From NCBI RefSeq assembly GCF_000331225.1, contig NZ_ANFY01000020.1:1-55803 (forward strand): a stretch of 55,803 nucleotides of DNA, written 5' to 3'. Positions 1 through 55,803 of this stretch are shown one piece after another. The position numbers and the translations under genes are program-made. Within the stretch, counting starts at the first letter, position 1; every line of letters starts with the position of its first letter. Source of the DNA: Sandarakinorhabdus sp. AAP62. GTDB lineage: Bacteria > Pseudomonadota > Alphaproteobacteria > Sphingomonadales > Sphingomonadaceae. The notes under the pieces are model-generated. The model worked only from the letters and a program-made list of their open reading frames with translations. It had not been told where the DNA came from and searched no databases.

Positions 1-119
1 AGGTCGGCCGGCAGCGTGGTGCTGCCGGCCGCCAGTTCGGCCAGGTGCGGCAGGCGCAGGCCGATGCCCGCGCCGAGCCGGCGCTGGGCCGGCTGCCCCC
101 GGTCAAGTGTCCCGTGCAT
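1..119 (-). CDS. bufB: Bufferin maturase BufB-like (DUF692/MNIO), 5' part only
   Basis: Only the first 39 codons lie in the window; the gene runs off its left edge. The ATG at 119-117 opens a frame with no stop, and the peptide contains GAGIGLRLPHLAEL, the N-terminal signature of DUF692 (multinuclear non-heme iron oxidase) proteins. This family modifies cysteines of bufferin-type RiPP precursors. The gene starts 10 bp after the stop of the BufA1-type precursor gene on the same strand, as expected for a bufAB operon. The family call rests on the short motif plus the neighbour. The remainder, and any bufC after it, cannot be seen. Confidence 0.75.
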   Translation of the reverse strand, partial: MHGTLDRGQPAQRRLGAGIGLRLPHLAELAAGSTTLPAD

Positions 120-129
120 CAGGGCAGGA

Positions 130-390
130 TCAGGCCGCGGTCAGCGAGCCCGTGCCCTTGGGCGTCTTGATCTTGGTGCAGGTGCCGGCCGGCACCAGCT
201 TCCAGGCGTTCTTCTGATAATCCACCTTCGACGTGCCGGCACAGCTGGTGCCCGCACCGGCGGCGCAGTCATTCTGGCCCGCCTTCGCGACGCCAAAGCA
301 TTTTTCCATCTTGGGCTTGTCGGCTGCGGTTGCGGCGCTGGCCGCCAGGGCGGCGAGCACGGCGGCGCCCAGAATCGTCTTGCTGTTCAT
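130..390 (-). CDS. bufA1: BufA1-type periplasmic bufferin precursor (DUF2282)
   Basis: 86-residue precursor peptide. The ATG at 390 was chosen over longer in-frame starts because GGAGG lies about 7 nt upstream and the product then begins with a clear signal peptide ([23 protein letters not shown]). The mature part has four cysteines in contexts typical of DUF2282 (KCFGVA, QNDCAA, TSCAG, GTCTKI). Family knowledge: these are ribosomally made metallophores, oxidised on Cys by a DUF692 enzyme and thought to bind copper or other metals in the periplasm. The DUF692 gene follows immediately. A TGTAACC-N16-CGAA element and a long hairpin lie upstream. Confidence 0.88.
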
Positions 391-423
391 GGTTTGCCTC
401 CAGTTGCCGCCATCCGCTGGGGA

Positions 424-463
424 GCGCGGCTGCCGCCAAATCGGGGCAAGGCGGCAGCCGCGC
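424..463 (-). other. Perfect 14-bp hairpin in the bufA1 5' leader
   Basis: Arms 424-437 and 450-463 are perfect complements (GCGCGGCTGCCGCC and its reverse complement), extendable by one A-T pair, with a 12-nt loop. The hairpin lies between the predicted ECF promoter (514-540) and the bufA1 start at 390, so it would form in the untranslated leader. It has no T-run and is not a classical terminator. It may stabilise the mRNA or regulate translation. Confidence 0.55.
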
Positions 464-513
464 TGGTACCGGCGGGGAGGCGGACATCGTTCATCACCGG
501 CACTGTCCCCAAT

Positions 514-540
514 TTCGCGGCAGCCTCGGGATTGGTTACA
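514..540 (-). promoter_or_regulatory. ECF (SigF-type) promoter for the bufA1 operon
   Basis: Read on the minus strand, TGTAACC (540-534) is followed after exactly 16 nt by CGAA (517-514). This matches the arrangement I recall for Caulobacter SigF promoters (GTAACC-N16-CGAA). Transcription would begin near 506, giving a leader of about 115 nt. Confidence 0.7.
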
Positions 541-551
541 GATCGCCGCCA

Positions 552-578
552 TGTAACCATCATGCAGGCTGGTGCGGA
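552..578 (+). promoter_or_regulatory. ECF (SigF-type) promoter for the bufA2 operon
   Basis: TGTAACC (552-558), 16-nt spacer, CGGA (575-578). It has the same -35 sequence and spacing as the divergent bufA1 promoter, with one base changed in the -10. The two -35 elements stand back to back, 11 bp apart. The predicted start near 585 leaves a leader of about 70 nt before bufA2. Confidence 0.65.
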
Positions 579-656
579 CAAGCCAGTGCTGCCACCATGG
601 GGAGGCGGCAACAGGCGCAGCGGCATTCGCCCCGGCGCCAAGCTATGGAGATGAAC

Positions 657-911
657 ATGCTCGCTACCCGTATTTCCCTCGCCACTGCCGCCGCTGTCGT
701 GGCGGTTTCCGGTGGCATCGTCGCCCAATCGGCGGCAGCGGCCGAAGAAAAGGTCGTGCACTGTTATGGCATCAACACCTGCAAGGGCACTTCGGATTGC
801 GCGACCGCCAGCAGCGCCTGCAAGGGCCAGAATGCCTGCAAGGGCCAGGGCTTCAAGGCGCTCACCGTGAAGGCTTGCAAGGCCGCCGGCGGCCGGCTGA
901 CCGAGAAGTAA
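657..911 (+). CDS. bufA2: BufA2-type periplasmic bufferin precursor
   Basis: 84-residue secreted peptide. Of the in-frame ATGs at 645, 651 and 657, the last has the best-placed ribosome site (GGAG 647-650). It gives a normal signal peptide (MLATRISLATAAAVVAVSGG through QSAAAA). The mature part has six Cys in CYGINTCKGTSDC, SSACKGQNACKGQ and KACKAAGG, the repeat pattern of BufA2-family metallophores. It heads a bufA2-bufB-bufC operon and is separated from bufB by a strong GC hairpin. Metal binding is inferred from the family. Confidence 0.88.
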   Translation: MLATRISLATAAAVVAVSGGIVAQSAAAAEEKVVHCYGINTCKGTSDCATASSACKGQNACKGQGFKALTVKACKAAGGRLTEK

Positions 912-919
912 GCCGGCGC

Positions 920-949
920 GGGGCCGGCCGCATCCCCGGGGCCGGCCCC
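920..949 (+). other. GC-rich hairpin between bufA2 and bufB
   Basis: GGGGCCGGCC (920-929) pairs perfectly with GGCCGGCCCC (940-949) around a 10-nt loop, starting 8 nt after the bufA2 stop. There is no T-tract. Such a hairpin could protect the 3' end of the precursor message or partly stop transcription, keeping precursor above maturase. Confidence 0.5.
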
Positions 950-986
950 CCACCGACCTGTCTGCGCCTGGCGCTGGAGGACGTGC

Positions 987-1817
987 ATGATCCCGCCGCT
1001 GACTCGCAGCCTTTATGGCCTTGGTCTGCGGCGGCCGCATCACGATCTGTTTCTGGCCGGCAATGTGCCGGTCGATTTCGTGGAAGTGATTTCGGAAAAT
1101 TTCATGGTCGATGGCGGCCGGCCCGCCGATGTGCTGGCCCGGGTGCGCCAGCATCATGATGTGGTGCTTCACGGCGTGTCGATGAGCCTGGGCACGGCCA
1201 CCGGCCTTGATGCGGCCTATCTTTCCCGCCTGAAGCAACTGGCGGATGCGATCGAGCCGCTGTGGGTGTCCGACCATCTGGCATGGACGGGCATCGACGG
1301 GGTGAACAGCCATGATCTGTTGCCCATCCCCTATACCGAAGAAGCGCTGACCATCGTCTGCCGCAATATCGAGCAGGCGCAGGCGGCGCTGGGCCGGCCG
1401 CTTCTGGTGGAAAATCCATCGACCTATCTGGCGTTTCGCGCCAGCCGCATGACCGAATGGGAGTTCCTGGCGGCACTGGTGCAGCGCACCGGCTGCGCCC
1501 TTCTGCTGGATGTGAACAATATCCATGTTTCGGGCCACAATCACGGCTGCGACCCGCTGGCCTGGCTGGACGGCATCCCCTGGGATGCGGTGCGCCAATT
1601 GCATCTGGCTGGCCCAAGCCAGGGCGCTGATGGCCTGCTGATCGACACGCACGACACGCCGGTGCCGGAACCGGTGTGGGATCTTTATGCCGAAGTGCGC
1701 CGCCGCGCCGGCCCGGTGGCAGTGATGATCGAACGGGACGATGATATCCCGCCGCTTGCCGATCTGCTGGCCGAACTGGACCGCGCCCGCGCCGTGGACG
1801 CGAAGGTGAGCCTGTGA
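987..1817 (+). CDS. bufB: Bufferin maturase BufB (DUF692/MNIO family)
   Basis: 276 residues, normal length for the family. It shows the expected metal-ligand motifs in order: [46 protein letters not shown] and MIERDDDIP. These residues form the multinuclear iron site of DUF692 enzymes (relatives of MbnB), which oxidise Cys in the precursor. The start codon ATG at 987 follows GGAGG at 976-980. The 3' end overlaps bufC by 4 bp (GTGA), indicating translational coupling. The substrate is presumably the BufA2 peptide immediately upstream. The enzyme should be cytoplasmic. Confidence 0.9.
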
Positions 1818-2527
1818 CACTGGCCCGGTTCCAGCGGCAGTTTCAGGCCGGCCTCATCGCCGGCGATCTGGGTGCCCTGGCCGATGCCGTGGAGCGCCCT
1901 GCCGGGCTCGCCGTGCATACCCATGCCGCTCGCGCCATGCTGGTGGATGGGCTGGCCGACAATTTCGCGAAAACCCTGCATTGGCTGGGCGGCGAGGCCT
2001 TTACTGCGCTGGCCCTGGCCTATGCCGCGATCAGCCCGTCGAGCAGCTGGACGCTGGCCGATTATGGCGATGATTTTCCGGAATATCTGCGTCGCCAGCA
2101 ACCGGATGAACGCGAAGTGGCGGAACTGGCAGCGCTGGATTGGGCCTTGCGCAGCGCCTTTGCCGCAGCCGATCCGCAGCCGGCCACATGGGCCCAGGAT
2201 CCCGATATCGATTGGGAAGCCCTGCGCCTGAAACTGGCACCCGGCACCTCGTTGCTGGCCTTTGCCACCAATGCCGATGCGATCTGGGCCGCCATTCCCG
2301 CCCAGCCGATCACCGCGGCCATGGCGCCGGGCCTGGTGCTGGTGTGGCGCGACCGGCTGGAGCCGCGCTTTCGCCGCACTTCAGCCGGGGAGGGCGAACT
2401 GCTGGCGGCACTGGCAGCCGGGCAGCGCTTTGGCCCGGCCTGTGATGCCAGCGGGGCCGACAGCCTCGCCATCGGAGCCTGGCTGCGTGAATGGCTCAGT
2501 GCCGGGCTGGTGGTGCCGCGGGGTTGA
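1814..2527 (+). CDS. bufC: BufC-like recognition protein (DUF2063)
   Basis: 237 residues beginning at a GTG that overlaps the bufB stop. The N-terminal part ([42 protein letters not shown]) is the DUF2063 / 'putative DNA-binding' fold. In methanobactin and bufferin systems this fold serves as a partner that helps present the precursor peptide to the DUF692 oxidase (MbnC/HvfC/BufC). The C-terminal half is variable, as in the family. It is the last gene of the bufA2BC unit. Its 3' end overlaps the convergent transporter gene by 32 bp. Confidence 0.82.
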
Positions 2528-3440
2528 GCTGGCCGGCACTGGCCAGCACCAATATGGTGAGGTTCATCACCCCAAAGGCCAGCAGCGCACTGATCGCCCC
2601 TGCCGGCGCCGATCCCAGCAGCAGCGCATCATTGCCGCCGGGAATGAGGCCGATGCCCAGCATCATCAGCAATCCGCCCAGCAGGCTGCGCACCACTGCC
2701 AGCCAGCCCCGCCATTTCACATGCAATTGCCCGGCCATCCAGCCCGAGGCCAGCGCCCCCGCCAACGTGGCCAGCGTGACGCGCACGGGTGCGCTGCCAC
2801 CGGTGGCGTGACCGCTGGCCAGGGCCTGCACCTGTTCGATCACCACATCGGCCCAGGTCCAGCCAGGCATGGCGACAAACAACAGGCTGCCGGCGCCCCC
2901 CATCATCGCCATGGTAACGGCCAGCCGCCGCGCGTCTGGCCCCTGGCGCACCAGCCAGCGCCAGGCCAGCGCCAGCAGCACGGCCCCCATCGCCACCAGC
3001 ATCAGGCCAGCCCGATCGGGATGGGCGAACCGGCTGGGCGCCACCATCACCCGCCAGCCCAGCGCCCGGCCCAGCATGTCGCCCGCTACGATGCCCACGG
3101 GCAGGCCGATCAGATGAACCTCGCCGTTGCCCATCCGCCACAACGAACCCACCAGGCAGGCGCCGTTCACCACTGCGCCAACGCCCAGCAACACACCGCC
3201 CAGCACCAGCGGCAGGCCCAGCGGTGCATTGCCCGGCAGCGTCGCGCCGCGTCCCAGCATCCAGGCCAGCGGCAGGCACACCAATGTGGCCGCGCCGCTG
3301 GCCAGCACGAAGCCGATCAGCAACCGTGCATCGCGCCGATCAATCCAGTGGCGCACCGCCAACACCCCGCAGGTGCCGCCCTGATGCGCGGCAAAGCCAA
3401 CGATGGCCGCAGCGAAAACACAGGCCAGCATCAGCATCAT
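2496..3440 (-). CDS. YeeE/YedE-family sulfur-transport-type membrane protein
   Basis: 314 residues with roughly nine hydrophobic segments. The start at 3440 was chosen because it overlaps the ndh stop by 4 bp (ATGA) and begins directly with the first membrane helix; the longer frame adds a non-hydrophobic tail antisense to nothing useful. Cys24 (HQGGTCGVL) and Cys95 (NGACLVGS) lie where the first two thiosulfate-relay cysteines of YeeE/TsuA are found. The second half ([10 protein letters not shown]) lacks the third Cys, so thiosulfate uptake is not assured. Co-translation with an NADH dehydrogenase suggests a link between sulfur or metal stress and respiration. Confidence 0.78.
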
Positions 3441-4717
3441 GACATGTCGTTTCCCTGTTGGGTGATCAGCCGCGCCGACGACTCGAAGGTCAGATAGCGC
3501 CACAGCCAGTTTGCCCCCACCACCAGTCGGTTGCGGAAGCCGGCCAGGAACCACAGGTGCACCGTGCACCACAGCAGCCAGCCGGGCAGGCCAGACAATT
3601 GCAGCCAGCCCAGATCGGCAACGGCATGCGACCGGCCGATGGTGGCCATGCTGCCTTGGTGGCGATAGCGGAACCGCGGCGCAGGCTGCTGCTGCCGGCG
3701 GGCGATGATGGCGCGGGCGGCATGTTCGCCCATCTGCTTGGCGGCGGTGGCGACTCCGGGCACGGCCGCGCCATCGGCATTGCAGGCCGCCGCCGTGTCG
3801 CCAACCACAAAGATCTCCGCATCATCGGGCAAGGCCAGATCCGGCCCGACCAGCACCCGCCCGCTGCCATCGGCCGCCGCGCCCAGCCAGCGTGCAGCCG
3901 GCGATGCCGCCACGCCGGCCGCCCAGATGGTGACGGCGGCGGGCAGGCGGGCGTCGCCGATCATGATCTGCCCGGCTGCGAGCGCTGTCACCCGGGCATT
4001 GAGACGGATTTCCACCCCCAGCCCCATCAGCGCGCGGGAAGCAGCAGCGGAAAGCGCTTCGGGCAGCGCCTTCAGCAGCCGGTCGCCACTGTCCACCAGG
4101 ATCACGCGCACGCAATTGCGGGTGATATGGGGAAAGTCGCGCTCGGCGGCATGGCGGGTCAGTTCGGCGATGGCACCGGCCAGTTCCACCCCGGTCGGTC
4201 CGCCCCCGACCACCACGAAAGTGAGATGATCGGCCCGCGTCTCGCGCTGCTCGGCGCGCATGGTCTCGGCCCGTTCCAGCGCCAGCAACAGATCGCGCCG
4301 CACGCGGATGGCATCGTCGATGGTCTTGATGCCCGGCGCATGGGCCGCCCATTCGGGATTGCGGAAATAGGCATGGCGAGCGCCGCTCGCGACCACCAGT
4401 TGGGCAAAGGTGATGTGGCCGCCGCTGGCCAGTTGCACCGATCGGGCCACGCGGTCGATCCCGACAACCTCGTCCATCAGCACGCCTACATCCGGCAGAT
4501 CGCGCAGGATGGTACGGATGGGGGCCGCGATATCGGCCGCAGACAGGCCGGCCGTGGCCACCTGATAAAGCAACGGCTGGAAGAGATGGTGATTCTGTCG
4601 ATCGATGACCACGGTGCTGATCCCGGCGGCACCCAGCGCCCGCGCTGCGGCCAAACCGGCAAAGCCGGCGCCGATGATCACCACCGGGGCGTTTTCCGTC
4701 CGTACCGCATTGGCCAT
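3437..4717 (-). CDS. ndh: Type II NADH:quinone oxidoreductase (NDH-2-like)
   Basis: 426-residue flavoprotein of the pyridine-nucleotide-disulfide fold. FAD-binding GAGFAGLAAARALG is at residues ~17-30, a second dinucleotide site VVVGGGPTGVELAGA at ~168-182, and the FAD-contact motif EIFVVGDTAA at ~297-306. The C-terminal stretch (LPGWLLWCTVHLWFLAGFRNR) is typical of NDH-2 and may hold the enzyme to the inner membrane. It would oxidise NADH and reduce quinone without pumping protons. No Shine-Dalgarno sequence precedes the ATG, and an ECF-type promoter ends only about 10 nt upstream, so the mRNA may be nearly leaderless. The yeeE-like gene is coupled downstream. Confidence 0.85.
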   Translation of the reverse strand: MANAVRTENAPVVIIGAGFAGLAAARALGAAGISTVVIDRQNHHLFQPLLYQVATAGLSAADIAAPIRTILRDLPDVGVLMDEVVGIDRVARSVQLASGGHITFAQLVVASGARHAYFRNPEWAAHAPGIKTIDDAIRVRRDLLLALERAETMRAEQRETRADHLTFVVVGGGPTGVELAGAIAELTRHAAERDFPHITRNCVRVILVDSGDRLLKALPEALSAAASRALMGLGVEIRLNARVTALAAGQIMIGDARLPAAVTIWAAGVAASPAARWLGAAADGSGRVLVGPDLALPDDAEIFVVGDTAAACNADGAAVPGVATAAKQMGEHAARAIIARRQQQPAPRFRYRHQGSMATIGRSHAVADLGWLQLSGLPGWLLWCTVHLWFLAGFRNRLVVGANWLWRYLTFESSARLITQQGNDMS

Positions 4718-4726
4718 GATTGCGTG

Positions 4727-4753
4727 TTCGGCAGCGGCAGCATCCCCGTTACA
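4727..4753 (-). promoter_or_regulatory. ECF (SigF-type) promoter for ndh-yeeE
   Basis: On the minus strand, TGTAACG (4753-4747), exactly 16 nt, then CGAA (4730-4727). It is the third copy of the element found twice between the bufferin operons. Predicted transcription starts within about 3 nt of the ndh ATG (4717). Confidence 0.6.
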
Positions 4754-4797
4754 TCGCCCACTGGCGCTGCGGCGGCGGCCCGGTCTATCACGCGGTC

Positions 4798-5427
4798 ATG
4801 ACGCCGATTGCGCCCGCCCTGCAGGCCGAAACCGAACGCCTTGCACACCTTGCCGCCGATTATGACGGGCTGGTGGCAAAGCTGGCAGCCCTGGGCGCTG
4901 GCCGGCGGGCGCCGCAGGTGGGGCAGCACTTCCCCGGCTTTGCCTTGCCGGATGCCGCCGGGCGCTTTCACACCCTGGCCGAACTGCTGGCGCCTGGAAC
5001 GCCCTTGGTGATCAGCTTCCATCGCGGCCTGTGGTGCCCCTGGTGCCGGGTCGAAAGTGCGGCGTGGGGTGATGCCGCCGAAGCATTGGCGGCAGCCGGC
5101 TCGCGCCTGATCACGATTTCCGCCGAACTGGCCGGGCAGGGCACTGCCCTTGCGACACGCGCCGGCGGACTTGGGCTGGTCGACGTCGATCTGGGCCTGT
5201 GCCTGGCCCTGGGGCTGGTGATCAGCATTCCGGCCGAACTGGCAGCGACCTACCGCGAGGGCGGTGATGATCTGGCGGCGCTGTTTGGCGGCAGCGGGCG
5301 CCTGCTGCCGATTCCGGCCACCTATCTGCTCGATGGCGGCGGGGTGGTGCGTTTTGCCTTCGTCGATCCCGATTTCCGTCGCCGGGCCGAACCGGCGGCC
5401 GTGATCGCCGCGCTGGGCTCAGCCTGA
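4798..5427 (+). CDS. Peroxiredoxin-like (AhpC/TSA) family protein
   Basis: 209 residues from the ATG at 4798; the in-frame extension upstream overlaps the ndh promoter and looks non-coding. A thioredoxin fold is indicated by VGQHFPGFALPDAAGR and the redox motif RGLWCPWCRVE with Cys80 and Cys83. A CxxC rather than a single peroxidatic Cys is typical of the 'peroxiredoxin-like' AhpC/TSA branch. It likely reduces peroxides or acts as a thiol oxidoreductase in the cytoplasm (no signal peptide). It is divergent from ndh and convergent with the LysR gene, whose 3' end it overlaps by 9 bp. Confidence 0.8.
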   Translation: MTPIAPALQAETERLAHLAADYDGLVAKLAALGAGRRAPQVGQHFPGFALPDAAGRFHTLAELLAPGTPLVISFHRGLWCPWCRVESAAWGDAAEALAAAGSRLITISAELAGQGTALATRAGGLGLVDVDLGLCLALGLVISIPAELAATYREGGDDLAALFGGSGRLLPIPATYLLDGGGVVRFAFVDPDFRRRAEPAAVIAALGSA

Positions 5428-6297
5428 GGGACTGTCCCACTGGCGGGCCCGGCTGGCCCGCACGAAACTGTCGGCCGCCAGGCTGCGGCGCCGGCCCTGA
5501 ATGCCGGCCAGCACCACATCGGCACGGACGGCGGCGCCCGCCACCGGAATCGCGCACATGGCCGGTTCGCGCGGATCGGGCATGAAGCCGGTGCCCAGCC
5601 CGGCGCTGATCAGCCGTTTCAGCTGGCCGATATCGCGCGCGGCATGGCGCAGGGTGAGCGACATGCCCACCACTTCAGCCTGGCGGCGCAATGCCGCCAA
5701 TCCTTCGCAGGCATGATCGATCAGTGGTTCCCGCAGCAGATCGGCCATCGTCACCATGGCCTGGTTGGCCGCCGGATGGTCGCGCCGCACCACCATGCGA
5801 TACTCGTGGCTGAACAAGCGCCACGCTTCGAAACGTTCAGGGGTATCGGCCGGTGCCTCGATGATCATCAGGTCAAGCTGGCCTGCCAGCGCCTGTTCGA
5901 GCAATTCGGCGCTGGTGCCGCCCACCACATTCAGCTGCAGGCCCGGCATGGCCTCGCCCAGCTCGGCCAGCACGGCATCGAGCGTGGCCGATTCGACCAG
6001 CGAACATACACCCAGCACCAGCGGTGCGACCTGCCCCTTGCCGAACCCCTTGGCCAACGCCTTGGCATCTTCGGCGGCACGATAGGTGCGTTCCAGGTGC
6101 GGCAACATCAGGCGGCCGAGTTCGGTGAGGTGGGTGCGGGCCCGCTCGCGCCGGAACAGGGGGCCGCCCAGTTCCTCTTCCAGTTTCTGGATAGCGCGGG
6201 TGAGCGACGGCTGTGCGACATGGCATTGCTCCGCCGCGCGGGTGAAGTTCAACAGTCGCGCCGCCGACAGGAAGTAGCGGATCTGGTGCATTTCCAT
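5419..6297 (-). CDS. LysR-family transcriptional regulator
   Basis: 292 residues. The N-terminal winged helix-turn-helix is clear (MHQIRYFLSAARLLNFTRAA, then QPSLTRAIQKLEEELG), followed by the effector-binding domain with typical LPLVLGV-type and LISAGLGTGFMP segments. The ATG at 6297 (MEMHQIRYF) was chosen because it matches the family's usual start; an ATG at 6309 is also possible. Divergent from the ECF sigma gene and convergent with the peroxiredoxin-like gene. LysR proteins of this type often sense oxidants or aromatic acids; the ligand cannot be told from sequence. Confidence 0.87.
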   Translation of the reverse strand: MEMHQIRYFLSAARLLNFTRAAEQCHVAQPSLTRAIQKLEEELGGPLFRRERARTHLTELGRLMLPHLERTYRAAEDAKALAKGFGKGQVAPLVLGVCSLVESATLDAVLAELGEAMPGLQLNVVGGTSAELLEQALAGQLDLMIIEAPADTPERFEAWRLFSHEYRMVVRRDHPAANQAMVTMADLLREPLIDHACEGLAALRRQAEVVGMSLTLRHAARDIGQLKRLISAGLGTGFMPDPREPAMCAIPVAGAAVRADVVLAGIQGRRRSLAADSFVRASRARQWDSPSG

Positions 6298-6406
6298 GAC
6301 GCTGTTCATCCTAACATTGTTGCAACGCACCACAAGGGGTGTGGGCCGGTCATAGCCTGCCGGCATCAAACCCATGCACCCTTCATGGCTGTGCCTTCTG
6401 TGCATC

Positions 6407-6426
6407 CCCGGCGACAGTAAGCCGGG
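6407..6426 (+). other. Short hairpin in the ECF sigma leader
   Basis: CCCGGC (6407-6412) pairs with GCCGGG (6421-6426) around an 8-nt loop, ending 5 nt before the GGAGG ribosome site (6432-6436) of the sigma gene. A role in translation is possible but unproven. Confidence 0.3.
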
Positions 6427-6443
6427 TGATTGGAGGGCAGTCC

Positions 6444-7001
6444 ATGACCAGACAGGTAAGAACAGGTGCTGCGGTCGCTGCGGCACGGCCAGACATGACC
6501 GCACATTGGTCGGGGCTGATCGAACGCGGGCGCAGCGGCGACCGGCGCGCCTATGACACGTTGATGGCCGAAGCCAGGCTGTGGCTGGCGCGCTATTTCC
6601 GGCGGCGCCTGCCGATGGCCCATGTCGAGGATGCGGTGCAGGAAACGCTGATCGCGCTGCATCACCGCCGGCATGATTTCGATTGCACGCAGCCGCTGCG
6701 GCCCTGGCTTGCCGCCATTGCCCGCTTCAAATGGGTTGATCGGCTGCGGGCGATGGAGCGCGAGCAATTGCTGCCGCCGATGGACAGTTTTTCGGCCAGC
6801 CACGAAATCGATGTCGTCAGTTGCCATGCCGTGCGCGGCCTGCTTGGCCGTTTGCGGCCGGCCCAGGCCGATGCCATCCGCCTGGTCAAGATCGATGGAA
6901 TGTCGATCGTCGAGGCCTCTGCGGCCAGCGGGCAGTCGGAATCGCTGGTCAAGATCAACATCCACCGCGGCCTGAAGCGACTGGCCTGCGAATTGGTCTA
7001 G
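6444..7001 (+). CDS. ECF RNA polymerase sigma factor, SigF/ECF16-like
   Basis: 185 residues from the ATG at 6444, which follows GGAGG with good spacing. Sigma region 2 is visible (HVEDAVQETLIALHHRRHDFD, then LAAIARFKWVDRLR), and region 4 ends the protein (GMSIVEASAASGQSESLVKINIHRG, split here). The 'ALHxRRHxxD' segment is what I associate with the Caulobacter SigF group. These sigma factors are usually paired with a membrane anti-sigma factor (NrsF, DUF1109). None follows here; the next gene is the TonB receptor. The TGTAACC-N16-CGAA elements upstream of the bufferin and ndh operons are its likely targets. No copy precedes its own gene. Confidence 0.88.
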   Translation: MTRQVRTGAAVAAARPDMTAHWSGLIERGRSGDRRAYDTLMAEARLWLARYFRRRLPMAHVEDAVQETLIALHHRRHDFDCTQPLRPWLAAIARFKWVDRLRAMEREQLLPPMDSFSASHEIDVVSCHAVRGLLGRLRPAQADAIRLVKIDGMSIVEASAASGQSESLVKINIHRGLKRLACELV

Positions 7002-7130
7002 GCCGCCAATCCTCCCCCCTCAGGGCGGCCGGTCACCATCCCCGCCTGATCATTGTGCTCCAGCTCCCAAGGCAGTGTGCTTTCGGGAGCACAATGCATT
7101 CGTTTCGCGCTGGGCGTTTGTGACAGAAGC

Positions 7131-7136
7131 TTGACT
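7131..7136 (+). promoter_or_regulatory. Possible -35 element (TTGACT) before the TonB receptor gene
   Basis: TTGACT is immediately 5' of the first AACGTT operator, but no good -10 is visible 16-18 nt downstream, so the assignment is weak. If right, the operator at 7139-7150 would sit inside the promoter and bound repressor would block polymerase. Confidence 0.3.
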
Positions 7137-7138
7137 AC

Positions 7139-7150
7139 GAGAACGTTCTC
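7139..7150. promoter_or_regulatory. LacI-type operator 1 (GAGAACGTTCTC)
   Basis: Perfect 12-bp palindrome with the central CG expected of LacI-family operators. It lies 83 bp before the receptor start and 30 bp (centre to centre) from operator 2. The likely binder is the LacI-family protein encoded at 15090. Confidence 0.7.
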
Positions 7151-7168
7151 ATTTACCGAATCTCGATA

Positions 7169-7180
7169 GTGAACGTTCAC
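7169..7180. promoter_or_regulatory. LacI-type operator 2 (GTGAACGTTCAC)
   Basis: Second perfect 12-bp palindrome with the same AACGTT core, about three helical turns from operator 1, so both sites face nearly the same side of the DNA. This allows cooperative binding. Confidence 0.7.
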
Positions 7181-7232
7181 AACCGCCGCAAATCATAGCG
7201 TCGGATGAGCGATCTGGGGGAGAGAATCGCTG

Positions 7233-10220
7233 ATGATCATGTCGTTACGTCCGGCTATGGGCCGTTTCATGGTTGGTGCTTCCGTGCTGGCCCTTGGTGT
7301 TGCTGCGCAGCCAGTGATGGCGCAGGCGCAAACGGCTGCGGCCGCCGACGCCGGTGACGAGGAGATGATCGTCGTCTCCGGGATTCGGGCCAGCTTGCAG
7401 AAATCATTGAGCGTCAAGCGTGATGCCTTGGGTGTCGTCGACGCCATCTCGGCCGAAGATATCGGCAAATTCCCCGACACCAACCTCGCCGAATCGCTGC
7501 AGCGCATCACCGGCGTGTCGATCGACCGTCAGAACGGCGAAGGTTCGAAGGTCACGGTTCGCGGCTTCGGCCCCGATTTCAACCTGGTGCTGCTGAACGG
7601 CCGCCAGATGCCGGCTTCGGGCCTGGGCAGCTGCTGCGAAGCGCCGGCCTCGCGCAGCTTCGATTTTGCCAACCTCGCCGCCGAAGGCATTGCCGGCGTG
7701 CAGGTGTACAAGTCGGGCCGCGCCACGCTGCAGACCGGCGGTATCGGTTCGGTCATCAACATCCAGACCCCGCGTCCGCTTGATCGCCCCGGTTTCAAGG
7801 GCAGCATCTCGGTCAAGGGCATGATCGACCATACCTTCCAGGACACCAAGGTGACCCCGGAAGTGTCGGGCATCCTGTCCAAGACCTTTGCCGATGATCG
7901 CGTCGGCATCCTCGTCACCGGCATCTATCAGCGCCGCAAGGCGAGCCTGGCGCAGTTCAACGCCGGCTGGCGCGAAGGCTATCTGGGCAATGAAAACAAC
8001 TGGGGCTCGCTGCCGGTTGATGCCAATGATTGGCGCGGCAATTTCGCCAAGACGCAGAACCGTCCGGGTCCGAATGATACCTATCAGGTGACCCAGAACG
8101 CCGGTTATGATTTCACCGATATCGATCGTGAACGCATCAACGGCCAGGTCGTGCTGCAGGTGAAGCCCACCGACACGCTGAACATGGTGTTGGACTATAC
8201 CTATTCGCAGAACACCATCGATGCGCGCACCAACAGCATCGGCGTGTGGTTCAACCACAACAACACCAGCAGCAGCTGGACCAATGGTCCGGCCGCTGGC
8301 CCCAATTTCTATGCCGAGGATTTCGGCGCGGGCGAAGGCAAGGACCTCGCCATCACCGGGGCGCTGGCTGCCAATCGCAACATCAACAAATCGCTGGGCG
8401 GCAACATCAAGTGGGATGGTCCCGGCGGCCTGCGTGTCGAACTTGATGCCCATCATTCGACCGCGGAAAGCAAGCCGACGTCGCCCTTTGGCAGCAACAG
8501 CGCCGTCGGCAGTGCCATTTACGGTGTGGCCAGCCAGAAGGTGGATTTCACGACCGAAATGCCGGTGATTTCCGTTGCCCTGAACCCGGGTGTGAACTTC
8601 GCGGCCAGCAGCATCCGCCCGGCCGGCAACAGCTTCCGCAATGCCTATATGAAGGACACCATCAACGAGGTGTCGCTGCGCGGCGGTTATGATTTCGAAT
8701 CCGATCTCATCGACAGCCTCGATTTCGGCGTGACCTACACCGAGAACAAGGTGCGTTCGGCCTTCAACGTCATCCAGAACGACAGCTGGGGTGGCACGCT
8801 CAGTGCGGCCGACACGCCGGATTCGCTCTACACCATCACGGGCCTGCCGGACCGGCTGCAGGGCATGAACGGCAGCCAGGCGCCGGGCATCATCCCCAAC
8901 TATTTCCAGGTTGATACGGCGGCGCTGGTTGGCTTGCTGCAGAGCCGGCTCGGCATCTGCAACGCCAGCACGGTGCAGGGCGCCTGCCTTGCCAGCTTCA
9001 GCGCGCCCGGCGCCACCGATCGCCGCATCACCGAAGAAACCTGGGCGCCCTATATCCAGTCGACCCACAAGTTCGATCTGGGGGATATGCGCGCCAACGT
9101 GCGGCTCGGCCTGCGCTATGAAAAGACGCGCATCAACTCGACGGCCCTGGTGCCGGTGCCAACCGGCGTCGTCTGGGTGGCCGATAACGAAATGAGCCTG
9201 GTTGGCGGCAATGCCTCCTCGTTCAACACCCTGCGCGGTGAGTATGACAACTGGCTGCCGGCCTTCGATTTCGATCTGGCACCGGTGGACAGCATTCGTC
9301 TGCGCGCATCGTACAGCCACACCGTCACCCGTCCGGATTACACCAGCATGCAGGGCGGCATCACGGTCGCCCAGCCGCTGCGACCCAATGGCGGCAGCAC
9401 GGCCAGCAGCGGCAATCCCGGTCTGCTGCCGTACAAATCGAAGAACATCGATCTGTCGGCGGAGTGGTATTACGGCAGGGACAGCTATGTTTCGGTGGGC
9501 TTCTTCCACAAGAACGTGAGCAACTTCATTGCCAACACCACTACCCAGGGGCCGCTGTTTGATCTGCCCAACCCGGCGCAGGGCGCCGCGGTGCAGGCAG
9601 CGCGGGCGGCGCTGGGCGGCAACCCCAACTTCGCTGCCATTCTTGGTTGGCTGGCCGTGAACCGCCCCAGCGTGGTGCGCTTCAACAATGGCGTTGCCGA
9701 TGGCATCATCGGTCAGGCGGCCGATCCCGACGTGGTGTTCACCGTCACCCAACCGGGCAACAGTGCCCAGGTGGCCAAGCTGCATGGCTTCGAATTCGCC
9801 GTTCAGCACAGCTTCTGGGACACCGGTATTGGCGTCATCCTGAACTACACCATCGTCAACAGCGACACGAGCTTCGACAACACGCTGCGCTACACCGCCA
9901 CCCAATTCGCGGTGAACGGGGTCAGCGACAGCGCCAACGCCGTGCTCTACTACGACAAGAACGGCATCCAGGCCCGTGTTGCCTACAACTGGCGTGATGG
10001 CTTCCTGTCAGGCTATGGCTTCGATCCCTTCTATGTTGATCCTTATGGCCAGTTCGACGTTTCGGCCTCGTGGGAATTCAAGAAGGGCCTGACCGCCTTT
10101 GTTGAAGGCATCAACATCACCAATGCTGATCGCCGCGGCCACATGCGCAACGATCAGACGGTGTTCTTCGCAGCGCCAGGTTATGCCCGCTACACGGCAG
10201 GGGTGCGCTTCAGCTTCTGA
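7233..10220 (+). CDS. TonB-dependent outer-membrane receptor (carbohydrate-type)
   Basis: 995 residues. A signal peptide (hydrophobic GASVLALGVAA, cut near VMAQAQ) is followed by the linker EEMIVVSGIRASLQKSLSVKR. Next is the plug domain (KFPDTNLAESLQRITGVSIDR, KVTVRGFGPDFNLVLLNGRQMP, GIGSVINIQTPRP) and a long beta-barrel ending in a C-terminal Phe (TAGVRFSF), the outer-membrane insertion signal. The IRASLQKSL-type N-terminus is typical of Caulobacter/sphingomonad receptors that import oligosaccharides. Two LacI-type operators precede the gene and sugar genes follow, so the substrate is probably a glycan rather than a siderophore. A Cys pair (GSCCEAP) in the plug is unusual. Confidence 0.93.
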   Translation: MIMSLRPAMGRFMVGASVLALGVAAQPVMAQAQTAAAADAGDEEMIVVSGIRASLQKSLSVKRDALGVVDAISAEDIGKFPDTNLAESLQRITGVSIDRQNGEGSKVTVRGFGPDFNLVLLNGRQMPASGLGSCCEAPASRSFDFANLAAEGIAGVQVYKSGRATLQTGGIGSVINIQTPRPLDRPGFKGSISVKGMIDHTFQDTKVTPEVSGILSKTFADDRVGILVTGIYQRRKASLAQFNAGWREGYLGNENNWGSLPVDANDWRGNFAKTQNRPGPNDTYQVTQNAGYDFTDIDRERINGQVVLQVKPTDTLNMVLDYTYSQNTIDARTNSIGVWFNHNNTSSSWTNGPAAGPNFYAEDFGAGEGKDLAITGALAANRNINKSLGGNIKWDGPGGLRVELDAHHSTAESKPTSPFGSNSAVGSAIYGVASQKVDFTTEMPVISVALNPGVNFAASSIRPAGNSFRNAYMKDTINEVSLRGGYDFESDLIDSLDFGVTYTENKVRSAFNVIQNDSWGGTLSAADTPDSLYTITGLPDRLQGMNGSQAPGIIPNYFQVDTAALVGLLQSRLGICNASTVQGACLASFSAPGATDRRITEETWAPYIQSTHKFDLGDMRANVRLGLRYEKTRINSTALVPVPTGVVWVADNEMSLVGGNASSFNTLRGEYDNWLPAFDFDLAPVDSIRLRASYSHTVTRPDYTSMQGGITVAQPLRPNGGSTASSGNPGLLPYKSKNIDLSAEWYYGRDSYVSVGFFHKNVSNFIANTTTQGPLFDLPNPAQGAAVQAARAALGGNPNFAAILGWLAVNRPSVVRFNNGVADGIIGQAADPDVVFTVTQPGNSAQVAKLHGFEFAVQHSFWDTGIGVILNYTIVNSDTSFDNTLRYTATQFAVNGVSDSANAVLYYDKNGIQARVAYNWRDGFLSGYGFDPFYVDPYGQFDVSASWEFKKGLTAFVEGINITNADRRGHMRNDQTVFFAAPGYARYTAGVRFSF

Positions 10221-10245
10221 CCGGGTCACCGGCCGGGTCGCAGGG

Positions 10246-10281
10246 AGAGCCGCGCGCGTAAGCGTTGCGGCTCTTCTTCTG
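10246..10281 (+). terminator. Hairpin with T-rich tail after the receptor gene (attenuator-like)
   Basis: AGAGCCGC (10246-10253) pairs with GCGGCTCT (10267-10274), with extra CGC/GCG pairing inside, and is followed by TCTTCTG. It lies 25 bp after the receptor stop and before the halogenase ribosome site. It probably stops most transcripts while letting some read into the halogenase operon. Confidence 0.5.
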
Positions 10282-10315
10282 CTCTGCCAGTGTCTGCCTG
10301 TGGGAGAGAGAGTGC

Positions 10316-11833
10316 GTGAGGGCTGAACAGCCATTTCAGGTGGTGATCGTCGGCGGCGGCAGCGCGGGCTGGCTCACGGCCTGTGTGCTGGCGGCGCGGC
10401 ATCCGGGCCTCGCCATCACCCTGGTGGAATCACCCGATATCCCGACCATCGGCGTGGGCGAGGGCACCTGGCCGACCATGCGCGAAACGCTGGCCGGCAT
10501 CGGCATTTCCGAAGCGGAATTCCTTGTCGCCTGCGATGCCTCGTTCAAACAGGGATCGCGCTTTGATGGCTGGCGCACGGGGGAGGCGGGGGACTCCTAT
10601 CTCCACCCCTTCACCCTGCCACCGCCCGGCGACATGGCGGCACTGCTCCATGCATGGTCTGCGACCGGCAGCGGTTTTGCCGAGGCCATGACGGCACAAG
10701 CCGCCGCCTGTGCCCAGCATCTGGCGCCGCGCCAGCGCGGCATGCCGGATTATGCCGGGGCGCTGAACTACGCCTATCATTTCGACGCCGGCAAATTCGC
10801 CCGGCTGCTCACCCGCCACGCCACGCAAGCCCTGGGGGTGGCCCACATTGCCGCCAATGTCACGGCCACCACGGCAGCGGCCAACGGCGATGTGGCGACG
10901 CTGGTGCTGGCTGATGGGCGCGCGCTGACAGCGGACCTGTTCATCGATTGCACCGGTCAGGCGGCGCGGCTCATCAATGGCCATTGTCAGGTGGAATGGA
11001 TCGACCGGTCAGACGTGTCGTTCAACGATCGCGCCCTGGCTGTACAGGTGCCGGTGCTGCCCGGCAGCCCGGTCGCTTCGCAGACCATCGGCACCGCCCA
11101 CCACGCCGGCTGGCTCTGGGATATCGCACTGCCCACCCGGCGCGGCATCGGCTGCGTCTATGCTTCGCGTTTCATGCGTGATGACGAAGCCGATGACGTG
11201 CTGCGCGCGCACGTTGCCGCGCAGGTGCCGGGGGCAGATGTCACCGCACTGGCCCCGCGCAAGCTCAGCTTTGCCACCGGCCACCGGGCGCGCTTCTGGC
11301 AGGGCAATGTGGTTGCCGTTGGCCTTTCGGCGGGTTTTATCGAGCCACTGGAAGCGTCTGCCATTGTGCTGATCGAACTTTCGGCCCGGGCGCTGGCCGA
11401 TGCCTTGCCGGCCAGCCGCGATGCGATGGCGGTGCATGCCGCGCGCTTCAACGAGATGTTCCGCACCCGCTGGGATCGGATCGTCAATTTCCTCAAGCTG
11501 CACTATGTGCTGAGCCGCCGGACCGAACCTTATTGGCTGGCGCAGCGCGATCCGGCCACCATCCCGCAGCGCCTTGCCGATGATCTGGTCCTCTGGCGCG
11601 AGCATCCGCCATCGGCCCGCGATTTCCCGCTGCACGACGAGATGTTTCCGGCGGCCAGCCAGGCCTATGTGCTTTATGGCATGGGCCATGGCTTGCCGCT
11701 CCCGCCGCCTGCCGCCGCCATCACCGCCGCCGCTGCCCGGCTTGCCGAAGTACAGGACCGGGCCCGCCGCATGGCTGCCGGTCTCCCCGAAAACCGGACC
11801 TATCTTGCCGCCATCGCGGCCCAGGCCGCTTGA
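10316..11833 (+). CDS. Flavin-dependent tryptophan-halogenase-family protein (first copy)
   Basis: 505 residues from a GTG at 10316, chosen because GGGAGAGAG (10302-10310) is well placed. FAD site [12 protein letters not shown] is at residues 11-22. Lys78 (SFKQGSRF) matches the catalytic Lys of tryptophan halogenases, and GFIEPLEAS lies near residue 335. The diagnostic WxWxIP motif is altered to WLWDIALP (266-273), so chlorination of free tryptophan is doubtful. It starts an operon with sapC, cupin, a second halogenase, LacI and MFS. Such halogenase homologues are common beside TonB receptors in sphingomonads and Caulobacter; their true substrate is not known to me. Confidence 0.85.
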
Positions 11834-11841
11834 GGAACGCC

Positions 11842-12558
11842 ATGTCCAACCACCAGATCCTCACCCACGACGCCCATGCCGATCTGCGGGTGCTGGCGCA
11901 GCCCGGCGCGGCGCTCGGCGATGCGGTGATGGCCTGCATCACCGTGCCGGCCGAATTTCGCCGCCTCGCCATCGATTATCCCATCCTGTTTCGGCAGGAT
12001 GAAGCCACCGGGGCCTTTTCGGCGCTGGTGCTGATGGGCTTTGAACCGGGCGAGAATCTCTTTCTTGATGGCGACCGTTGGGATGCCACCAACCGCCCGC
12101 TGGCGCTGGCGGTGCAGCCGTTCCTGGTTGGCCGCAGCCGGACGAGCGACGGGCCGGGGCAGGTGCATATCGATATGGACCACCCCCGCATTTCCCGGAA
12201 TGGCGAGGGCATCAAATTGTTCGAGCCGGGCGGCCAGCCGACGCCTTATCTCGAACAGATTGCCGACATGCTGGGCGCGCTCGACGCTGGCTACCGCGCC
12301 AGTGGTGACTATTTCGCCGCGCTCATCCGTTATGACCTGATCGAACCCTTTTCGATGGACGTGACCCTGGAGAGTGGCGCCATGCATCGGCTGGTGGGCT
12401 ATCACCTGGTAAACGAGGAAAAACTGGCGGCGCTGGAGCCGGGCGCGCTGGCCGAACTTCACGCCGAAGGCCATCTGCTCCCTACCTACATGGCGCTGGC
12501 ATCGCTGGGCAATCTGGCGCGACTGGTGGGCGCCAAGAACCGGCGGGATCATGGCTGA
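11842..12558 (+). CDS. SapC-family protein
   Basis: 238 residues; ATG at 11842 follows GAGGA (11832-11836) that overlaps the halogenase stop. The SapC pattern is present: ACITVPAEFRRLAIDYPILF, FSALVLMGFEPGENLFLD and PLALAVQPFLVG. The name comes from Campylobacter S-layer genes, but SapC-like proteins in alphaproteobacteria occur inside TonB-receptor/sugar loci and have no demonstrated function that I know of. No signal peptide or membrane segment is visible, so it is probably cytoplasmic. It overlaps the cupin gene by 8 bp. Confidence 0.85.
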   Translation: MSNHQILTHDAHADLRVLAQPGAALGDAVMACITVPAEFRRLAIDYPILFRQDEATGAFSALVLMGFEPGENLFLDGDRWDATNRPLALAVQPFLVGRSRTSDGPGQVHIDMDHPRISRNGEGIKLFEPGGQPTPYLEQIADMLGALDAGYRASGDYFAALIRYDLIEPFSMDVTLESGAMHRLVGYHLVNEEKLAALEPGALAELHAEGHLLPTYMALASLGNLARLVGAKNRRDHG

Positions 12559-13564
12559 CGCTGCGCTGCTGGAGCGGCTGCCGCGCGTGGCCGAGGAGAA
12601 AATGGCGCCGGATGCGCTGGCGCAGCGCGTCACTTGTGCCACCGGGCCGTTCGTGGTGCGCGGGCTGGCGGCGGATTGGCCGCTGGTGGAGGCGGGCCGC
12701 AGGGGCGCCGGTGTCGCGCGGGACTGGCTGGCGGCCCATGCCCGCAACCGCGCCTTTCCGGCCAGCATCGGGGCTGATGATCGCCTGTTCTATGATGCGG
12801 CGATGGCGATGAACTTTCGCATGGAGATGGCCCCGCTGCCGCAGTGGCTGGCGGCGATGGCGGCGGCCGAAACCGATCCCGCAGCGCCCACCGTCTATCT
12901 GTCCTCCATCGACATGGGCGATTATTTCACCGGCCTCGCCGAAAGCCACGCCCTGCCCCTGGGCGCGCGCCAGCCGATCGCCAGCATCTGGATCGGCAAC
13001 CGCACCTGCATTGCCGCCCACAACGACATTCCCGAAAATATCGCCGTCTGCGCCGTCGGGCGCCGCCGCTTCACCCTCTTCCCGCCCGATCAGTTCGCCA
13101 ATCTCTATCTGGGCCCGCTGGAAAATACCCCGGCCGGCCGCCAGGTCAGCATGGTTGACGTGCGGGCGCCCGATCTGGCGCGCTACCCGCGTTTTGCCGA
13201 GGCGTTGCGCCACGCGCAGGTGGCGGAACTGGAGCCGGGCGATGCGATTTTCGTGCCGTCGCTGTGGTGGCATCATGTTGAAGGCTTGGCGGCCTTCAAT
13301 GTGCTGATCAACTTCTGGTGGCGCGATGTGCCGCGCTGGCTTGGCAATCCCGAAGATGCCCTGCTGCATGCCATCCTGGCCGTGCGCGACCTGCCGCCGC
13401 AGCAGCGCGCGCAGTGGCAGGCCTTGTTTGATCATCATGTGTTTGCCGCGGATGATATGGTCACCGCCCATCTGCCTGACGGCGCCCGCGGAATATTGGC
13501 GCCGCTGGACGCCACCACCGCCGGCCAGATCAAGGCCCGTTTGTTGAGAGGATTGTCGCGATGA
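12551..13564 (+). CDS. Cupin-like/JmjC-type oxygenase-like protein
   Basis: 337 residues. The double-stranded beta-helix of cupin_8/JmjC proteins is indicated by IASIWIGNRTCIAAHNDIPEN (an HxD iron-ligand pair), VGRRRFTLFPPDQFANLYLGP and PSLWWHHVEGLAAFNVLINFWW (the distal His). With an HxD...H triad it could be a 2-oxoglutarate/Fe(II) oxygenase, but the substrate is unknown. The start overlaps sapC by 8 bp and the end overlaps halogenase 2 by 4 bp, so it is tightly co-translated with both. Proteins of this type regularly accompany TonB receptors and halogenase homologues in this bacterial group. Confidence 0.83.
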   Translation: MADAALLERLPRVAEEKMAPDALAQRVTCATGPFVVRGLAADWPLVEAGRRGAGVARDWLAAHARNRAFPASIGADDRLFYDAAMAMNFRMEMAPLPQWLAAMAAAETDPAAPTVYLSSIDMGDYFTGLAESHALPLGARQPIASIWIGNRTCIAAHNDIPENIAVCAVGRRRFTLFPPDQFANLYLGPLENTPAGRQVSMVDVRAPDLARYPRFAEALRHAQVAELEPGDAIFVPSLWWHHVEGLAAFNVLINFWWRDVPRWLGNPEDALLHAILAVRDLPPQQRAQWQALFDHHVFAADDMVTAHLPDGARGILAPLDATTAGQIKARLLRGLSR

Positions 13565-15072
13565 ATGCCAAGCCACTGAGGGTCGTGGTTGCAGGTGGCG
13601 GCACGGGCGGCTGGATGGCCGCCGCGGCGCTGGCGCACACGCTGGGGCCGGTGATCGATCTGACCCTGGTGGAATCCGATGCCATCGGCACCATCGGCGT
13701 GGGCGAAAGCACCATTCCGCCGATCGTGCTGTTCAATCGTCTGCTCGGCATCAATGAAGCCGAGTTCATGCGCGCCACCCAGGCCACCTTCAAGCTGGGC
13801 ATCATGTTCGAAAACTGGCGTGATGTGGGCCATAAATATTTCCACAGCTTTGGCAGCACCGGCAAGGATCACTGGTCGGCCGGCTTCCAGCATTTCTGGC
13901 TGCATGGGCAAACGCAGGGCCACGACGCGCCCTATGATGATTATGCGCTGGAACTGCAGGCGGCAATGCAATCGAAGTTTGCCCATCTGCCCGATGACCG
14001 GCTGAACTATGCCTATCAGCTCGACAGCGCCCTTTATGCCGCCTTCCTGCGCAAGCGCGCCGAGGCTGGCGGGGCAAGGCGCATCGAAGGCCGCATCAGC
14101 GCCGTCGAACTGGATGGCGAGAGCGGCGACATCGCCGCGCTTTGCCTTGATGGTGATCGCCGCATCGAAGGCGATCTGTTCATCGATTGCACCGGTTTCC
14201 GCGCCCTGCTGATCGAAGGCGCACTGCACGCCGGCTTTGATGACTGGACCAACTGGCTGCCCTGCGACAGCGCCATCGCCATCCAGACGGCAAGCGTGCG
14301 CCCTGCCGTGCCCTATACCCGCGCCATCGCCCATGATGCCGGCTGGCAGTGGCGCATCCCGCTGCAGCACCGGCAAGGCAATGGCATCGTCTATTGCAGC
14401 CGCTATCTGAGCCAGGAGGCCGCGCAGGAACGCCTGTTCGCCACCATCGAGGGCGAGAAGCTGGTGAAGCCCAACATCATCAGTTACCGCACAGGGGTGC
14501 GCCGCAAGCAGTGGCACCGCAATTGCGTCGCGGTCGGCCTGTCTGGCGGATTCATGGAGCCGCTGGAATCGACCTCCATCCACCTGATCCAGCGCGCCGT
14601 GCTGCGCATCTGCCGCATGCTGCCCGCCGGCAAGGTGAGCGAGCGCGACCGCGCCGAATTCAACGAGCAGATGTTCACCGACATGGAGCAGATCCGCGAT
14701 TTCCTGATCCTGCACTACAAGGTGACCCAGCGCCGCGACAGCCCGTTCTGGCGCCAGATGGCGAGCATGGAAATCCCCGACAGCCTTGCCCACAAGATCG
14801 AACTGTTCCGCGAAACGGCTCGCGTCTTCCGCAAGAATGAAGAGCTTTTCGTGGAAAACAGCTGGGTGCAGGTGATGATGGGGCAGGGGATCGTGCCGCA
14901 GAGCCATCACCCCGTCGCGGCCAAGCTGCGCCCGGAAGAGCTGAAGGCCTTCCTGGGTGGCCTGCGCGACAGCGTGACAAAAACGGTGGCCGGCCTGCCT
15001 GACCATCACGCCTATGTCGCGCGCTATTGCGGTGCTACCGATGCGGCGGCGCAGGCGCATAAAGCCGCGTGA
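13561..15072 (+). CDS. Flavin-dependent tryptophan-halogenase-family protein (second copy)
   Basis: 503 residues. FAD site VAGGGTGGWMAA is at residues 10-21, Lys78 in ATFKLGIMF matches the catalytic Lys, and the full WxWxIP motif is present (WQWRIP, 262-267). GLSGGFMEPLEST follows near residue 327. By motif it is therefore the better-preserved halogenase of the two. The ATG overlaps the cupin stop (ATGA). No NRPS, PKS or other natural-product gene is nearby. The locus is a sugar-uptake cluster, so function as a classical tryptophan halogenase is not assumed. Confidence 0.88.
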   Translation: MNAKPLRVVVAGGGTGGWMAAAALAHTLGPVIDLTLVESDAIGTIGVGESTIPPIVLFNRLLGINEAEFMRATQATFKLGIMFENWRDVGHKYFHSFGSTGKDHWSAGFQHFWLHGQTQGHDAPYDDYALELQAAMQSKFAHLPDDRLNYAYQLDSALYAAFLRKRAEAGGARRIEGRISAVELDGESGDIAALCLDGDRRIEGDLFIDCTGFRALLIEGALHAGFDDWTNWLPCDSAIAIQTASVRPAVPYTRAIAHDAGWQWRIPLQHRQGNGIVYCSRYLSQEAAQERLFATIEGEKLVKPNIISYRTGVRRKQWHRNCVAVGLSGGFMEPLESTSIHLIQRAVLRICRMLPAGKVSERDRAEFNEQMFTDMEQIRDFLILHYKVTQRRDSPFWRQMASMEIPDSLAHKIELFRETARVFRKNEELFVENSWVQVMMGQGIVPQSHHPVAAKLRPEELKAFLGGLRDSVTKTVAGLPDHHAYVARYCGATDAAAQAHKAA

Positions 15073-15089
15073 AGAGAGGCAGTTGAAGC

Positions 15090-16139
15090 ATGGCAAGACG
15101 TCGCCAGGCCGTGACGATCCGGCATGTCGCCGCCGAGGCAGACGTGTCGTTGCAGACCGTCAGCCGTGTCATCAACAACGAGCCCAATGTGCGCCCCGAA
15201 ACCAAGGAGCGCGTGCAGGCCGCCATCGACCGGCTGGGCTATGTGCCGTCCATCGCGGCCCAGCGCATGAGCGGCTCGCGATCCTATCTCATTCTCGCCA
15301 TCAACGATCGGGATCGCACCATCGCCGATTGGCAGGCGCGGCAGGGCACTGACTGGGTTGACCAGATGCTGCTGGGCGGCATGCTGAAATGTGCCGAGCA
15401 CGGCTATCGCATGATCTTTGAACTGGTCGACACGCACAGCGATCATGTCGAACGCGAACTGGCCGGTGCGATCGCCGCGCTGCAGCCCGACGGCATCATC
15501 CTGACCCCGCCGCACAGCGACAATCCGCAGATCGTTGCCTTCCTTGCCGAACAGGACATGCCGTTCGTCCGCATCGGATCCAAGCAACGTCAAGCTGGCA
15601 TTCCGGTCTCGATGGACGATGAAGGCTCGGCCCGCACCGCGACGCGCCACCTGATCGATCATGGCCACAGCAGGATCGGCTTCATCGCCGGTTCGAGCGA
15701 ATATGAACTGAGCGGCTGGCGCGTCGATGGCTGGCGCGCCGCGATGGCCGAAGCCGGGCTGGCGACCGATGGTCTGCTCGATGCCGGGGATTTCTCCTAT
15801 GATTCTGGCCGGACGGCGGCGCTGCGCCTGCTTGATCCGCCGCAGCGGCCGACCGCCATCATCGCCAGCAATGATCAGATGGCGATCGCCACACTGGACG
15901 TGGCGCGCGCGTTGGGGTTGGCCGTGCCGGACGATCTGTCGATCATCAGTTTCGACAATACGCCCGTTGTCCAGTTCGCCCAGCCGCCGCTGACCGCCAT
16001 CGATCAGTCGATTGCCGCCACGGCGTCCACCGCGGTCGAGCTGATCATTGCTTCGCTGAAGGGCGATCCGCTGCCGGAAACGCTGACCGTGGTGACATCC
16101 CGCCTGATCGAACGGTCATCGGTGGCCCGGCGTGGCTGA
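15090..16139 (+). CDS. LacI-family transcriptional regulator
   Basis: 349 residues with the canonical N-terminal helix-turn-helix and hinge (TIRHVAAEADVSLQTVSRVI, then LGYVPSIAAQRM). A periplasmic-binding-protein-like sugar domain follows, with ASNDQMAIATLDVARALG and DDLSIISFDNTPVVQFAQPPLTAI divided over its end. It lies inside the halogenase-to-MFS operon and is the only LacI protein in the window. It is thus the natural candidate to bind the AACGTT palindromes at 7139, 7169 and 17357. The effector is probably a mono- or disaccharide released from the imported glycan. Confidence 0.92.
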   Translation: MARRRQAVTIRHVAAEADVSLQTVSRVINNEPNVRPETKERVQAAIDRLGYVPSIAAQRMSGSRSYLILAINDRDRTIADWQARQGTDWVDQMLLGGMLKCAEHGYRMIFELVDTHSDHVERELAGAIAALQPDGIILTPPHSDNPQIVAFLAEQDMPFVRIGSKQRQAGIPVSMDDEGSARTATRHLIDHGHSRIGFIAGSSEYELSGWRVDGWRAAMAEAGLATDGLLDAGDFSYDSGRTAALRLLDPPQRPTAIIASNDQMAIATLDVARALGLAVPDDLSIISFDNTPVVQFAQPPLTAIDQSIAATASTAVELIIASLKGDPLPETLTVVTSRLIERSSVARRG

Positions 16140-17304
16140 CGCGGTCGCGCCGCGCCGCTTCCTGCTGCTCTATGCACTGGCCTGGGCGGGCGCGGCGATT
16201 GCCTATGTGCCGTTCCTGACCATCCTGTTGCCGGTGAAGGTCGAAGGCCTGGCGGGCACAAGCGTGGGCGTCGACTGGCTGGCCTGGCTCAGTTTTGGCG
16301 GGGCGATGGCGGCCAGTGCCGGCCATCTCCTGTTTGGCTGGCTCAGTGACCTGAGCGGCCGGCGGCGGCCATGGATTGCCGCCGGATTGTTGCTGTCGTG
16401 CCTGCTGCTGCTGGCGATGGGGCAGGCAAACAGCCTCGACATGCTGCTGGTGCTGATCGTTGCCTGGCAATTGGCGCTCAACATGATGATGGCGCCGCTG
16501 GCAGCGCTGGCCGGGGACCATGTGCCCGACGACCAGAAGGGCTTGCTCGGCGGGCTGCTGGCGTTCGCGCCGGGCCTGGGTGCGCTGTCGGGCGCGCTGG
16601 TCACCTGGCCGGATCTGATGTCGCCGCAGGGCCGGCTGGCGCTGGTGGCGGCGCTGGTGGCCGGCACGGTGCTGCCGATCCTGTTGTTGCCGCTGCCGGG
16701 GCGAACCGATCCGGCGCCGCTGGCCAAGCCCGCGCCGCCACTGCACCCTGCCGCCACAGTGCGCCGGATGTGGCTGGCCCGTCTGGCCCTGCAGATCGCC
16801 GAAGCGACCCTGTTTGCCTATCTCTATTTCTGGTTCGTGGCGGTCGATGCCGACATGACCGACAATCGTGTCGCTGGGGTGTTTGCTGCCGCGCTGGTGG
16901 TCTCGGCACCTGTGACGCTGGCAGCCGGACGCTGGGCCGATCGGCATGGCCAGCCGTTCCGGCCGCTGGTGCTGGCGGCCCTTGGCGCGTTCGTCGGGCT
17001 GGTCGCGATGGCGCTGGCGCAGGGACTGGTGGCAGCAGCGGCGGCTTTTGCGCTGTTTTCGCTGGCCTCGGCAGTGTTTCTGGCGCTGCACAGCGCCCAG
17101 ACGCTGCGTGTGCTGCCACGGCCGGACCGGCGCGGACGTGACCTTGGCCTGTTCAATCTCACCAACACCATCCCGTCGCTGATCATGCCGTGGATCACCG
17201 TTGGCCTGGTGCCGCGCTTCGGTTTTTCCGGGCTGTTCGCGGCGCTTGCGGTCTTGTGCCTGACGAGTGCTCTTGTGCTGGCCAGCCTGTCGCGCCGGGA
17301 CTGA
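16132..17304 (+). CDS. MFS transporter (sugar/cation symporter-like)
   Basis: 390 residues with about 12 hydrophobic helices and the loop 2-3 signature GWLSDLSGRRRPWI. The GTG start at 16132 overlaps the LacI stop by 8 bp, so it is co-translated with the regulator. Charged, polar loops and the DLSGRRRPW motif resemble GPH/MFS sugar transporters. Placed between a LacI regulator and a periplasmic GH3 enzyme, it likely carries the oligosaccharide or the released sugar across the inner membrane. The exact substrate is not visible. Confidence 0.82.
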   Translation: MADAVAPRRFLLLYALAWAGAAIAYVPFLTILLPVKVEGLAGTSVGVDWLAWLSFGGAMAASAGHLLFGWLSDLSGRRRPWIAAGLLLSCLLLLAMGQANSLDMLLVLIVAWQLALNMMMAPLAALAGDHVPDDQKGLLGGLLAFAPGLGALSGALVTWPDLMSPQGRLALVAALVAGTVLPILLLPLPGRTDPAPLAKPAPPLHPAATVRRMWLARLALQIAEATLFAYLYFWFVAVDADMTDNRVAGVFAAALVVSAPVTLAAGRWADRHGQPFRPLVLAALGAFVGLVAMALAQGLVAAAAAFALFSLASAVFLALHSAQTLRVLPRPDRRGRDLGLFNLTNTIPSLIMPWITVGLVPRFGFSGLFAALAVLCLTSALVLASLSRRD

Positions 17305-17356
17305 CGGGACAGGCGAACGGCAGCCTCTTGATTTCGCTTTGCATCCGTGAAATGGT

Positions 17357-17368
17357 GAGAACGTTCAC
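17357..17368. promoter_or_regulatory. LacI-type operator 3 (GAGAACGTTCAC)
   Basis: Hybrid of operators 1 and 2: left half GAGAAC as in 7139, right half GTTCAC as in 7169. It lies 140 bp before the GH3 gene in the 192-bp interval after the MFS gene. A small CAACAT/ATGTTG repeat (17368-17385) abuts it. A weak TTGATT (17328-17333) upstream could be a -35. Confidence 0.65.
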
Positions 17369-17496
17369 AACATCTCACGATGTTGGTGAAGGCAGTGCGA
17401 ACACGTGCTGCTTGCGAGTGGAACCGGGTGCCGATGGCACCCATCCCGCCAGCATCTGGCAACAGGGTGCAGCGGGAGCCGGGGCAGGGGATGGCA

Positions 17497-19890
17497 ATGA
17501 AGAAGGCGCGCTGGCTGATGGGCCTGATCGTGCTGGCAGTGGCAGTACCACAGGCCGCACAAGCCGATCCGCAGGCGTGGCCTGCCACGCGCAGCCCGGC
17601 CGCGCTCACCGATCCGGCCACCGAAGCGCGCATCACCGCCCTCATCCAGCGGATGACGCTGCGCCAGAAGGTCGGCCAGCTGATTCAGGCCGATATCACC
17701 GCCATCCAGCCGAGCGATCTCAAGCGCTATCCGCTGGGTTCGATCCTCGCCGGCGGCAATGGCGGCCCTTATGGCAATGAACGCGCCGATGCCGCGACCT
17801 GGGTGAAGCTGGTCAGCGAATTTCGCGCCATGTCGCGCCGGTCGGGTGCCGGCATCCCGATCCTGTTTGGCGTCGATGCCGTGCACGGCCACAGCAATCT
17901 GCCAGGGGCGACCATCTTCCCGCACAATATCGGCCTGGGCGCTGCCCATGATCCCGAATTGCTGCAACGCATTGGTGCCGTGACCGCCGCCGAACTGTCG
18001 GGCAGCGGCATCGACTGGACGTTCGCGCCCACGCTCGCTGTGCCGCAGGATCTGCGCTGGGGTCGCAGCTATGAAGGCTATTCGGCGCAGCCGTCGCTGA
18101 TCGCGGCCTATGCCCGGGCGCTCACGCTTGGCCTGCAGGGGCCGCTCCAGGCCGGCACGCCGCTGCCGGCCAACAAGGTGGCTGCCACGGCCAAGCATTT
18201 CGTTGCCGATGGCGGCACCGAAGGCGGCAAGGATCAGGGCGATGCCCGCATCAGCGAAGCCGAACTGGTCGCCGTGCATGCGGCTGGTTATGCGCCGGCG
18301 GTGGAAAGTGGCGTTCTGGCCGTGATGGCCAGTTTCTCCAGCTGGAACGGCGCCAAGGCGCACGGCAACCAGTATCTGCTCACCGATGTCCTCAAGGGGC
18401 GCATGGGTTTCGAAGGCCTGGTGGTGGGGGATTGGAATGGCCACGGCCAGATCCCCGGCTGCACGCCCACCGATTGCCCGCACACCATCAATGCCGGGCT
18501 CGACCTGGTGATGGCGCCCGACAGTTGGAAGGGCCTGTTCGACAGCACGCTGCGCCACGCCCGCCGCGGCACCATCAAGCCGGCCCGCATCGATGATGCC
18601 GTGCGCCGCGTGCTGCGCGTGAAGGCGCAGCTGGGCCTGCTCGACGCCGCGCCGATGGAGCGTGGTGACCCGTCGCGCATCGGCGTGCCGGATCATCTCG
18701 AAGTTGCCCGCGAAGCCGTGGCCAAATCTTTGGTGCTGCTGAAGAACAATGATGGCGTGCTGCCGGTTCGGCCCGGCGCGCGCGTGCTGATTGCTGGCCC
18801 CGGTGCCGACAATATGGCGATGCAGAGCGGCGGCTGGACGGTGACCTGGCAGGGCACCGACACCAGCGCGGCGGATTTCCCCAAGGGCCAGACCATTGGT
18901 CGTGCGATCGCCGCCGCCGTGCGCGACGCTGGCGGCGAAGCGGTGATTGCCAGCGATGGCGCCGCACCCGGCAAGCCCGATGTGGCCATCGTGGTGTTTG
19001 GTGAGCAGCCTTATGCCGAATTCCAGGGCGATGTGCCCGATCTGGCCTTCCGGACGCTGGCCGGCGAGGCCGAGCTGATTGCCCGGTTGAAGGCGCAGGG
19101 CACCAAAGTGGTTTCCGTCTTCCTGTCGGGGCGGCCGCTGTTCGTGCCGAAACTGATCAATGCCTCTGATGCCTTTGTCGCGGCCTGGCTGCCGGGTTCG
19201 CAAGGGCAGGGTGTGGCCGATGTGCTGGTGGCGCGCCGCGACGGCACGCCGGCCCGCGATTTCACCGGCCGCTTGCCCTTTGCCTGGCCGGCTGACGCCC
19301 GCTCGCCGGTGGCCTCGCCTGTGCTGCCGGTGGGCCATGGTTTGAATTACCGCACCGCTGTCACTGTTGGCAGCCTCAGCGAGGATCCGAAAATGGATCT
19401 GGCGGCGGTGGCCAGCGAAGACAGTTACATGCTGCGCGGCAAGATCCTCGATCCCTGGCGCCTGGGTGTGGATAGCGTCGTGACCGCCCGCGCCGTCGAT
19501 ATTTCGGCCCAGGAAGATGCGCGCCAGTTCCGCTGGACAGCGCCCGGCGCCATTGCCATCGATGGTCCGCCGGTCAGCCTGTCCCGCCAGGGCACCGGCG
19601 GCTTTGCCCTGCAGCTGGATTGGCGCATCGATGCGCTGGCCACGGGCCCGGTGCGGCTCAGCCTGGGCGGCGCGACGCTTGATATCAGCGCTGCGCTGCG
19701 CGCCTTGCCGCAAGGGCAACCGGCCAAGCTGGAGATTCCGCTGGCCTGTTTTGCGGCGGCCGGGGCCGATCTTGCGCATGTTGGCACACCGCTGCGCTTG
19801 GCAGCACCGCGTGGATTTGCCATGAGTTTGCGCACGGCCCGTCTAAGCCAACCCTTGCCGCTTCCGGCCTGCCCGCCAGCAGCGCCCTGA
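17497..19890 (+). CDS. Periplasmic glycoside hydrolase family 3 (beta-glucosidase/exo-glucanase type)
   Basis: 797 residues from the ATG at 17497 (AGGGG six nt upstream; 17491 is the alternative). A signal peptide (RWLMGLIVLAVAVPQAAQA) indicates export. GH3 N-domain motifs: VGQLIQADI, PILFGVDAVHGH, WGRSYEGY and KHFVADGGTEGG, with the nucleophile Asp312 in LVVGDWNGHG. The C-domain has KSLVLLKNNDGVLPV and GRLPFAWP. The extra C-terminal ~130 residues fit the ExoP-type galactose-binding domain of glucan glucohydrolases. It has its own LacI-type operator and precedes a FucP-type symporter, so it probably releases glucose from beta-glucans or beta-glucosides. Confidence 0.9.
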   Translation: MKKARWLMGLIVLAVAVPQAAQADPQAWPATRSPAALTDPATEARITALIQRMTLRQKVGQLIQADITAIQPSDLKRYPLGSILAGGNGGPYGNERADAATWVKLVSEFRAMSRRSGAGIPILFGVDAVHGHSNLPGATIFPHNIGLGAAHDPELLQRIGAVTAAELSGSGIDWTFAPTLAVPQDLRWGRSYEGYSAQPSLIAAYARALTLGLQGPLQAGTPLPANKVAATAKHFVADGGTEGGKDQGDARISEAELVAVHAAGYAPAVESGVLAVMASFSSWNGAKAHGNQYLLTDVLKGRMGFEGLVVGDWNGHGQIPGCTPTDCPHTINAGLDLVMAPDSWKGLFDSTLRHARRGTIKPARIDDAVRRVLRVKAQLGLLDAAPMERGDPSRIGVPDHLEVAREAVAKSLVLLKNNDGVLPVRPGARVLIAGPGADNMAMQSGGWTVTWQGTDTSAADFPKGQTIGRAIAAAVRDAGGEAVIASDGAAPGKPDVAIVVFGEQPYAEFQGDVPDLAFRTLAGEAELIARLKAQGTKVVSVFLSGRPLFVPKLINASDAFVAAWLPGSQGQGVADVLVARRDGTPARDFTGRLPFAWPADARSPVASPVLPVGHGLNYRTAVTVGSLSEDPKMDLAAVASEDSYMLRGKILDPWRLGVDSVVTARAVDISAQEDARQFRWTAPGAIAIDGPPVSLSRQGTGGFALQLDWRIDALATGPVRLSLGGATLDISAALRALPQGQPAKLEIPLACFAAAGADLAHVGTPLRLAAPRGFAMSLRTARLSQPLPLPACPPAAP

Positions 19891-19907
19891 TCTGATCGGA
19901 ACCTGCC

Positions 19908-21182
19908 ATGGCCGCACCCTCTGTCACTGCTGATCGCCCGGTGGCCGGCCATGTCGAAGCGCCGCGCCTGCAGGTCTTCGTGCTGGCGCTGTTCTTCATC
20001 TTCGGCGGCATCACCAGCCTGAACGACGTCATCATTCCCAAGCTGAAGGAGCTTTTCACCCTCAGCTACACCCAGGCCATGCTGGTGCAGGTATGCTTTT
20101 TCGCCGCCTATGCCGTGATCGGCATTCCGGCAGCGAAACTGGTCAAGCGCGTCGGCTACATGCGCGGCGCGGTGACCGGGCTGGCGCTGATGATGATCGG
20201 CTGCCTGATGTTCATTCCGGCCAGCAGCACCGCCACCTATGGCCTGTTCCTTGCCGCTCTGTTCGTGCTGGCCAGCGGCGTGGTGATCGTGCAAGTGGTC
20301 GCCAACCCGTTGATTTCCATGCTCGGCAAGCCGGAAACCACGCACAGCCGGCTGACCTTCGCGCAGGCCTTCAACTCGCTGGGCACGACGATCTTTCCCT
20401 ATTTCGGCGCCATCCTGATCCTGGGGGCGCTGGCCAGCCAGTCGGCGGGCGAATTGTCGGGCGCAGCGCTGGATGCCTATCGCACCGCCGGCAGCCAGGC
20501 CATTGTCAACGGCTATCTCGGCTTGGCCGTGGCGCTGGCAGTGGTCGCCGGTGTCGTCTGGCTCTTCCGCAATGCCCTGCCGGCCGAACAGCATGAAGCC
20601 AGCGCTGGCCTCGCCGGGCTCGATCTGCTCGGCCAGCGTCGTTTCGGCTTCGGCGCGCTGTGCATCTTCCTTTATGTTGGCGCCGAAGTGTCGATCGGCT
20701 CGCTGATCGTTTCCTATCTTGGTCAGGCGCAGGTGATGGGCCTGGCCGAACAACAGGCCGGCAAGCTGATTGGCCTCTATTGGGGCGGTGCCATGGTGGG
20801 CCGCTTCATCGGTTCGGCGCTGCTGCGACTGGTGGCGCCGGGCCGCTTGCTGGCGCTGGTCGCGGTCGGGGCCATGGTGCTGATCACGATATCCACCCAG
20901 ACGACGGGTGATGTGTCGGGCTACAGCCTGCTGGCCATCGGGCTGATGAATGCCATCATGTTCCCCACCATCTTCAGCCTGGCTTGCGAAGGCCTTGGCG
21001 CACGTGCCGCCGATGGTTCGGGGATCATCAATGTCGCCATTGTCGGCGGCGCGGTGGTGCCGCTGCTCACCGGCATGCTGGTCGATGCCAGCGGCAGCCT
21101 CGCGCTGGGCCTGGCCTTGCCGGCCGCCTGCTATGGCGTGATTGCCTGTTTTGGCTGGTTCACGGCCGAACAGCCGGCCTGA
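19908..21182 (+). CDS. FucP/GluP-type sugar:proton symporter (MFS)
   Basis: 424 residues, about 12 membrane helices. The opening LQVFVLALFFIFGGITSLND, then TQAMLVQVCFFAAYAV, and VVQVVANPLISMLG-like segment with RLTFAQAFNSLGT are the hallmark of the FucP family (L-fucose, glucose/galactose symporters). It begins 17 bp after the GH3 stop and so shares its operator-controlled transcript. It probably imports the glucose or related hexose set free by the GH3 enzyme. It converges with the TauE/SafE gene, leaving only 3 bp between their ends. Confidence 0.88.
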   Translation: MAAPSVTADRPVAGHVEAPRLQVFVLALFFIFGGITSLNDVIIPKLKELFTLSYTQAMLVQVCFFAAYAVIGIPAAKLVKRVGYMRGAVTGLALMMIGCLMFIPASSTATYGLFLAALFVLASGVVIVQVVANPLISMLGKPETTHSRLTFAQAFNSLGTTIFPYFGAILILGALASQSAGELSGAALDAYRTAGSQAIVNGYLGLAVALAVVAGVVWLFRNALPAEQHEASAGLAGLDLLGQRRFGFGALCIFLYVGAEVSIGSLIVSYLGQAQVMGLAEQQAGKLIGLYWGGAMVGRFIGSALLRLVAPGRLLALVAVGAMVLITISTQTTGDVSGYSLLAIGLMNAIMFPTIFSLACEGLGARAADGSGIINVAIVGGAVVPLLTGMLVDASGSLALGLALPAACYGVIACFGWFTAEQPA

Positions 21183-21185
21183 AGC

Positions 21186-21950
21186 TCAGCCCAGCGCCCG
21201 CCAGCCGACATAAAGGGCAGTCAGGATCACCATCGCGGCAAACAGCCGGCGCGCCAGCAGGGCATGGCCGGCCAGTTTCGGTGCCAGCTGCCGCGCCGCC
21301 AGCACGCCGATCAGGCCGCCGGCCAGCATCGCCAGCAGGGCAGGGACGTCGACCCGCCCCGAGGCTGCATAGGTTGCCGAGGTGGCGAGACCGAAGATCA
21401 GCACCGACACCAGCGACGAGGCCGCGGCATTGGCCAGCGTCATCCCCGTCGCCGCCATCAGGCCGGGCACGATCAGGAAGCCGCCGCCAATGCCGAAAAA
21501 GCCGGCAGCCAGCCCGACCGCCAGCCCGGCCGGCACCAGTTTCAGCGTCATCGCCGCATCCAGCCGCACGGCCGGATCGCCTGCATCACGCGGTGGTCGC
21601 AGCATGGCGAAACCCACCGCCAGCATCGCCAGCGCAAAGCCGCCGAGCAGCGCCGTGCCGTCCACACGCTGGGCCAGCGCTGCGCCGGCCAGGGAGCCGG
21701 CGAGGCCTGCCCCGGCAAAGCTGAGCGCACAGGGCCATTTCACCGTGCCGGCCCGTGCCTGCAGTGCCAGATTGGCGCCGGCATTCAACGCGACCGCCGC
21801 TGCCCCCGTGCCAATCGCCACATGCGCATCGGCTATGCCCACGGCATAGAGCAGCCATGGCGTGGCCAGCACCGAACCGCCGCCGCCAAAGAGGCCGAGC
21901 AGCAGGGCGATGATGGCTCCGCCGAGGGCGGCGAGCAGCATTTCCGTCAT
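21186..21950 (-). CDS. TauE/SafE-family sulfite/anion exporter
   Basis: 254 residues, eight or so hydrophobic segments. It carries the two family repeats: GAIIALLLGLFGGGGSVLATPWLLY near the N-terminus (split at FGGGG) and VGLAAGFFGIGGGFLIVPGL in the middle. TauE/SafE proteins export sulfite or related sulfur anions. It is last in an arsR-rhodanese-permease operon on the minus strand, divergent from a persulfide dioxygenase-like gene. It therefore likely removes sulfite made when persulfide is oxidised, the arrangement known from BigR operons. Confidence 0.88.
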   Translation of the reverse strand: MTEMLLAALGGAIIALLLGLFGGGGSVLATPWLLYAVGIADAHVAIGTGAAAVALNAGANLALQARAGTVKWPCALSFAGAGLAGSLAGAALAQRVDGTALLGGFALAMLAVGFAMLRPPRDAGDPAVRLDAAMTLKLVPAGLAVGLAAGFFGIGGGFLIVPGLMAATGMTLANAAASSLVSVLIFGLATSATYAASGRVDVPALLAMLAGGLIGVLAARQLAPKLAGHALLARRLFAAMVILTALYVGWRALG

Positions 21951-21954
21951 CGGA

Positions 21955-22482
21955 TCACGCCGTACGCCGGTTCCACGGCATCATGCCAAGCAACTGGGCC
22001 ATGCCGCACCAGCCGGTCAGACCGGCAAAGCTGAGGCCCGCGCCGACGAAGCCGGCCAGCGCGATCCACGGTGGCGCCACGAAGATGCTGAGCAGCACGC
22101 CGGTCAGCACCAGCAGGCCGGCGGCAATCTGCACCTGGCGCATGATCGGGATCGCCTGTGTCGCTTCGCTGCCAGCAATCGGCAGGCCAGCCCGGGCCCA
22201 GGCGTCAACACCGCCTTCCAGCACGAAGGCGCGGCCACCCGGAACCCGGGCCAGCAAGCGCCCGGCGTTGCTGCTGGTGCGCCGCCCGGTCTGGCAGGTG
22301 AAGATCAGGCTGCTGTCCATGCCGCAGGCCAGCGGACCGGAATCGGGCAGGCTCAAGGGCAGCGACAGGGCGCCGGGGATGTGGCGACCGGCAAATTCCC
22401 CGGCTTCGCGCACATCGACAAGCAGGGCATGGCCGGCATCGACCAGCGTTGCCGCTTCAGAGGGTGACAAGCTTTTCAACAT
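21955..22482 (-). CDS. Rhodanese-domain membrane protein (YgaP-like, DUF2892 tail)
   Basis: 175 residues. The N-terminal rhodanese domain has the active-site loop CQTGRRTS with its catalytic Cys near residue 63, plus LLVDVREAGEFAGRHIPGA. The C-terminal part has two hydrophobic helices (IAAGLLVLTGVLLSIF, IALAGFVGAGLSFAGLT) of the DUF2892 type, anchoring it in the inner membrane. It transfers sulfane sulfur (thiosulfate or persulfide). Its start overlaps the 3' end of arsR by 26 bp, with GGAG before the ATG; the permease gene follows after 4 bp. Confidence 0.9.
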   Translation of the reverse strand: MLKSLSPSEAATLVDAGHALLVDVREAGEFAGRHIPGALSLPLSLPDSGPLACGMDSSLIFTCQTGRRTSSNAGRLLARVPGGRAFVLEGGVDAWARAGLPIAGSEATQAIPIMRQVQIAAGLLVLTGVLLSIFVAPPWIALAGFVGAGLSFAGLTGWCGMAQLLGMMPWNRRTA

Positions 22483-22804
22483 GGTTCGTCTCCAGAATGT
22501 CGGCCGGTGGGGGGCAGTAGATGCCGGCCAGGGTGGTGATCACGGCTTTCACCGCCGGATTGGCGAGGCGATAGAAAATCGCCTGGCCTTCGCGACGGGT
22601 GGCAACCAGCCCTTCGGTGCGCAGCATCGCCAGATGCTGCGACAGCGCCGATTGCGACAGGCGGGTGGCAAACTGGCCGGCCTGCATTTCGCCATCGACC
22701 AACTGGCACAGCACCAGCAGCCGGCTATCATGCGCCATCGCCTTCAAAAGGCGCGCCGCAGCCCCTGCAGATTGTTCGAATTTGGCAAGGTCGGTCGGGA
22801 TCAT
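22457..22804 (-). CDS. ArsR-family persulfide-responsive repressor (BigR/SqrR-like)
   Basis: 115 residues from the ATG at 22804. The winged helix is clear (LLKAMAHDSRLLVLCQLVDG, QSALSQHLAMLRTEGLVATR). Cys33 (VLCQLV) and Cys97 (GIYCPPP) occupy the positions of the two cysteines that form a disulfide or polysulfide bridge in BigR and SqrR, and there is no ArsR-type metal Cys pair. No ribosome site precedes the ATG. The predicted -10 (AATATA complement, 22812-22817) lies just upstream, so the message may be leaderless. It likely represses both its own operon and the divergent hydrolase gene. Confidence 0.9.
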   Translation of the reverse strand: MIPTDLAKFEQSAGAAARLLKAMAHDSRLLVLCQLVDGEMQAGQFATRLSQSALSQHLAMLRTEGLVATRREGQAIFYRLANPAVKAVITTLAGIYCPPPADILETNHVEKLVTL

Positions 22805-22811
22805 GGGTCGA

Positions 22812-22839
22812 AATATATCAGTTGAATCTAAATTAGCAA
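22812..22839 (-). promoter_or_regulatory. Promoter of the arsR-rhodanese-permease operon
   Basis: Minus-strand TTGCTA (22839-22834), 16-nt spacer, TATATT (22817-22812). The predicted start near 22805 almost coincides with the arsR ATG (22804). The region is the most AT-rich of the locus. Confidence 0.5.
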
Positions 22840-22856
22840 GTGATAATATAAGTTGA
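22815..22856. promoter_or_regulatory. Direct-repeat operator for the ArsR repressor
   Basis: ATATCAGTTGA (22815-22825) and ATATAAGTTGA (22846-22856) are direct repeats, 10 of 11 bases equal, 31 bp apart. Each overlaps a predicted -10 region of the two divergent promoters, so a bound repressor could shut both. Confidence 0.5.
22822..22849 (+). promoter_or_regulatory. Promoter of the persulfide dioxygenase-like gene
   Basis: TTGAAT (22822-22827), 16-nt spacer, TAATAT (22844-22849). The predicted start is near 22856, just before the AGGAGA ribosome site (22858-22863), giving a very short leader. Confidence 0.5.
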
Positions 22857-22868
22857 TAGGAGACTCGC

Positions 22869-23744
22869 ATGAACACCATCGCCAATCACCCTGATATCAC
22901 CCCCTTCTTTGATCCTGCCACCAACAGCTGGACCTATCTGGTGGCCGATCCGGCCACGGGCCATGCTGTCATCATCGATGCCGTGCTGGATTATGAGCCC
23001 AAGGGGGCTGTGGTTTCCCACGCCGGGTTGGATCGGTTGCTCGCCACGGTGCAGCAGCGCCAGCTGCAACTGAAATATGTGATGGAAACCCACGTGCACG
23101 CCGATCACCTGGCCGGCGGCCACTGGCTGCGCGACAAGACGGGCGCGCCGCTGGTGATCGGCGCGCGCATTGGCGATGTGCAGCGCGAATTTGCGCCGCG
23201 CTTTGCCATGGATGATCTGGCTACCGATGGCCGCCAGTTCGACATGCTGGTGGAGGAGGGCGCCACCCTGCCGCTCGGCAATCTCACCATCCGCGTGCTG
23301 CACACGCCGGGCCACACGCCGGCCTGCGTCACCTATCTGATAGGCGATGCGGCCTTTGTGGGTGATACGATGTTCATGCCGGACTATGGCACCGCGCGCT
23401 GTGATTTTCCGGGCGGCGACGCCGCGACGCTGCATGCCTCCATCCAGAAGCTCCTGGCGCTGCCGCCGGAAACCCGGATCTTCGTGGGCCATGATTATCT
23501 GCCGGCCGGGCGCAGCGATTTTGCCTGCGAAACCACGGTGGCCGCGCAGAAGGCCGGCAATGTGCATGTGCATGATGGCGTGGAAGCCGCCGATTTCATC
23601 GCCATGCGCCGCGCCCGCGACGCCACCCTGGCGCCGCCGCTGCTGATCCTGCCCAGCCTGCAGGTGAATATCGCTGCTGGCGAACTGCCGTCCGCCGATG
23701 CCAAGGGCCGCCGGTTCCTGCGGCTGCCGTTGCGGGTGATTTGA
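22869..23744 (+). CDS. MBL-fold persulfide dioxygenase-like hydrolase (Blh/ETHE1 family)
   Basis: 291 residues. The metallo-beta-lactamase metal motif is METHVHADHLAGG (THxHxDH), followed by HTPGHTPACVTYLIGD, FVGDTMFMPDYGTARCDF and IFVGHDYLPAG. The spacing fits the ETHE1/Blh persulfide dioxygenases, which oxidise glutathione persulfide to sulfite using one Fe(II). AGGAGA is well placed before the ATG. It is divergent from, and shares AT-rich operator DNA with, the BigR/SqrR-like repressor, the typical set for sulfide and persulfide detoxification. Cytoplasmic. Confidence 0.9.
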   Translation: MNTIANHPDITPFFDPATNSWTYLVADPATGHAVIIDAVLDYEPKGAVVSHAGLDRLLATVQQRQLQLKYVMETHVHADHLAGGHWLRDKTGAPLVIGARIGDVQREFAPRFAMDDLATDGRQFDMLVEEGATLPLGNLTIRVLHTPGHTPACVTYLIGDAAFVGDTMFMPDYGTARCDFPGGDAATLHASIQKLLALPPETRIFVGHDYLPAGRSDFACETTVAAQKAGNVHVHDGVEAADFIAMRRARDATLAPPLLILPSLQVNIAAGELPSADAKGRRFLRLPLRVI

Positions 23745-23754
23745 TCAGGATCAA
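23741..23754. promoter_or_regulatory. FNR/FixK-type box (TTGAT-CAGG-ATCAA)
   Basis: Perfect match to TTGAT-N4-ATCAA, overlapping the stop codon of the hydrolase gene. With the usual -41.5 position, transcription would start near 23789, 23 nt before the DUF2892 gene. CATGTT (23777-23782) is at the -10 position. Confidence 0.5.
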
Positions 23755-23811
23755 CGTCGATTGGCCTGCTCGGTGCCATGTTGTTCGGGCAACAATGAAA
23801 GGGAATCCGAC

Positions 23812-23994
23812 ATGCGCAACGAAGGCACGATTGATCGCGTTCTGCGGACCGGGCTGGGCATTGCCCTGATCGCCATGGTGTTCGTTGGTCCGCAAACACC
23901 ATGGGGTTGGCTGGGGCTGGTGCCGCTGGTCACCGGGCTGGTTGGTTTCTGCCCGCTTTATCGACTGGTCGGGGTCAACACCTGCAAGCTGTAG
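23812..23994 (+). CDS. Small DUF2892 inner-membrane protein
   Basis: 60 residues from the ATG at 23812 (AAAGGGA 8 nt upstream). It has the DUF2892 pattern: charged start (MRNEGTIDRVLRTGLG), two hydrophobic stretches (GIALIAMVFVGPQTPWGWLG and GLVPLVTGLVGFCPLY) and the family-typical end GVNTCKL. Such proteins accompany sulfur-transfer operons and are related to the tail of the rhodanese at 21955. The conserved Cys residues (FCPLY, NTCKL) could take part in thiol chemistry, but no activity is established. An FNR/FixK-type box lies upstream. Confidence 0.85.
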   Translation: MRNEGTIDRVLRTGLGIALIAMVFVGPQTPWGWLGLVPLVTGLVGFCPLYRLVGVNTCKL

Positions 23995-24025
23995 CGATTG
24001 CGGCCGGCACGGTTATGCTGCGGCC

Positions 24026-24730
24026 ATGATTCGCCGCGCTCTTCTTGCCGCCGCCCTGTTGGGGCTGGCCCTTCCCACCCTTGCACAAGAGGTGCCAGCC
24101 CCGCCGCCGCCGCCGCCCGCTGCACCCGAGCCGGCGACGGTGAAGGTGGTGATGACCACCGAACTGGGGCCCATCACCATCGCGCTGGAAACCGAACGCG
24201 CACCGGTGACCGCGGGCTATATCCTCAAGCATGTCGATGAAAGGCGGCTGGATGGCAGTGCCTTCTATCGCGCCTACAAGGTGGTGCCCGATGGCAGCAT
24301 CGGCCTGGTGCAGGCCGGCATCCAGGATGGCCGCAAGCTGCTGCCACCGGTGGCGCACGAACCGACAACCGCCACGGGCCTCACCCATGATGAAGGCGCT
24401 GTCAGCCTGGCCCGCGCGGCGCCTGGCACGGCGCAGGCGCAATTTTTCTTCATCCTGGGCAATCTGAAGGGGCTGGATGCCAATCCGGCTGGGCCGGGCG
24501 ACAATCTCGGTTTTGCCGTGTTCGGCCGGGTGACCGAAGGCCTGGACGTGGTGCGCAGGATCCTGAACGTGCCGATCTCTGCCACCAAGGGCGAAGGTGT
24601 GATGAAGGGCCAGATGATCGAGACGCCGGTGAAGATCATCAGCGTGAACCGGCTGATTCCGCTGCCGAAACCGCCAGCCAAACCTGTTGTGAAGCCGCCG
24701 GCGAAGAAGCCGCCGCCAAAGCGCCGCTGA
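24026..24730 (+). CDS. Secreted cyclophilin-type peptidyl-prolyl isomerase
   Basis: 234 residues. Signal peptide (MIRRALLAAALLGLALPTLAQ), then a proline stretch, then the cyclophilin fold: VVMTTELGPITIALETERAPVTAGYIL, DGSAFYRAYKVVPDG, GAVSLARAAPGTAQAQFFFILG and GFAVFGRVTEGLDVVRRIL (each quoted in pieces). The tail is proline- and lysine-rich (PKPPAKPVVKPPAKKPPPKR). It should help fold proteins in the periplasm. The stop codon abuts the stop of the convergent map gene with no bases between them. Confidence 0.88.
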   Translation: MIRRALLAAALLGLALPTLAQEVPAPPPPPPAAPEPATVKVVMTTELGPITIALETERAPVTAGYILKHVDERRLDGSAFYRAYKVVPDGSIGLVQAGIQDGRKLLPPVAHEPTTATGLTHDEGAVSLARAAPGTAQAQFFFILGNLKGLDANPAGPGDNLGFAVFGRVTEGLDVVRRILNVPISATKGEGVMKGQMIETPVKIISVNRLIPLPKPPAKPVVKPPAKKPPPKRR

Positions 24731-25552
24731 TCAGCTGTACGGCGGCACCAGCCAGCCCTTGGGCGAGGCCGTGAAGATTTCGCAGCCGGTTTCGGTGATC
24801 CCGATACTATGTTCGAACTGCGCCGACAGCGAGCGGTCGCGTGTCACGGCCGTCCAGCCATCGTCCAGAACCTTCACGGCCGGGCCGCCGGCGTTGATCA
24901 TCGGTTCGATGGTGAAGAACATGCCAGGCTTCAGCACCACCCCGCGACCCGGCTTGCCGACATGCACTACATTGGGTGCGGTGTGGAAATCCTGGCCCAG
25001 CCCGTGCCCGCAGAAATCGCGCACCACCGAAAAGCGGTTGCGTTCGGCATGGGTCTGGATGGCGTGGCCCACGTCGCCCAGCGTCTTGCCGGGCTTCGCC
25101 TGTTCAATACCCAGCATCAGGCATTCATAGGTGACATCAACCAGCTTGCGCGCCTTCAGCGGCACATCGCCAACCAGAAACATGCGGCTGGTGTCGCCAT
25201 ACCAGCCGTCCACCACCACGGTGACATCGATATTGATGATGTCGCCGCTCTTCAGCTTCTTGGGGCCGGGAATGCCGTGGCACACGACATGATTGACGCT
25301 GGTGCACAGCGAATGGGAATAGCCGCGATAGAACACCGTCGCCGAAGCCGCGCCGGCAGCACGCACGAACTCCCACGCCATCGTATCGAGCTCGATAGTG
25401 GCGACTTCGGGCAGCACGTGCGGGGTGAGATGGTCCAGCACCTCGGCCGCCAGCCGGCCGGCCTTGCGCATGCCTTCAAAGGCCGCAGCCCCGTGCAGGC
25501 GCAACTGGCCCTCGTGCGGGTCCATTACCGTGGTATACAGCGCTTGCGTCAT
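24731..25552 (-). CDS. map: Methionine aminopeptidase, type I
   Basis: About 273 residues. Metal-ligand motifs are all present: GDIINIDVTVVVDGWYGDTS (two Asp), DFCGHGLGQDFH (His), MFFTIEPMI (Glu) and SAQFEHSIGIT (Glu), plus YRGYSHSLCTSVNHVVCHGIP. It removes the initiator methionine from new proteins. The start is uncertain: ATG 25552 has AAAGG too close, ATG 25564 has no ribosome site. Both give the same core. The gene is divergent from the CinA-like gene. Confidence 0.93.
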   Translation of the reverse strand: MTQALYTTVMDPHEGQLRLHGAAAFEGMRKAGRLAAEVLDHLTPHVLPEVATIELDTMAWEFVRAAGAASATVFYRGYSHSLCTSVNHVVCHGIPGPKKLKSGDIINIDVTVVVDGWYGDTSRMFLVGDVPLKARKLVDVTYECLMLGIEQAKPGKTLGDVGHAIQTHAERNRFSVVRDFCGHGLGQDFHTAPNVVHVGKPGRGVVLKPGMFFTIEPMINAGGPAVKVLDDGWTAVTRDRSLSAQFEHSIGITETGCEIFTASPKGWLVPPYS

Positions 25553-25633
25553 CCTTTCGCACATAGGGATTTGGACCGGCAAAGTCCATCTTCGCCATGG
25601 TCACGGCCGCCCGCCTGCGCTAAGTCGCCAGTC

Positions 25634-26389
25634 ATGAGCGACAGCAGCCGCATTTACACCGCCGCCCTGGTGATCATCGGGGACGAGATCCTCTCGGGCC
25701 GCACCCAGGATGCCAACGCCGCCTATCTGGCGAAATGGCTGGGCGTGCAGGGTATCCGCCTGAAGGAAGTGCGTGTGGTCGCCGACGAGATGGACGCCAT
25801 CGCCGAAGCCATCAACGCCCTGCGCATAAAGCACGACTATCTTTTCACCACTGGCGGTATCGGCCCGACGCACGATGATATCACCGTGGACGCCATCGCT
25901 GCCGCGCTGGGCGTTGAAGTGATCGTGCACCCCGATGCCCGCGCCATATTGGCCGCGCATTATGGTGATCAGCTCACCGATGCTCGCCTGCGCATGGCCC
26001 GCACCCCGGCTGGCGCCAGCCTGATCGAAAATCCGCGCACCAAGGCGCCGGGCATCCGCGTGGAAAATATCTTCATCATGGCCGGCGTGCCGATGATCAC
26101 CCAGGGCATGCTGGCCTGGCTGGATGGCAAACTGCCCGGTGGCGCGCCCGTGCTGTCACGCACGGTTGGTGCCTGGACTCAGGAAAGCAAGGCCGCCGAC
26201 ATCCTGAAGCGCACCGAGAAGGACAATCCCGGCGTGCAGATCGGTTCCTATCCGTTCTGGCGCGAAGGCAAGACCGGCGCCAATTTCGTCATGCGCTCGA
26301 CCAGCGAAGCGCAACTGGCAGAGGTGGCGCAAAGCCTGATGGCGGCGTTGGCGGAAGCTGGTATCACCCCGGTTGACGGAGAGCTGTGA
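25634..26389 (+). CDS. CinA-like MoaB/Mog-domain protein (no amidase domain)
   Basis: 251 residues from the ATG at 25634. The molybdopterin-binding-like fold is shown by AALVIIGDEILSGRTQDANA and LFTTGGIGPTHDDITVDAIA. It lacks the C-terminal nicotinamide-nucleotide amidase half of full CinA, so it is the short COG1058 form common in alphaproteobacteria. Its biochemical role is uncertain (perhaps nucleotide or pterin related). The stop shares an A with the start of the next gene (TGATG), placing it first in the lapA-pyrF-trp-accD-folC string. Confidence 0.85.
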   Translation: MSDSSRIYTAALVIIGDEILSGRTQDANAAYLAKWLGVQGIRLKEVRVVADEMDAIAEAINALRIKHDYLFTTGGIGPTHDDITVDAIAAALGVEVIVHPDARAILAAHYGDQLTDARLRMARTPAGASLIENPRTKAPGIRVENIFIMAGVPMITQGMLAWLDGKLPGGAPVLSRTVGAWTQESKAADILKRTEKDNPGVQIGSYPFWREGKTGANFVMRSTSEAQLAEVAQSLMAALAEAGITPVDGEL

Positions 26390-26658
26390 TGGCGATTTTC
26401 CGCTGGGTTTTCGTGGCGGCGATCGCCGTGATCTTCATCCTGCTGGCGGTGTCCAACTGGACGCTGGTGGATTTCATCCTGCCGGATGGCACGCCCACGG
26501 CAGTGCCATTGCCGCTGCTGCTGGGCGGCGCCTTCCTGGCGGGCGTGATCCCCACCTGGGCGTGGCACGTCCTGTTGCGCCCGCTGGCCGAAAGCCGCCG
26601 GGTTCGTCCGCCCCGGGGCGAGCAGACACAGATTGCCTCTCCTTCCAGCGGAGCCTGA
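26389..26658 (+). CDS. LapA-domain (DUF1049) small membrane protein
   Basis: 89 residues with two membrane helices ([18 protein letters not shown] and [17 protein letters not shown]) joined by a short loop, the DUF1049 pattern; the basic, polar tail is cytoplasmic. In E. coli LapA/LapB help set lipopolysaccharide levels; in alphaproteobacteria this small gene stands regularly upstream of pyrF or trpF. The ATG at 26389 overlaps the preceding stop by one base. pyrF starts 4 bp after its stop. Confidence 0.82.
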
Positions 26659-26662
26659 TGCC

Positions 26663-27340
26663 ATGACCAATCCGGTTTTCGTGGCAGTGGATATGCCCGA
26701 TGTGGCGGCTGCACGTGCGCTGGTGGCGGCAGTGGCGCCGCATGTTGGCGGGGTGAAGCTGGGGCTGGAGTTTTTCTGCGCCCACGGCCCGGCGGGTGTC
26801 GCCGCCGTGATGGAAAGCCAGTCGCTGCCGCTGTTCCTTGATCTGAAGCTGCACGACATTCCCAACACGGTGGCCGGTGCAATCAAGAGCCTGGCACCGC
26901 TGGCGCCGTCGATCCTGACGGTCCACGCCGCCGGTGGTCACGCCATGCTGGCGGCGGCCCGCGCTGCGGCGCCGGCCCTTACCCGCGTGGTGGCGGTGAC
27001 CGTGCTCACCAGCCTGGATGATGATGATCTGCTGAGCGCCGGGGTGCCCGATGGGGCGGCTGTTCAGGCTGGCCGCCTGGCAGGGCTGGCACGCAGCGCC
27101 GGGCTGGACGGCATTGTCTGCTCGCCGCACGAGGTTGCGGCGGTGAAGGCGCAATGGCCCGGCGGCCTGTTCGTCATTCCCGGCGTGCGCCCGGCCGGCA
27201 GCGATGTGGGTGACCAGAAGCGCGTGATGACGCCAGCGCAGGCGCTGGCCGCGGGTGCCGGTGTGCTGGTGATCGGCCGCCCGATCACGGCGGCTGCTGA
27301 TCCGGCCGCGGCGGCTGCCGCCATCGCCGCCAGCCTGTGA
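26663..27340 (+). CDS. pyrF: Orotidine 5'-phosphate decarboxylase
   Basis: 225 residues. The catalytic Lys/Asp cluster is present in [13 protein letters not shown] near residue 60, and the phosphate-binding end is [10 protein letters not shown] plus [12 protein letters not shown]. It converts OMP to UMP, the last step of pyrimidine synthesis. The ATG at 26663 was preferred over the longer frame because that extension reads through the lapA-like 3' end. It overlaps trpF by 4 bp (GTGA). Confidence 0.95.
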
Positions 27341-27969
27341 CCCCGTTCAAGATCTGTGGCCTCAGCACCCCGGAAACGGTGGATGCAGCGGTTGCCGTGG
27401 GCGCTGCGCATCTGGGTTTCAACTATTTCGCGCCCAGCCCGCGCTTTGTCGATCCGGCCGCATCAGCCGCGCTGATCGCCCGCGTGCCGGCTGGTGTGGG
27501 CCGGGTGGCCGTGCTGGTGGCGCCCGATGAAGCGTTGGTCGCCGCCGTGATCGCAGCCGGCATTACCATCCTGCAGCTGCACGATGTGTCGCCTGAACGG
27601 CTGAACGAATTGAAATCGCGCCATAATATGCCGGTCTGGCTGGCGGCCGGCGTGAAAACCCGCGCCGATATCCGCGCGGCGGAAAAAGCCGCAGGGCCGG
27701 CCGACCTGTTGCTCCTTGATGCCAAAGCGCCTAACGACGCTCCGCTTCCCGGTGGCAATGGCCTGGCCTTTGATTGGCAATTGCTGGTTGATACGCGGCC
27801 GGGGCGGCCGTTCGGGCTGGCTGGCGGCCTGGGCATCGGCAATGTTGCCGAGGCCATCCGCCGGGTGGCGCCGGCGCTGGTGGACGTGGCATCGGGTGTG
27901 GAAGAGAGTGCAGGGGTGAAATCGGTGGAGAAGATCAGGGCCTTTGCCAACGCTGTGAGGTCGGCATGA
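27337..27969 (+). CDS. trpF: Phosphoribosylanthranilate isomerase
   Basis: 210 residues. TIM-barrel enzyme of tryptophan synthesis: [15 protein letters not shown] holds the catalytic Cys, [14 protein letters not shown] and ILQLHD follow, and [16 protein letters not shown] is the phosphate site. The GTG start overlaps pyrF, and the end overlaps trpB by 4 bp. No leader peptide or attenuator precedes it, since it starts inside pyrF. Confidence 0.95.
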
Positions 27970-29177
27970 ACGCCGAAACAAGCTTGCGCGCCGGACCGGA
28001 TGCCAACGGGCATTTCGGCCAGTTCGGTGGCCGCTATGTCGCCGAAACGCTGATGCCGCTGATCCTTGAGCTGGAGCAGGCCTATACGGACGCCAAGGCG
28101 GACCCGGCCTTCCACGCCGAGCTGGAAGACCTGCTCAAACATTATGTCGGCCGGCCCAGCCCGCTCTATTTCGCTGAACGCCTCACCGACGAATTGGGTG
28201 GTGCGAAAATCTACCTCAAGCGCGACGAGCTGAATCACACCGGCGCGCACAAGATCAACAACTGCATCGGCCAGATCCTGCTCGCCCGCCGCATGGGCAA
28301 GACGCGCATCATTGCCGAAACCGGCGCCGGCCAGCACGGGGTGGCGACGGCAACGGTGGCGGCGCGCTTCGGCCTGCCCTGCACCATCTTCATGGGCGCC
28401 CGCGATATCGAGCGGCAGGCGCCCAACGTGTTCCGCATGAAGCTGCTGGGCGCCGAAGTGCGCAGCGTCGAGAGCGGCAGCAAGACGCTGAAGGACGCGA
28501 TGAACGAGGCGCTGCGCGATTGGGTGACCAATGTGCACGACACCTTCTACATCATCGGCACGGCGGCCGGCCCGCATCCCTATCCGGAACTGGTGCGCGA
28601 TTTCCAGACGGTGATCGGCAAGGAAGCCCGCGCGCAAATCCTGGAGCGGGAAGGGCGCTTGCCCGATCTGCTGGTCGCCTCCATTGGTGGCGGCTCCAAC
28701 GCCATCGGCCTGTTCCACCCGTTCCTTGATGACAAGGACGTGCGGATCGTTGGCATCGAAGCGTCGGGCAAAGGCCTGAACACGCACGAACATGCGGCTT
28801 CGCTGGCCGGTGGCCGCGCCGGGGTGCTGCACGGCAACAAGACCATGCTGCTGCAGGATGAAGACGGCCAGATCACCGAAGCCCACAGCATTTCGGCCGG
28901 CCTGGATTATCCCGGCATCGGCCCCGAACATGCCTGGCTGCACGCCATTGGCCGGGTGGAGTATCAGAGCGCCACCGATGCCGAAGCGCTGGAAGGCTTC
29001 CAGCTCTTGTGCCGCACCGAAGGCATCATTCCGGCGCTGGAACCGGCCCACGCCATCGCCGCTGTCGCCCGCATCGCGCCGACGATGGGCAAGGACCAGA
29101 TCATCATCGCCAACCTGTGCGGGCGCGGCGACAAGGACATCTTCACCGTCGCCGCCGCGTTGGGAGTGACGATGTGA
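27966..29177 (+). CDS. trpB: Tryptophan synthase beta chain
   Basis: 403 residues, normal length. The PLP lysine lies in [16 protein letters not shown], and the cofactor and activation loops are [14 protein letters not shown] and [13 protein letters not shown]. It joins indole with serine to give tryptophan, working with TrpA in an alpha2-beta2 complex. It overlaps trpF and trpA by 4 bp at either side, as needed for equal production of subunits. Confidence 0.97.
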
Positions 29178-30004
29178 GCGACCGCCTGTCCGCCCGCTTC
29201 GCCGCCTGCGCTGCACAAGGGCGCGCTGCGCTGGTCACCTTCGTGACCGCGGGCGATCCTGATCTCGCCACCAGCGCCGAAATCCTCGCCGCACTGCCGG
29301 GTGCAGGCGCCGACGTGATCGAGATCGGCATGCCCTTCACCGATCCGATGGCCGATGGCCCGGCAATTCAGCGCGGCAATCTGCGCAGCCTTGCTGCCGG
29401 CACCACGCTACGCCAGCTGCTGGCGATGGTGACGGACTTCCGCAAGGCCGATGATGCCACGCCGATTGTGCTGATGGGCTATTTCAACCCCATCCTCGCC
29501 TTCGGCCCGGAGCGCTTTGCGGCCGCCGCCAGGGCCGCCGGCATCGACGGCTGCATCGTTGTCGATCTGCCGCCGGAAGAGGCTGGCGAACTGGTGCCCG
29601 CCCTTTCGGCCCATGGCCTGCACCTGGTGCGGCTGGCGACGCCGACCACCGATGCCCAGCGCCTGCCGGCCGTGCTCAATGGCGCGTCGGGTTTCCTCTA
29701 TTATGTCGCTGTCGCCGGTGTGACCGGTGCCAACAGCGCGGCCGCCACCGACATTGCCGCCGCCGTGGCGCGCCTGAAGGCGTCCACCAGCCTGCCCATC
29801 GCCGTCGGCTTTGGTGTGCGCACGCCCGAGCAGGCTGCGGCGATTGCCGCCCATGCCGATGCCGTGGTGGTGGGCAGCGCCATTGTCGATGCCATCGGTG
29901 CGGCCGCCGAGGAACGCGCCAACGACATTCCCGCCCGCGTTGCCGCCCAGGTGGCGGCGCTGGCTCAGGCTGTGCGAACAGCCCGCAAGGAGCAAGCAGC
30001 ATGA
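29174..30004 (+). CDS. trpA: Tryptophan synthase alpha chain
   Basis: 276 residues from a GTG that overlaps the trpB stop. Catalytic Glu and Asp are in [19 protein letters not shown] (ExGxPxxDPxxDGP), followed by [22 protein letters not shown] and the phosphate site [12 protein letters not shown]. It cleaves indole-3-glycerol phosphate and passes indole to TrpB. The end overlaps accD by 4 bp. Confidence 0.96.
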
Positions 30005-30867
30005 GCTGGATCACCCGCACCCGCCAGCAGTTGACGGGTTTCCTCGCCCGCCGCGACACGCCCGACAATCTGTGGACCAAGTGCAAGAATTGTGGCGCCA
30101 TGGTCTACACCAAGGAATGGGAAGACAATGGCAGCGTCTGCCCGCGGTGCGACCATCATGATCGCATCGGCCCCAAGGCGCGCTTCACCCAGTTGTTCGA
30201 CGGCGATTACAAGCTGCTGCCAGCGGCGAAAGTCGCGGAAGATCCGTTGAAGTTCAAGGATCAGAAGAAATACACTGATCGCCTGAAAGCGGCCCGCGCC
30301 GCCACCAGCGAACCCGAAGCCATGATGGTCGCCGATGGCCAGATCATGGGCCAGCGGGCAATCGTGGGCGTGCAGGATTTCGCCTTCATGGGCGGTTCGA
30401 TGGGCATGGGCGTGGGGGAGGCTTTCCTGGCCGGTGTTGATGCAGCATTGGCGGCCAACGCGCCCTATATCGTCTTTACCGCGGCCGGCGGCGCCCGCAT
30501 GCAGGAAGGCATTCTCTCCCTCATGCAGATGCCGCGCTCGACGGTGGGCATCCAGCAGCTGAACGAAGCCGGGCTGCCCTATATCGTCGTGCTCACCGAT
30601 CCCACCACCGGTGGCGTGACGGCCAGCTATGCCATGCTGGGCGACATCCACATCGCCGAGCCCAATGCGCTGATTGGTTTTGCCGGCCAGCGCGTCATCG
30701 AACAGACCATCCGCGAGAAGCTGCCCGAAGGCTTCCAGCGCGCCGAATATCTGCTTGAACACGGCATGCTCGACATGGTGGTGCACCGCCGCGACCTGAA
30801 GGAAACGCTGGGCCGGCTGATTACCCTGCTGATGGCGCGCCGGCCAAAGGACATTGTGGCCGCGTGA
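30001..30867 (+). CDS. accD: Acetyl-CoA carboxylase carboxyltransferase beta subunit
   Basis: 288 residues. The N-terminal zinc ribbon is CKNC...CPRC (residues ~26-48) followed by the crotonase-like core ([47 protein letters not shown]). With AccA it makes malonyl-CoA, the first step of fatty-acid synthesis. It overlaps trpA and folC by 4 bp, the usual alphaproteobacterial order. Confidence 0.97.
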
Positions 30868-32216
30868 GCCTGCCGCCGCCTCCGACCGGCGCGCGCATGC
30901 CGCCGGCGCGGTCTGACAACCCGCGCCTGGACGCGTTGCTCCGCAAGGCGCACGATCTGCACCCAACCGAGATCGATCTCACCCTCGGCCGGCTCGAACG
31001 CTTGCTGGCCGCGCTTGGCAATCCGCACCATCGCCTGCCGCCGGTGTTCCATGTCGCCGGCACCAACGGCAAGGGCAGCACCTGCGCCATGCTGCGCGCC
31101 TGCCTGGAAGCCGAAGGGCGGCGGGTGCATGTCTATTCGAGCCCGCATCTGGTGCGCTTCAACGAGCGGATCCGCCTTGCCGGCCAGTTGATCGACGATG
31201 ATGCGCTGATCATATTGCTGAACGACGTCGTCAGCCGCAACGGCGAAGCGCCAATCACCTTCTTCGAACTCACCACGGCCGCCGCCTTCCTGGCCTTTGC
31301 CACGGTGCCGGCCGATGCCTGCATCATCGAGGTTGGCCTGGGCGGCCGGATGGATGCCACCAACATCATCCCCACCGCGCTGGTTTCGGGCATCGCGCAG
31401 CTCGGGCTGGACCACACGCAATGGCTCGGCCCGACCATCCTCGATATTGCCCGCGAAAAGGCCGGCATTGCGCGCAAGGGCGTGCCGCTGGTCACCGGCC
31501 GCCACCCGGCTGCCGTCACTGCCCGCATCGCAGAAGTCGCGGGCCTCGCCGGTGCCAAGCTATTGATTCGCGGCCAGGATTGGGATGCGGCGACCTATGA
31601 GGGCCAGCTGCATTACCGCGATGAAGCCGGAAAGCTGGCCGTGTCGTTGCCGCGCCTGGCCGGCATCCACCAGCACGACAATGCCGCGCTCGCCATCGCC
31701 ATGCTGCGGGCCCAGACGGCGCTGCCGGTGAAGGATGCCGCCTATCGCGCTGGCATGGGCTGGGTGGAATGGCCGGCGCGGCTGCAGAAACTGGAAAGCG
31801 GGCCCCTGTGCGCCTTGTTACCGACGGGCAGCAGCCTGTGGATCGACGGCGGTCACAACCCGGCTGCCGGGCGGGCCCTGGCGGAAAGCGTGCGGCCCCT
31901 GCTGCAAAGCGGCCAGCGGCTGCTGCTGGTCACGGGCATGCTGGCGGCCAAGGATGCCGAGGGCTTTCTGAAGAGCTTTGCCGGCATGGCTTCGGCGCTT
32001 TATGCGGTGCCGGTGCCGGGCCATGCCGCGCATGATCCCGCCCGGCTGGCCGCTACCGCATCGGCCATGGGCATGGCCGCTGTCACCGCGCCGGATCTCA
32101 CCAAGGCGATCCGTGCCATCGCACGCAACAGTGAAAGCCCGCCGCTGGTGCTGGTCACCGGATCATTGCACCTGGCAGGCAGGGCGCTGGAACTGAACGG
32201 CAATCTGCCGAGCTAA
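30864..32216 (+). CDS. folC: Folylpolyglutamate/dihydrofolate synthase
   Basis: 450 residues. ATP-binding loop [14 protein letters not shown] near residues 69-82, then [31 protein letters not shown] and LDHTQWLG, all Mur-ligase/FolC signatures. It adds glutamate to folates and also makes dihydrofolate. The GTG at 30864 overlaps accD; an ATG at 30897 is an alternative. Last gene of the cinA-to-folC run. Confidence 0.94.
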
Positions 32217-32223
32217 GCCTGGC

Positions 32224-32787
32224 CTAGGGCCGCCGGACCAGCAGCGTTACCATGGCCAGCCACGGTACTTCGGCCAGCACCTGCTGGCGCGCGCCGGGTG
32301 TGGTGGGCAGCAGCTGGATGCGGCCGCCGTCCACGGCGATCAGGCGACCAAAGGCAAAGCGGCCGGCCGGGCGCGGCGCCAGCACATCGCGGTTGATGGC
32401 GCGGCCGAATTGGGCCGGGGCAAGGCGTTGTGCCCACAGTTCGTCACCGCTGCGATAATCGCCCTGGGCGGTTTCCACCACCAGGCCGATCAGATCGGGT
32501 TGCGGTTGCGGCGGCAGCAGCGTGCGCGGGCGTTCGGGTGCATCGGCGCCATTGCTGCCGATCAGCGCCGCCACCGGCACATCGGCGCGGTCAGGCAGGG
32601 CGACCAGGCTGGAGGCCGGCACCGCCATCGCGGTAGCGATGCGCTCCAGCCAATCGATGGAGACGGTGCGCATGCCGGTTTCCAGCCGCCCGATGGTTTG
32701 CGGCGTGGTGGGCGGATCGCAGGCGGCGGCGACATCGGCCAGCGTGAAGCCACGCGCTTTGCGAACGTCGCGGATACGAGTGAGCAT
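32224..32787 (-). CDS. XRE-family transcriptional regulator
   Basis: 187 residues. The N-terminal helix-turn-helix (IRDVRKARGFTLADVAAACD, TTPQTIGRLETGMRTVS) belongs to the Xre/Cro class. The C-terminal ~100 residues (GDYRSGDELWAQRLAPAQFG, RFAFGRLIAVDGG) resemble the S24/LexA-like beta fold, but no catalytic Ser-Lys pair is evident, so self-cleavage is not claimed. It is convergent with folC and divergent from the DUF6456 gene. Two palindromes in the shared upstream region may be its operators. Confidence 0.85.
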   Translation of the reverse strand: MLTRIRDVRKARGFTLADVAAACDPPTTPQTIGRLETGMRTVSIDWLERIATAMAVPASSLVALPDRADVPVAALIGSNGADAPERPRTLLPPQPQPDLIGLVVETAQGDYRSGDELWAQRLAPAQFGRAINRDVLAPRPAGRFAFGRLIAVDGGRIQLLPTTPGARQQVLAEVPWLAMVTLLVRRP

Positions 32788-32801
32788 CTTTCCCTCTAAA
32801 A

Positions 32802-32816
32802 TAACCTATGTGGTTA
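32802..32816. promoter_or_regulatory. Palindrome TAACC-TATGT-GGTTA
   Basis: 5-bp perfect arms, 15 bp before the XRE start. Possible autoregulatory operator. Confidence 0.35.
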
Positions 32817-32826
32817 GTTCTGTCCT

Positions 32827-32842
32827 ACAAACGTTGGTTTGT
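32827..32842. promoter_or_regulatory. Palindrome ACAAAC-GTTG-GTTTGT
   Basis: 6-bp perfect arms and 4-bp centre, 45 bp before the DUF6456 gene and 40 bp upstream of the XRE gene. Centre-to-centre it lies 25.5 bp from the neighbouring palindrome. Possible operator. Confidence 0.35.
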
Positions 32843-32886
32843 GCAAGGATTATCCTGCTTCCAACGTGCCATGAAGGAGATAAATC

Positions 32887-33402
32887 ATGCCGCGCCGTGC
32901 CTCTGCAGCCTCGCCAGACATCGCTGCGCCAACCGAAAATCGCCTGCTGGCGACGCGAATCCTTGCCACGCCGGATATCGTCGATCGCGCCCGGGTGACG
33001 GTGAACCTGGCCGAATCGCCGCTGGCCTGGCTGGTGCGGCGCGGCCATGTCTCGCCGGTGCAACTGCTGGCCAGCGAACGGCTGCGCGCCGATTTCCACC
33101 ATGCGCAACTGGGTCCGCGCGTGACGATGCGCTGGGATCCGCTGCCGGCAGCCGCGCGCCACAATGCGGGTGGGCCTCCCGATCTTTCCGGCGGACAGAT
33201 TGCGGCCAAGCGCCGTTTCGAGGCGGCCGTCGCTGCCTGCGGGCCGGGCCTTTCCGATATCGCCTGGCGGGTGATCTGCCAGGGCGAAGGCCTGGAAGCG
33301 GCGGAACGGGCGCTTGGTTGGCCGGTGCGTGCGGGAAAACTCGTGCTGCAACTGGCGCTTGATCGGCTTGTCAGCCATTATGGGATGCAAATTTCGGAGT
33401 GA
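32887..33402 (+). CDS. DUF6456 protein
   Basis: 171 residues with good AAGGAG before the ATG. The pattern matches alphaproteobacterial DUF6456: ESPLAWLVRRGHVSPVQLLA, AGERLRADFHHAQ-like segment, AKRRFEAAVAACGPGLSDIAWRV and LGWPVRAGKLVLQLALDRLVSHYG (quoted in parts). The end suggests a helix-turn-helix-like fold, so DNA binding is possible, but no function is established. It overlaps no essential gene; its stop is 5 bp before the sodC ATG, and sodC uses GGAG lying inside it. Confidence 0.8.
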   Translation: MPRRASAASPDIAAPTENRLLATRILATPDIVDRARVTVNLAESPLAWLVRRGHVSPVQLLASERLRADFHHAQLGPRVTMRWDPLPAAARHNAGGPPDLSGGQIAAKRRFEAAVAACGPGLSDIAWRVICQGEGLEAAERALGWPVRAGKLVLQLALDRLVSHYGMQISE

Positions 33403-33407
33403 ATCTC

Positions 33408-33974
33408 ATGCATCGTGCCGCCCTGATCCTGCCGCTTCTGGCGCTTTCGGCCTGCGGGCTCAAGGCGGAATCCCTCGGTAGGGTGGGCGGCGCGCCGCCG
33501 TCGCTGATGCTTTCCACCCGCCTGCTCACGGCGGAAGGCAACAGCCTGGGCGAGGTCGAACTGCTGCAGATGGCCGACGGCGTGCAGCTGATCGCCACGG
33601 TGAAGGGGCTGCCGGTAGGCCAATATGCCATGCACCTGCACGCCGTCGGCCGCTGTGTTGGCCCGGATTTCACCAGCGCCGGGCCGCACTTCAACCCGGC
33701 GGGCAAGCAGCATGGCCGCGACAATCCGATGGGTGCCCATGCCGGCGATCTGCCCAATCTGGCCGTGACCGAGAAGGGCATGGGGGAGATGAACCTGATG
33801 CTGCCCGGGCTGCGCCTGGCCGATGGCGACGCGCCGCTGCTTGATGCCGATGGCGCGGCGGTGGTGCTGCACGCCAAGGCCGATGATTATCGCAGCGATC
33901 CGGCCGGCAATGCGGGCACGCGCATTGCGTGCGGCGAGGTGCGGAAAACAGGTGGGGCGACTGACGGGGCTTGA
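33408..33974 (+). CDS. sodC: Cu/Zn superoxide dismutase family lipoprotein
   Basis: 188 residues. A lipobox LSAC places the lipid on Cys16, so the protein is anchored in the periplasm. Copper/zinc ligand motifs: MHLHAVGRC, SAGPHFNPAGKQHG, GAHAGDLPNL and VVLHAKADDYRSDPAGNAG with TRIACG for the disulfide Cys. It would convert superoxide from outside or the respiratory chain. The ATG at 33408 has GGAG 8 nt upstream; a GTG at 33399 is also in frame. The last seven codons and the stop lie inside the antisense tRNA-His gene. Confidence 0.9.
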   Translation: MHRAALILPLLALSACGLKAESLGRVGGAPPSLMLSTRLLTAEGNSLGEVELLQMADGVQLIATVKGLPVGQYAMHLHAVGRCVGPDFTSAGPHFNPAGKQHGRDNPMGAHAGDLPNLAVTEKGMGEMNLMLPGLRLADGDAPLLDADGAAVVLHAKADDYRSDPAGNAGTRIACGEVRKTGGATDGA

Positions 33975-34030
33975 ACCCGCGACCTCTGGTACCACAAACC
34001 AGCGCTCTAACCAGCTGAGCTACAGTCGCC
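33953..34030 (-). tRNA. tRNA-His (GTG)
   Basis: Full cloverleaf on the minus strand. The acceptor stem GCGACTG pairs with CAGTCGC, and the D arm is GCTC...GAGC. The anticodon stem is CTGGT/ACCAG with loop TTGTGGT (anticodon GTG), and the T arm is GCGGG-TTCAAGC-CCCGT. The extra G(-1) at 34030 and C73 are specific to tRNA-His, and CCA is encoded (33955-33953). Confidence 0.95.
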
Positions 34031-34053
34031 ACGACAATCCTGCCGGGAGGCGC

Positions 34054-34082
34054 GGGATAGACGAGGGCGGGGCCAGAGGCAA
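34054..34082 (-). promoter_or_regulatory. Promoter of tRNA-His
   Basis: Minus-strand TTGCCT (34082-34077), 17-nt spacer, TATCCC (34059-34054). Predicted start near 34047, 17 nt before the mature tRNA end. Confidence 0.45.
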
Positions 34083-34117
34083 GCCAGAAGTTCCGGGCGT
34101 CGGTGCGTGAATGGCCG

Positions 34118-34145
34118 TTGCGCGTTGCGGAAATTTTATTACAAT
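34118..34145 (+). promoter_or_regulatory. Promoter of the amino-acid dehydrogenase gene
   Basis: TTGCGC (34118-34123), 16-nt spacer, TACAAT (34140-34145). Predicted start near 34152, with GGAG (34171-34174) and the ATG following. Confidence 0.45.
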
Positions 34146-34182
34146 ATGACGCAATGAAATCTCGCCTGTTGGAGTCGCCCTG

Positions 34183-35298
34183 ATGACCGCTGCCACCGCT
34201 GCTGCCCATTTCGCCACCGTGCAGCTGGCCGCGCTTGATGCCGCTGGCGCGCCGGCGTTTGACAGCCATGAACGCGTGGCGCTGGTGCAGGATGTGGCTA
34301 CCGGCCTGCATGCCATCGTGGCCATCCATTCCACCCATCTTGGCCCGGCGGCCGGCGGCGTGCGGCGCTGGGCCTATGCCAGCGAGACCGCTGCGCTCAC
34401 CGATGCGCTGCGCCTGTCGCGCGGCATGAGCTACAAGAACGCCATGGCAGGCCTGAAGGCCGGCGGCGGCAAGGCGGTGCTGATTGCCCCACAGTCAGGC
34501 GGCGCACCCAAGACAGAGGCGCTGCTGGAAGCCTTTGGTGACGCCGTCGCCGCGCTGGGCGGCCATTATGTCACCGCCGAGGATGTGGGCATGACGGAGC
34601 ACGACATGGTGGTCGTGTCCCGCCGCACCGCGCATGTCGCTGGCCTGCCGGTTGCGCCCGGCGAAGTGGGCGGCAATCCCGGCCCGTTCACCGCGCGTGG
34701 GGCACTGGCCGGGCTGAAGGCTGCCGTGCGCCACAAGCTGGGCAGCGATCGTGTCGCCGGCCTCCACGTCGCCATCCAGGGAGTTGGCAGCGTTGGCGGT
34801 GCGCTGGCCCGGGCGCTGGCCGCCGAGGGCGCGCGCCTGACCATCGCCGATTTCGATCCGGCCCGCGCTGCCGCACTGGCCGCTGAACTGGGCGCGACCC
34901 AGGTGGATGTTTCGGCGATCATGGCAGTGAAGGCCGACGTGTTCAGCCCGAACGCGCTGGGCGCGATCCTTGATCAGCACAGCATCGCCGCGCTCGACGT
35001 GGCGGTGGTGGCAGGGGCTGCCAACAACCAGCTGGCAACCCCCGAAGACGGCGCCCGGCTGGCGGCGCGCGGCATTCTTTATGCCCCCGATTATGTCATC
35101 AACGCCGGCGGCATCATTTCGGTGGTGGCGGAATATCTGGCGAAGACCGAAGGCAACAAGGTGACTCTGGCCGAGGTGCATGAACAGGTGGACGCCATCG
35201 GCCCGCGCCTGGCGGCCCTGTTTGCCGAAGCCGATACCAGCGGGCTGGCGACGGATGTGGTGGCGGACCAGACGGCGCAGCGGCTGATCGGGCGCTGA
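34183..35298 (+). CDS. Glu/Leu/Phe/Val dehydrogenase (leucine dehydrogenase-like)
   Basis: 371 residues. The substrate and catalytic region GPAAGGVRRWAYASE, MSYKNAMAGLKAGGGKAVL (the catalytic Lys) and YVTAEDVGMTEHDM is followed by the Rossmann site VAIQGVGSVGGALARALA. The end APDYVINAGGIISV is also typical. By length and motif order it fits leucine/valine dehydrogenases rather than hexameric glutamate dehydrogenase. It reversibly deaminates branched-chain amino acids with NAD+. Single gene with its own promoter and an inverted-repeat terminator downstream. Confidence 0.9.
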   Translation: MTAATAAAHFATVQLAALDAAGAPAFDSHERVALVQDVATGLHAIVAIHSTHLGPAAGGVRRWAYASETAALTDALRLSRGMSYKNAMAGLKAGGGKAVLIAPQSGGAPKTEALLEAFGDAVAALGGHYVTAEDVGMTEHDMVVVSRRTAHVAGLPVAPGEVGGNPGPFTARGALAGLKAAVRHKLGSDRVAGLHVAIQGVGSVGGALARALAAEGARLTIADFDPARAAALAAELGATQVDVSAIMAVKADVFSPNALGAILDQHSIAALDVAVVAGAANNQLATPEDGARLAARGILYAPDYVINAGGIISVVAEYLAKTEGNKVTLAEVHEQVDAIGPRLAALFAEADTSGLATDVVADQTAQRLIGR

Positions 35299-35332
35299 AT
35301 CGCCACTCTCCGCTGCGACCGGACAAGACCAG

Positions 35333-35406
35333 ACCCGCTCATGCCGAGCTTGTCGAGGCACGCACGGACTGGGGCGTGTGCCTCGACAAGCTCGGCATGA
35401 GCGGGT
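35333..35406. terminator. 29-bp perfect inverted repeat, bidirectional terminator-like
   Basis: Arms 35333-35361 and 35378-35406 are perfect complements around a 16-nt loop, followed by TTTG on the plus strand. The arm core (CTCATGCCGAGCTTGTCGAG) is a sequence I know as a dispersed repeat in sphingomonad genomes. It lies between the convergent dehydrogenase and tamB genes. Confidence 0.7.
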
Positions 35407-35433
35407 TTTGGCTTTGTCAGCTGGGCTACTGCC

Positions 35434-38400
35434 TCAATAATCCTTCTTCCAGCGCACGCTGGCCGAGGTGCCGCCCAGCGTTGCCACCTGGCTGAGCACC
35501 GACAAGGTGCGGGTCAGCCCGATCTCGATGCTGGTGGCGGTATAGCCCTGCGCGTCGGTAGCAAGCTCCACATAGACATTGCGGCCCACATATTGCCCGG
35601 CAGCGACGGTGGTGCGCCGGCCGGTGACGACATCGGCCGGCAGGATGCGCAGCCGATCGATGCCCAGCCCCTTGCCCACCGCGCCGATCGGATTGAAGCC
35701 GCCACCACGCAGGCTGGTCAGCGCACCGGCCAACTGGATGGCTTCGGGCGCCGAAAGATCGGTGACGCGGCTGCCGAACAGCACGCGCGACAGCACTTCG
35801 TCTTCCGGCAGGGCCGGCACGGAGCTGAACTTGATCTGCGGCCGTTGTGCGGTGCCCTCCACGGTCAGGAAGGCGGTGAAGCCGTTGCCGGTGTTTTCTG
35901 CGGTCACGGCAATGATCGGATCGGGCGGATAGCCGCCGACGAAGCGGATATCGCCGCGGGTGAGCTGGAAGCGTTTCCCGGCAAAATCATAATCGCCGCG
36001 CACCAGTTGCACCCGGCCAAAGAGTTCTGGCGTGGTGGCGCCGCCGCGCAGCCGCACATCGGCCTGCCATTCCGAATTGATCCCCATGCCCGTCACCAGC
36101 AGCCGGCGATCGGCCTTGATGGCAAGGTTGAACAGCCAGCGCGTGGGGGCGACATATTGCAGGGTACGCCGGCCGAGCACGCGGGTGTTCTTCTCTGTCA
36201 CCTGCAGCACCGGTACATCGGCCACGGCCGTGCGCCCCACCCGATAATCGGCGCGCGACAGGGTGAGGGCGCCTGAAACGACGCCGCCATATTCGTCGGT
36301 CGCCACCCGGATATTGCCGCTGCCGGTGGCCGAGACATCGTCGCGGCCCAGGATGGCGGCGTTGGTCGCCACCATGCGGATATCCATCGGAAAGGCGCGT
36401 TCATAGCTCAAGTCGATGGCGCCCGACCCAGTGATGCTGCCCTGTCCGGATTTGCCGGCAAAGCGGGTGAGTTCCAGTTTTGAGGCGGTGAAGCGGGCAT
36501 CCAGGCTGACATCGGTGGCCACTGCGCCCAACAAGGGCGCTTCCACCCGGCCGCCCGTGCCGCGGATCTGGCCCGCCACCTGCGGATCGCCCAGCGTGCC
36601 CGACACATCGGCCGCCACCTGCACCGCGCCGCGCACATCCAGCGCCGTCAGGCCGGACAAGCCCCACAGATCCTGCGCCGGCCCGGCATAGCGCAATTGG
36701 CCGGTAACACTGGCATCGAACAGGCGGGACACGAGGTCAGCCTCGCCGGCGGGGATCGGGCCCAATCGGGCCTGGGCACGGCCTTCCACCTTGCCGGCGC
36801 GCACGATCACCGCGCGCATCACCGTGCCGCCAGCACCGAGCGCCGCGTTGAGGCCAACGTCGATCGGGGTTGAGGTCGAGGTGATGTTGCTGCGCGACAG
36901 ACCATTGAGGCGCAGGGCCGCCGTGCCGGTGGGGGCGGCATCCCCGGCCTGCGCCAGCGCCAGCGTGCCCGAAACCCGCCCGGCCAGATTGAGCGACGGA
37001 TAGGCCAGGCCCACCATCTGCAGCGACACCTTGTCGAGCCGGGCATTGAGCCGCTTCGTCTCGCCCCAGTCGCCAGCCAATTCGGCATTGCCGAGCGCGC
37101 TGGTGAGCGTGACGGGCGCCAGGTGCCAGCCGGCGGCATCGCGGGTAATCACCGCTGGCCCGGCCAGTTTGGCGCCGCGGCCATCATATTCGCCGCCGCC
37201 GCTGATCTGCCAGCGATCGGGCGCGATGGTGCCGCTGAAGGCGAGGTTGAACGCCTCGCCGCTGTTGCCGGCCAGTGCCAGGCTGGCGGTGCCCGAACCG
37301 CCCTCCATGTGTAGCGCGCCGACCGCCTTTTCCACCACCAGGCTGCCGCGTTCCAATCCGGCCAGATCAAGCGCGGCATCGATATCGGGCCCGCTGGCCG
37401 GCAGCAGCACACGCGCTGCAAGCCGCAGCCGGTCAACCGTGATCGGCGTCGCCAGCGGCAGGTTGAGCATGTCGCCGGCCAGTGCCAGCTCAGCCAACTG
37501 CACGTCGCCGGCGGCCGACAGTTTGGCGCTGCCGGTGAGGCCCTTGCCGGCGAGCGCCAGCGTGCCGGCGAAAGGCCCGGCGGCAGACTGGTCCAGCCGG
37601 CCGCTGGCGACAAGATCGGCTGCTGCCAGCCGGTCGACATCGATCCGCAGCACCGGCGACAGCGTGATATCGGCCTTCAGCGTGACCGGCCCCAGCCCGG
37701 ATTGCGCGTCACCCTCCACCCGCCAGCCATCGCCGGCGGGATCGATGCGGGCAGCGACAGCGGTGAGGCCATAGCCGGGCTTGGCCAGCCGGGCGGTGAA
37801 GTGCGGCGCGGCCGCAGTGCCTTCGCCATCGAGGGCGAATGGCCCCCAATCGAGGCTTCTGCCGGTGGCGGCCAGGGTGAAACGGCCATTGGCCCAACCC
37901 GCCCGCCCGGCAGCAGCCAGTTTCGGCGAGGACAGCGCCAGCTCCGACAGGGTGACCGCCAGGCCGGGCAGCAGTGCAAAACGCCCGCCCAGCGTGAGGC
38001 CGCCACCGGTGAGGCGCGTGAGCCCGCTGGCCGGCGGGCGCGCCGCGATCAGGCGGAATTCGCCGTTGCCGGCGATGCTCTGGTTGGCGCCGGGTTTCAG
38101 ATTGGCGCGGAAGCTGGCATCGGCCAGTCCCAGTTGCGGCAACGCCCAACCGCGCACATCGCCCGTCGCGTTCAACCCCCAGGCGCTGGTGGCGGGCACG
38201 AACGACAGGCCGATGCGAGCGGCCAAGGGCCCACTGGTCAGCTTCAGATCATTGGTCTGCAACTGGCCCCTGGCATAAAGCAGCCGGCCTTCGGCGCGCC
38301 ATTTGCCGGTCAGCGGCGCCAGATTTTCGGGGAGGCCAACAAGGCCCGTGGCGACGGCAACCAGCGGCACCGAAAGGCCCGTCTCGTTCAGATCGGCAAT

Positions 38401-39540
38401 CCCGGCCACCGAAAGTCCGTTCAGCGCCAGCCCGCCCGGCAGCGCCAGCCGCTTTGCCAGCAGCCGCGCATCGACCAGCGGCGCCAGCAAGGGCCCGGCA
38501 AGGCGCGCGTTGAGCAGGCCCCCATCAACGCCCCACGATCTGGCGAGCGCGCTGCCATCTGCCAGCGCCAGCCGGGCTTCGGCGTCGGTCCAGCGTTCTT
38601 CGGCGCGGTCGATCCGGCCATTCAGGCGGCCAGTGAAGTGCCGGCCATCAGCGGTGAGCTTCAGTCGGATGAGGTCGCCATCGGGCACCAGTTGGGCCAC
38701 CACGGCCAGCCCGCCGGCCAGCGCATCATTGGCAGCACCGCCCAGCAGCGGCAGCGGATCGATGCGCCCGCGCGCCGATAGCGCCCCCGCCTTGCCCGAC
38801 AGCGCCAGATTGGCCAGCGGCGTGGTGCCCAGCCTGGCCACCAGCTGACCGGTCCAATCGCGCCAGCGCCCGCGCCCGGTGGCAGTGGCATTGAGCGGCG
38901 CCTGCAGCCGCGCCAGTGTCGTCACCAGGCCACCGGCTGGCGCGGCCAGCCTGGCATCCAGCGCGAACGTGTCGCGATCCGGTTCTGCATCAAGGTGCAG
39001 CGCCAGCGTATCGCCCGCCGCCACCGCCGTATCCAGATCGACCAGCGCCCGCCCGGCGTGGAGATCAAGCCGGCTTTTCGCGCGCAGCAGCCGCTGTGGC
39101 CCGGCGATACCCTTTGTCACGACCAGCCGGCCCAGTTCCAGCCTGTCGATGCTGATGTCGATATCGGGCAGGATGCGCGGATCGGCCACCGGCTTCAGGC
39201 GCGGCAGGCGTTCCAGCGTGGCATCGGGAATGATCAGTTCGGTGGCTTCGAAGCGGTTGCCGATCAGCGCCCGAGGTGACCAGTCGAGCGCCACGCGCGG
39301 GGCGCGGGCGAAGCGGCCATGCTGATCGTGCAGTTCCACGCCTTCCAGCGTCGCCTTGTCCCACAGGCTGCCGCTGATGCGCGTCACATGCAGCGAAAGG
39401 CCATTGGCCAGGCTGAAGCCGCCCAGCCTGCGCGCCGCCCAGTCGCGGCCGGGTTGCGTGTCGAGCGCGAAGGGCAGGGCGATGATCAGCGCCAGCAGCG
39501 CCAGCAGCGACAGCAAGGCAAGGCGCAGCCAGCGCCGCAT
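35434..39540 (-). CDS. tamB: TamB-like translocation and assembly module protein
   Basis: 1368 residues. One N-terminal membrane helix (LRLALLSLLALLALIIALPF) is followed by a long repetitive beta-rich region and the C-terminal DUF490/TamB domain. The domain includes LLVTGMGINSEWQADVRLRG, TPELFGRVQLVRGDYDFAGK and AVTAENTGNGFTAFLTVEGT. It is an inner-membrane-anchored protein that spans the periplasm and, with TamA, helps outer-membrane protein or phospholipid delivery. Its start shares one base with the tamA stop (TGATG). Length is within the family range. Confidence 0.92.
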   Translation of the reverse strand: MRRWLRLALLSLLALLALIIALPFALDTQPGRDWAARRLGGFSLANGLSLHVTRISGSLWDKATLEGVELHDQHGRFARAPRVALDWSPRALIGNRFEATELIIPDATLERLPRLKPVADPRILPDIDISIDRLELGRLVVTKGIAGPQRLLRAKSRLDLHAGRALVDLDTAVAAGDTLALHLDAEPDRDTFALDARLAAPAGGLVTTLARLQAPLNATATGRGRWRDWTGQLVARLGTTPLANLALSGKAGALSARGRIDPLPLLGGAANDALAGGLAVVAQLVPDGDLIRLKLTADGRHFTGRLNGRIDRAEERWTDAEARLALADGSALARSWGVDGGLLNARLAGPLLAPLVDARLLAKRLALPGGLALNGLSVAGIADLNETGLSVPLVAVATGLVGLPENLAPLTGKWRAEGRLLYARGQLQTNDLKLTSGPLAARIGLSFVPATSAWGLNATGDVRGWALPQLGLADASFRANLKPGANQSIAGNGEFRLIAARPPASGLTRLTGGGLTLGGRFALLPGLAVTLSELALSSPKLAAAGRAGWANGRFTLAATGRSLDWGPFALDGEGTAAAPHFTARLAKPGYGLTAVAARIDPAGDGWRVEGDAQSGLGPVTLKADITLSPVLRIDVDRLAAADLVASGRLDQSAAGPFAGTLALAGKGLTGSAKLSAAGDVQLAELALAGDMLNLPLATPITVDRLRLAARVLLPASGPDIDAALDLAGLERGSLVVEKAVGALHMEGGSGTASLALAGNSGEAFNLAFSGTIAPDRWQISGGGEYDGRGAKLAGPAVITRDAAGWHLAPVTLTSALGNAELAGDWGETKRLNARLDKVSLQMVGLAYPSLNLAGRVSGTLALAQAGDAAPTGTAALRLNGLSRSNITSTSTPIDVGLNAALGAGGTVMRAVIVRAGKVEGRAQARLGPIPAGEADLVSRLFDASVTGQLRYAGPAQDLWGLSGLTALDVRGAVQVAADVSGTLGDPQVAGQIRGTGGRVEAPLLGAVATDVSLDARFTASKLELTRFAGKSGQGSITGSGAIDLSYERAFPMDIRMVATNAAILGRDDVSATGSGNIRVATDEYGGVVSGALTLSRADYRVGRTAVADVPVLQVTEKNTRVLGRRTLQYVAPTRWLFNLAIKADRRLLVTGMGINSEWQADVRLRGGATTPELFGRVQLVRGDYDFAGKRFQLTRGDIRFVGGYPPDPIIAVTAENTGNGFTAFLTVEGTAQRPQIKFSSVPALPEDEVLSRVLFGSRVTDLSAPEAIQLAGALTSLRGGGFNPIGAVGKGLGIDRLRILPADVVTGRRTTVAAGQYVGRNVYVELATDAQGYTATSIEIGLTRTLSVLSQVATLGGTSASVRWKKDY

Positions 39541-41582
39541 CAGAACGCCTGCCCGATGGAAACATAGAACACCAGCCGGGGATCGCCCTGCTGCGGGTTC
39601 ACCGGCGTGGCGATATCCACCCGCACCGGTCCAAAGCCGGTGTAGAAGCGCGCACCGATGCCGGCGCCGAGCGACAGCCGATCAAAGGCCGGGGTGGTGC
39701 CGGAGGAAACCTCGCCGGCATCGACGAAGGCGACAATGCCCAGATCCTGGCCCAGCGCCTGGAAACGATAGCGGGCTTCCACCGCCAGTTCGGTCAGGCT
39801 GTTGCCGCCGGTCGGCACATTGTCCTCATTGCGCGGGCCAACGCCCTGAAACACATAGCCGCGCACCGACCCGCCACCACCGGCATAGAAGCGCCGATCC
39901 GGTGCGATCACGCCGCGATTGGCGCCAACGATGCTGCCCAGATGAAAGCGCCCGGCCAGCACCAGGCTGTCGCCAAAGGGCTTGTAGGCCGTCGCTTCGA
40001 ACTGGGCCTTGAGATAATTGAAATTGCTCTGGTTTCTCAGTGTGAATTCCGGGCTGAGGCGCGTGGTCAGCCGGAAGCCCCGCGAGGGGTTGAGCAGATC
40101 ATCGGACCGGTCCCAGGTGATGCTGGCCGGCAGCGCCAGCACGGTGAAGGTGCGGCGCGGATCGCCGCGCACCGAACGGTCGCGCTGGCTGGTGATCAGC
40201 GCCTGGGCACCAATGCTCCAGGTCCAGTCCTTCTGCCACAGGATGTTGGATTCGCGCGCCAGCGCCGCCGATATGCCCAGCGTTTCGGCGGCAAAGGCGA
40301 ATTGCTGGCTGGCCGTGAAGCCGCCGGTGACCAGCAACTGCCGATCACGCTGGCCGAAATTGCGCTTGCGCAGTTCCACCTGCGCCACCTGCTCGCGCTC
40401 GGCGGCGACGGCGCGGGCGGTGAAGGCGCCTTCGGGCGGAAACAGGTTGCGATGGGTCCAGCTGCCTTCGGCGCGTACGCCCTGGCCGGTGGAAAAACCG
40501 CCGGCCAGGGCGATGGTGCGCATGGGCGCGGCTTCGCTGCTGATTTCGAGATCGACCGTCTGGGTGCCATCCTCGCGCACTTCGCCCTCGCCGGGCTTGA
40601 TCGCCACCGCGCCGAACAGGCCGGTCTGCACCAGCGCGCGGCGCAGATCCTCGCGCCCGGCGTTGCTGTACCGGTCTCCGGGTTTGAAGCGGGCGAGCAG
40701 GCCGACATGTTTTTCGTCCATGCCCTTCACGCCATCATCAATGCGGATCGCGCCAAACACGCCGCGCCGGCCAAGATCGACACTTTGCACCAGCGTGGCA
40801 TCGCGGCTGGCGTGATCGATGGTGATGTCGGGCGGTGCGATGCGCGCGAACGGATAGCCGGCATCGGCAAGGCGGATCGGCAGGCCGTCCTGTGCCGATT
40901 GCACGCGCGCGGCTTCCACCGCATCGCCCACCCGGATCGGCAGCAGCCGGCCCACGATGCGCGCCGGATCGGGGCCCAGCGCGCCGATCGGGGCGGTGAT
41001 GCTGATCTCGCGGAAATTGTAGATCGGCCCCGGCGTCGCCCGCACCCGCACGATGCTGGGCCTGCCGGCCTGTGCCGGCTCGATGCTGATCCGGGCCTGC
41101 CCGCCATAATGGCCGATCGAGCGCAGCAACAGATCGGCCAGATCGCGGTCTTCGGCGATGCGGCGGCCCAGTTGCGCCAGGTTGGTTTCCTCGCCCCGGT
41201 GCAGCCACAGCGCCGACAGGCTGCGGAATTCATCATCGAGGCCCAGTTCGGCCAGGCCGCTGACTTCCACGCTGTAGCGGACGGCGGCATCCGGAGCGTC
41301 GGCAGCGCCGGTGGTCGATTCGACATCGGGCCAGGCCACGGCATCGCTGTCGGGCAGATCGGGCAGGGGCGATTCCGGCCCCGGAATCGCATCGGTGGCA
41401 GGCGGCGGCATCGGCAGCGGTTCGGCAGCGGGCGCAGTCTGGGCCTGTGCGGTTCCGGCCGCAGCGACGAGCAAGAGGGGCAGCAACCGATGCACCAGAC
41501 CGGGTTTACCGGATGGACAAGACAGCGCAAGCCGCAGCCGGCTCTGGCGCTCATCGCGTCTCTGGTGCAAGGGGCTGGGCAT
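39540..41582 (-). CDS. tamA: TamA-like outer-membrane assembly factor (Omp85 family)
   Basis: 680 residues from the ATG at 41582, preceded by GGGAG. A signal peptide is present (LVHRLLPLLLVAAAGTAQAQ, after an N-terminal extension of ~28 residues). POTRA-type repeats follow, and then the Omp85 barrel with RRFYAGGGGSVRGYVFQGVGPR (first 20 residues characteristic) and the final Phe (VSIGQAF). A GTG at 41495 would give a shorter, more normal signal peptide. The ATG is on the same CATG as the start of the plus-strand gene 41581. Pairs with tamB. Confidence 0.9.
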   Translation of the reverse strand: MPSPLHQRRDERQSRLRLALSCPSGKPGLVHRLLPLLLVAAAGTAQAQTAPAAEPLPMPPPATDAIPGPESPLPDLPDSDAVAWPDVESTTGAADAPDAAVRYSVEVSGLAELGLDDEFRSLSALWLHRGEETNLAQLGRRIAEDRDLADLLLRSIGHYGGQARISIEPAQAGRPSIVRVRATPGPIYNFREISITAPIGALGPDPARIVGRLLPIRVGDAVEAARVQSAQDGLPIRLADAGYPFARIAPPDITIDHASRDATLVQSVDLGRRGVFGAIRIDDGVKGMDEKHVGLLARFKPGDRYSNAGREDLRRALVQTGLFGAVAIKPGEGEVREDGTQTVDLEISSEAAPMRTIALAGGFSTGQGVRAEGSWTHRNLFPPEGAFTARAVAAEREQVAQVELRKRNFGQRDRQLLVTGGFTASQQFAFAAETLGISAALARESNILWQKDWTWSIGAQALITSQRDRSVRGDPRRTFTVLALPASITWDRSDDLLNPSRGFRLTTRLSPEFTLRNQSNFNYLKAQFEATAYKPFGDSLVLAGRFHLGSIVGANRGVIAPDRRFYAGGGGSVRGYVFQGVGPRNEDNVPTGGNSLTELAVEARYRFQALGQDLGIVAFVDAGEVSSGTTPAFDRLSLGAGIGARFYTGFGPVRVDIATPVNPQQGDPRLVFYVSIGQAF

Positions 41583-41766
41583 GGCGTCTCCCGGCTCTCC
41601 TGTTTCGCGGCCACCACAGCGCGGCGGCGGTATCTTCATTGCCTTTGGCCTGGTGGCGGGCGCAGTTGGCGGCACGCTGGTCGGGCAACCGTCGATCGGG
41701 CTGTTGGCCGGGTTTGGCGTGGGCGTGGTGGCGACCATCCTGCTGGCTCTGCGCGACCGCCGCTGA
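41581..41766 (+). CDS. Small two-helix membrane protein
   Basis: 61 residues: a polar start (MASPGSPVSRPPQRGG), helix IFIAFGLVAGAVGGTLVG, turn QPSIGLLAGFG, helix VGVVATILLALRDRR. AAGGGG lies 7 nt before the ATG. Similar short proteins with GQPSIGLLAG are common next to housekeeping genes in sphingomonads, but I know no function. Its ATG and that of tamA use the same CATG palindrome (41580-41583). It ends 63 bp before the DUF808 gene and could share its transcript. Confidence 0.7.
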   Translation: MASPGSPVSRPPQRGGGIFIAFGLVAGAVGGTLVGQPSIGLLAGFGVGVVATILLALRDRR

Positions 41767-41829
41767 ACGCCGCATTGCGCTGGCCGTTGGCTGCGCTATC
41801 ACGGCCTGGCACTTACGGGGGAACGACGC

Positions 41830-42783
41830 GTGGCGAGCGGTTTGTTTGCACTGCTGGATGATATTGCCGCCATCGCCAAGGTGGCGGCAGCCAGTGTCGA
41901 TGACATCGGCACCATGGCGGTTTCCAGCCTGGATGACACGGCAGCTGCGGCGGCCAAGGCTTCGGCCAAGGCAGCGGGCGTGGTGGTGGATGATGCAGCC
42001 GTCACGCCGCGCTATGTCGTCGGCTTCACGGCCGATCGCGAGATCCCCATCGTGGCCAAGATCGCGCGCGGCAGCTTGAAGAACAAGCTGGTCTTCCTGC
42101 TGCCTGGCGCGCTGGCCCTGTCATACTTCCTGCCCGTCGTCATCACGCCGCTGCTGATGGCCGGCGGCGCCTTCCTGTGCTTTGAAGGCGCGGAAAAACT
42201 GTGGGAAAAACTGACGCCGCATGACGAATTTGCCGAGGAAATCGGTGCCCTCGACCCGGTGGAAAAGGAACGCTCCATGGTGTCGGGCGCCATCCGGACC
42301 GACATGATCCTTTCGGCCGAAATCATGGCCATCGCGCTGGGTACGGTGGAGCAGGAACCGATTTTCGAACAGGCCGCCGCCTTGACCGTGGTGGCGCTGG
42401 GCATCACGGCAATGGTCTATGGCGCTGTCGCGCTGATCGTGAAGGCCGATGATTTCGGCGTGTTTCTGGCCCGCAAGAACAATGGCGCGCTGGCGGCGTT
42501 CGGGCGCGGCCTGGTCACCGGCATGCCGGCTTTCCTGGCCATACTGGGCTGGGTGGGCCTGCTCGCCATGCTGTGGGTGGGCGGCCATATCGTCATCGAT
42601 GGCCTGCACAAGTTTGGCGCGCATCTGCCGCATGATCTGCTGCACGCCGCCATGCACGCGGTGGAGGGCGCCGGCGGCGTTGCGCGCTGGCTGGCGGAAG
42701 CGGGCGGAGCCGGCCTGTTCGGCATCCTGCTGGGCGGGCTGATTGTTGCCGGCCTGCACGCCATCCCACGCAAGGGTCATTGA
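41830..42783 (+). CDS. DUF808 (YedI-like) membrane protein
   Basis: 317 residues from a GTG with GGGGGA upstream. The family start MASGLFALLDDIAAIAKVAA and the segments DDAAVTPRYVVGFTADREIP and LLMAGGAFLCFEGAEKLWEK are conserved in DUF808, followed by about six hydrophobic helices (each piece shorter than the whole). Function is unknown; the protein resides in the inner membrane. Confidence 0.88.
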   Translation: MASGLFALLDDIAAIAKVAAASVDDIGTMAVSSLDDTAAAAAKASAKAAGVVVDDAAVTPRYVVGFTADREIPIVAKIARGSLKNKLVFLLPGALALSYFLPVVITPLLMAGGAFLCFEGAEKLWEKLTPHDEFAEEIGALDPVEKERSMVSGAIRTDMILSAEIMAIALGTVEQEPIFEQAAALTVVALGITAMVYGAVALIVKADDFGVFLARKNNGALAAFGRGLVTGMPAFLAILGWVGLLAMLWVGGHIVIDGLHKFGAHLPHDLLHAAMHAVEGAGGVARWLAEAGGAGLFGILLGGLIVAGLHAIPRKGH

Positions 42784-42800
42784 TTCGTGCGGCCTGTTTC

Positions 42801-42820
42801 TGTATTGTATCTACAATACA
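42801..42820. promoter_or_regulatory. Perfect 9-bp-arm palindrome (TGTATTGTA-TC-TACAATACA)
   Basis: Two perfect 9-bp arms separated by 2 bp, 16 bp before the lipoprotein start and just upstream of its GGAG (42822-42825). AT-rich and in a short intergenic gap, it looks like a repressor operator rather than a terminator (no T-run; gene follows at once). TGTA...TACA sites are used by GntR/YtrA and PadR families. No such regulator is in the window. Confidence 0.55.
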
Positions 42821-42835
42821 CTGGAGCCTGAAGCC

Positions 42836-43393
42836 ATGAAAAATGCCTTGATCGCCATCCTGCTGTGCGGCGTTGCCATCGCCGCCTGCGATGCCAACCG
42901 GAAGGAAAAGCTGGAAGAAGGCACCACGGCCGAGATCGCGCTGGAGAACAGCGAGGAAAATAGCAGCGATGGCGGGAAGGGCGAACTGAACATCAAGGCC
43001 GACATGGAATCGGGCGAAGTCGAACTGAAATTGCCCGGCGGCTTGGCAGGCAAGGTGAAGATCCCCGAAGGCATGGAACCTGATGCCAAGTTCGATCTTG
43101 ATGGCCTGGGCCGTTATCCGGGGGCAAAGCTGGTCAATGTCGATGTGCAGGCCAGCGGCAAGGACGATGATGGCCGCGGCCAGGTCGTGCTGGGCTTCAC
43201 GGCGCCCGGCACCGCCACGCAGGTGGCGGACTGGTATGCCAAGGCGCTGGCCGCCGATGGCCGCCCCGCCAGCCGCAGCGGCAACACGCTCACCGGCACC
43301 ACCGATGATGGTGATCGCATGGTGATCGCCGTGGATGAAGGCACCGCCGGCGTCGCGCGCGGCCGCATCACCATCACCGACCGCAAGGGCTGA
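42836..43393 (+). CDS. Periplasmic lipoprotein of unknown function
   Basis: 185 residues from the ATG at 42836 (GGAG upstream). Signal MKNALIAILLCGVAIAAC with the lipid on Cys18, followed by an acidic, Ser/Glu-rich stretch (KLEEGTTAEIALENSEENSS). The middle part may form a beta domain (GELNIKADMESGEVELKLPG). The final ~90 residues (VVLGFTAPGTATQVADWYAKALA) resemble a domain found in other small lipoproteins. I do not recognise a function. It is behind a perfect palindrome and converges with the zinc-protease gene, 6 bp apart. Confidence 0.75.
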   Translation: MKNALIAILLCGVAIAACDANRKEKLEEGTTAEIALENSEENSSDGGKGELNIKADMESGEVELKLPGGLAGKVKIPEGMEPDAKFDLDGLGRYPGAKLVNVDVQASGKDDDGRGQVVLGFTAPGTATQVADWYAKALAADGRPASRSGNTLTGTTDDGDRMVIAVDEGTAGVARGRITITDRKG

Positions 43394-43399
43394 GCCGCG

Positions 43400-44290
43400 T
43401 CAGAGCCTGCGCGCCGCAAAGGTGTCGCAGCTGTTCATCTGCCCGGATTGCAGCCCGGCCTGCAGCCAGCGCATGCGCTGTGCCGACGTGCCGTGGGTAA
43501 AGCTTTCCGGATTCACCCGCGCCCCGGCCTTTTTCTGCAGCGTGTCATCCCCGATGGCCTCGGCAGCACGCAGGCCTTCCTCGATATCGCCGGGTTCCAG
43601 CAGATCGCGATTATGGTGTGCCCACACCCCGGCCAGGCAATCGGCCTGAAGTTCCTGCCGCACCGAAAGCGCATTGCCCTCCGCCGGCCCAGACGCGCGG
43701 CGGGCCTTCTGCACTTCGGCGGAAATGCCCAGCACCGTCTGGATATGATGGCCCACTTCGTGCGCGATCACATAGGCAGCGGCAAAATCGCCGGGGGCGC
43801 CAAAGCGGCGCGACAGATCATCGAAGAAGCTGGCATCCAGATAGACCTGCTGGTCTGCCGGGCAATAGAACGGCCCCATGCCGCTATCGGCCTGGCCGCA
43901 GCCGCTGTTCACGCCGCCTTCGAACAGGTTGAGCTTTGGCTGCGGATAGGGCTTGCCCAACTGATCGCGGAACACCGCATCCCAGGTGCGTTCGGTGCTG
44001 CCCAGCACCTTGGCAATGAAGCGGTCATGCGCGCCATCCAGAGCAGGGGGTGCTGATGGGGCATTGGCCTCCTGCGGCTGGCCCACACCCGGGCCACCAA
44101 CGCCAGCACCTTCCACCATGCCGATCATTGCCAGCGGGTTCTGTCCCAGCAGCAGCGCGATCACGCCCACCACGATCATGCCGCCGATGCCGAGCTTGCC
44201 GCCGCCGATCGGCAGCCGCATGCCACCGCCCCCGCGCTCTCCGCGCCGATCTACGATGTTGCTGCTTTCCTGTTCGTCATCAAGGTTCAT
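43400..44290 (-). CDS. ypfJ: Neutral zinc metallopeptidase, YpfJ family
   Basis: 296 residues. The zinc motif HEVGHH lies in AYVIAHEVGHHIQTVLG, and Glu of the third ligand in RQELQADCLAGVWAH. An N-terminal membrane segment is present (KLGIGGMIVVGVIALLLGQ, after a Gly-rich start RRGERGGGGM), as usual in the YpfJ/KPN_02809 group. It probably cleaves envelope proteins; no natural substrate is known to me. The gene lies between the lipoprotein and the S1/P1 nuclease gene. Confidence 0.9.
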   Translation of the reverse strand: MNLDDEQESSNIVDRRGERGGGGMRLPIGGGKLGIGGMIVVGVIALLLGQNPLAMIGMVEGAGVGGPGVGQPQEANAPSAPPALDGAHDRFIAKVLGSTERTWDAVFRDQLGKPYPQPKLNLFEGGVNSGCGQADSGMGPFYCPADQQVYLDASFFDDLSRRFGAPGDFAAAYVIAHEVGHHIQTVLGISAEVQKARRASGPAEGNALSVRQELQADCLAGVWAHHNRDLLEPGDIEEGLRAAEAIGDDTLQKKAGARVNPESFTHGTSAQRMRWLQAGLQSGQMNSCDTFAARRL

Positions 44291-44314
44291 GGCCGGCGTC
44301 TCCCGGCCGGAACG

Positions 44315-45217
44315 TTACCGGCTGCGCCCGCCCGGCGCCAGCGCCTCGTTCACCAGCAGGGCGATGCGGCTGCCGGCCTTGGCCACCTGATCGCGCACGG
44401 CTGGCGTTGCCTTGCTGATATAATCGGGCGTCACTTGTCCACGCGGCAGGGTGCGCCGTTCCCCGCTGGGGATCGGGCACGAATCAGGATAGCCTTGCAG
44501 TTCCGGATAAGCGACCGTGCGCGAAATCTCCCACGCGTCCCGCGCCCAGATGGCGATCCGCGTGGCGGCTGGTTCGGCGGTGAAGGCGCGGCGCATGGCC
44601 GGCGTGATGCGCGGCGGGGTGATCGCCGGCGGTTCGGTCAGCGCGCGTTCGGCCAGATCCGAATCCCAGATCCGGTGCAGGTTCATGCGATCAAACGCCT
44701 TGGCGCCATAACCAGCACGGACCTGGTTGCCACCCAGATCGCCCTTGTCGCCCAGATGCAACGGCTGATGCATGTCGCCGGTGAAATGCACCAGGAAGGA
44801 AAAGGCCTGCAGACGTTCATGCGCCGGCCGGCTGCGATCAGCCAGGATGGCCTGCTGGCGCGGGATCTGCGCCGTCACGCAATCGCCGTTGGGGCACTTG
44901 GCGTTGATGTCGAACGGCGCACACACGCTGATGTTCTGATAATGCCACGGCGCCGAGAAAGCGAAACGCTCACTGTAGCGGCCGCGCACGCAATCGGGCC
45001 ACACGCTGGCATCCTCGATGCTGGCCAGCCGGCATTCCGGCGTGTCCAGCCGGGCTTCCGCCCGCAACAGCCGCCGTACTTCGGCCCGCGCTGCCGGCGC
45101 CAGCTGGCTCCAGGCGATGCTGCCGGTCAGGCGGTGGGCAAATTCGCTCCACGCCCAGGCCGGCTGCGCGACCAGCAGGGCAAGGGGCAAAAGGGCGCGA
45201 ATCAGGCGGTGCGACAT
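44315..45217 (-). CDS. S1/P1-family zinc nuclease, secreted
   Basis: 300 residues. A signal peptide (LIRALLPLALLVAQPAWA) is cleaved so that the mature protein starts with Trp (WSEFAHRLTGSIAW); the free N-terminal Trp is a zinc ligand of this family. Other ligands lie in ASVWPDCVRG, WHYQNI and FLVHFTGDMHQPLH. Such enzymes cut single-stranded nucleic acids and remove 3' phosphates outside the cytoplasm, supplying phosphate and nucleosides. The start is the ATG at 45217; the longer frame begins at a TTG. Confidence 0.9.
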   Translation of the reverse strand: MSHRLIRALLPLALLVAQPAWAWSEFAHRLTGSIAWSQLAPAARAEVRRLLRAEARLDTPECRLASIEDASVWPDCVRGRYSERFAFSAPWHYQNISVCAPFDINAKCPNGDCVTAQIPRQQAILADRSRPAHERLQAFSFLVHFTGDMHQPLHLGDKGDLGGNQVRAGYGAKAFDRMNLHRIWDSDLAERALTEPPAITPPRITPAMRRAFTAEPAATRIAIWARDAWEISRTVAYPELQGYPDSCPIPSGERRTLPRGQVTPDYISKATPAVRDQVAKAGSRIALLVNEALAPGGRSR

Positions 45218-45332
45218 GACCAACGCCCATGCCGCAGGATGGTGACGCTGGCCAGTGCCGCAGGGTGGCTGTATGGGCTTGCAAAGCGGCCCCTTGCTGC
45301 CAATCTCTGGGCCAACAGGATAAAGACAGACG

Positions 45333-46268
45333 ATGCGAGATCCCTACAGCGTTTTGGGCGTGCCACGTTCGGCCAGCGATGCCGATATCAAGAAGGCGTT
45401 CCGCAAGCTCGCCAAGGACAATCACCCCGACCGCAACGCCGATGATCCCAAGGCGCTGGAGCGCTTCAAGGAAGCCAATCTGGCCTATGAACTTCTGTCC
45501 GACGCGGCCAAGCGCGGCCAGTTCGATCGCGGCGAAATCGGCCCCGATGGCCAGCCCACCAATCCCTTTGCTGGCGGGGGTTTCGGCGGCGGTGGCGGCT
45601 TCAACCCGCGCGATTTCGGCAGCGGTGCGCGCGCCGGCGGCGGTGCCGATTTTGCTGGCGCGGCCGATGATCTGTTTGCCGAAATTTTCGGCGGCCGCAG
45701 CCCGTTTGGCGGCAGCAGCGGCAGCGGCCGCGGCTTTCGCACCCAGGTGCGCGGGCCCGATGTTGCCTATCGCCTTACCGTGCCCTTCACCGACGCCGTG
45801 CAGCTGACCCCGCAGCGCGTCACCCTGCGATCGGGACAGACCATCGAGATCAAGCTGCCGGCCGGCCTGGAATCCGGCAAGCAGATGCGGCTGGCCGGCA
45901 AGGGCGAGCCCGGCCCCGGCGGCAACGGCGATGCCATTGTCACCATCGAGATCGCGCCGCACCGCGCGCTCAGCCGCGATGGCGACGATGTGCGGCTGAC
46001 ACTGCCGATCAAGCTGGACGAAGCCGTGCTGGGCGCCAAGATCCGCATGCCCACCGCCGAAGGCATGGTCTCGCTTTCCATTCCGCCCGGCACCAGTTCG
46101 GGCCGCATGTTCCGGTTGAAGGGCAGGGGCTTCCGCAAGCTTGATGGCACCCGCGGAGATCAATTGGTGACGGTGCAGATCGATATTCCGCCGGATGATG
46201 AAACGCTGAAGGCCTTTGCCGAAAGCTTCCTTGATCCGCGCAATATCCGTGCCACGCTTGATGGCTGA
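45333..46268 (+). CDS. DnaJ-like co-chaperone (CbpA type, no zinc domain)
   Basis: 311 residues. The J domain is complete with HPD (DPYSVLGVPRSASDADIKKA, DNHPDRNADDP), followed by a Gly/Phe-rich stretch (GGGFGGGGGFNPRDFG). Two DnaJ C-terminal substrate-binding domains end the protein. The cysteine-rich zinc repeats of DnaJ are absent, so it is of the CbpA class. It delivers unfolded clients to DnaK. AGGA precedes the ATG; the end overlaps the yihY-like gene by 8 bp. Confidence 0.92.
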   Translation: MRDPYSVLGVPRSASDADIKKAFRKLAKDNHPDRNADDPKALERFKEANLAYELLSDAAKRGQFDRGEIGPDGQPTNPFAGGGFGGGGGFNPRDFGSGARAGGGADFAGAADDLFAEIFGGRSPFGGSSGSGRGFRTQVRGPDVAYRLTVPFTDAVQLTPQRVTLRSGQTIEIKLPAGLESGKQMRLAGKGEPGPGGNGDAIVTIEIAPHRALSRDGDDVRLTLPIKLDEAVLGAKIRMPTAEGMVSLSIPPGTSSGRMFRLKGRGFRKLDGTRGDQLVTVQIDIPPDDETLKAFAESFLDPRNIRATLDG

Positions 46269-47124
46269 AGCCGCCTCTGCCCGGCGCCTGTCGCTGCGCC
46301 GCATCGTGGCCGATACTGTCGACGGGACGTTCCAGCACGGCTTCACCCATGCCGGAAACCTCGCCTATCTCAGCCTGGTCACGCTGTTTCCGTTCGTCAT
46401 CCTGCTCGCCTCCATTGCCGGTCGGCTGGGCCGCACCGCCGATGGCCTGGCGGCGGTCAACGGCTTTCTGAATGCGCTGCCGCAAGGAGTGACGGCCATC
46501 ATCGCGCCAGCCATCCGCGACGTGGTGGCGGCGCCGGCCACGGGCGGCGTGGTCACCTTCGGCCTGATCGTCGCGCTGTGGACCAGCAGCGGCGTGCTGG
46601 TCACACTCAGGACCATCGTGCAGCAAGCCTATGGTACGCCATCGGAAATGCCGTTCTGGCGCTGGCGGCTGATCGGATTGGCCGAAGTGCTGGCGCTGGT
46701 GATCCTGCTGCTGCTGGCCTTTGCCGCGCAGGTGGTGGTGACAGGCGCGGAAACCTTCGTCTATCGGCTGATGCCGATGGCGGCCAATGTGTTTCCGGCG
46801 CTGGGCCTGCAGCGCATCGTGCCGGCGCTGCTGCTGTTTCTGGCGCTGTGGTCGCTGTTCTCGGTGCTGTGCCCGCGCCGTTTCCGGGTGGCGCCGAGTT
46901 GGCCCGGTGCGCTGGCCACGGCGGCGGCGTGGACGGCCACCACCCTGGCGCTGCCGCGTGCCCTCACGCTGTTCAATGATTATGCGCTCACCTATGGCAG
47001 CCTGGCGGGGGTGATCATCGCCTTGCTCTATTTCTACATCATCGGCCTTGGCCTGGTGCTTGGCGCGCAACTGAATGCCGCTGTCGGCCGTGCCCGGCTG
47101 GAAATTGCCGCAATTGCCCATTAA
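46261..47124 (+). CDS. YihY/BrkB-family membrane protein
   Basis: 287 residues with six hydrophobic helices. Family motifs: GNLAYLSLVTLFPFVILLAS, GVVTFGLIVALWTSSGVLVT and RFRVAPSWPGALATAAAWTA, ending LYFYIIGLGLVLGAQLNA. YihY/BrkB proteins were once called RNase BN by mistake; their role in the envelope is unclear. The ATG at 46261 was chosen because it overlaps the DnaJ-like stop by 8 bp. fabI follows after 22 bp. Confidence 0.88.
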   Translation: MAEAASARRLSLRRIVADTVDGTFQHGFTHAGNLAYLSLVTLFPFVILLASIAGRLGRTADGLAAVNGFLNALPQGVTAIIAPAIRDVVAAPATGGVVTFGLIVALWTSSGVLVTLRTIVQQAYGTPSEMPFWRWRLIGLAEVLALVILLLLAFAAQVVVTGAETFVYRLMPMAANVFPALGLQRIVPALLLFLALWSLFSVLCPRRFRVAPSWPGALATAAAWTATTLALPRALTLFNDYALTYGSLAGVIIALLYFYIIGLGLVLGAQLNAAVGRARLEIAAIAH

Positions 47125-47146
47125 GGCCGCCTCCAAGGAGATTTTC

Positions 47147-47950
47147 ATGGGAATCATGACCGGCAAGCGCGGCCTCATCATGGGCCTGGCCAACGACAAG
47201 AGCCTGGCCTGGGGCATTGCCAAGGCCCTGGCCGAACAGGGCGCCGACCTCGCCTTCAGCTATCAGGGCCCGATGATGGAAAAGCGGGTGCGCCCGCTGG
47301 CCGAAGCGCTGGGCGTCGCGCGCCTGTTCGAATGTGACGTCTCCAGCACCGAAAGCATGGATGCCTGCTTCGCCGCGTTGGCCGCCGAATGGCCGACCAT
47401 CGATTTCCTCGTCCACGCCATCGGCTTTTCCGACAAGAACGAGCTGCGCGGCCGCTATGTCGATACCAGCCTGGATAATTTCCTGCTGACCATGAACGTG
47501 TCCGTCTACAGCTTCACCGCGGTGGCCCAGCGAGCCGCCGCGATGATGCCTGCAGGCGGCGCCATGCTCACCCTGTCCTACTATGGCGCTGAAAAGGTGA
47601 TCCCGCATTACAACGTGATGGGCGTGGCCAAGGCGGCGCTGGAATGCAGCGTGAAATATCTGGCGATGGACCTCGGCCCGCAGAATGTGCGCGTCAATGC
47701 CATTTCCGCCGGCCCGATCAAGACGCTGGCTGCCAGTGGCATCGGCGATTTCCGCTACATCATGAAGTGGAACGAATATAACAGCCCGCTGCGCCGCAAT
47801 GTCACCATCGAGGATGTCGGCGGCGCCGGCCTTTACCTGCTCTCCGATCTCGCCAGCGGCGTGACCGGCGAAACCCACCATGTCGATGCCGGCTACAATG
47901 TGATCGGCATGAAGGCGGAGGATGCGCCGGATATCGGGCTCGAAAAATGA
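47147..47950 (+). CDS. fabI: Enoyl-[acyl-carrier-protein] reductase (NADH)
   Basis: 267 residues; AAGGAG (47135-47140) well placed. The SDR core is seen in [20 protein letters not shown], the catalytic Tyr/Lys set in [20 protein letters not shown], and [14 protein letters not shown] after it, all FabI specific. It performs the last reduction of each fatty-acid elongation cycle and is a target of triclosan-like inhibitors. It overlaps aroC by 4 bp (ATGA). Confidence 0.96.
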
Positions 47951-49017
47951 GCCTGAACAGCTTCGGACATCTGCTGCGCTTCACCACCTGGGGCGAGAGC
48001 CACGGGCCGGCGATCGGTGCGGTGGTGGATGGTTGCCCTCCCGGCCTGGCGCTGTCCGAAACCGATATCCAGCCCTTTCTCGACAAGCGCCGGCCCGGCC
48101 AGAACAAGTTCACCACCCAGCGCCAGGAGCCGGATGCAGTCCGCATCCTGTCGGGCGTGTATGAAGGCCAGACCACCGGTACGCCGATCAGCCTGATGAT
48201 CGAGAATGTCGATCAGCGCTCCAAGGATTACAGCGACGTCGCCGCCAAATATCGGCCCGGCCACGCTGATTATGCCTATGATGCCAAATATGGCCTGCGC
48301 GATCCGCGTGGCGGTGGGCGCTCGTCGGCGCGTGAAACGGCGAGCCGCGTGGCCGCTGGCGCAGTGGCGCGAAAAATCATTCCCGGTGTGAACATAACGG
48401 CCTATCTGGTTGAAATCGGAGGCGTCTCCATTGATCGCAGCCGGCTCGATCTGGCCGAGATGGAGCGCAATCCCTTCTGGTGCCCTGACGCTGTGACCGC
48501 CGCCATCTGGGCCGAAAACCTCGACGCGGCGCGCAAATCCGGCTCCTCGCTTGGCGCCATCGTCGAATGCGTGGCCACCGGCGTGCCGGCCGGGTGGGGC
48601 AGCCCGCTCTACCACAAGCTGGACGCGCAACTGGCCAACGCCGCCATGAGCATCAACGCGGTGAAAGCCGTCGAGATCGGCGACGGTTTCGCCGCTGCCC
48701 GCCTGCGCGGTGAAGAAAACGCTGATCGCATGCGGCCCGGCGAAGGCGGCCCGGAGTTCCTTTCCAACCATGCGGGCGGTATCGCGGGCGGTATCTCCAC
48801 GGGCCAGCCGATCGTGGTGCGCATGGCGCTCAAACCCACCAGTTCGATCCTCACGCCGGTCGAAACCATCACCAGGGACGGCGCTGCCGCCGAAATCGTC
48901 ACCAAGGGCCGCCATGATCCGTGCGTCGGCATCCGTGCCGCCCCGGTGCTGGAAGCGATGGTGGCGCTGGTGCTGGCCGATGCCATGCTGCTGCACCGGG
49001 GGCAGACCGGCCGCTGA
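47947..49017 (+). CDS. aroC: Chorismate synthase
   Basis: 356 residues. Signatures: [19 protein letters not shown] near the N-terminus, [20 protein letters not shown] in the middle and [20 protein letters not shown] (quoted in part) towards the end; normal length. It makes chorismate from EPSP using reduced FMN and supplies the trp genes present elsewhere in the window. Confidence 0.97.
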
Positions 49018-49028
49018 GCCAAAAGGGA

Positions 49029-49088
49029 GGCGGCGCGGCTGGTTCCCCCCGGAAGACCAGCCCCGATACGCTGGGTGAGCGCGCCGCC
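49029..49088 (+). terminator. Two-tier hairpin after aroC
   Basis: GGCGGCGCG (49029-49037) pairs with CGCGCCGCC (49080-49088); within it GGCTGGT (49037-49043) pairs with ACCAGCC (49056-49062). It starts 11 bp after the aroC stop. No T-run, so termination is only possible. The rest of the 167-bp gap to 49184 shows nothing else. Confidence 0.35.
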
Positions 49089-49184
49089 GTGTCTGGAAAA
49101 AGACACATCAGCCACCCGGCCGACAGGTGTTGCTGACCTGCCCAGCTACGCAGCATCAGCCAGCGCGGTTTCACGCCGTGGCGG

Positions 49185-49577
49185 TCAGCCCAGCTCGGCC
49201 CGCGCCTTTTCCCAGTGCCGTCCGTCGTAGGCGCGGATGCGCGGCGCCACATCCTCCACCCCGTCCAGCGCCCGCCAGTTCACCGAATATCCGTGCGGAT
49301 GCGAGCGTGGCACATAGAAGCTCTTGATGCCGCAGGTGCTGCAAAACAGATGCTGCGCCGTGCCGCTGCCCCAGCGATAATCACTGAGCGCATCGGTGCC
49401 GCGTTCCAGCGTGAAATCCGCCTTGTCGACAATCAGGTGCAGAAACCCGGTCTTGGCGCAGATCGAACAATTGCAATCGAGCAGTTCCGGCGGATCGGCA
49501 AAGCGCACCCGAAAATGCACCTTGCCGCAATGGCAGCCCCCGCTTGCTTCCCGCCCCCCATTTGCTTTCATCGTCAT
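49185..49577 (-). CDS. GFA (glutathione-dependent formaldehyde-activating/CENP-V) family protein
   Basis: 130 residues from the ATG at 49577. The zinc-binding motifs are complete: GGCHCGKVHF, LDCNCSICAKTGFL and FCSTCGIKSFYVPRSHPHG. GFA-fold proteins bind zinc and sometimes glutathione adducts; most members have no proven reaction. Single gene, convergent with aroC and divergent from the GH3 gene, with only 62 bp in between. Confidence 0.9.
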   Translation of the reverse strand: MTMKANGGREASGGCHCGKVHFRVRFADPPELLDCNCSICAKTGFLHLIVDKADFTLERGTDALSDYRWGSGTAQHLFCSTCGIKSFYVPRSHPHGYSVNWRALDGVEDVAPRIRAYDGRHWEKARAELG

Positions 49578-49639
49578 GGCGGGCACCTCACTGCAAAGCC
49601 GGCTGGGAATCAAGCCGCGATGGGCTTAGCCTGCCGCGC

Positions 49640-51691
49640 ATGATCAATCTGCCCCTGCTCCCGGAACCCGGCCTGTCCGACACCGCGATCGCCGAACGGG
49701 TCGAAAATGTGCTGGCGACAGCAACACTGGCGGAAAAGGTCGCCATGATGTCGGGCCAGGGATTTTTCAAGCAATACAAGGCTGATGGCAAGGTCTGGGG
49801 CGCCTCGCCCTATCGCGCGGGCGGCGGCGTCGCACGGCTGGGAGTGCCGGCGTTCTTCTTCTCCGACGGTCCGCGCGGCGTCGCACGCGGGCAATCGACC
49901 TGTTTTCCCTGCACCATGGCGCGCGGCGCGACGTTTGATACCGATCTGGAACGCCGCATCGGTGAGGCCATGGCCATCGAACTGCGCGCCCAGGGTTGCA
50001 ATCTTTCCGGCGCTGTCTGCATCAACCTGCTGCGCCACCCGGCCTGGGGCCGCGCGCAGGAAACCTATGGCGAGGATCCGCAGCACCTGGGCGCGATGGG
50101 CGCGGCCCTCGCCATCGGTCTGCAGGCGCACAATGTCTGCGCCACGGTCAAGCATTTCGCCCTCAACTCCATGGAAAACATGCGTTTCACCGTGGATGTG
50201 AGCATCGACGAGCGCGCGCTGCACGAAGTCTATCTGCCGCATTTCAAGACCGTGCTCGACGCCGGCTGCCGCAGCGTGATGAGCGCCTACAACAAGCTGA
50301 ACGGCGAATATTGCGGCGAGAATCGCACGCTGCTCACCGATATCCTTCGCCACGAATGGGGCTTCACCGGCTTCGTGCATTCGGACTGGATCATGGGCGT
50401 TCACACCGTCTGGGGTGCCGCCGCCGGCCTTGACGTCGAAAATCCGGAACCGCGTGTGTGGGGCGAGAAGCTGCTCGCCGCTGTCGAGGCCGGGACCCTG
50501 GCCGCTTCGGTGGTCGACACGGCCTGCCGCCGCATCCTGACGACGCTCTACAGCCTCAGCAGCGCCGAAGACCCGTTGCCCGACTATCCGGAATCGCTGG
50601 TCGCCAGCCCGGCCCATGCCGCCCTGGCGCTGGAAGCGGCGGAAAAATCGGCCGTGCTGTTGAAGAACGACAGCGTGCTGCCGTTCGCGCCGGGCACCAG
50701 GCTGGCCGTGCTGGGTCGGCTGGCTGGAATCGCCAATACGGGCGACAATGGCTCGTCGCGGGTGCGCGCCCGTCATGTCGTGACCGCACTGGAGGGCCTG
50801 TCTGCGGTTAGCCAGGTGGTCACCGGCGACGAAGCCGATCTGGCTGCCGCCACGGCCGCCGCGCAGTCCGCCGATGCCGTCGTGGTGATCGCTGGCTACA
50901 CCGCGCAGGAAGAAGGCGAATATATCCCCGGCGGCATCACGCTTGGCCAGGAGGGCGGCGGCAAGGACATTGGCGGCGACCGGTCCGACCTCGGTCTGCC
51001 GGCTGACCAGATCGCCCTGATCAAGGCAGCTGCAAGCGCTGGCAAGCCGCTGGTGGTGGTGATCGTCGCCGGGTCCGCCGTGCTGGTCGAACCCTGGCAC
51101 GAACAGGCCGGCGCCATCCTGCAGAGCTTCTACAGCGGCCAGGCCGGCGGCACTGCGCTGGCACGTCTGCTGTTTGGGCAGGTTTCACCCTCGGGCCGGC
51201 TGCCGTTCACGGTGGCGCGCGATCCGGCGCATTATCCGCGGTTCGATCGCACGGCAGCAGCCATCACCTATGATCTTTGGCACGGCTATGCGCTGTTTGA
51301 TTCCGCCGGCACGGCGCCGCGCTATGGCTTTGGCCATGGTCTCAGCTACACGCGCTTTGGCCTGCGGGCGCTGGCGCTGCGCCAATCCGGCAGCGCGCTT
51401 TTGATCAGTGTGGCGGTCAGCAACGACGGTGCGATGGCGGCCGAAACGCCGGTGCTCGCCTTTGTGACGTCGCCGCCCGGCCCTGTGGAACGCTGGCCGC
51501 GCAAGCTGGCGGCCTTCACCCGTGTTGCCCTGCAGCCCGGCGAAACCCGTATCGTGATGATGACGGTGCGGCTGGCCGATCTGCGCTGGCGCGGGGCAGG
51601 GCGCTGGCACTTCCAGCCGGGGGATCATGGCATCAGCGTCACCACCGGCGACGCCTTGTTGGCGCGCACGATCCGGATCGACAGCGATTAG
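49640..51691 (+). CDS. Glycoside hydrolase family 3 (beta-glucosidase), cytoplasmic
   Basis: 683 residues from the ATG at 49640; no signal peptide, so the enzyme acts on imported sugars. Motifs: FFFSDGPRGVARG, WGRAQETYGEDP, TVKHFALNSMEN and the nucleophile Asp249 in FVHSDWIMGV. The second domain contains KSAVLLKNDSVLPF and GRLPFTVARDP, and a fibronectin-III-like domain ends the protein (RKLAAFTRVALQPGETR). It lacks the LacI-type operator of the other GH3 gene. It may hydrolyse short beta-glucosides after uptake. Confidence 0.9.
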   Translation: MINLPLLPEPGLSDTAIAERVENVLATATLAEKVAMMSGQGFFKQYKADGKVWGASPYRAGGGVARLGVPAFFFSDGPRGVARGQSTCFPCTMARGATFDTDLERRIGEAMAIELRAQGCNLSGAVCINLLRHPAWGRAQETYGEDPQHLGAMGAALAIGLQAHNVCATVKHFALNSMENMRFTVDVSIDERALHEVYLPHFKTVLDAGCRSVMSAYNKLNGEYCGENRTLLTDILRHEWGFTGFVHSDWIMGVHTVWGAAAGLDVENPEPRVWGEKLLAAVEAGTLAASVVDTACRRILTTLYSLSSAEDPLPDYPESLVASPAHAALALEAAEKSAVLLKNDSVLPFAPGTRLAVLGRLAGIANTGDNGSSRVRARHVVTALEGLSAVSQVVTGDEADLAAATAAAQSADAVVVIAGYTAQEEGEYIPGGITLGQEGGGKDIGGDRSDLGLPADQIALIKAAASAGKPLVVVIVAGSAVLVEPWHEQAGAILQSFYSGQAGGTALARLLFGQVSPSGRLPFTVARDPAHYPRFDRTAAAITYDLWHGYALFDSAGTAPRYGFGHGLSYTRFGLRALALRQSGSALLISVAVSNDGAMAAETPVLAFVTSPPGPVERWPRKLAAFTRVALQPGETRIVMMTVRLADLRWRGAGRWHFQPGDHGISVTTGDALLARTIRIDSD

Positions 51692-51790
51692 GGGAATTTC
51701 CCGACATGACTCGGGGCGCTGACCTCGTGCAATTCATCAGTGGGCGTGCAGGATCTGCCGGTTGCGGGCAGTGCCGGCTTCCGTGCATCG

Positions 51791-51840
51791 GTCCGGGGCG
51801 CGGGCCACACCGTCAGGGGGCGGTGTCGAGCGCCCCGGAC
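51791..51840. terminator. Long GC hairpin between convergent genes
   Basis: GTCCGGGGCGC (51791-51801) pairs perfectly with GCGCCCCGGAC (51830-51840), with inner ACACCG/CGGTGT (51807-51812/51821-51826). It lies in the 165-bp gap between the GH3 end and the DUF3035 gene end and probably works in both directions. No other feature is visible in that gap. Confidence 0.5.
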
Positions 51841-51856
51841 GCCCATCACCTGCCGA

Positions 51857-52282
51857 TCAGGCTGGAGTCTTGAACTCGGCCACCTTGCTGTCACGCACGC
51901 CAACCGGCGCTGCGAGCACTTCCTGCAGGAACACGCCCTTGTTCACCGTGCTGGTGCGCGGATCGCCGGCCTGGCTGCGCACGGCGGGATCGGGTGTGTT
52001 GGCGCCGGCGCGATCCAGCAATTGCTGTTCGGCGGCGCTCTTCGGCGGCGGCTTCACGCCGGGGCCGAACAGGGCTTCCATGGCGGCGGCCTGGGAATCA
52101 ACGCCCACGGCCCGTGGTGCGCCTGGCGTGGGCGGGGCCAGCGCGAAATCGGGCGGCACCACCAGCGGCGCGCCGCGGGCAATGGCCAGTTCATCCGGGC
52201 CACGGCCGCTCAGCTGGTTCCGCTTGCCGCCGCAGGCCGTCAGCGCCAGCGCACAAACGGTCAGGATCAACAGGTTACGCAT
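51857..52282 (-). CDS. DUF3035 lipoprotein (BamF-like)
   Basis: 141 residues. Signal peptide with lipobox LTAC, lipid on Cys17. The segment SGRGPDELAIARGAPLVVPP is the conserved core of DUF3035; I recall this family being linked to BamF, an extra lipoprotein of the alphaproteobacterial outer-membrane protein assembly (BAM) complex. The rest is proline- and alanine-rich. It overlaps lspA by 8 bp, so a lipoprotein is made together with the peptidase that processes lipoproteins. Confidence 0.82.
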   Translation of the reverse strand: MRNLLILTVCALALTACGGKRNQLSGRGPDELAIARGAPLVVPPDFALAPPTPGAPRAVGVDSQAAAMEALFGPGVKPPPKSAAEQQLLDRAGANTPDPAVRSQAGDPRTSTVNKGVFLQEVLAAPVGVRDSKVAEFKTPA

Positions 52283-52763
52283 CTTTCGTGTCCCTTTGTT
52301 CGGCGGGCTTGGCCAGCACGGCGCGGACCAGCAGTAAAATCACGCCCACTGTAATCGCCGCATCGGCAAGATTGAAGACCCAGAAACTATATTGCTGCCA
52401 GAAGAAGTGCAGGAAATCGACCACATAGCCAAAGCGCACCCGATCGAGGATGTTGCCGATCGCGCCGCCCAGCACCAGGCCCAGGGCCGCCACGTCCACG
52501 GGATGCTGTTCCCGGCGCAGCCAATTGGCCACGGCCAGCGCGATGCCTGCCGTGACAGCGGTGAGCAGCCAGCGCCCCAGATCGCTATCGGCCTGCAACA
52601 TGCCCATGGACACGCCGATATTGCCCACGAAGGTCAGGCGGAAGAAGGGCAGCACATCGATGCCGCCGCGTTCCGGCAGGTGGATGATCTCCAGCACCCA
52701 ATATTTGCTGATCTGATCAAGGATCAACACCACGAGGGCGAGAAGATAGCCGCGCTTAGCCAT
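52275..52763 (-). CDS. lspA: Lipoprotein signal peptidase (signal peptidase II)
   Basis: 162 residues, four membrane helices. Both catalytic Asp motifs are present: GAIGNILDRVRFGYVVDF and FWVFNLADAAITVG, with VGNIGVSMGML before them. It cleaves prolipoproteins in the inner membrane after diacylglyceryl attachment. It is the middle gene of ileS-lspA-DUF3035, each overlapping the next by 8 bp. ileS-lspA is a widespread pair. Confidence 0.95.
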   Translation of the reverse strand: MAKRGYLLALVVLILDQISKYWVLEIIHLPERGGIDVLPFFRLTFVGNIGVSMGMLQADSDLGRWLLTAVTAGIALAVANWLRREQHPVDVAALGLVLGGAIGNILDRVRFGYVVDFLHFFWQQYSFWVFNLADAAITVGVILLLVRAVLAKPAEQRDTKDA

Positions 52764-55698
52764 TTACCACCGCATCGCAGCGCCCGCACAGGCCGCTGTC
52801 GCTGTCCACATCAGGCAAGTGCCGCCAGCAGCGGGCACATTTGGCGTCGTCGGTCTTGCCCACGGTCAGCGCGTCGCTGGCGCCCTTCAGCAGGTCAACC
52901 CGGGCGACCAGCAGCAGTTCGGCCAGATCCAGCGACTGGCAGGCGACGAAATGATCCTCGTTGGTGGTCTCGATGCGCACGGCGGCTTCGAGGAAGCTGC
53001 CAATTTCCTTGGCGCGGCGCATTTCTTCCAGTTTCAGATAGACTTCTTCGCGTAACTTGCGCGCCAGAATGAACTGATTGGCCAGCGCTTCATCCTGCCA
53101 GGCGGCTTCGATCTCCGGCCATTCCAGCAGGTGCACGCTGCCCGCGTCGGGATAGCGCGTGCCCCACACTTCCTCTGCGGTGAACACCATCACCGGCGCC
53201 AGCCAGCGGGTGAGGGCGTGGAAGGTGATATCCAGCACGGAGCGCCAGGCGCGGCGCGTGGTTGATGCCGGCGCGTCGCAATAAAGGCTGTCCTTGCGCA
53301 CATCCATGGCGAAGGCCGAAAGATCGTTCTGCACGAACTCGGTGATCAGGCTGGTGTAGCGGTTGAAATCATAGGCGATCACCGCCGCCTTCAATTCGGC
53401 CGACAGCAGGGCGAGGCGGTGCAGCACCCAGCGTTCCAGCGCCGGCATCTCCGCGACGGGCAGGCGTTCGTCTTCCGTCCAGCCATCAAGAGCGCCCAGC
53501 AAGTAACGGAAGGTATTACGCAATTTGCGATACTGATCGGCCACGCCCTTCAGGATCTCATCGCCGATGCGGTGATCCTCGGTGAAATCGACACTCAGCG
53601 CCCACAGCCGCAAGATGTCGGCGCCATAGGTTTTCATCACATCCAGCGGATTGATGGTGTTGCCTTCGGACTTCGACATCTTGCGCCCATTGGCATCCAT
53701 GGTGAAGCCGTGGGTGAGGATGGCCTTGTAGGGCGCCCGGCCGCGCGTCGCGCAACTTTGCAGCAGGCTGGACTGGAACCAGCCGCGATGCTGGTCGCTG
53801 CCTTCCAGATAGAGGTCAGCCGGCCAGGCGTATTCCGGCCAGATGCCGCTTTCCAGCACATAGGCATGGGTGCAGCCGCTGTCGAACCACACGTCGAGAA
53901 TGTCGGTGATCTGCTCATACTGGTCGACCCTGTCGCCCAGCAGTTCGGCGGCGAATTCCGGCGTCCAGGCGTCGACGCCTTCGGCCTTGAAGCGTTCCAC
54001 GATCTTCTGATTGATCGCCTTATCAACAAGATATTCGCCGGTCTTGCGATCAACGAACAAGGTGATTGGCACGCCCCAGGCGCGCTGACGGCTCAACACC
54101 CAATCGGGGCGGCCTTCCACCATCGAACCGATGCGGTTGCGGCCCTTGTCGGGCGTGAACTGGGTGGCAGCAATGGCGGCAAGGGCGCGATTGCGGAGTG
54201 TGTCCGGGCTCGCTGCGCTCGCACCCTCCCCCAACCCCTCCCTTGCAGGGAGGGGGGCTTCTTCTCCCCTCCCTGCTTGCAGGGAGGGGCTGGGGGAGGG
54301 TTCGTGCCCCAAGGGCTTGTCCATCGGCACGAACCATTGCGGCGTGCAGCGGAAGATCACCTTCTTCTTCGACCGCCACGAGTGCGGATAGCTGTGCGCG
54401 AACGGTCCGGCAGAGAGCAGCGCCCCTGCCGCCTTCAGATCGCTGCAGATCGGCCCATCCGGGGCATTGAGATTGGGATTGATGACATTCTTCGCCTCGC
54501 CGCCCAGCCACAGCCAATCGGCGCGGTAACGGCCATCACCCTCCACGGCGAACACCGGCCGAAGAGGAAGATTCGGCGTGCCAAGCTCATCCGCCCATCG
54601 CCTGCACAAGGCGAAGTCATCTTCGCCGTGATCGGGAGCCATATGGACGAGCCCTGTGCCGGCATCGGTAGTAACAAACTCACCGGGCAGGAAGGGGCGA
54701 AGCTCGGCAAAGAAACTGCCGAGATGATGCATCGGATGGCGAACGAAGGCACCAGTGAATGCGTTAGGACCAACCTCAAGCTCTTCAACAAGGGAAAGGC
54801 CTGACCGTGAAGCGAACGCGCCTGCTAATGCGCGTGACAATACAAACAACCTTCCGTCATTCGAGCGAAAGGCAGCATAGCCGGCGTTGGTGGCTCCATT
54901 GAGACCATCGCTCAATGGAACATGATGGAAAAAGGGGTTAAAAGCGATGCCCTGGTTGACCGGGATGGTCCACGGTGTCGTCGTCCAGATGACGGCGTAG
55001 GCCCCCACCAGTTCCGGCGCGTTGGGCGCGTGCGTGATCTCGAACGCCACGTCGATCTGCGTGGAGGTGATGTCGTGATATTCCACCTCGGCATCAGCCA
55101 GCGCGGTCTTTTCCACGGGCGACCACATCACCGGCTTGGCGCCGCGATAGAGCTGGCCGCTCTCCGCCACCTTCAGCAGTTCAGAAACGATGGTCGCTTC
55201 CGACGCGAAGTCCATGGTGAGATAGGGTTTCTTCCAGTCGCCATTGATGCCCAGCCGCTGCAGTTGCTGGCTTTGCACATTCACCCAATGCTGCGCGTAC
55301 GCCCGGCATTCGGCGCGGAAATCCTTCGCCGGCACATCATCCTTGTTCAGCTTCTTGGCGCGATAGGCCTCTTCCACCTTCCATTCGATGGGCAGGCCAT
55401 GGCAATCCCAGCCGGGCACATAGGGTACATCCTTGCCGAGCAGCGACTGGGTGCGCACCACGGCATCCTTCAGCACGTGGTTCAGCGCGTGGCCGATGTG
55501 CATGTCCCCGTTCGCATAGGGCGGGCCGTCGTGATAGATGAACTTTTCCCGGCCGTTACGGGCGGCGCGCAGCTGCGCATAGAGATCGGCCGCCTGCCAT
55601 TTCGCCAGAATTTGCGGCTCGCGCTCCGGCAGTCCGGCTTTCATCGGAAAGTCGGTTTTCGGCAGGAAAACGGTGGGGCGATAATCGGGCGCGGTCAT
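52756..55698 (-). CDS. ileS: Isoleucyl-tRNA synthetase with an in-frame repeat insertion
   Basis: 980 residues from the ATG at 55698. Class I signatures: HIGH at 67-70 (GDMHIGHALN), KMSKS near 670 (GRKMSKSEGN), and the C-terminal zinc site CARC...CGRC. Near residues 463-496, between DKPLG and DTLRNRAL, there is a ~33-residue stretch (PSPSPSLQAGRGEEAPLPAR and more) encoded by a GC-rich palindromic repeat. Without it, the length is close to the usual ~940. The insert falls between conserved blocks, so the enzyme can remain active. Palindromic DNA also lies upstream of the start. Confidence 0.95.
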   Translation of the reverse strand: MTAPDYRPTVFLPKTDFPMKAGLPEREPQILAKWQAADLYAQLRAARNGREKFIYHDGPPYANGDMHIGHALNHVLKDAVVRTQSLLGKDVPYVPGWDCHGLPIEWKVEEAYRAKKLNKDDVPAKDFRAECRAYAQHWVNVQSQQLQRLGINGDWKKPYLTMDFASEATIVSELLKVAESGQLYRGAKPVMWSPVEKTALADAEVEYHDITSTQIDVAFEITHAPNAPELVGAYAVIWTTTPWTIPVNQGIAFNPFFHHVPLSDGLNGATNAGYAAFRSNDGRLFVLSRALAGAFASRSGLSLVEELEVGPNAFTGAFVRHPMHHLGSFFAELRPFLPGEFVTTDAGTGLVHMAPDHGEDDFALCRRWADELGTPNLPLRPVFAVEGDGRYRADWLWLGGEAKNVINPNLNAPDGPICSDLKAAGALLSAGPFAHSYPHSWRSKKKVIFRCTPQWFVPMDKPLGHEPSPSPSLQAGRGEEAPLPAREGLGEGASAASPDTLRNRALAAIAATQFTPDKGRNRIGSMVEGRPDWVLSRQRAWGVPITLFVDRKTGEYLVDKAINQKIVERFKAEGVDAWTPEFAAELLGDRVDQYEQITDILDVWFDSGCTHAYVLESGIWPEYAWPADLYLEGSDQHRGWFQSSLLQSCATRGRAPYKAILTHGFTMDANGRKMSKSEGNTINPLDVMKTYGADILRLWALSVDFTEDHRIGDEILKGVADQYRKLRNTFRYLLGALDGWTEDERLPVAEMPALERWVLHRLALLSAELKAAVIAYDFNRYTSLITEFVQNDLSAFAMDVRKDSLYCDAPASTTRRAWRSVLDITFHALTRWLAPVMVFTAEEVWGTRYPDAGSVHLLEWPEIEAAWQDEALANQFILARKLREEVYLKLEEMRRAKEIGSFLEAAVRIETTNEDHFVACQSLDLAELLLVARVDLLKGASDALTVGKTDDAKCARCWRHLPDVDSDSGLCGRCDAVVNG
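54223..54301. repeat. Palindromic repeat element inside ileS
   Basis: Outer arms 54223-54243 and 54281-54301 match at 20 of 21 positions. Nested hairpins CCCCTCCC/GGGAGGGG (54235-54242/54248-54255) and CCCCTCCCTGC/GCAGGGAGGGG (54266-54276/54279-54289). It resembles GC-rich short repeats that are dispersed in sphingomonad genomes; here it is translated within ileS. No transposase or target duplication was evident. Confidence 0.75.
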
Positions 55699-55735
55699 GG
55701 TGCTCGCGGCTTTAGGGGATAGGCGAGCCTGTGTC

Positions 55736-55758
55736 ACCTCTCCCCGTTGGGGAGAGGT
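55736..55758. repeat. Hairpin repeat upstream of ileS
   Basis: ACCTCTCCCC (55736-55745) and GGGGAGAGGT (55749-55758) are perfect arms around GTT. The neighbouring bases to 55803 (GGCGGCCCGGGAGAGGGGTG and so on) look like the rest of the same dispersed element. It is 38 bp before the ileS start and may lie in its leader. The window ends here; no gene is seen from 55699 to 55803. Confidence 0.55.
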
Positions 55759-55803
55759 CGAGAGACGCCGCAGGCGGCCCGGGAGAGGGGTGGCACAGGC
55801 GGG

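Follow-up and report, generated by a model that had tools for sequence, protein, structure and literature searches.

A halogenase–SapC–cupin cassette beside a TonB-dependent receptor, and the association of one receptor tryptophan with a BrvH/Xcc4156-type halogenase

The locus described here lies in a 55,803-nucleotide stretch of Sandarakinorhabdus sp. AAP62 (contig NZ_ANFY01000020.1), the whole of which we refer to as the window. A TonB-dependent receptor of 995 amino acids (7233–10220, plus strand, as are all genes below; TIGR01782, 617 bits) is followed by Hal1, a flavin-dependent halogenase homologue (10316–11833; PF04820, 397 bits); SapC (11842–12558; PF07277, 205 bits against a cut-off of 28.9); a cupin-8/JmjC protein related to FIH and predicted to be a 2-oxoglutarate iron oxygenase (12551–13564; PF13621, 206 bits); and Hal2, a second flavin-dependent halogenase homologue, of the Xcc4156/BrvH type (13561–15072; PF04820, 614 bits). 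Hal1 starts with GTG at 10316, 95 bp past the receptor end, and SapC with ATG at 11842, 8 bp past Hal1 and with GAGG ahead of it; the cupin overlaps SapC by 8 bp and Hal2 overlaps the cupin by 4 bp. An in-frame TTG at 11830 is an alternative SapC start, which would give a 4-bp overlap with Hal1. Gene order, tight spacing and family assignments are, on profile matches, as the original prediction had them. No signal peptide was seen by eye on any of the four enzymes.

Following Hal2 after 17 bp are genes for a LacI-family regulator (15090–16139), an MFS transporter (16132–17304) and a GH3 beta-glucosidase-like enzyme with an ExoP C-terminal domain (17380–19890), all assigned by profile match, and a glucose/galactose-type MFS transporter (19908–21182; TIGR01272 gluP above cut-off). 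LacI-type operator-like palindromes precede two promoters only: GAGAACGTTCTC (7139–7150) and GTGAACGTTCAC (7169–7180) lie ahead of the receptor, and a third (17357–17368) lies ahead of GH3, none with an assigned strand. With up to one mismatch allowed, GWGAACGTTCWC occurs at 7139, 7169 and 17357, against a chance expectation of 0.13 in the window, and the exact copies of the palindrome in the 3.13-Mb assembly number three, all in the window. It is therefore likely, judging from these sites rather than from expression, that the repressor, both transporters and GH3 join the receptor and cassette in one LacI regulon, which supports the earlier placement of the cassette inside a sugar regulon. The receptor, regulator, inner-membrane transporter and degrading enzyme described for Xanthomonas CUT loci in PMC3826837 are all present here; a difference is that the words 'halogenase' and 'SapC' are absent from the main text of PMC1790865.

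Both halogenases match PF04820 above cut-off and retain the catalytic Lys, Glu and WxW motif. For Hal1, with residues counted from position 10265, where the ORF starts, K95, W283, W285 and E363 are found in 71 of 71 aligned homologues and E360 in 70 of 71; it has WxW rather than WxWxIP, because its motif reads WLWDIA. For Hal2, K78 is kept in 108, E333 in 109 and W262 in all of 110 aligned homologues. Hal2 belongs to the Xcc4156/BrvH subfamily, as a close homologue with the catalytic residues retained: it scores 638 bits against 6y1w, which we take to be Xcc4156, and 436 bits against 6frl, compared with at most 291 bits against entries named tryptophan 5- or 6-halogenase, PrnA, RebH or thermophilic tryptophan halogenase. 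Another entry named tryptophan halogenase, 9luq, scores 535 bits to Hal2. Hal1 lies outside this subfamily (219 bits to 6y1w versus 729 to 9ltb, its nearest PDB entry, and 441 to 2pyx). According to PMC7336383, 6frl is BrvH, enzymes of the Xcc4156/BrvH type have an open active site and brominate indoles and not free tryptophan, their native substrates were reported as unknown in 2020, and a peptide substrate had already been proposed for them.

The cupin carries the HxD...H iron triad that had been read from its sequence, with H157, D159, N163, R172 and H241 present in 100 of 100 aligned homologues. Like the FIH/JmjC hydroxylases, which it matches over the core (E = 1e-18), it keeps the iron triad; it differs from FIH in having Arg172 where FIH has Lys214 (by-eye alignment, FIH numbering). 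The name of the SapC family points to an S-layer component. We set that role aside as one suggested by the name, and treat SapC as a wider family, because 48 of 79 SapC loci show neither a halogenase nor a cupin in the stretch read. Within the phylum, 299 genomes were sampled, and SapC occurs in 111 of them. A confident structure model of SapC found no match in the PDB, and a search of the PDB with its sequence gave nothing significant (best E = 0.04).

The cassette had been said to recur beside TonB receptors in sphingomonads, Caulobacter and relatives. A locus survey bears this out and widens the range to beta- and gammaproteobacteria. Sphingobium sp. RAC03 is one strain that carries the cassette, and Caulobacter vibrioides, taken as a control genome, yielded hits to SapC and PF04820. 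The named loci are the 80 top-ranked out of at least 586. Of the 73 with room for an upstream receptor, 68 have one immediately before the set in the same orientation; the other five lack it, four of them holding a lone Hal2. In a second set of 20-kb SapC loci, picked by hand from about 150 listed places and including 77 from other genomes, 29 of the 31 that hold a halogenase or cupin have a receptor directly upstream, while a receptor at any position is found in 12 of 48 SapC-only loci and in 6 of 40 control windows placed at round positions in those genomes. Each of the five PF04820 genes of the host genome either shares an operon with a receptor or has one no more than 1.2 kb away. Across 20 genomes of the family, at least 60 of 75 PF04820 genes have a listed TIGR01782 receptor no more than 10 kb away, with at most 2.9 expected; this count is a lower bound, because it covers the receptors listed and, in each genome, those candidates that were scored. 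Placement of these genes is far from random with respect to TonB receptors; random placement had been named as one result that would speak against the original prediction.

One receptor residue is associated with Hal2. Trp519 (codon 8787–8789, plus strand), the proposed Hal2 target, is found in 88 of the 89 receptors that have a Hal2-type gene downstream and in 8 of 8 with Hal2 on the opposite strand. It is found in 2 of 11 receptors whose cassette lacks Hal2, in 0 of 3 with ambiguous halogenases, and in 2 of 31 non-linked TIGR01782 receptors. For 20 of these 31, linkage was assessed on flanks of 1.5 kb; the other 11 were assessed on 20-kb loci, and 6 of them have a different receptor's cassette close by. 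Among the rows, L322, whose Hal2 gene reads as two overlapping pieces, counts as Hal2-linked, and L250 counts as lacking Hal2 despite one upstream. In the comparison with non-linked receptors, L061 and L009 represent a single receptor that enters twice, and some rows are near-copies (L253/L255). W519 is the top column common to both linked groups yet rare among non-linked receptors. A separate sample of 27 plasmid regions, which left out hits H45, H46, H48, H51, H52, H61–H64, H66, H68–H72 and H74 as well as several halogenase hits and covers plasmids only, so that a halogenase elsewhere in the same genomes is possible, gave W519 in 11 of 14 Hal2-linked receptors versus 0 of 14 others (7 Hal1-only, 7 with no halogenase), and W519 was the best-separating of the window-receptor columns. 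For receptors without Hal2 in this sample, the residue at the column differed between two alignments, with W in neither. A prediction made in advance also held, for three examined cases predicted to have W and five predicted not to, of eight named. Among these are four receptors of Pseudoalteromonas, around which the stretch read shows no halogenase; they have T or M at 519 and keep W920.

In an AlphaFold model of the receptor (pLDDT 87.2, TBDR fold), W519 lies two residues beyond the barrel strand 495–517, at the start of a segment (518–594) that the model suggests is probably an extracellular loop. The residue after W519 is mostly G, S or N, and WG dipeptides of linked receptors cluster at 515–519 (79) and 255–259 (54). 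The suggestion that co-occurring receptors might carry conserved Trp-rich patches is borne out as to a conserved Trp, which is the single residue W519 and not a patch.

There are several constraints on this association. Of the 6–8 independent pairs on the receptor tree that differ in Hal2, 2.8 are concordant versus 0.0 discordant (median p 0.25, seven long-branch rows omitted), and because such pairs are few, shared descent could account for much of it. One of the omitted rows, N_L130_1437, has W519 without Hal2, contrary to our reading; L127 and N_L270 likewise have W at this column without a Hal2 counted as their own. Hal2-linked receptors without W519 are the plasmid receptors L341, L342 and L344 and, in the host genome, the contig-10 receptor L061. 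In the Hal1-only rows L329 and L340 a Trp falls slightly beyond the column (NNFWQAY), and more distant receptors outside TIGR01782 have W there in 0.39 of 18. Divergent rows align poorly over the loop, which makes the calls at 519 less safe for L335–L338, L343 and L346.

Other columns were considered and rejected. A link between Hal1 and W257 seemed present in a first count (0.85 of 55 versus 0.26 of 31), but with a looser motif the figures were 48 of 56 versus 16 of 31 and the tree pairs, with one incomplete row dropped, were 2.1 same versus 1.0 opposite, which leaves the link unsupported. W920, R124 and other Trp columns are more frequent in linked receptors, yet in the tree pairs they track Hal2 less or not at all (W745, 1.6 same to 0.4 opposite; R124, 0.3 to 0.1; remaining columns more opposite), and W920 persists in the Pseudoalteromonas receptors mentioned above.

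Partner genes across loci point to beta-glucan, galactoside, fucoside, xylan, alpha-glucan and sucrose/fructan; because these sugars vary so widely, the cassette appears to follow the receptor and not one glycan. Among the targets originally envisaged, the receptor is favoured by the evidence as a whole, and an imported glycan or aryl glycoside is left unsupported. It is distinctly improbable, in our estimate, that an aryl glycoside or a plant or algal phenolic, imported and freed by glycosidases, is what the cassette modifies. Halogenases require electron-rich aromatics, GH3 and MFS genes adjoin the cassette, and the 92 flanking proteins include two matches each to BD-FAE and DLH, alpha/beta-hydrolase families that can be read as related to ring degradation; one plasmid locus also holds a gene of the fumarylacetoacetate hydrolase family. 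Yet no clear ring-degradation family is found among the 25 listed of the 90 families in these flanking proteins, and Hal2-type genes also occur in fucose, alpha-glucan and sucrose/fructan loci. The same diversity of sugars weighs on a somewhat unlikely reading in which certain receptor clades simply use W519 to bind sugar and the true target is a co-travelling imported aromatic or signalling molecule. Aromatic residues often line sugar sites, and linked receptors do fall into few clades with few independent pairs; however, W519 stays in most loci while the sugars change, and the Pseudoalteromonas relatives, which adjoin GH16 and have no halogenase in the region, keep W920 and lack W519. Free tryptophan was rejected as a substrate, since trpA and a PALP enzyme (27966–30004) lie outside the regulon and since kin enzymes leave free Trp unhalogenated (PMC7336383).

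Two further scenarios retain a protein target. That Hal1 and Hal2 act in vivo as flavin monooxygenases oxidising a receptor Trp is highly improbable in our view, and its target overlaps with that of the main explanation. QhpG hydroxylates a Trp of its partner protein, and both enzymes match the QhpG-family profile, at scores (39.5 bits for Hal1, 28.7 for Hal2) far under the cut-off of 240; on the other hand, the halogenase Lys, Glu and WxW residues are kept, and Xcc4156 and BrvH brominate indoles (PMC7336383). There is a slighter chance still that another surface or secreted protein is modified, with SapC as a general partner of exported proteins, as the many SapC loci with neither halogenase nor cupin might suggest, together with the few that adjoin RTX proteins, a ShlB-type secretion protein or a small receptor. 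Where a halogenase or cupin is present, however, the upstream gene is nearly always a receptor, as counted above.

We consider receptor maturation the most likely explanation, and give an even chance to the specific proposal that the cassette modifies its own receptor before export, with Hal2 acting on W519. The receptor precursor would be synthesised in the cytoplasm in an unfolded state, and SapC, as an adaptor or chaperone, may bind it. Hal2, using a halide as co-substrate and FADH2 that a general flavin reductase would supply (no flavin reductase gene is in the locus), would then halogenate Trp519 at the foot of the probable extracellular loop, as the covariation suggests. The FIH-like cupin would hydroxylate a receptor side chain, and Hal1 might act on another residue. 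The receptor would then be exported and inserted, placing the modified Trp at the surface-exposed mouth. A broader and more tentative possibility is that such loci are dedicated protein-halogenation cassettes for outer-membrane receptors, in which a SapC adaptor of unseen fold brings the nascent receptor to the halogenase, one loop Trp (W519) is brominated or chlorinated, and the second halogenase and FIH-like hydroxylase act at further sites; the modification might tune glycan binding or hide the receptor from phages and bacteriocins, and would be the native role of BrvH/Xcc4156 enzymes.

There are partial parallels among known systems. QhpG and LodB mature a co-encoded protein and serve quinone-cofactor proteins; the likeness is a flavin enzyme adjoining the protein that it matures, with weak profile matches to the cassette halogenases, and the differences lie in those quinone-cofactor clients and in both matches falling far under the cut-off. 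MibH and other RiPP peptide Trp halogenases resemble the arrangement proposed here in that they halogenate a Trp of a ribosomally made product whose gene is adjacent; however, the target here would be a 995-residue outer-membrane receptor, and Xcc4156 and MibH are given as only 26% identical, with no shared cluster, in PMC7336383. We found no function for this gene set in the open-licence papers searched.

Finally, we note that the association of W519 with Hal2 is new here, and that gene context and a candidate residue now suggest a native target for BrvH/Xcc4156-type halogenases, which would be protein halogenases if the proposal is correct. The SapC family gains a testable role. If true, bacteria would post-translationally halogenate their nutrient receptors, adding a new layer of control on sugar uptake and receptor recognition.

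The cassette, in which genes for Hal1, SapC, a cupin-8 protein and Hal2 follow a TIGR01782 TonB-dependent receptor (start 7233, end 15072), lies on contig 20 of a 3.13-Mb assembly, and genes for LacI, an MFS protein, GH3 and a second MFS protein continue downstream up to 21182. The closest named Hal2, among the matches listed, is from Sandarakinorhabdus cyanobacteriorum (91% identical). One palindrome occurs three times, at 7139 and 7169 before the receptor and at 17357 before GH3, and marks two promoters; these are its only exact copies in the whole assembly, and a reversed control pattern gave 0 copies in the same search. Judging by position and symmetry, the palindromes would be bound by the neighbouring LacI. 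The window also contains a Cys-Cys pair (GSCCEAP, 7632-7637) in the receptor plug; a PALP enzyme and trpA (27966-30004), ~13 kb downstream of the cassette and followed by a carboxyl-transferase (ACC-type) and a Mur-ligase-domain gene, which is probably a housekeeping neighbourhood; and TamB- and Omp85-type genes (35434-41738), an outer-membrane assembly pair.

The association with receptors extends well beyond this genome. We read 79 SapC loci, two from this genome (the window and one further locus) and 77 from others. A halogenase or cupin gene is also present in 31 and absent from 48. A same-strand receptor lies directly upstream in 29 of the 31, the exceptions being L081, where the stretch read ends at the halogenase pair, and L091, which has no upstream receptor; a receptor of any kind accompanies 12 of the 48 SapC loci without halogenase or cupin and is found in 6 of 40 windows taken from these genomes as controls. 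Among the best 80 of at least 586 named loci from a Hal2-profile search (alpha-, beta- and gammaproteobacteria), a receptor immediately precedes the genes in 68, contig ends truncate 7, and the other 5 lack an upstream receptor, four of these five being lone Hal2 genes. The gene order at 103 receptors is Hal-SapC-Cupin-Hal (54), SapC-Cupin-Hal (29) or other (20). Of 75 PF04820 genes in 20 family genomes, at least 60 have a receptor among the matches listed no more than 10 kb away, where at most 2.9 are expected, and all five PF04820 genes of this genome are in an operon with a receptor or within 1.2 kb of one. Other proteins may substitute within the cassette: at L346 (6355-9407) and L343 (7201-9401), a putative 2OG-Fe(II) oxygenase or a DUF6445 protein replaces SapC-cupin between the receptor and a Hal2-type gene.

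The partner sugars are diverse. The flanks of 28 named loci were surveyed through 92 proteins of 280-1000 aa, with no more than four taken from any locus; the 25 families listed of 90 include GH3 (12), MFS_1 (12), MFS_2 (8), LacI (6), GH1 (4), GH16 (3), GH9 (2) and GH17 (2). Where a plasmid locus combines halogenase and receptor, the accompanying genes are of beta-glucan/beta-glucoside, galactoside, xylan/arabinan/cellulose, fucose, alpha-glucan or sucrose/fructan type. The cassette and halogenases thus track the receptor family rather than a single sugar.

The cassette enzymes look active, in that catalytic residues are kept. Hal1-type proteins retain the Lys and both Trp in 71/71 aligned sequences, Hal2-type proteins the Lys in 108/110 and Glu333 in 109/110, and the cupin its iron triad, N163 and R172 in 100/100; the nearest solved relatives of the cupin are FIH and JMJD5. 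Hal1 is nearest to 9ltb (729 bits), 2pyx (441) and 9lu2 (380), and Hal2 to 6y1w (638 bits), which we take to be Xcc4156, 9luq (535) and 6frl (436). The last is BrvH, according to the available part of PMC7336383. No literature from 2024 on was found that mentions 9LTB, 9LUQ, 9LU2 or 9LMG. No signal peptide was seen by eye on any of the four cassette proteins, which should therefore be cytoplasmic. Halogenase genes also form arrays near receptors (L335, a Niveispirillum plasmid, 4919-11055; G347:C1:1607572-1616971; G312:C11:107604-114825), with one member much diverged; the L335 array is divergent from its receptor, and the L335 and L273 receptor loops have two W-G motifs with few residues between.

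Of 299 genomes sampled from the phylum, 111 have SapC. The SapC model is very confident (pLDDT 96.6, 65 sequences), yet one program found no match at E 0.001 among 350,542 PDB chains, so by that program SapC appears to be a fold without a known match. SapC also stands alone: in 13 solo loci the preceding gene reads, by its sequence, as a flavoenzyme, and a few loci adjoin RTX proteins, a ShlB-type secretion protein or small receptors. At L098:1-9606, L107:10570-19899 and L115:10379-12028, a solo SapC gene immediately follows one for a very large RTX-repeat protein or a ShlB-type secretion protein. Our guess, which fits part of these contexts, is that SapC is a partner of exported proteins.

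A single receptor residue accompanies Hal2. In an alignment of cassette-linked (108), divergent-halogenase (8), non-linked TIGR01782 (31) and other (18) receptors, the column best separating both linked groups from the non-linked is W519, Trp519 of the window's receptor. Its fractions are 0.87, 1.00, 0.06 and 0.39, respectively, the last being an unfavourable figure from very distant receptors whose loop alignment is unsafe. An alignment of 48 cassette receptors has two invariant Trp, of which W519 is one, and the next residue in cassette rows is mostly G, S or N. Linked groups average 13.9 and 13.9 Trp per protein versus 9.9 in the non-linked. W519 is present in 88 of 89 receptors with a downstream Hal2-type gene, the exception being this genome's contig-10 receptor. 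It occurs in 2 of 11 receptors without one (L127 and L250, the latter with Hal2 upstream instead) and in 0/3 loci with hard-to-type halogenases. L129, with Hal1, SapC and cupin and no Hal2, has Phe at 519, and a pectin-type locus without halogenase lacks W519.

Plasmid records provided a new sample, for which the prediction was noted before the receptors were read: W519 in H41-H43, which have Hal2, and no W519 in eight Pseudoalteromonas matches without halogenase (H47-H53, H57), of which H47, H49, H50, H53 and H57 were read. All eight receptors read agreed (3 W, 5 non-W). One of the three, that of L322, has its Hal2 gene in two pieces; on this Pseudoalteromonas shioyasakiensis megaplasmid the pieces overlap (10645-12133) and the receptor still has W519. 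Where linked receptors have NDTWGG or similar, the four closest relatives lacking a halogenase in the region have QSTGGY, QTMSGF, QNTGGY and QNTGGY; W920, another Trp, is unchanged in these four. Over 28 plasmid receptors (27 regions), W519 occurs in 11/14 Hal2-linked, 0/7 Hal1-only and 0/7 without halogenase, although Trp placement is less safe in L335-L338, L343 and L346 because these receptors are distant. The Hal2-linked receptors without W519 are L341 and L342, from alpha-glucan loci with loops similar to the contig-10 receptor, and L344, with Arg at 519; its near relative L337 has Trp. Among all columns and residues of the window receptor, W519 is the best separator in the plasmid set (0.79 vs 0.00), followed by V156 (0.64 vs 0.00). 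The Hal1-only L329 and L340 have a Trp just past the W519 column. L329, L331 and L340 are split sets, with SapC-cupin divergent from the receptor, a Hal1-type halogenase downstream and no Trp in the column itself; L331 and L340 adjoin xylan-type enzymes, and L329 is without annotation.

To weigh descent, a tree was computed from 102 receptors with the loop removed; it leaves out seven long-branch rows, one of them a counter-example. Independent pairs differing in Hal2 were 2.8 concordant and 0.0 discordant (median p 0.25), and six other columns did worse, the best being W745 (1.6 to 0.4). In an earlier 81-row tree the pairs were 1.9 to 0.0, and the raw counts 40/41 vs 4/40. The W519-Hal2 association is clean and specific, but few evolutionary events lie behind it. 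In the receptor model (pLDDT 87.2, 48 sequences; Foldseek, TonB-dependent receptor, E 3e-27 to 5fr8), W519 comes after strand 495-517, at the start of a long segment, 518-594. Counted from an N-terminus in the periplasm, where the short turns are placed too, the strands make this segment a predicted extracellular loop, in a model without membrane.

The data show the linkage, the operator-like sites, the conserved active sites and the covariation. We suggest as the best reading that Hal2 would modify its partner receptor, given the partner receptor itself, the co-varying exposed Trp, the chemistry of relatives and no evident shared aromatic nutrient; we give this an even chance and no higher, because the association rests on so few events. 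Known Hal2 relatives brominate indoles but not the free amino acid Trp, and their open site has been considered by others to be suited to peptides (both from the available part of PMC7336383). For the halogenation chemistry, the role of SapC, the targets of Hal1 and the cupin, and any gain to the cell, the reading is conjectural. In the literature searched, nothing was found on halogenase, SapC and TonB together, nor any paper on the SapC family, although studies of GlcNAc and xylan loci in Xanthomonas reportedly mention genes of this kind; the available parts of papers matching 'tryptophan halogenase' with 'TonB-dependent receptor' do not treat the gene linkage, and a word search of the accessible text of a 2025 peptide-halogenation review (PMC12615548) found neither TonB nor SapC.

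Finally, we note that the proposed system is best read as being of a kind, an enzyme that modifies a co-encoded protein. Receptor halogenation, if proven, would take the system beyond that kind.
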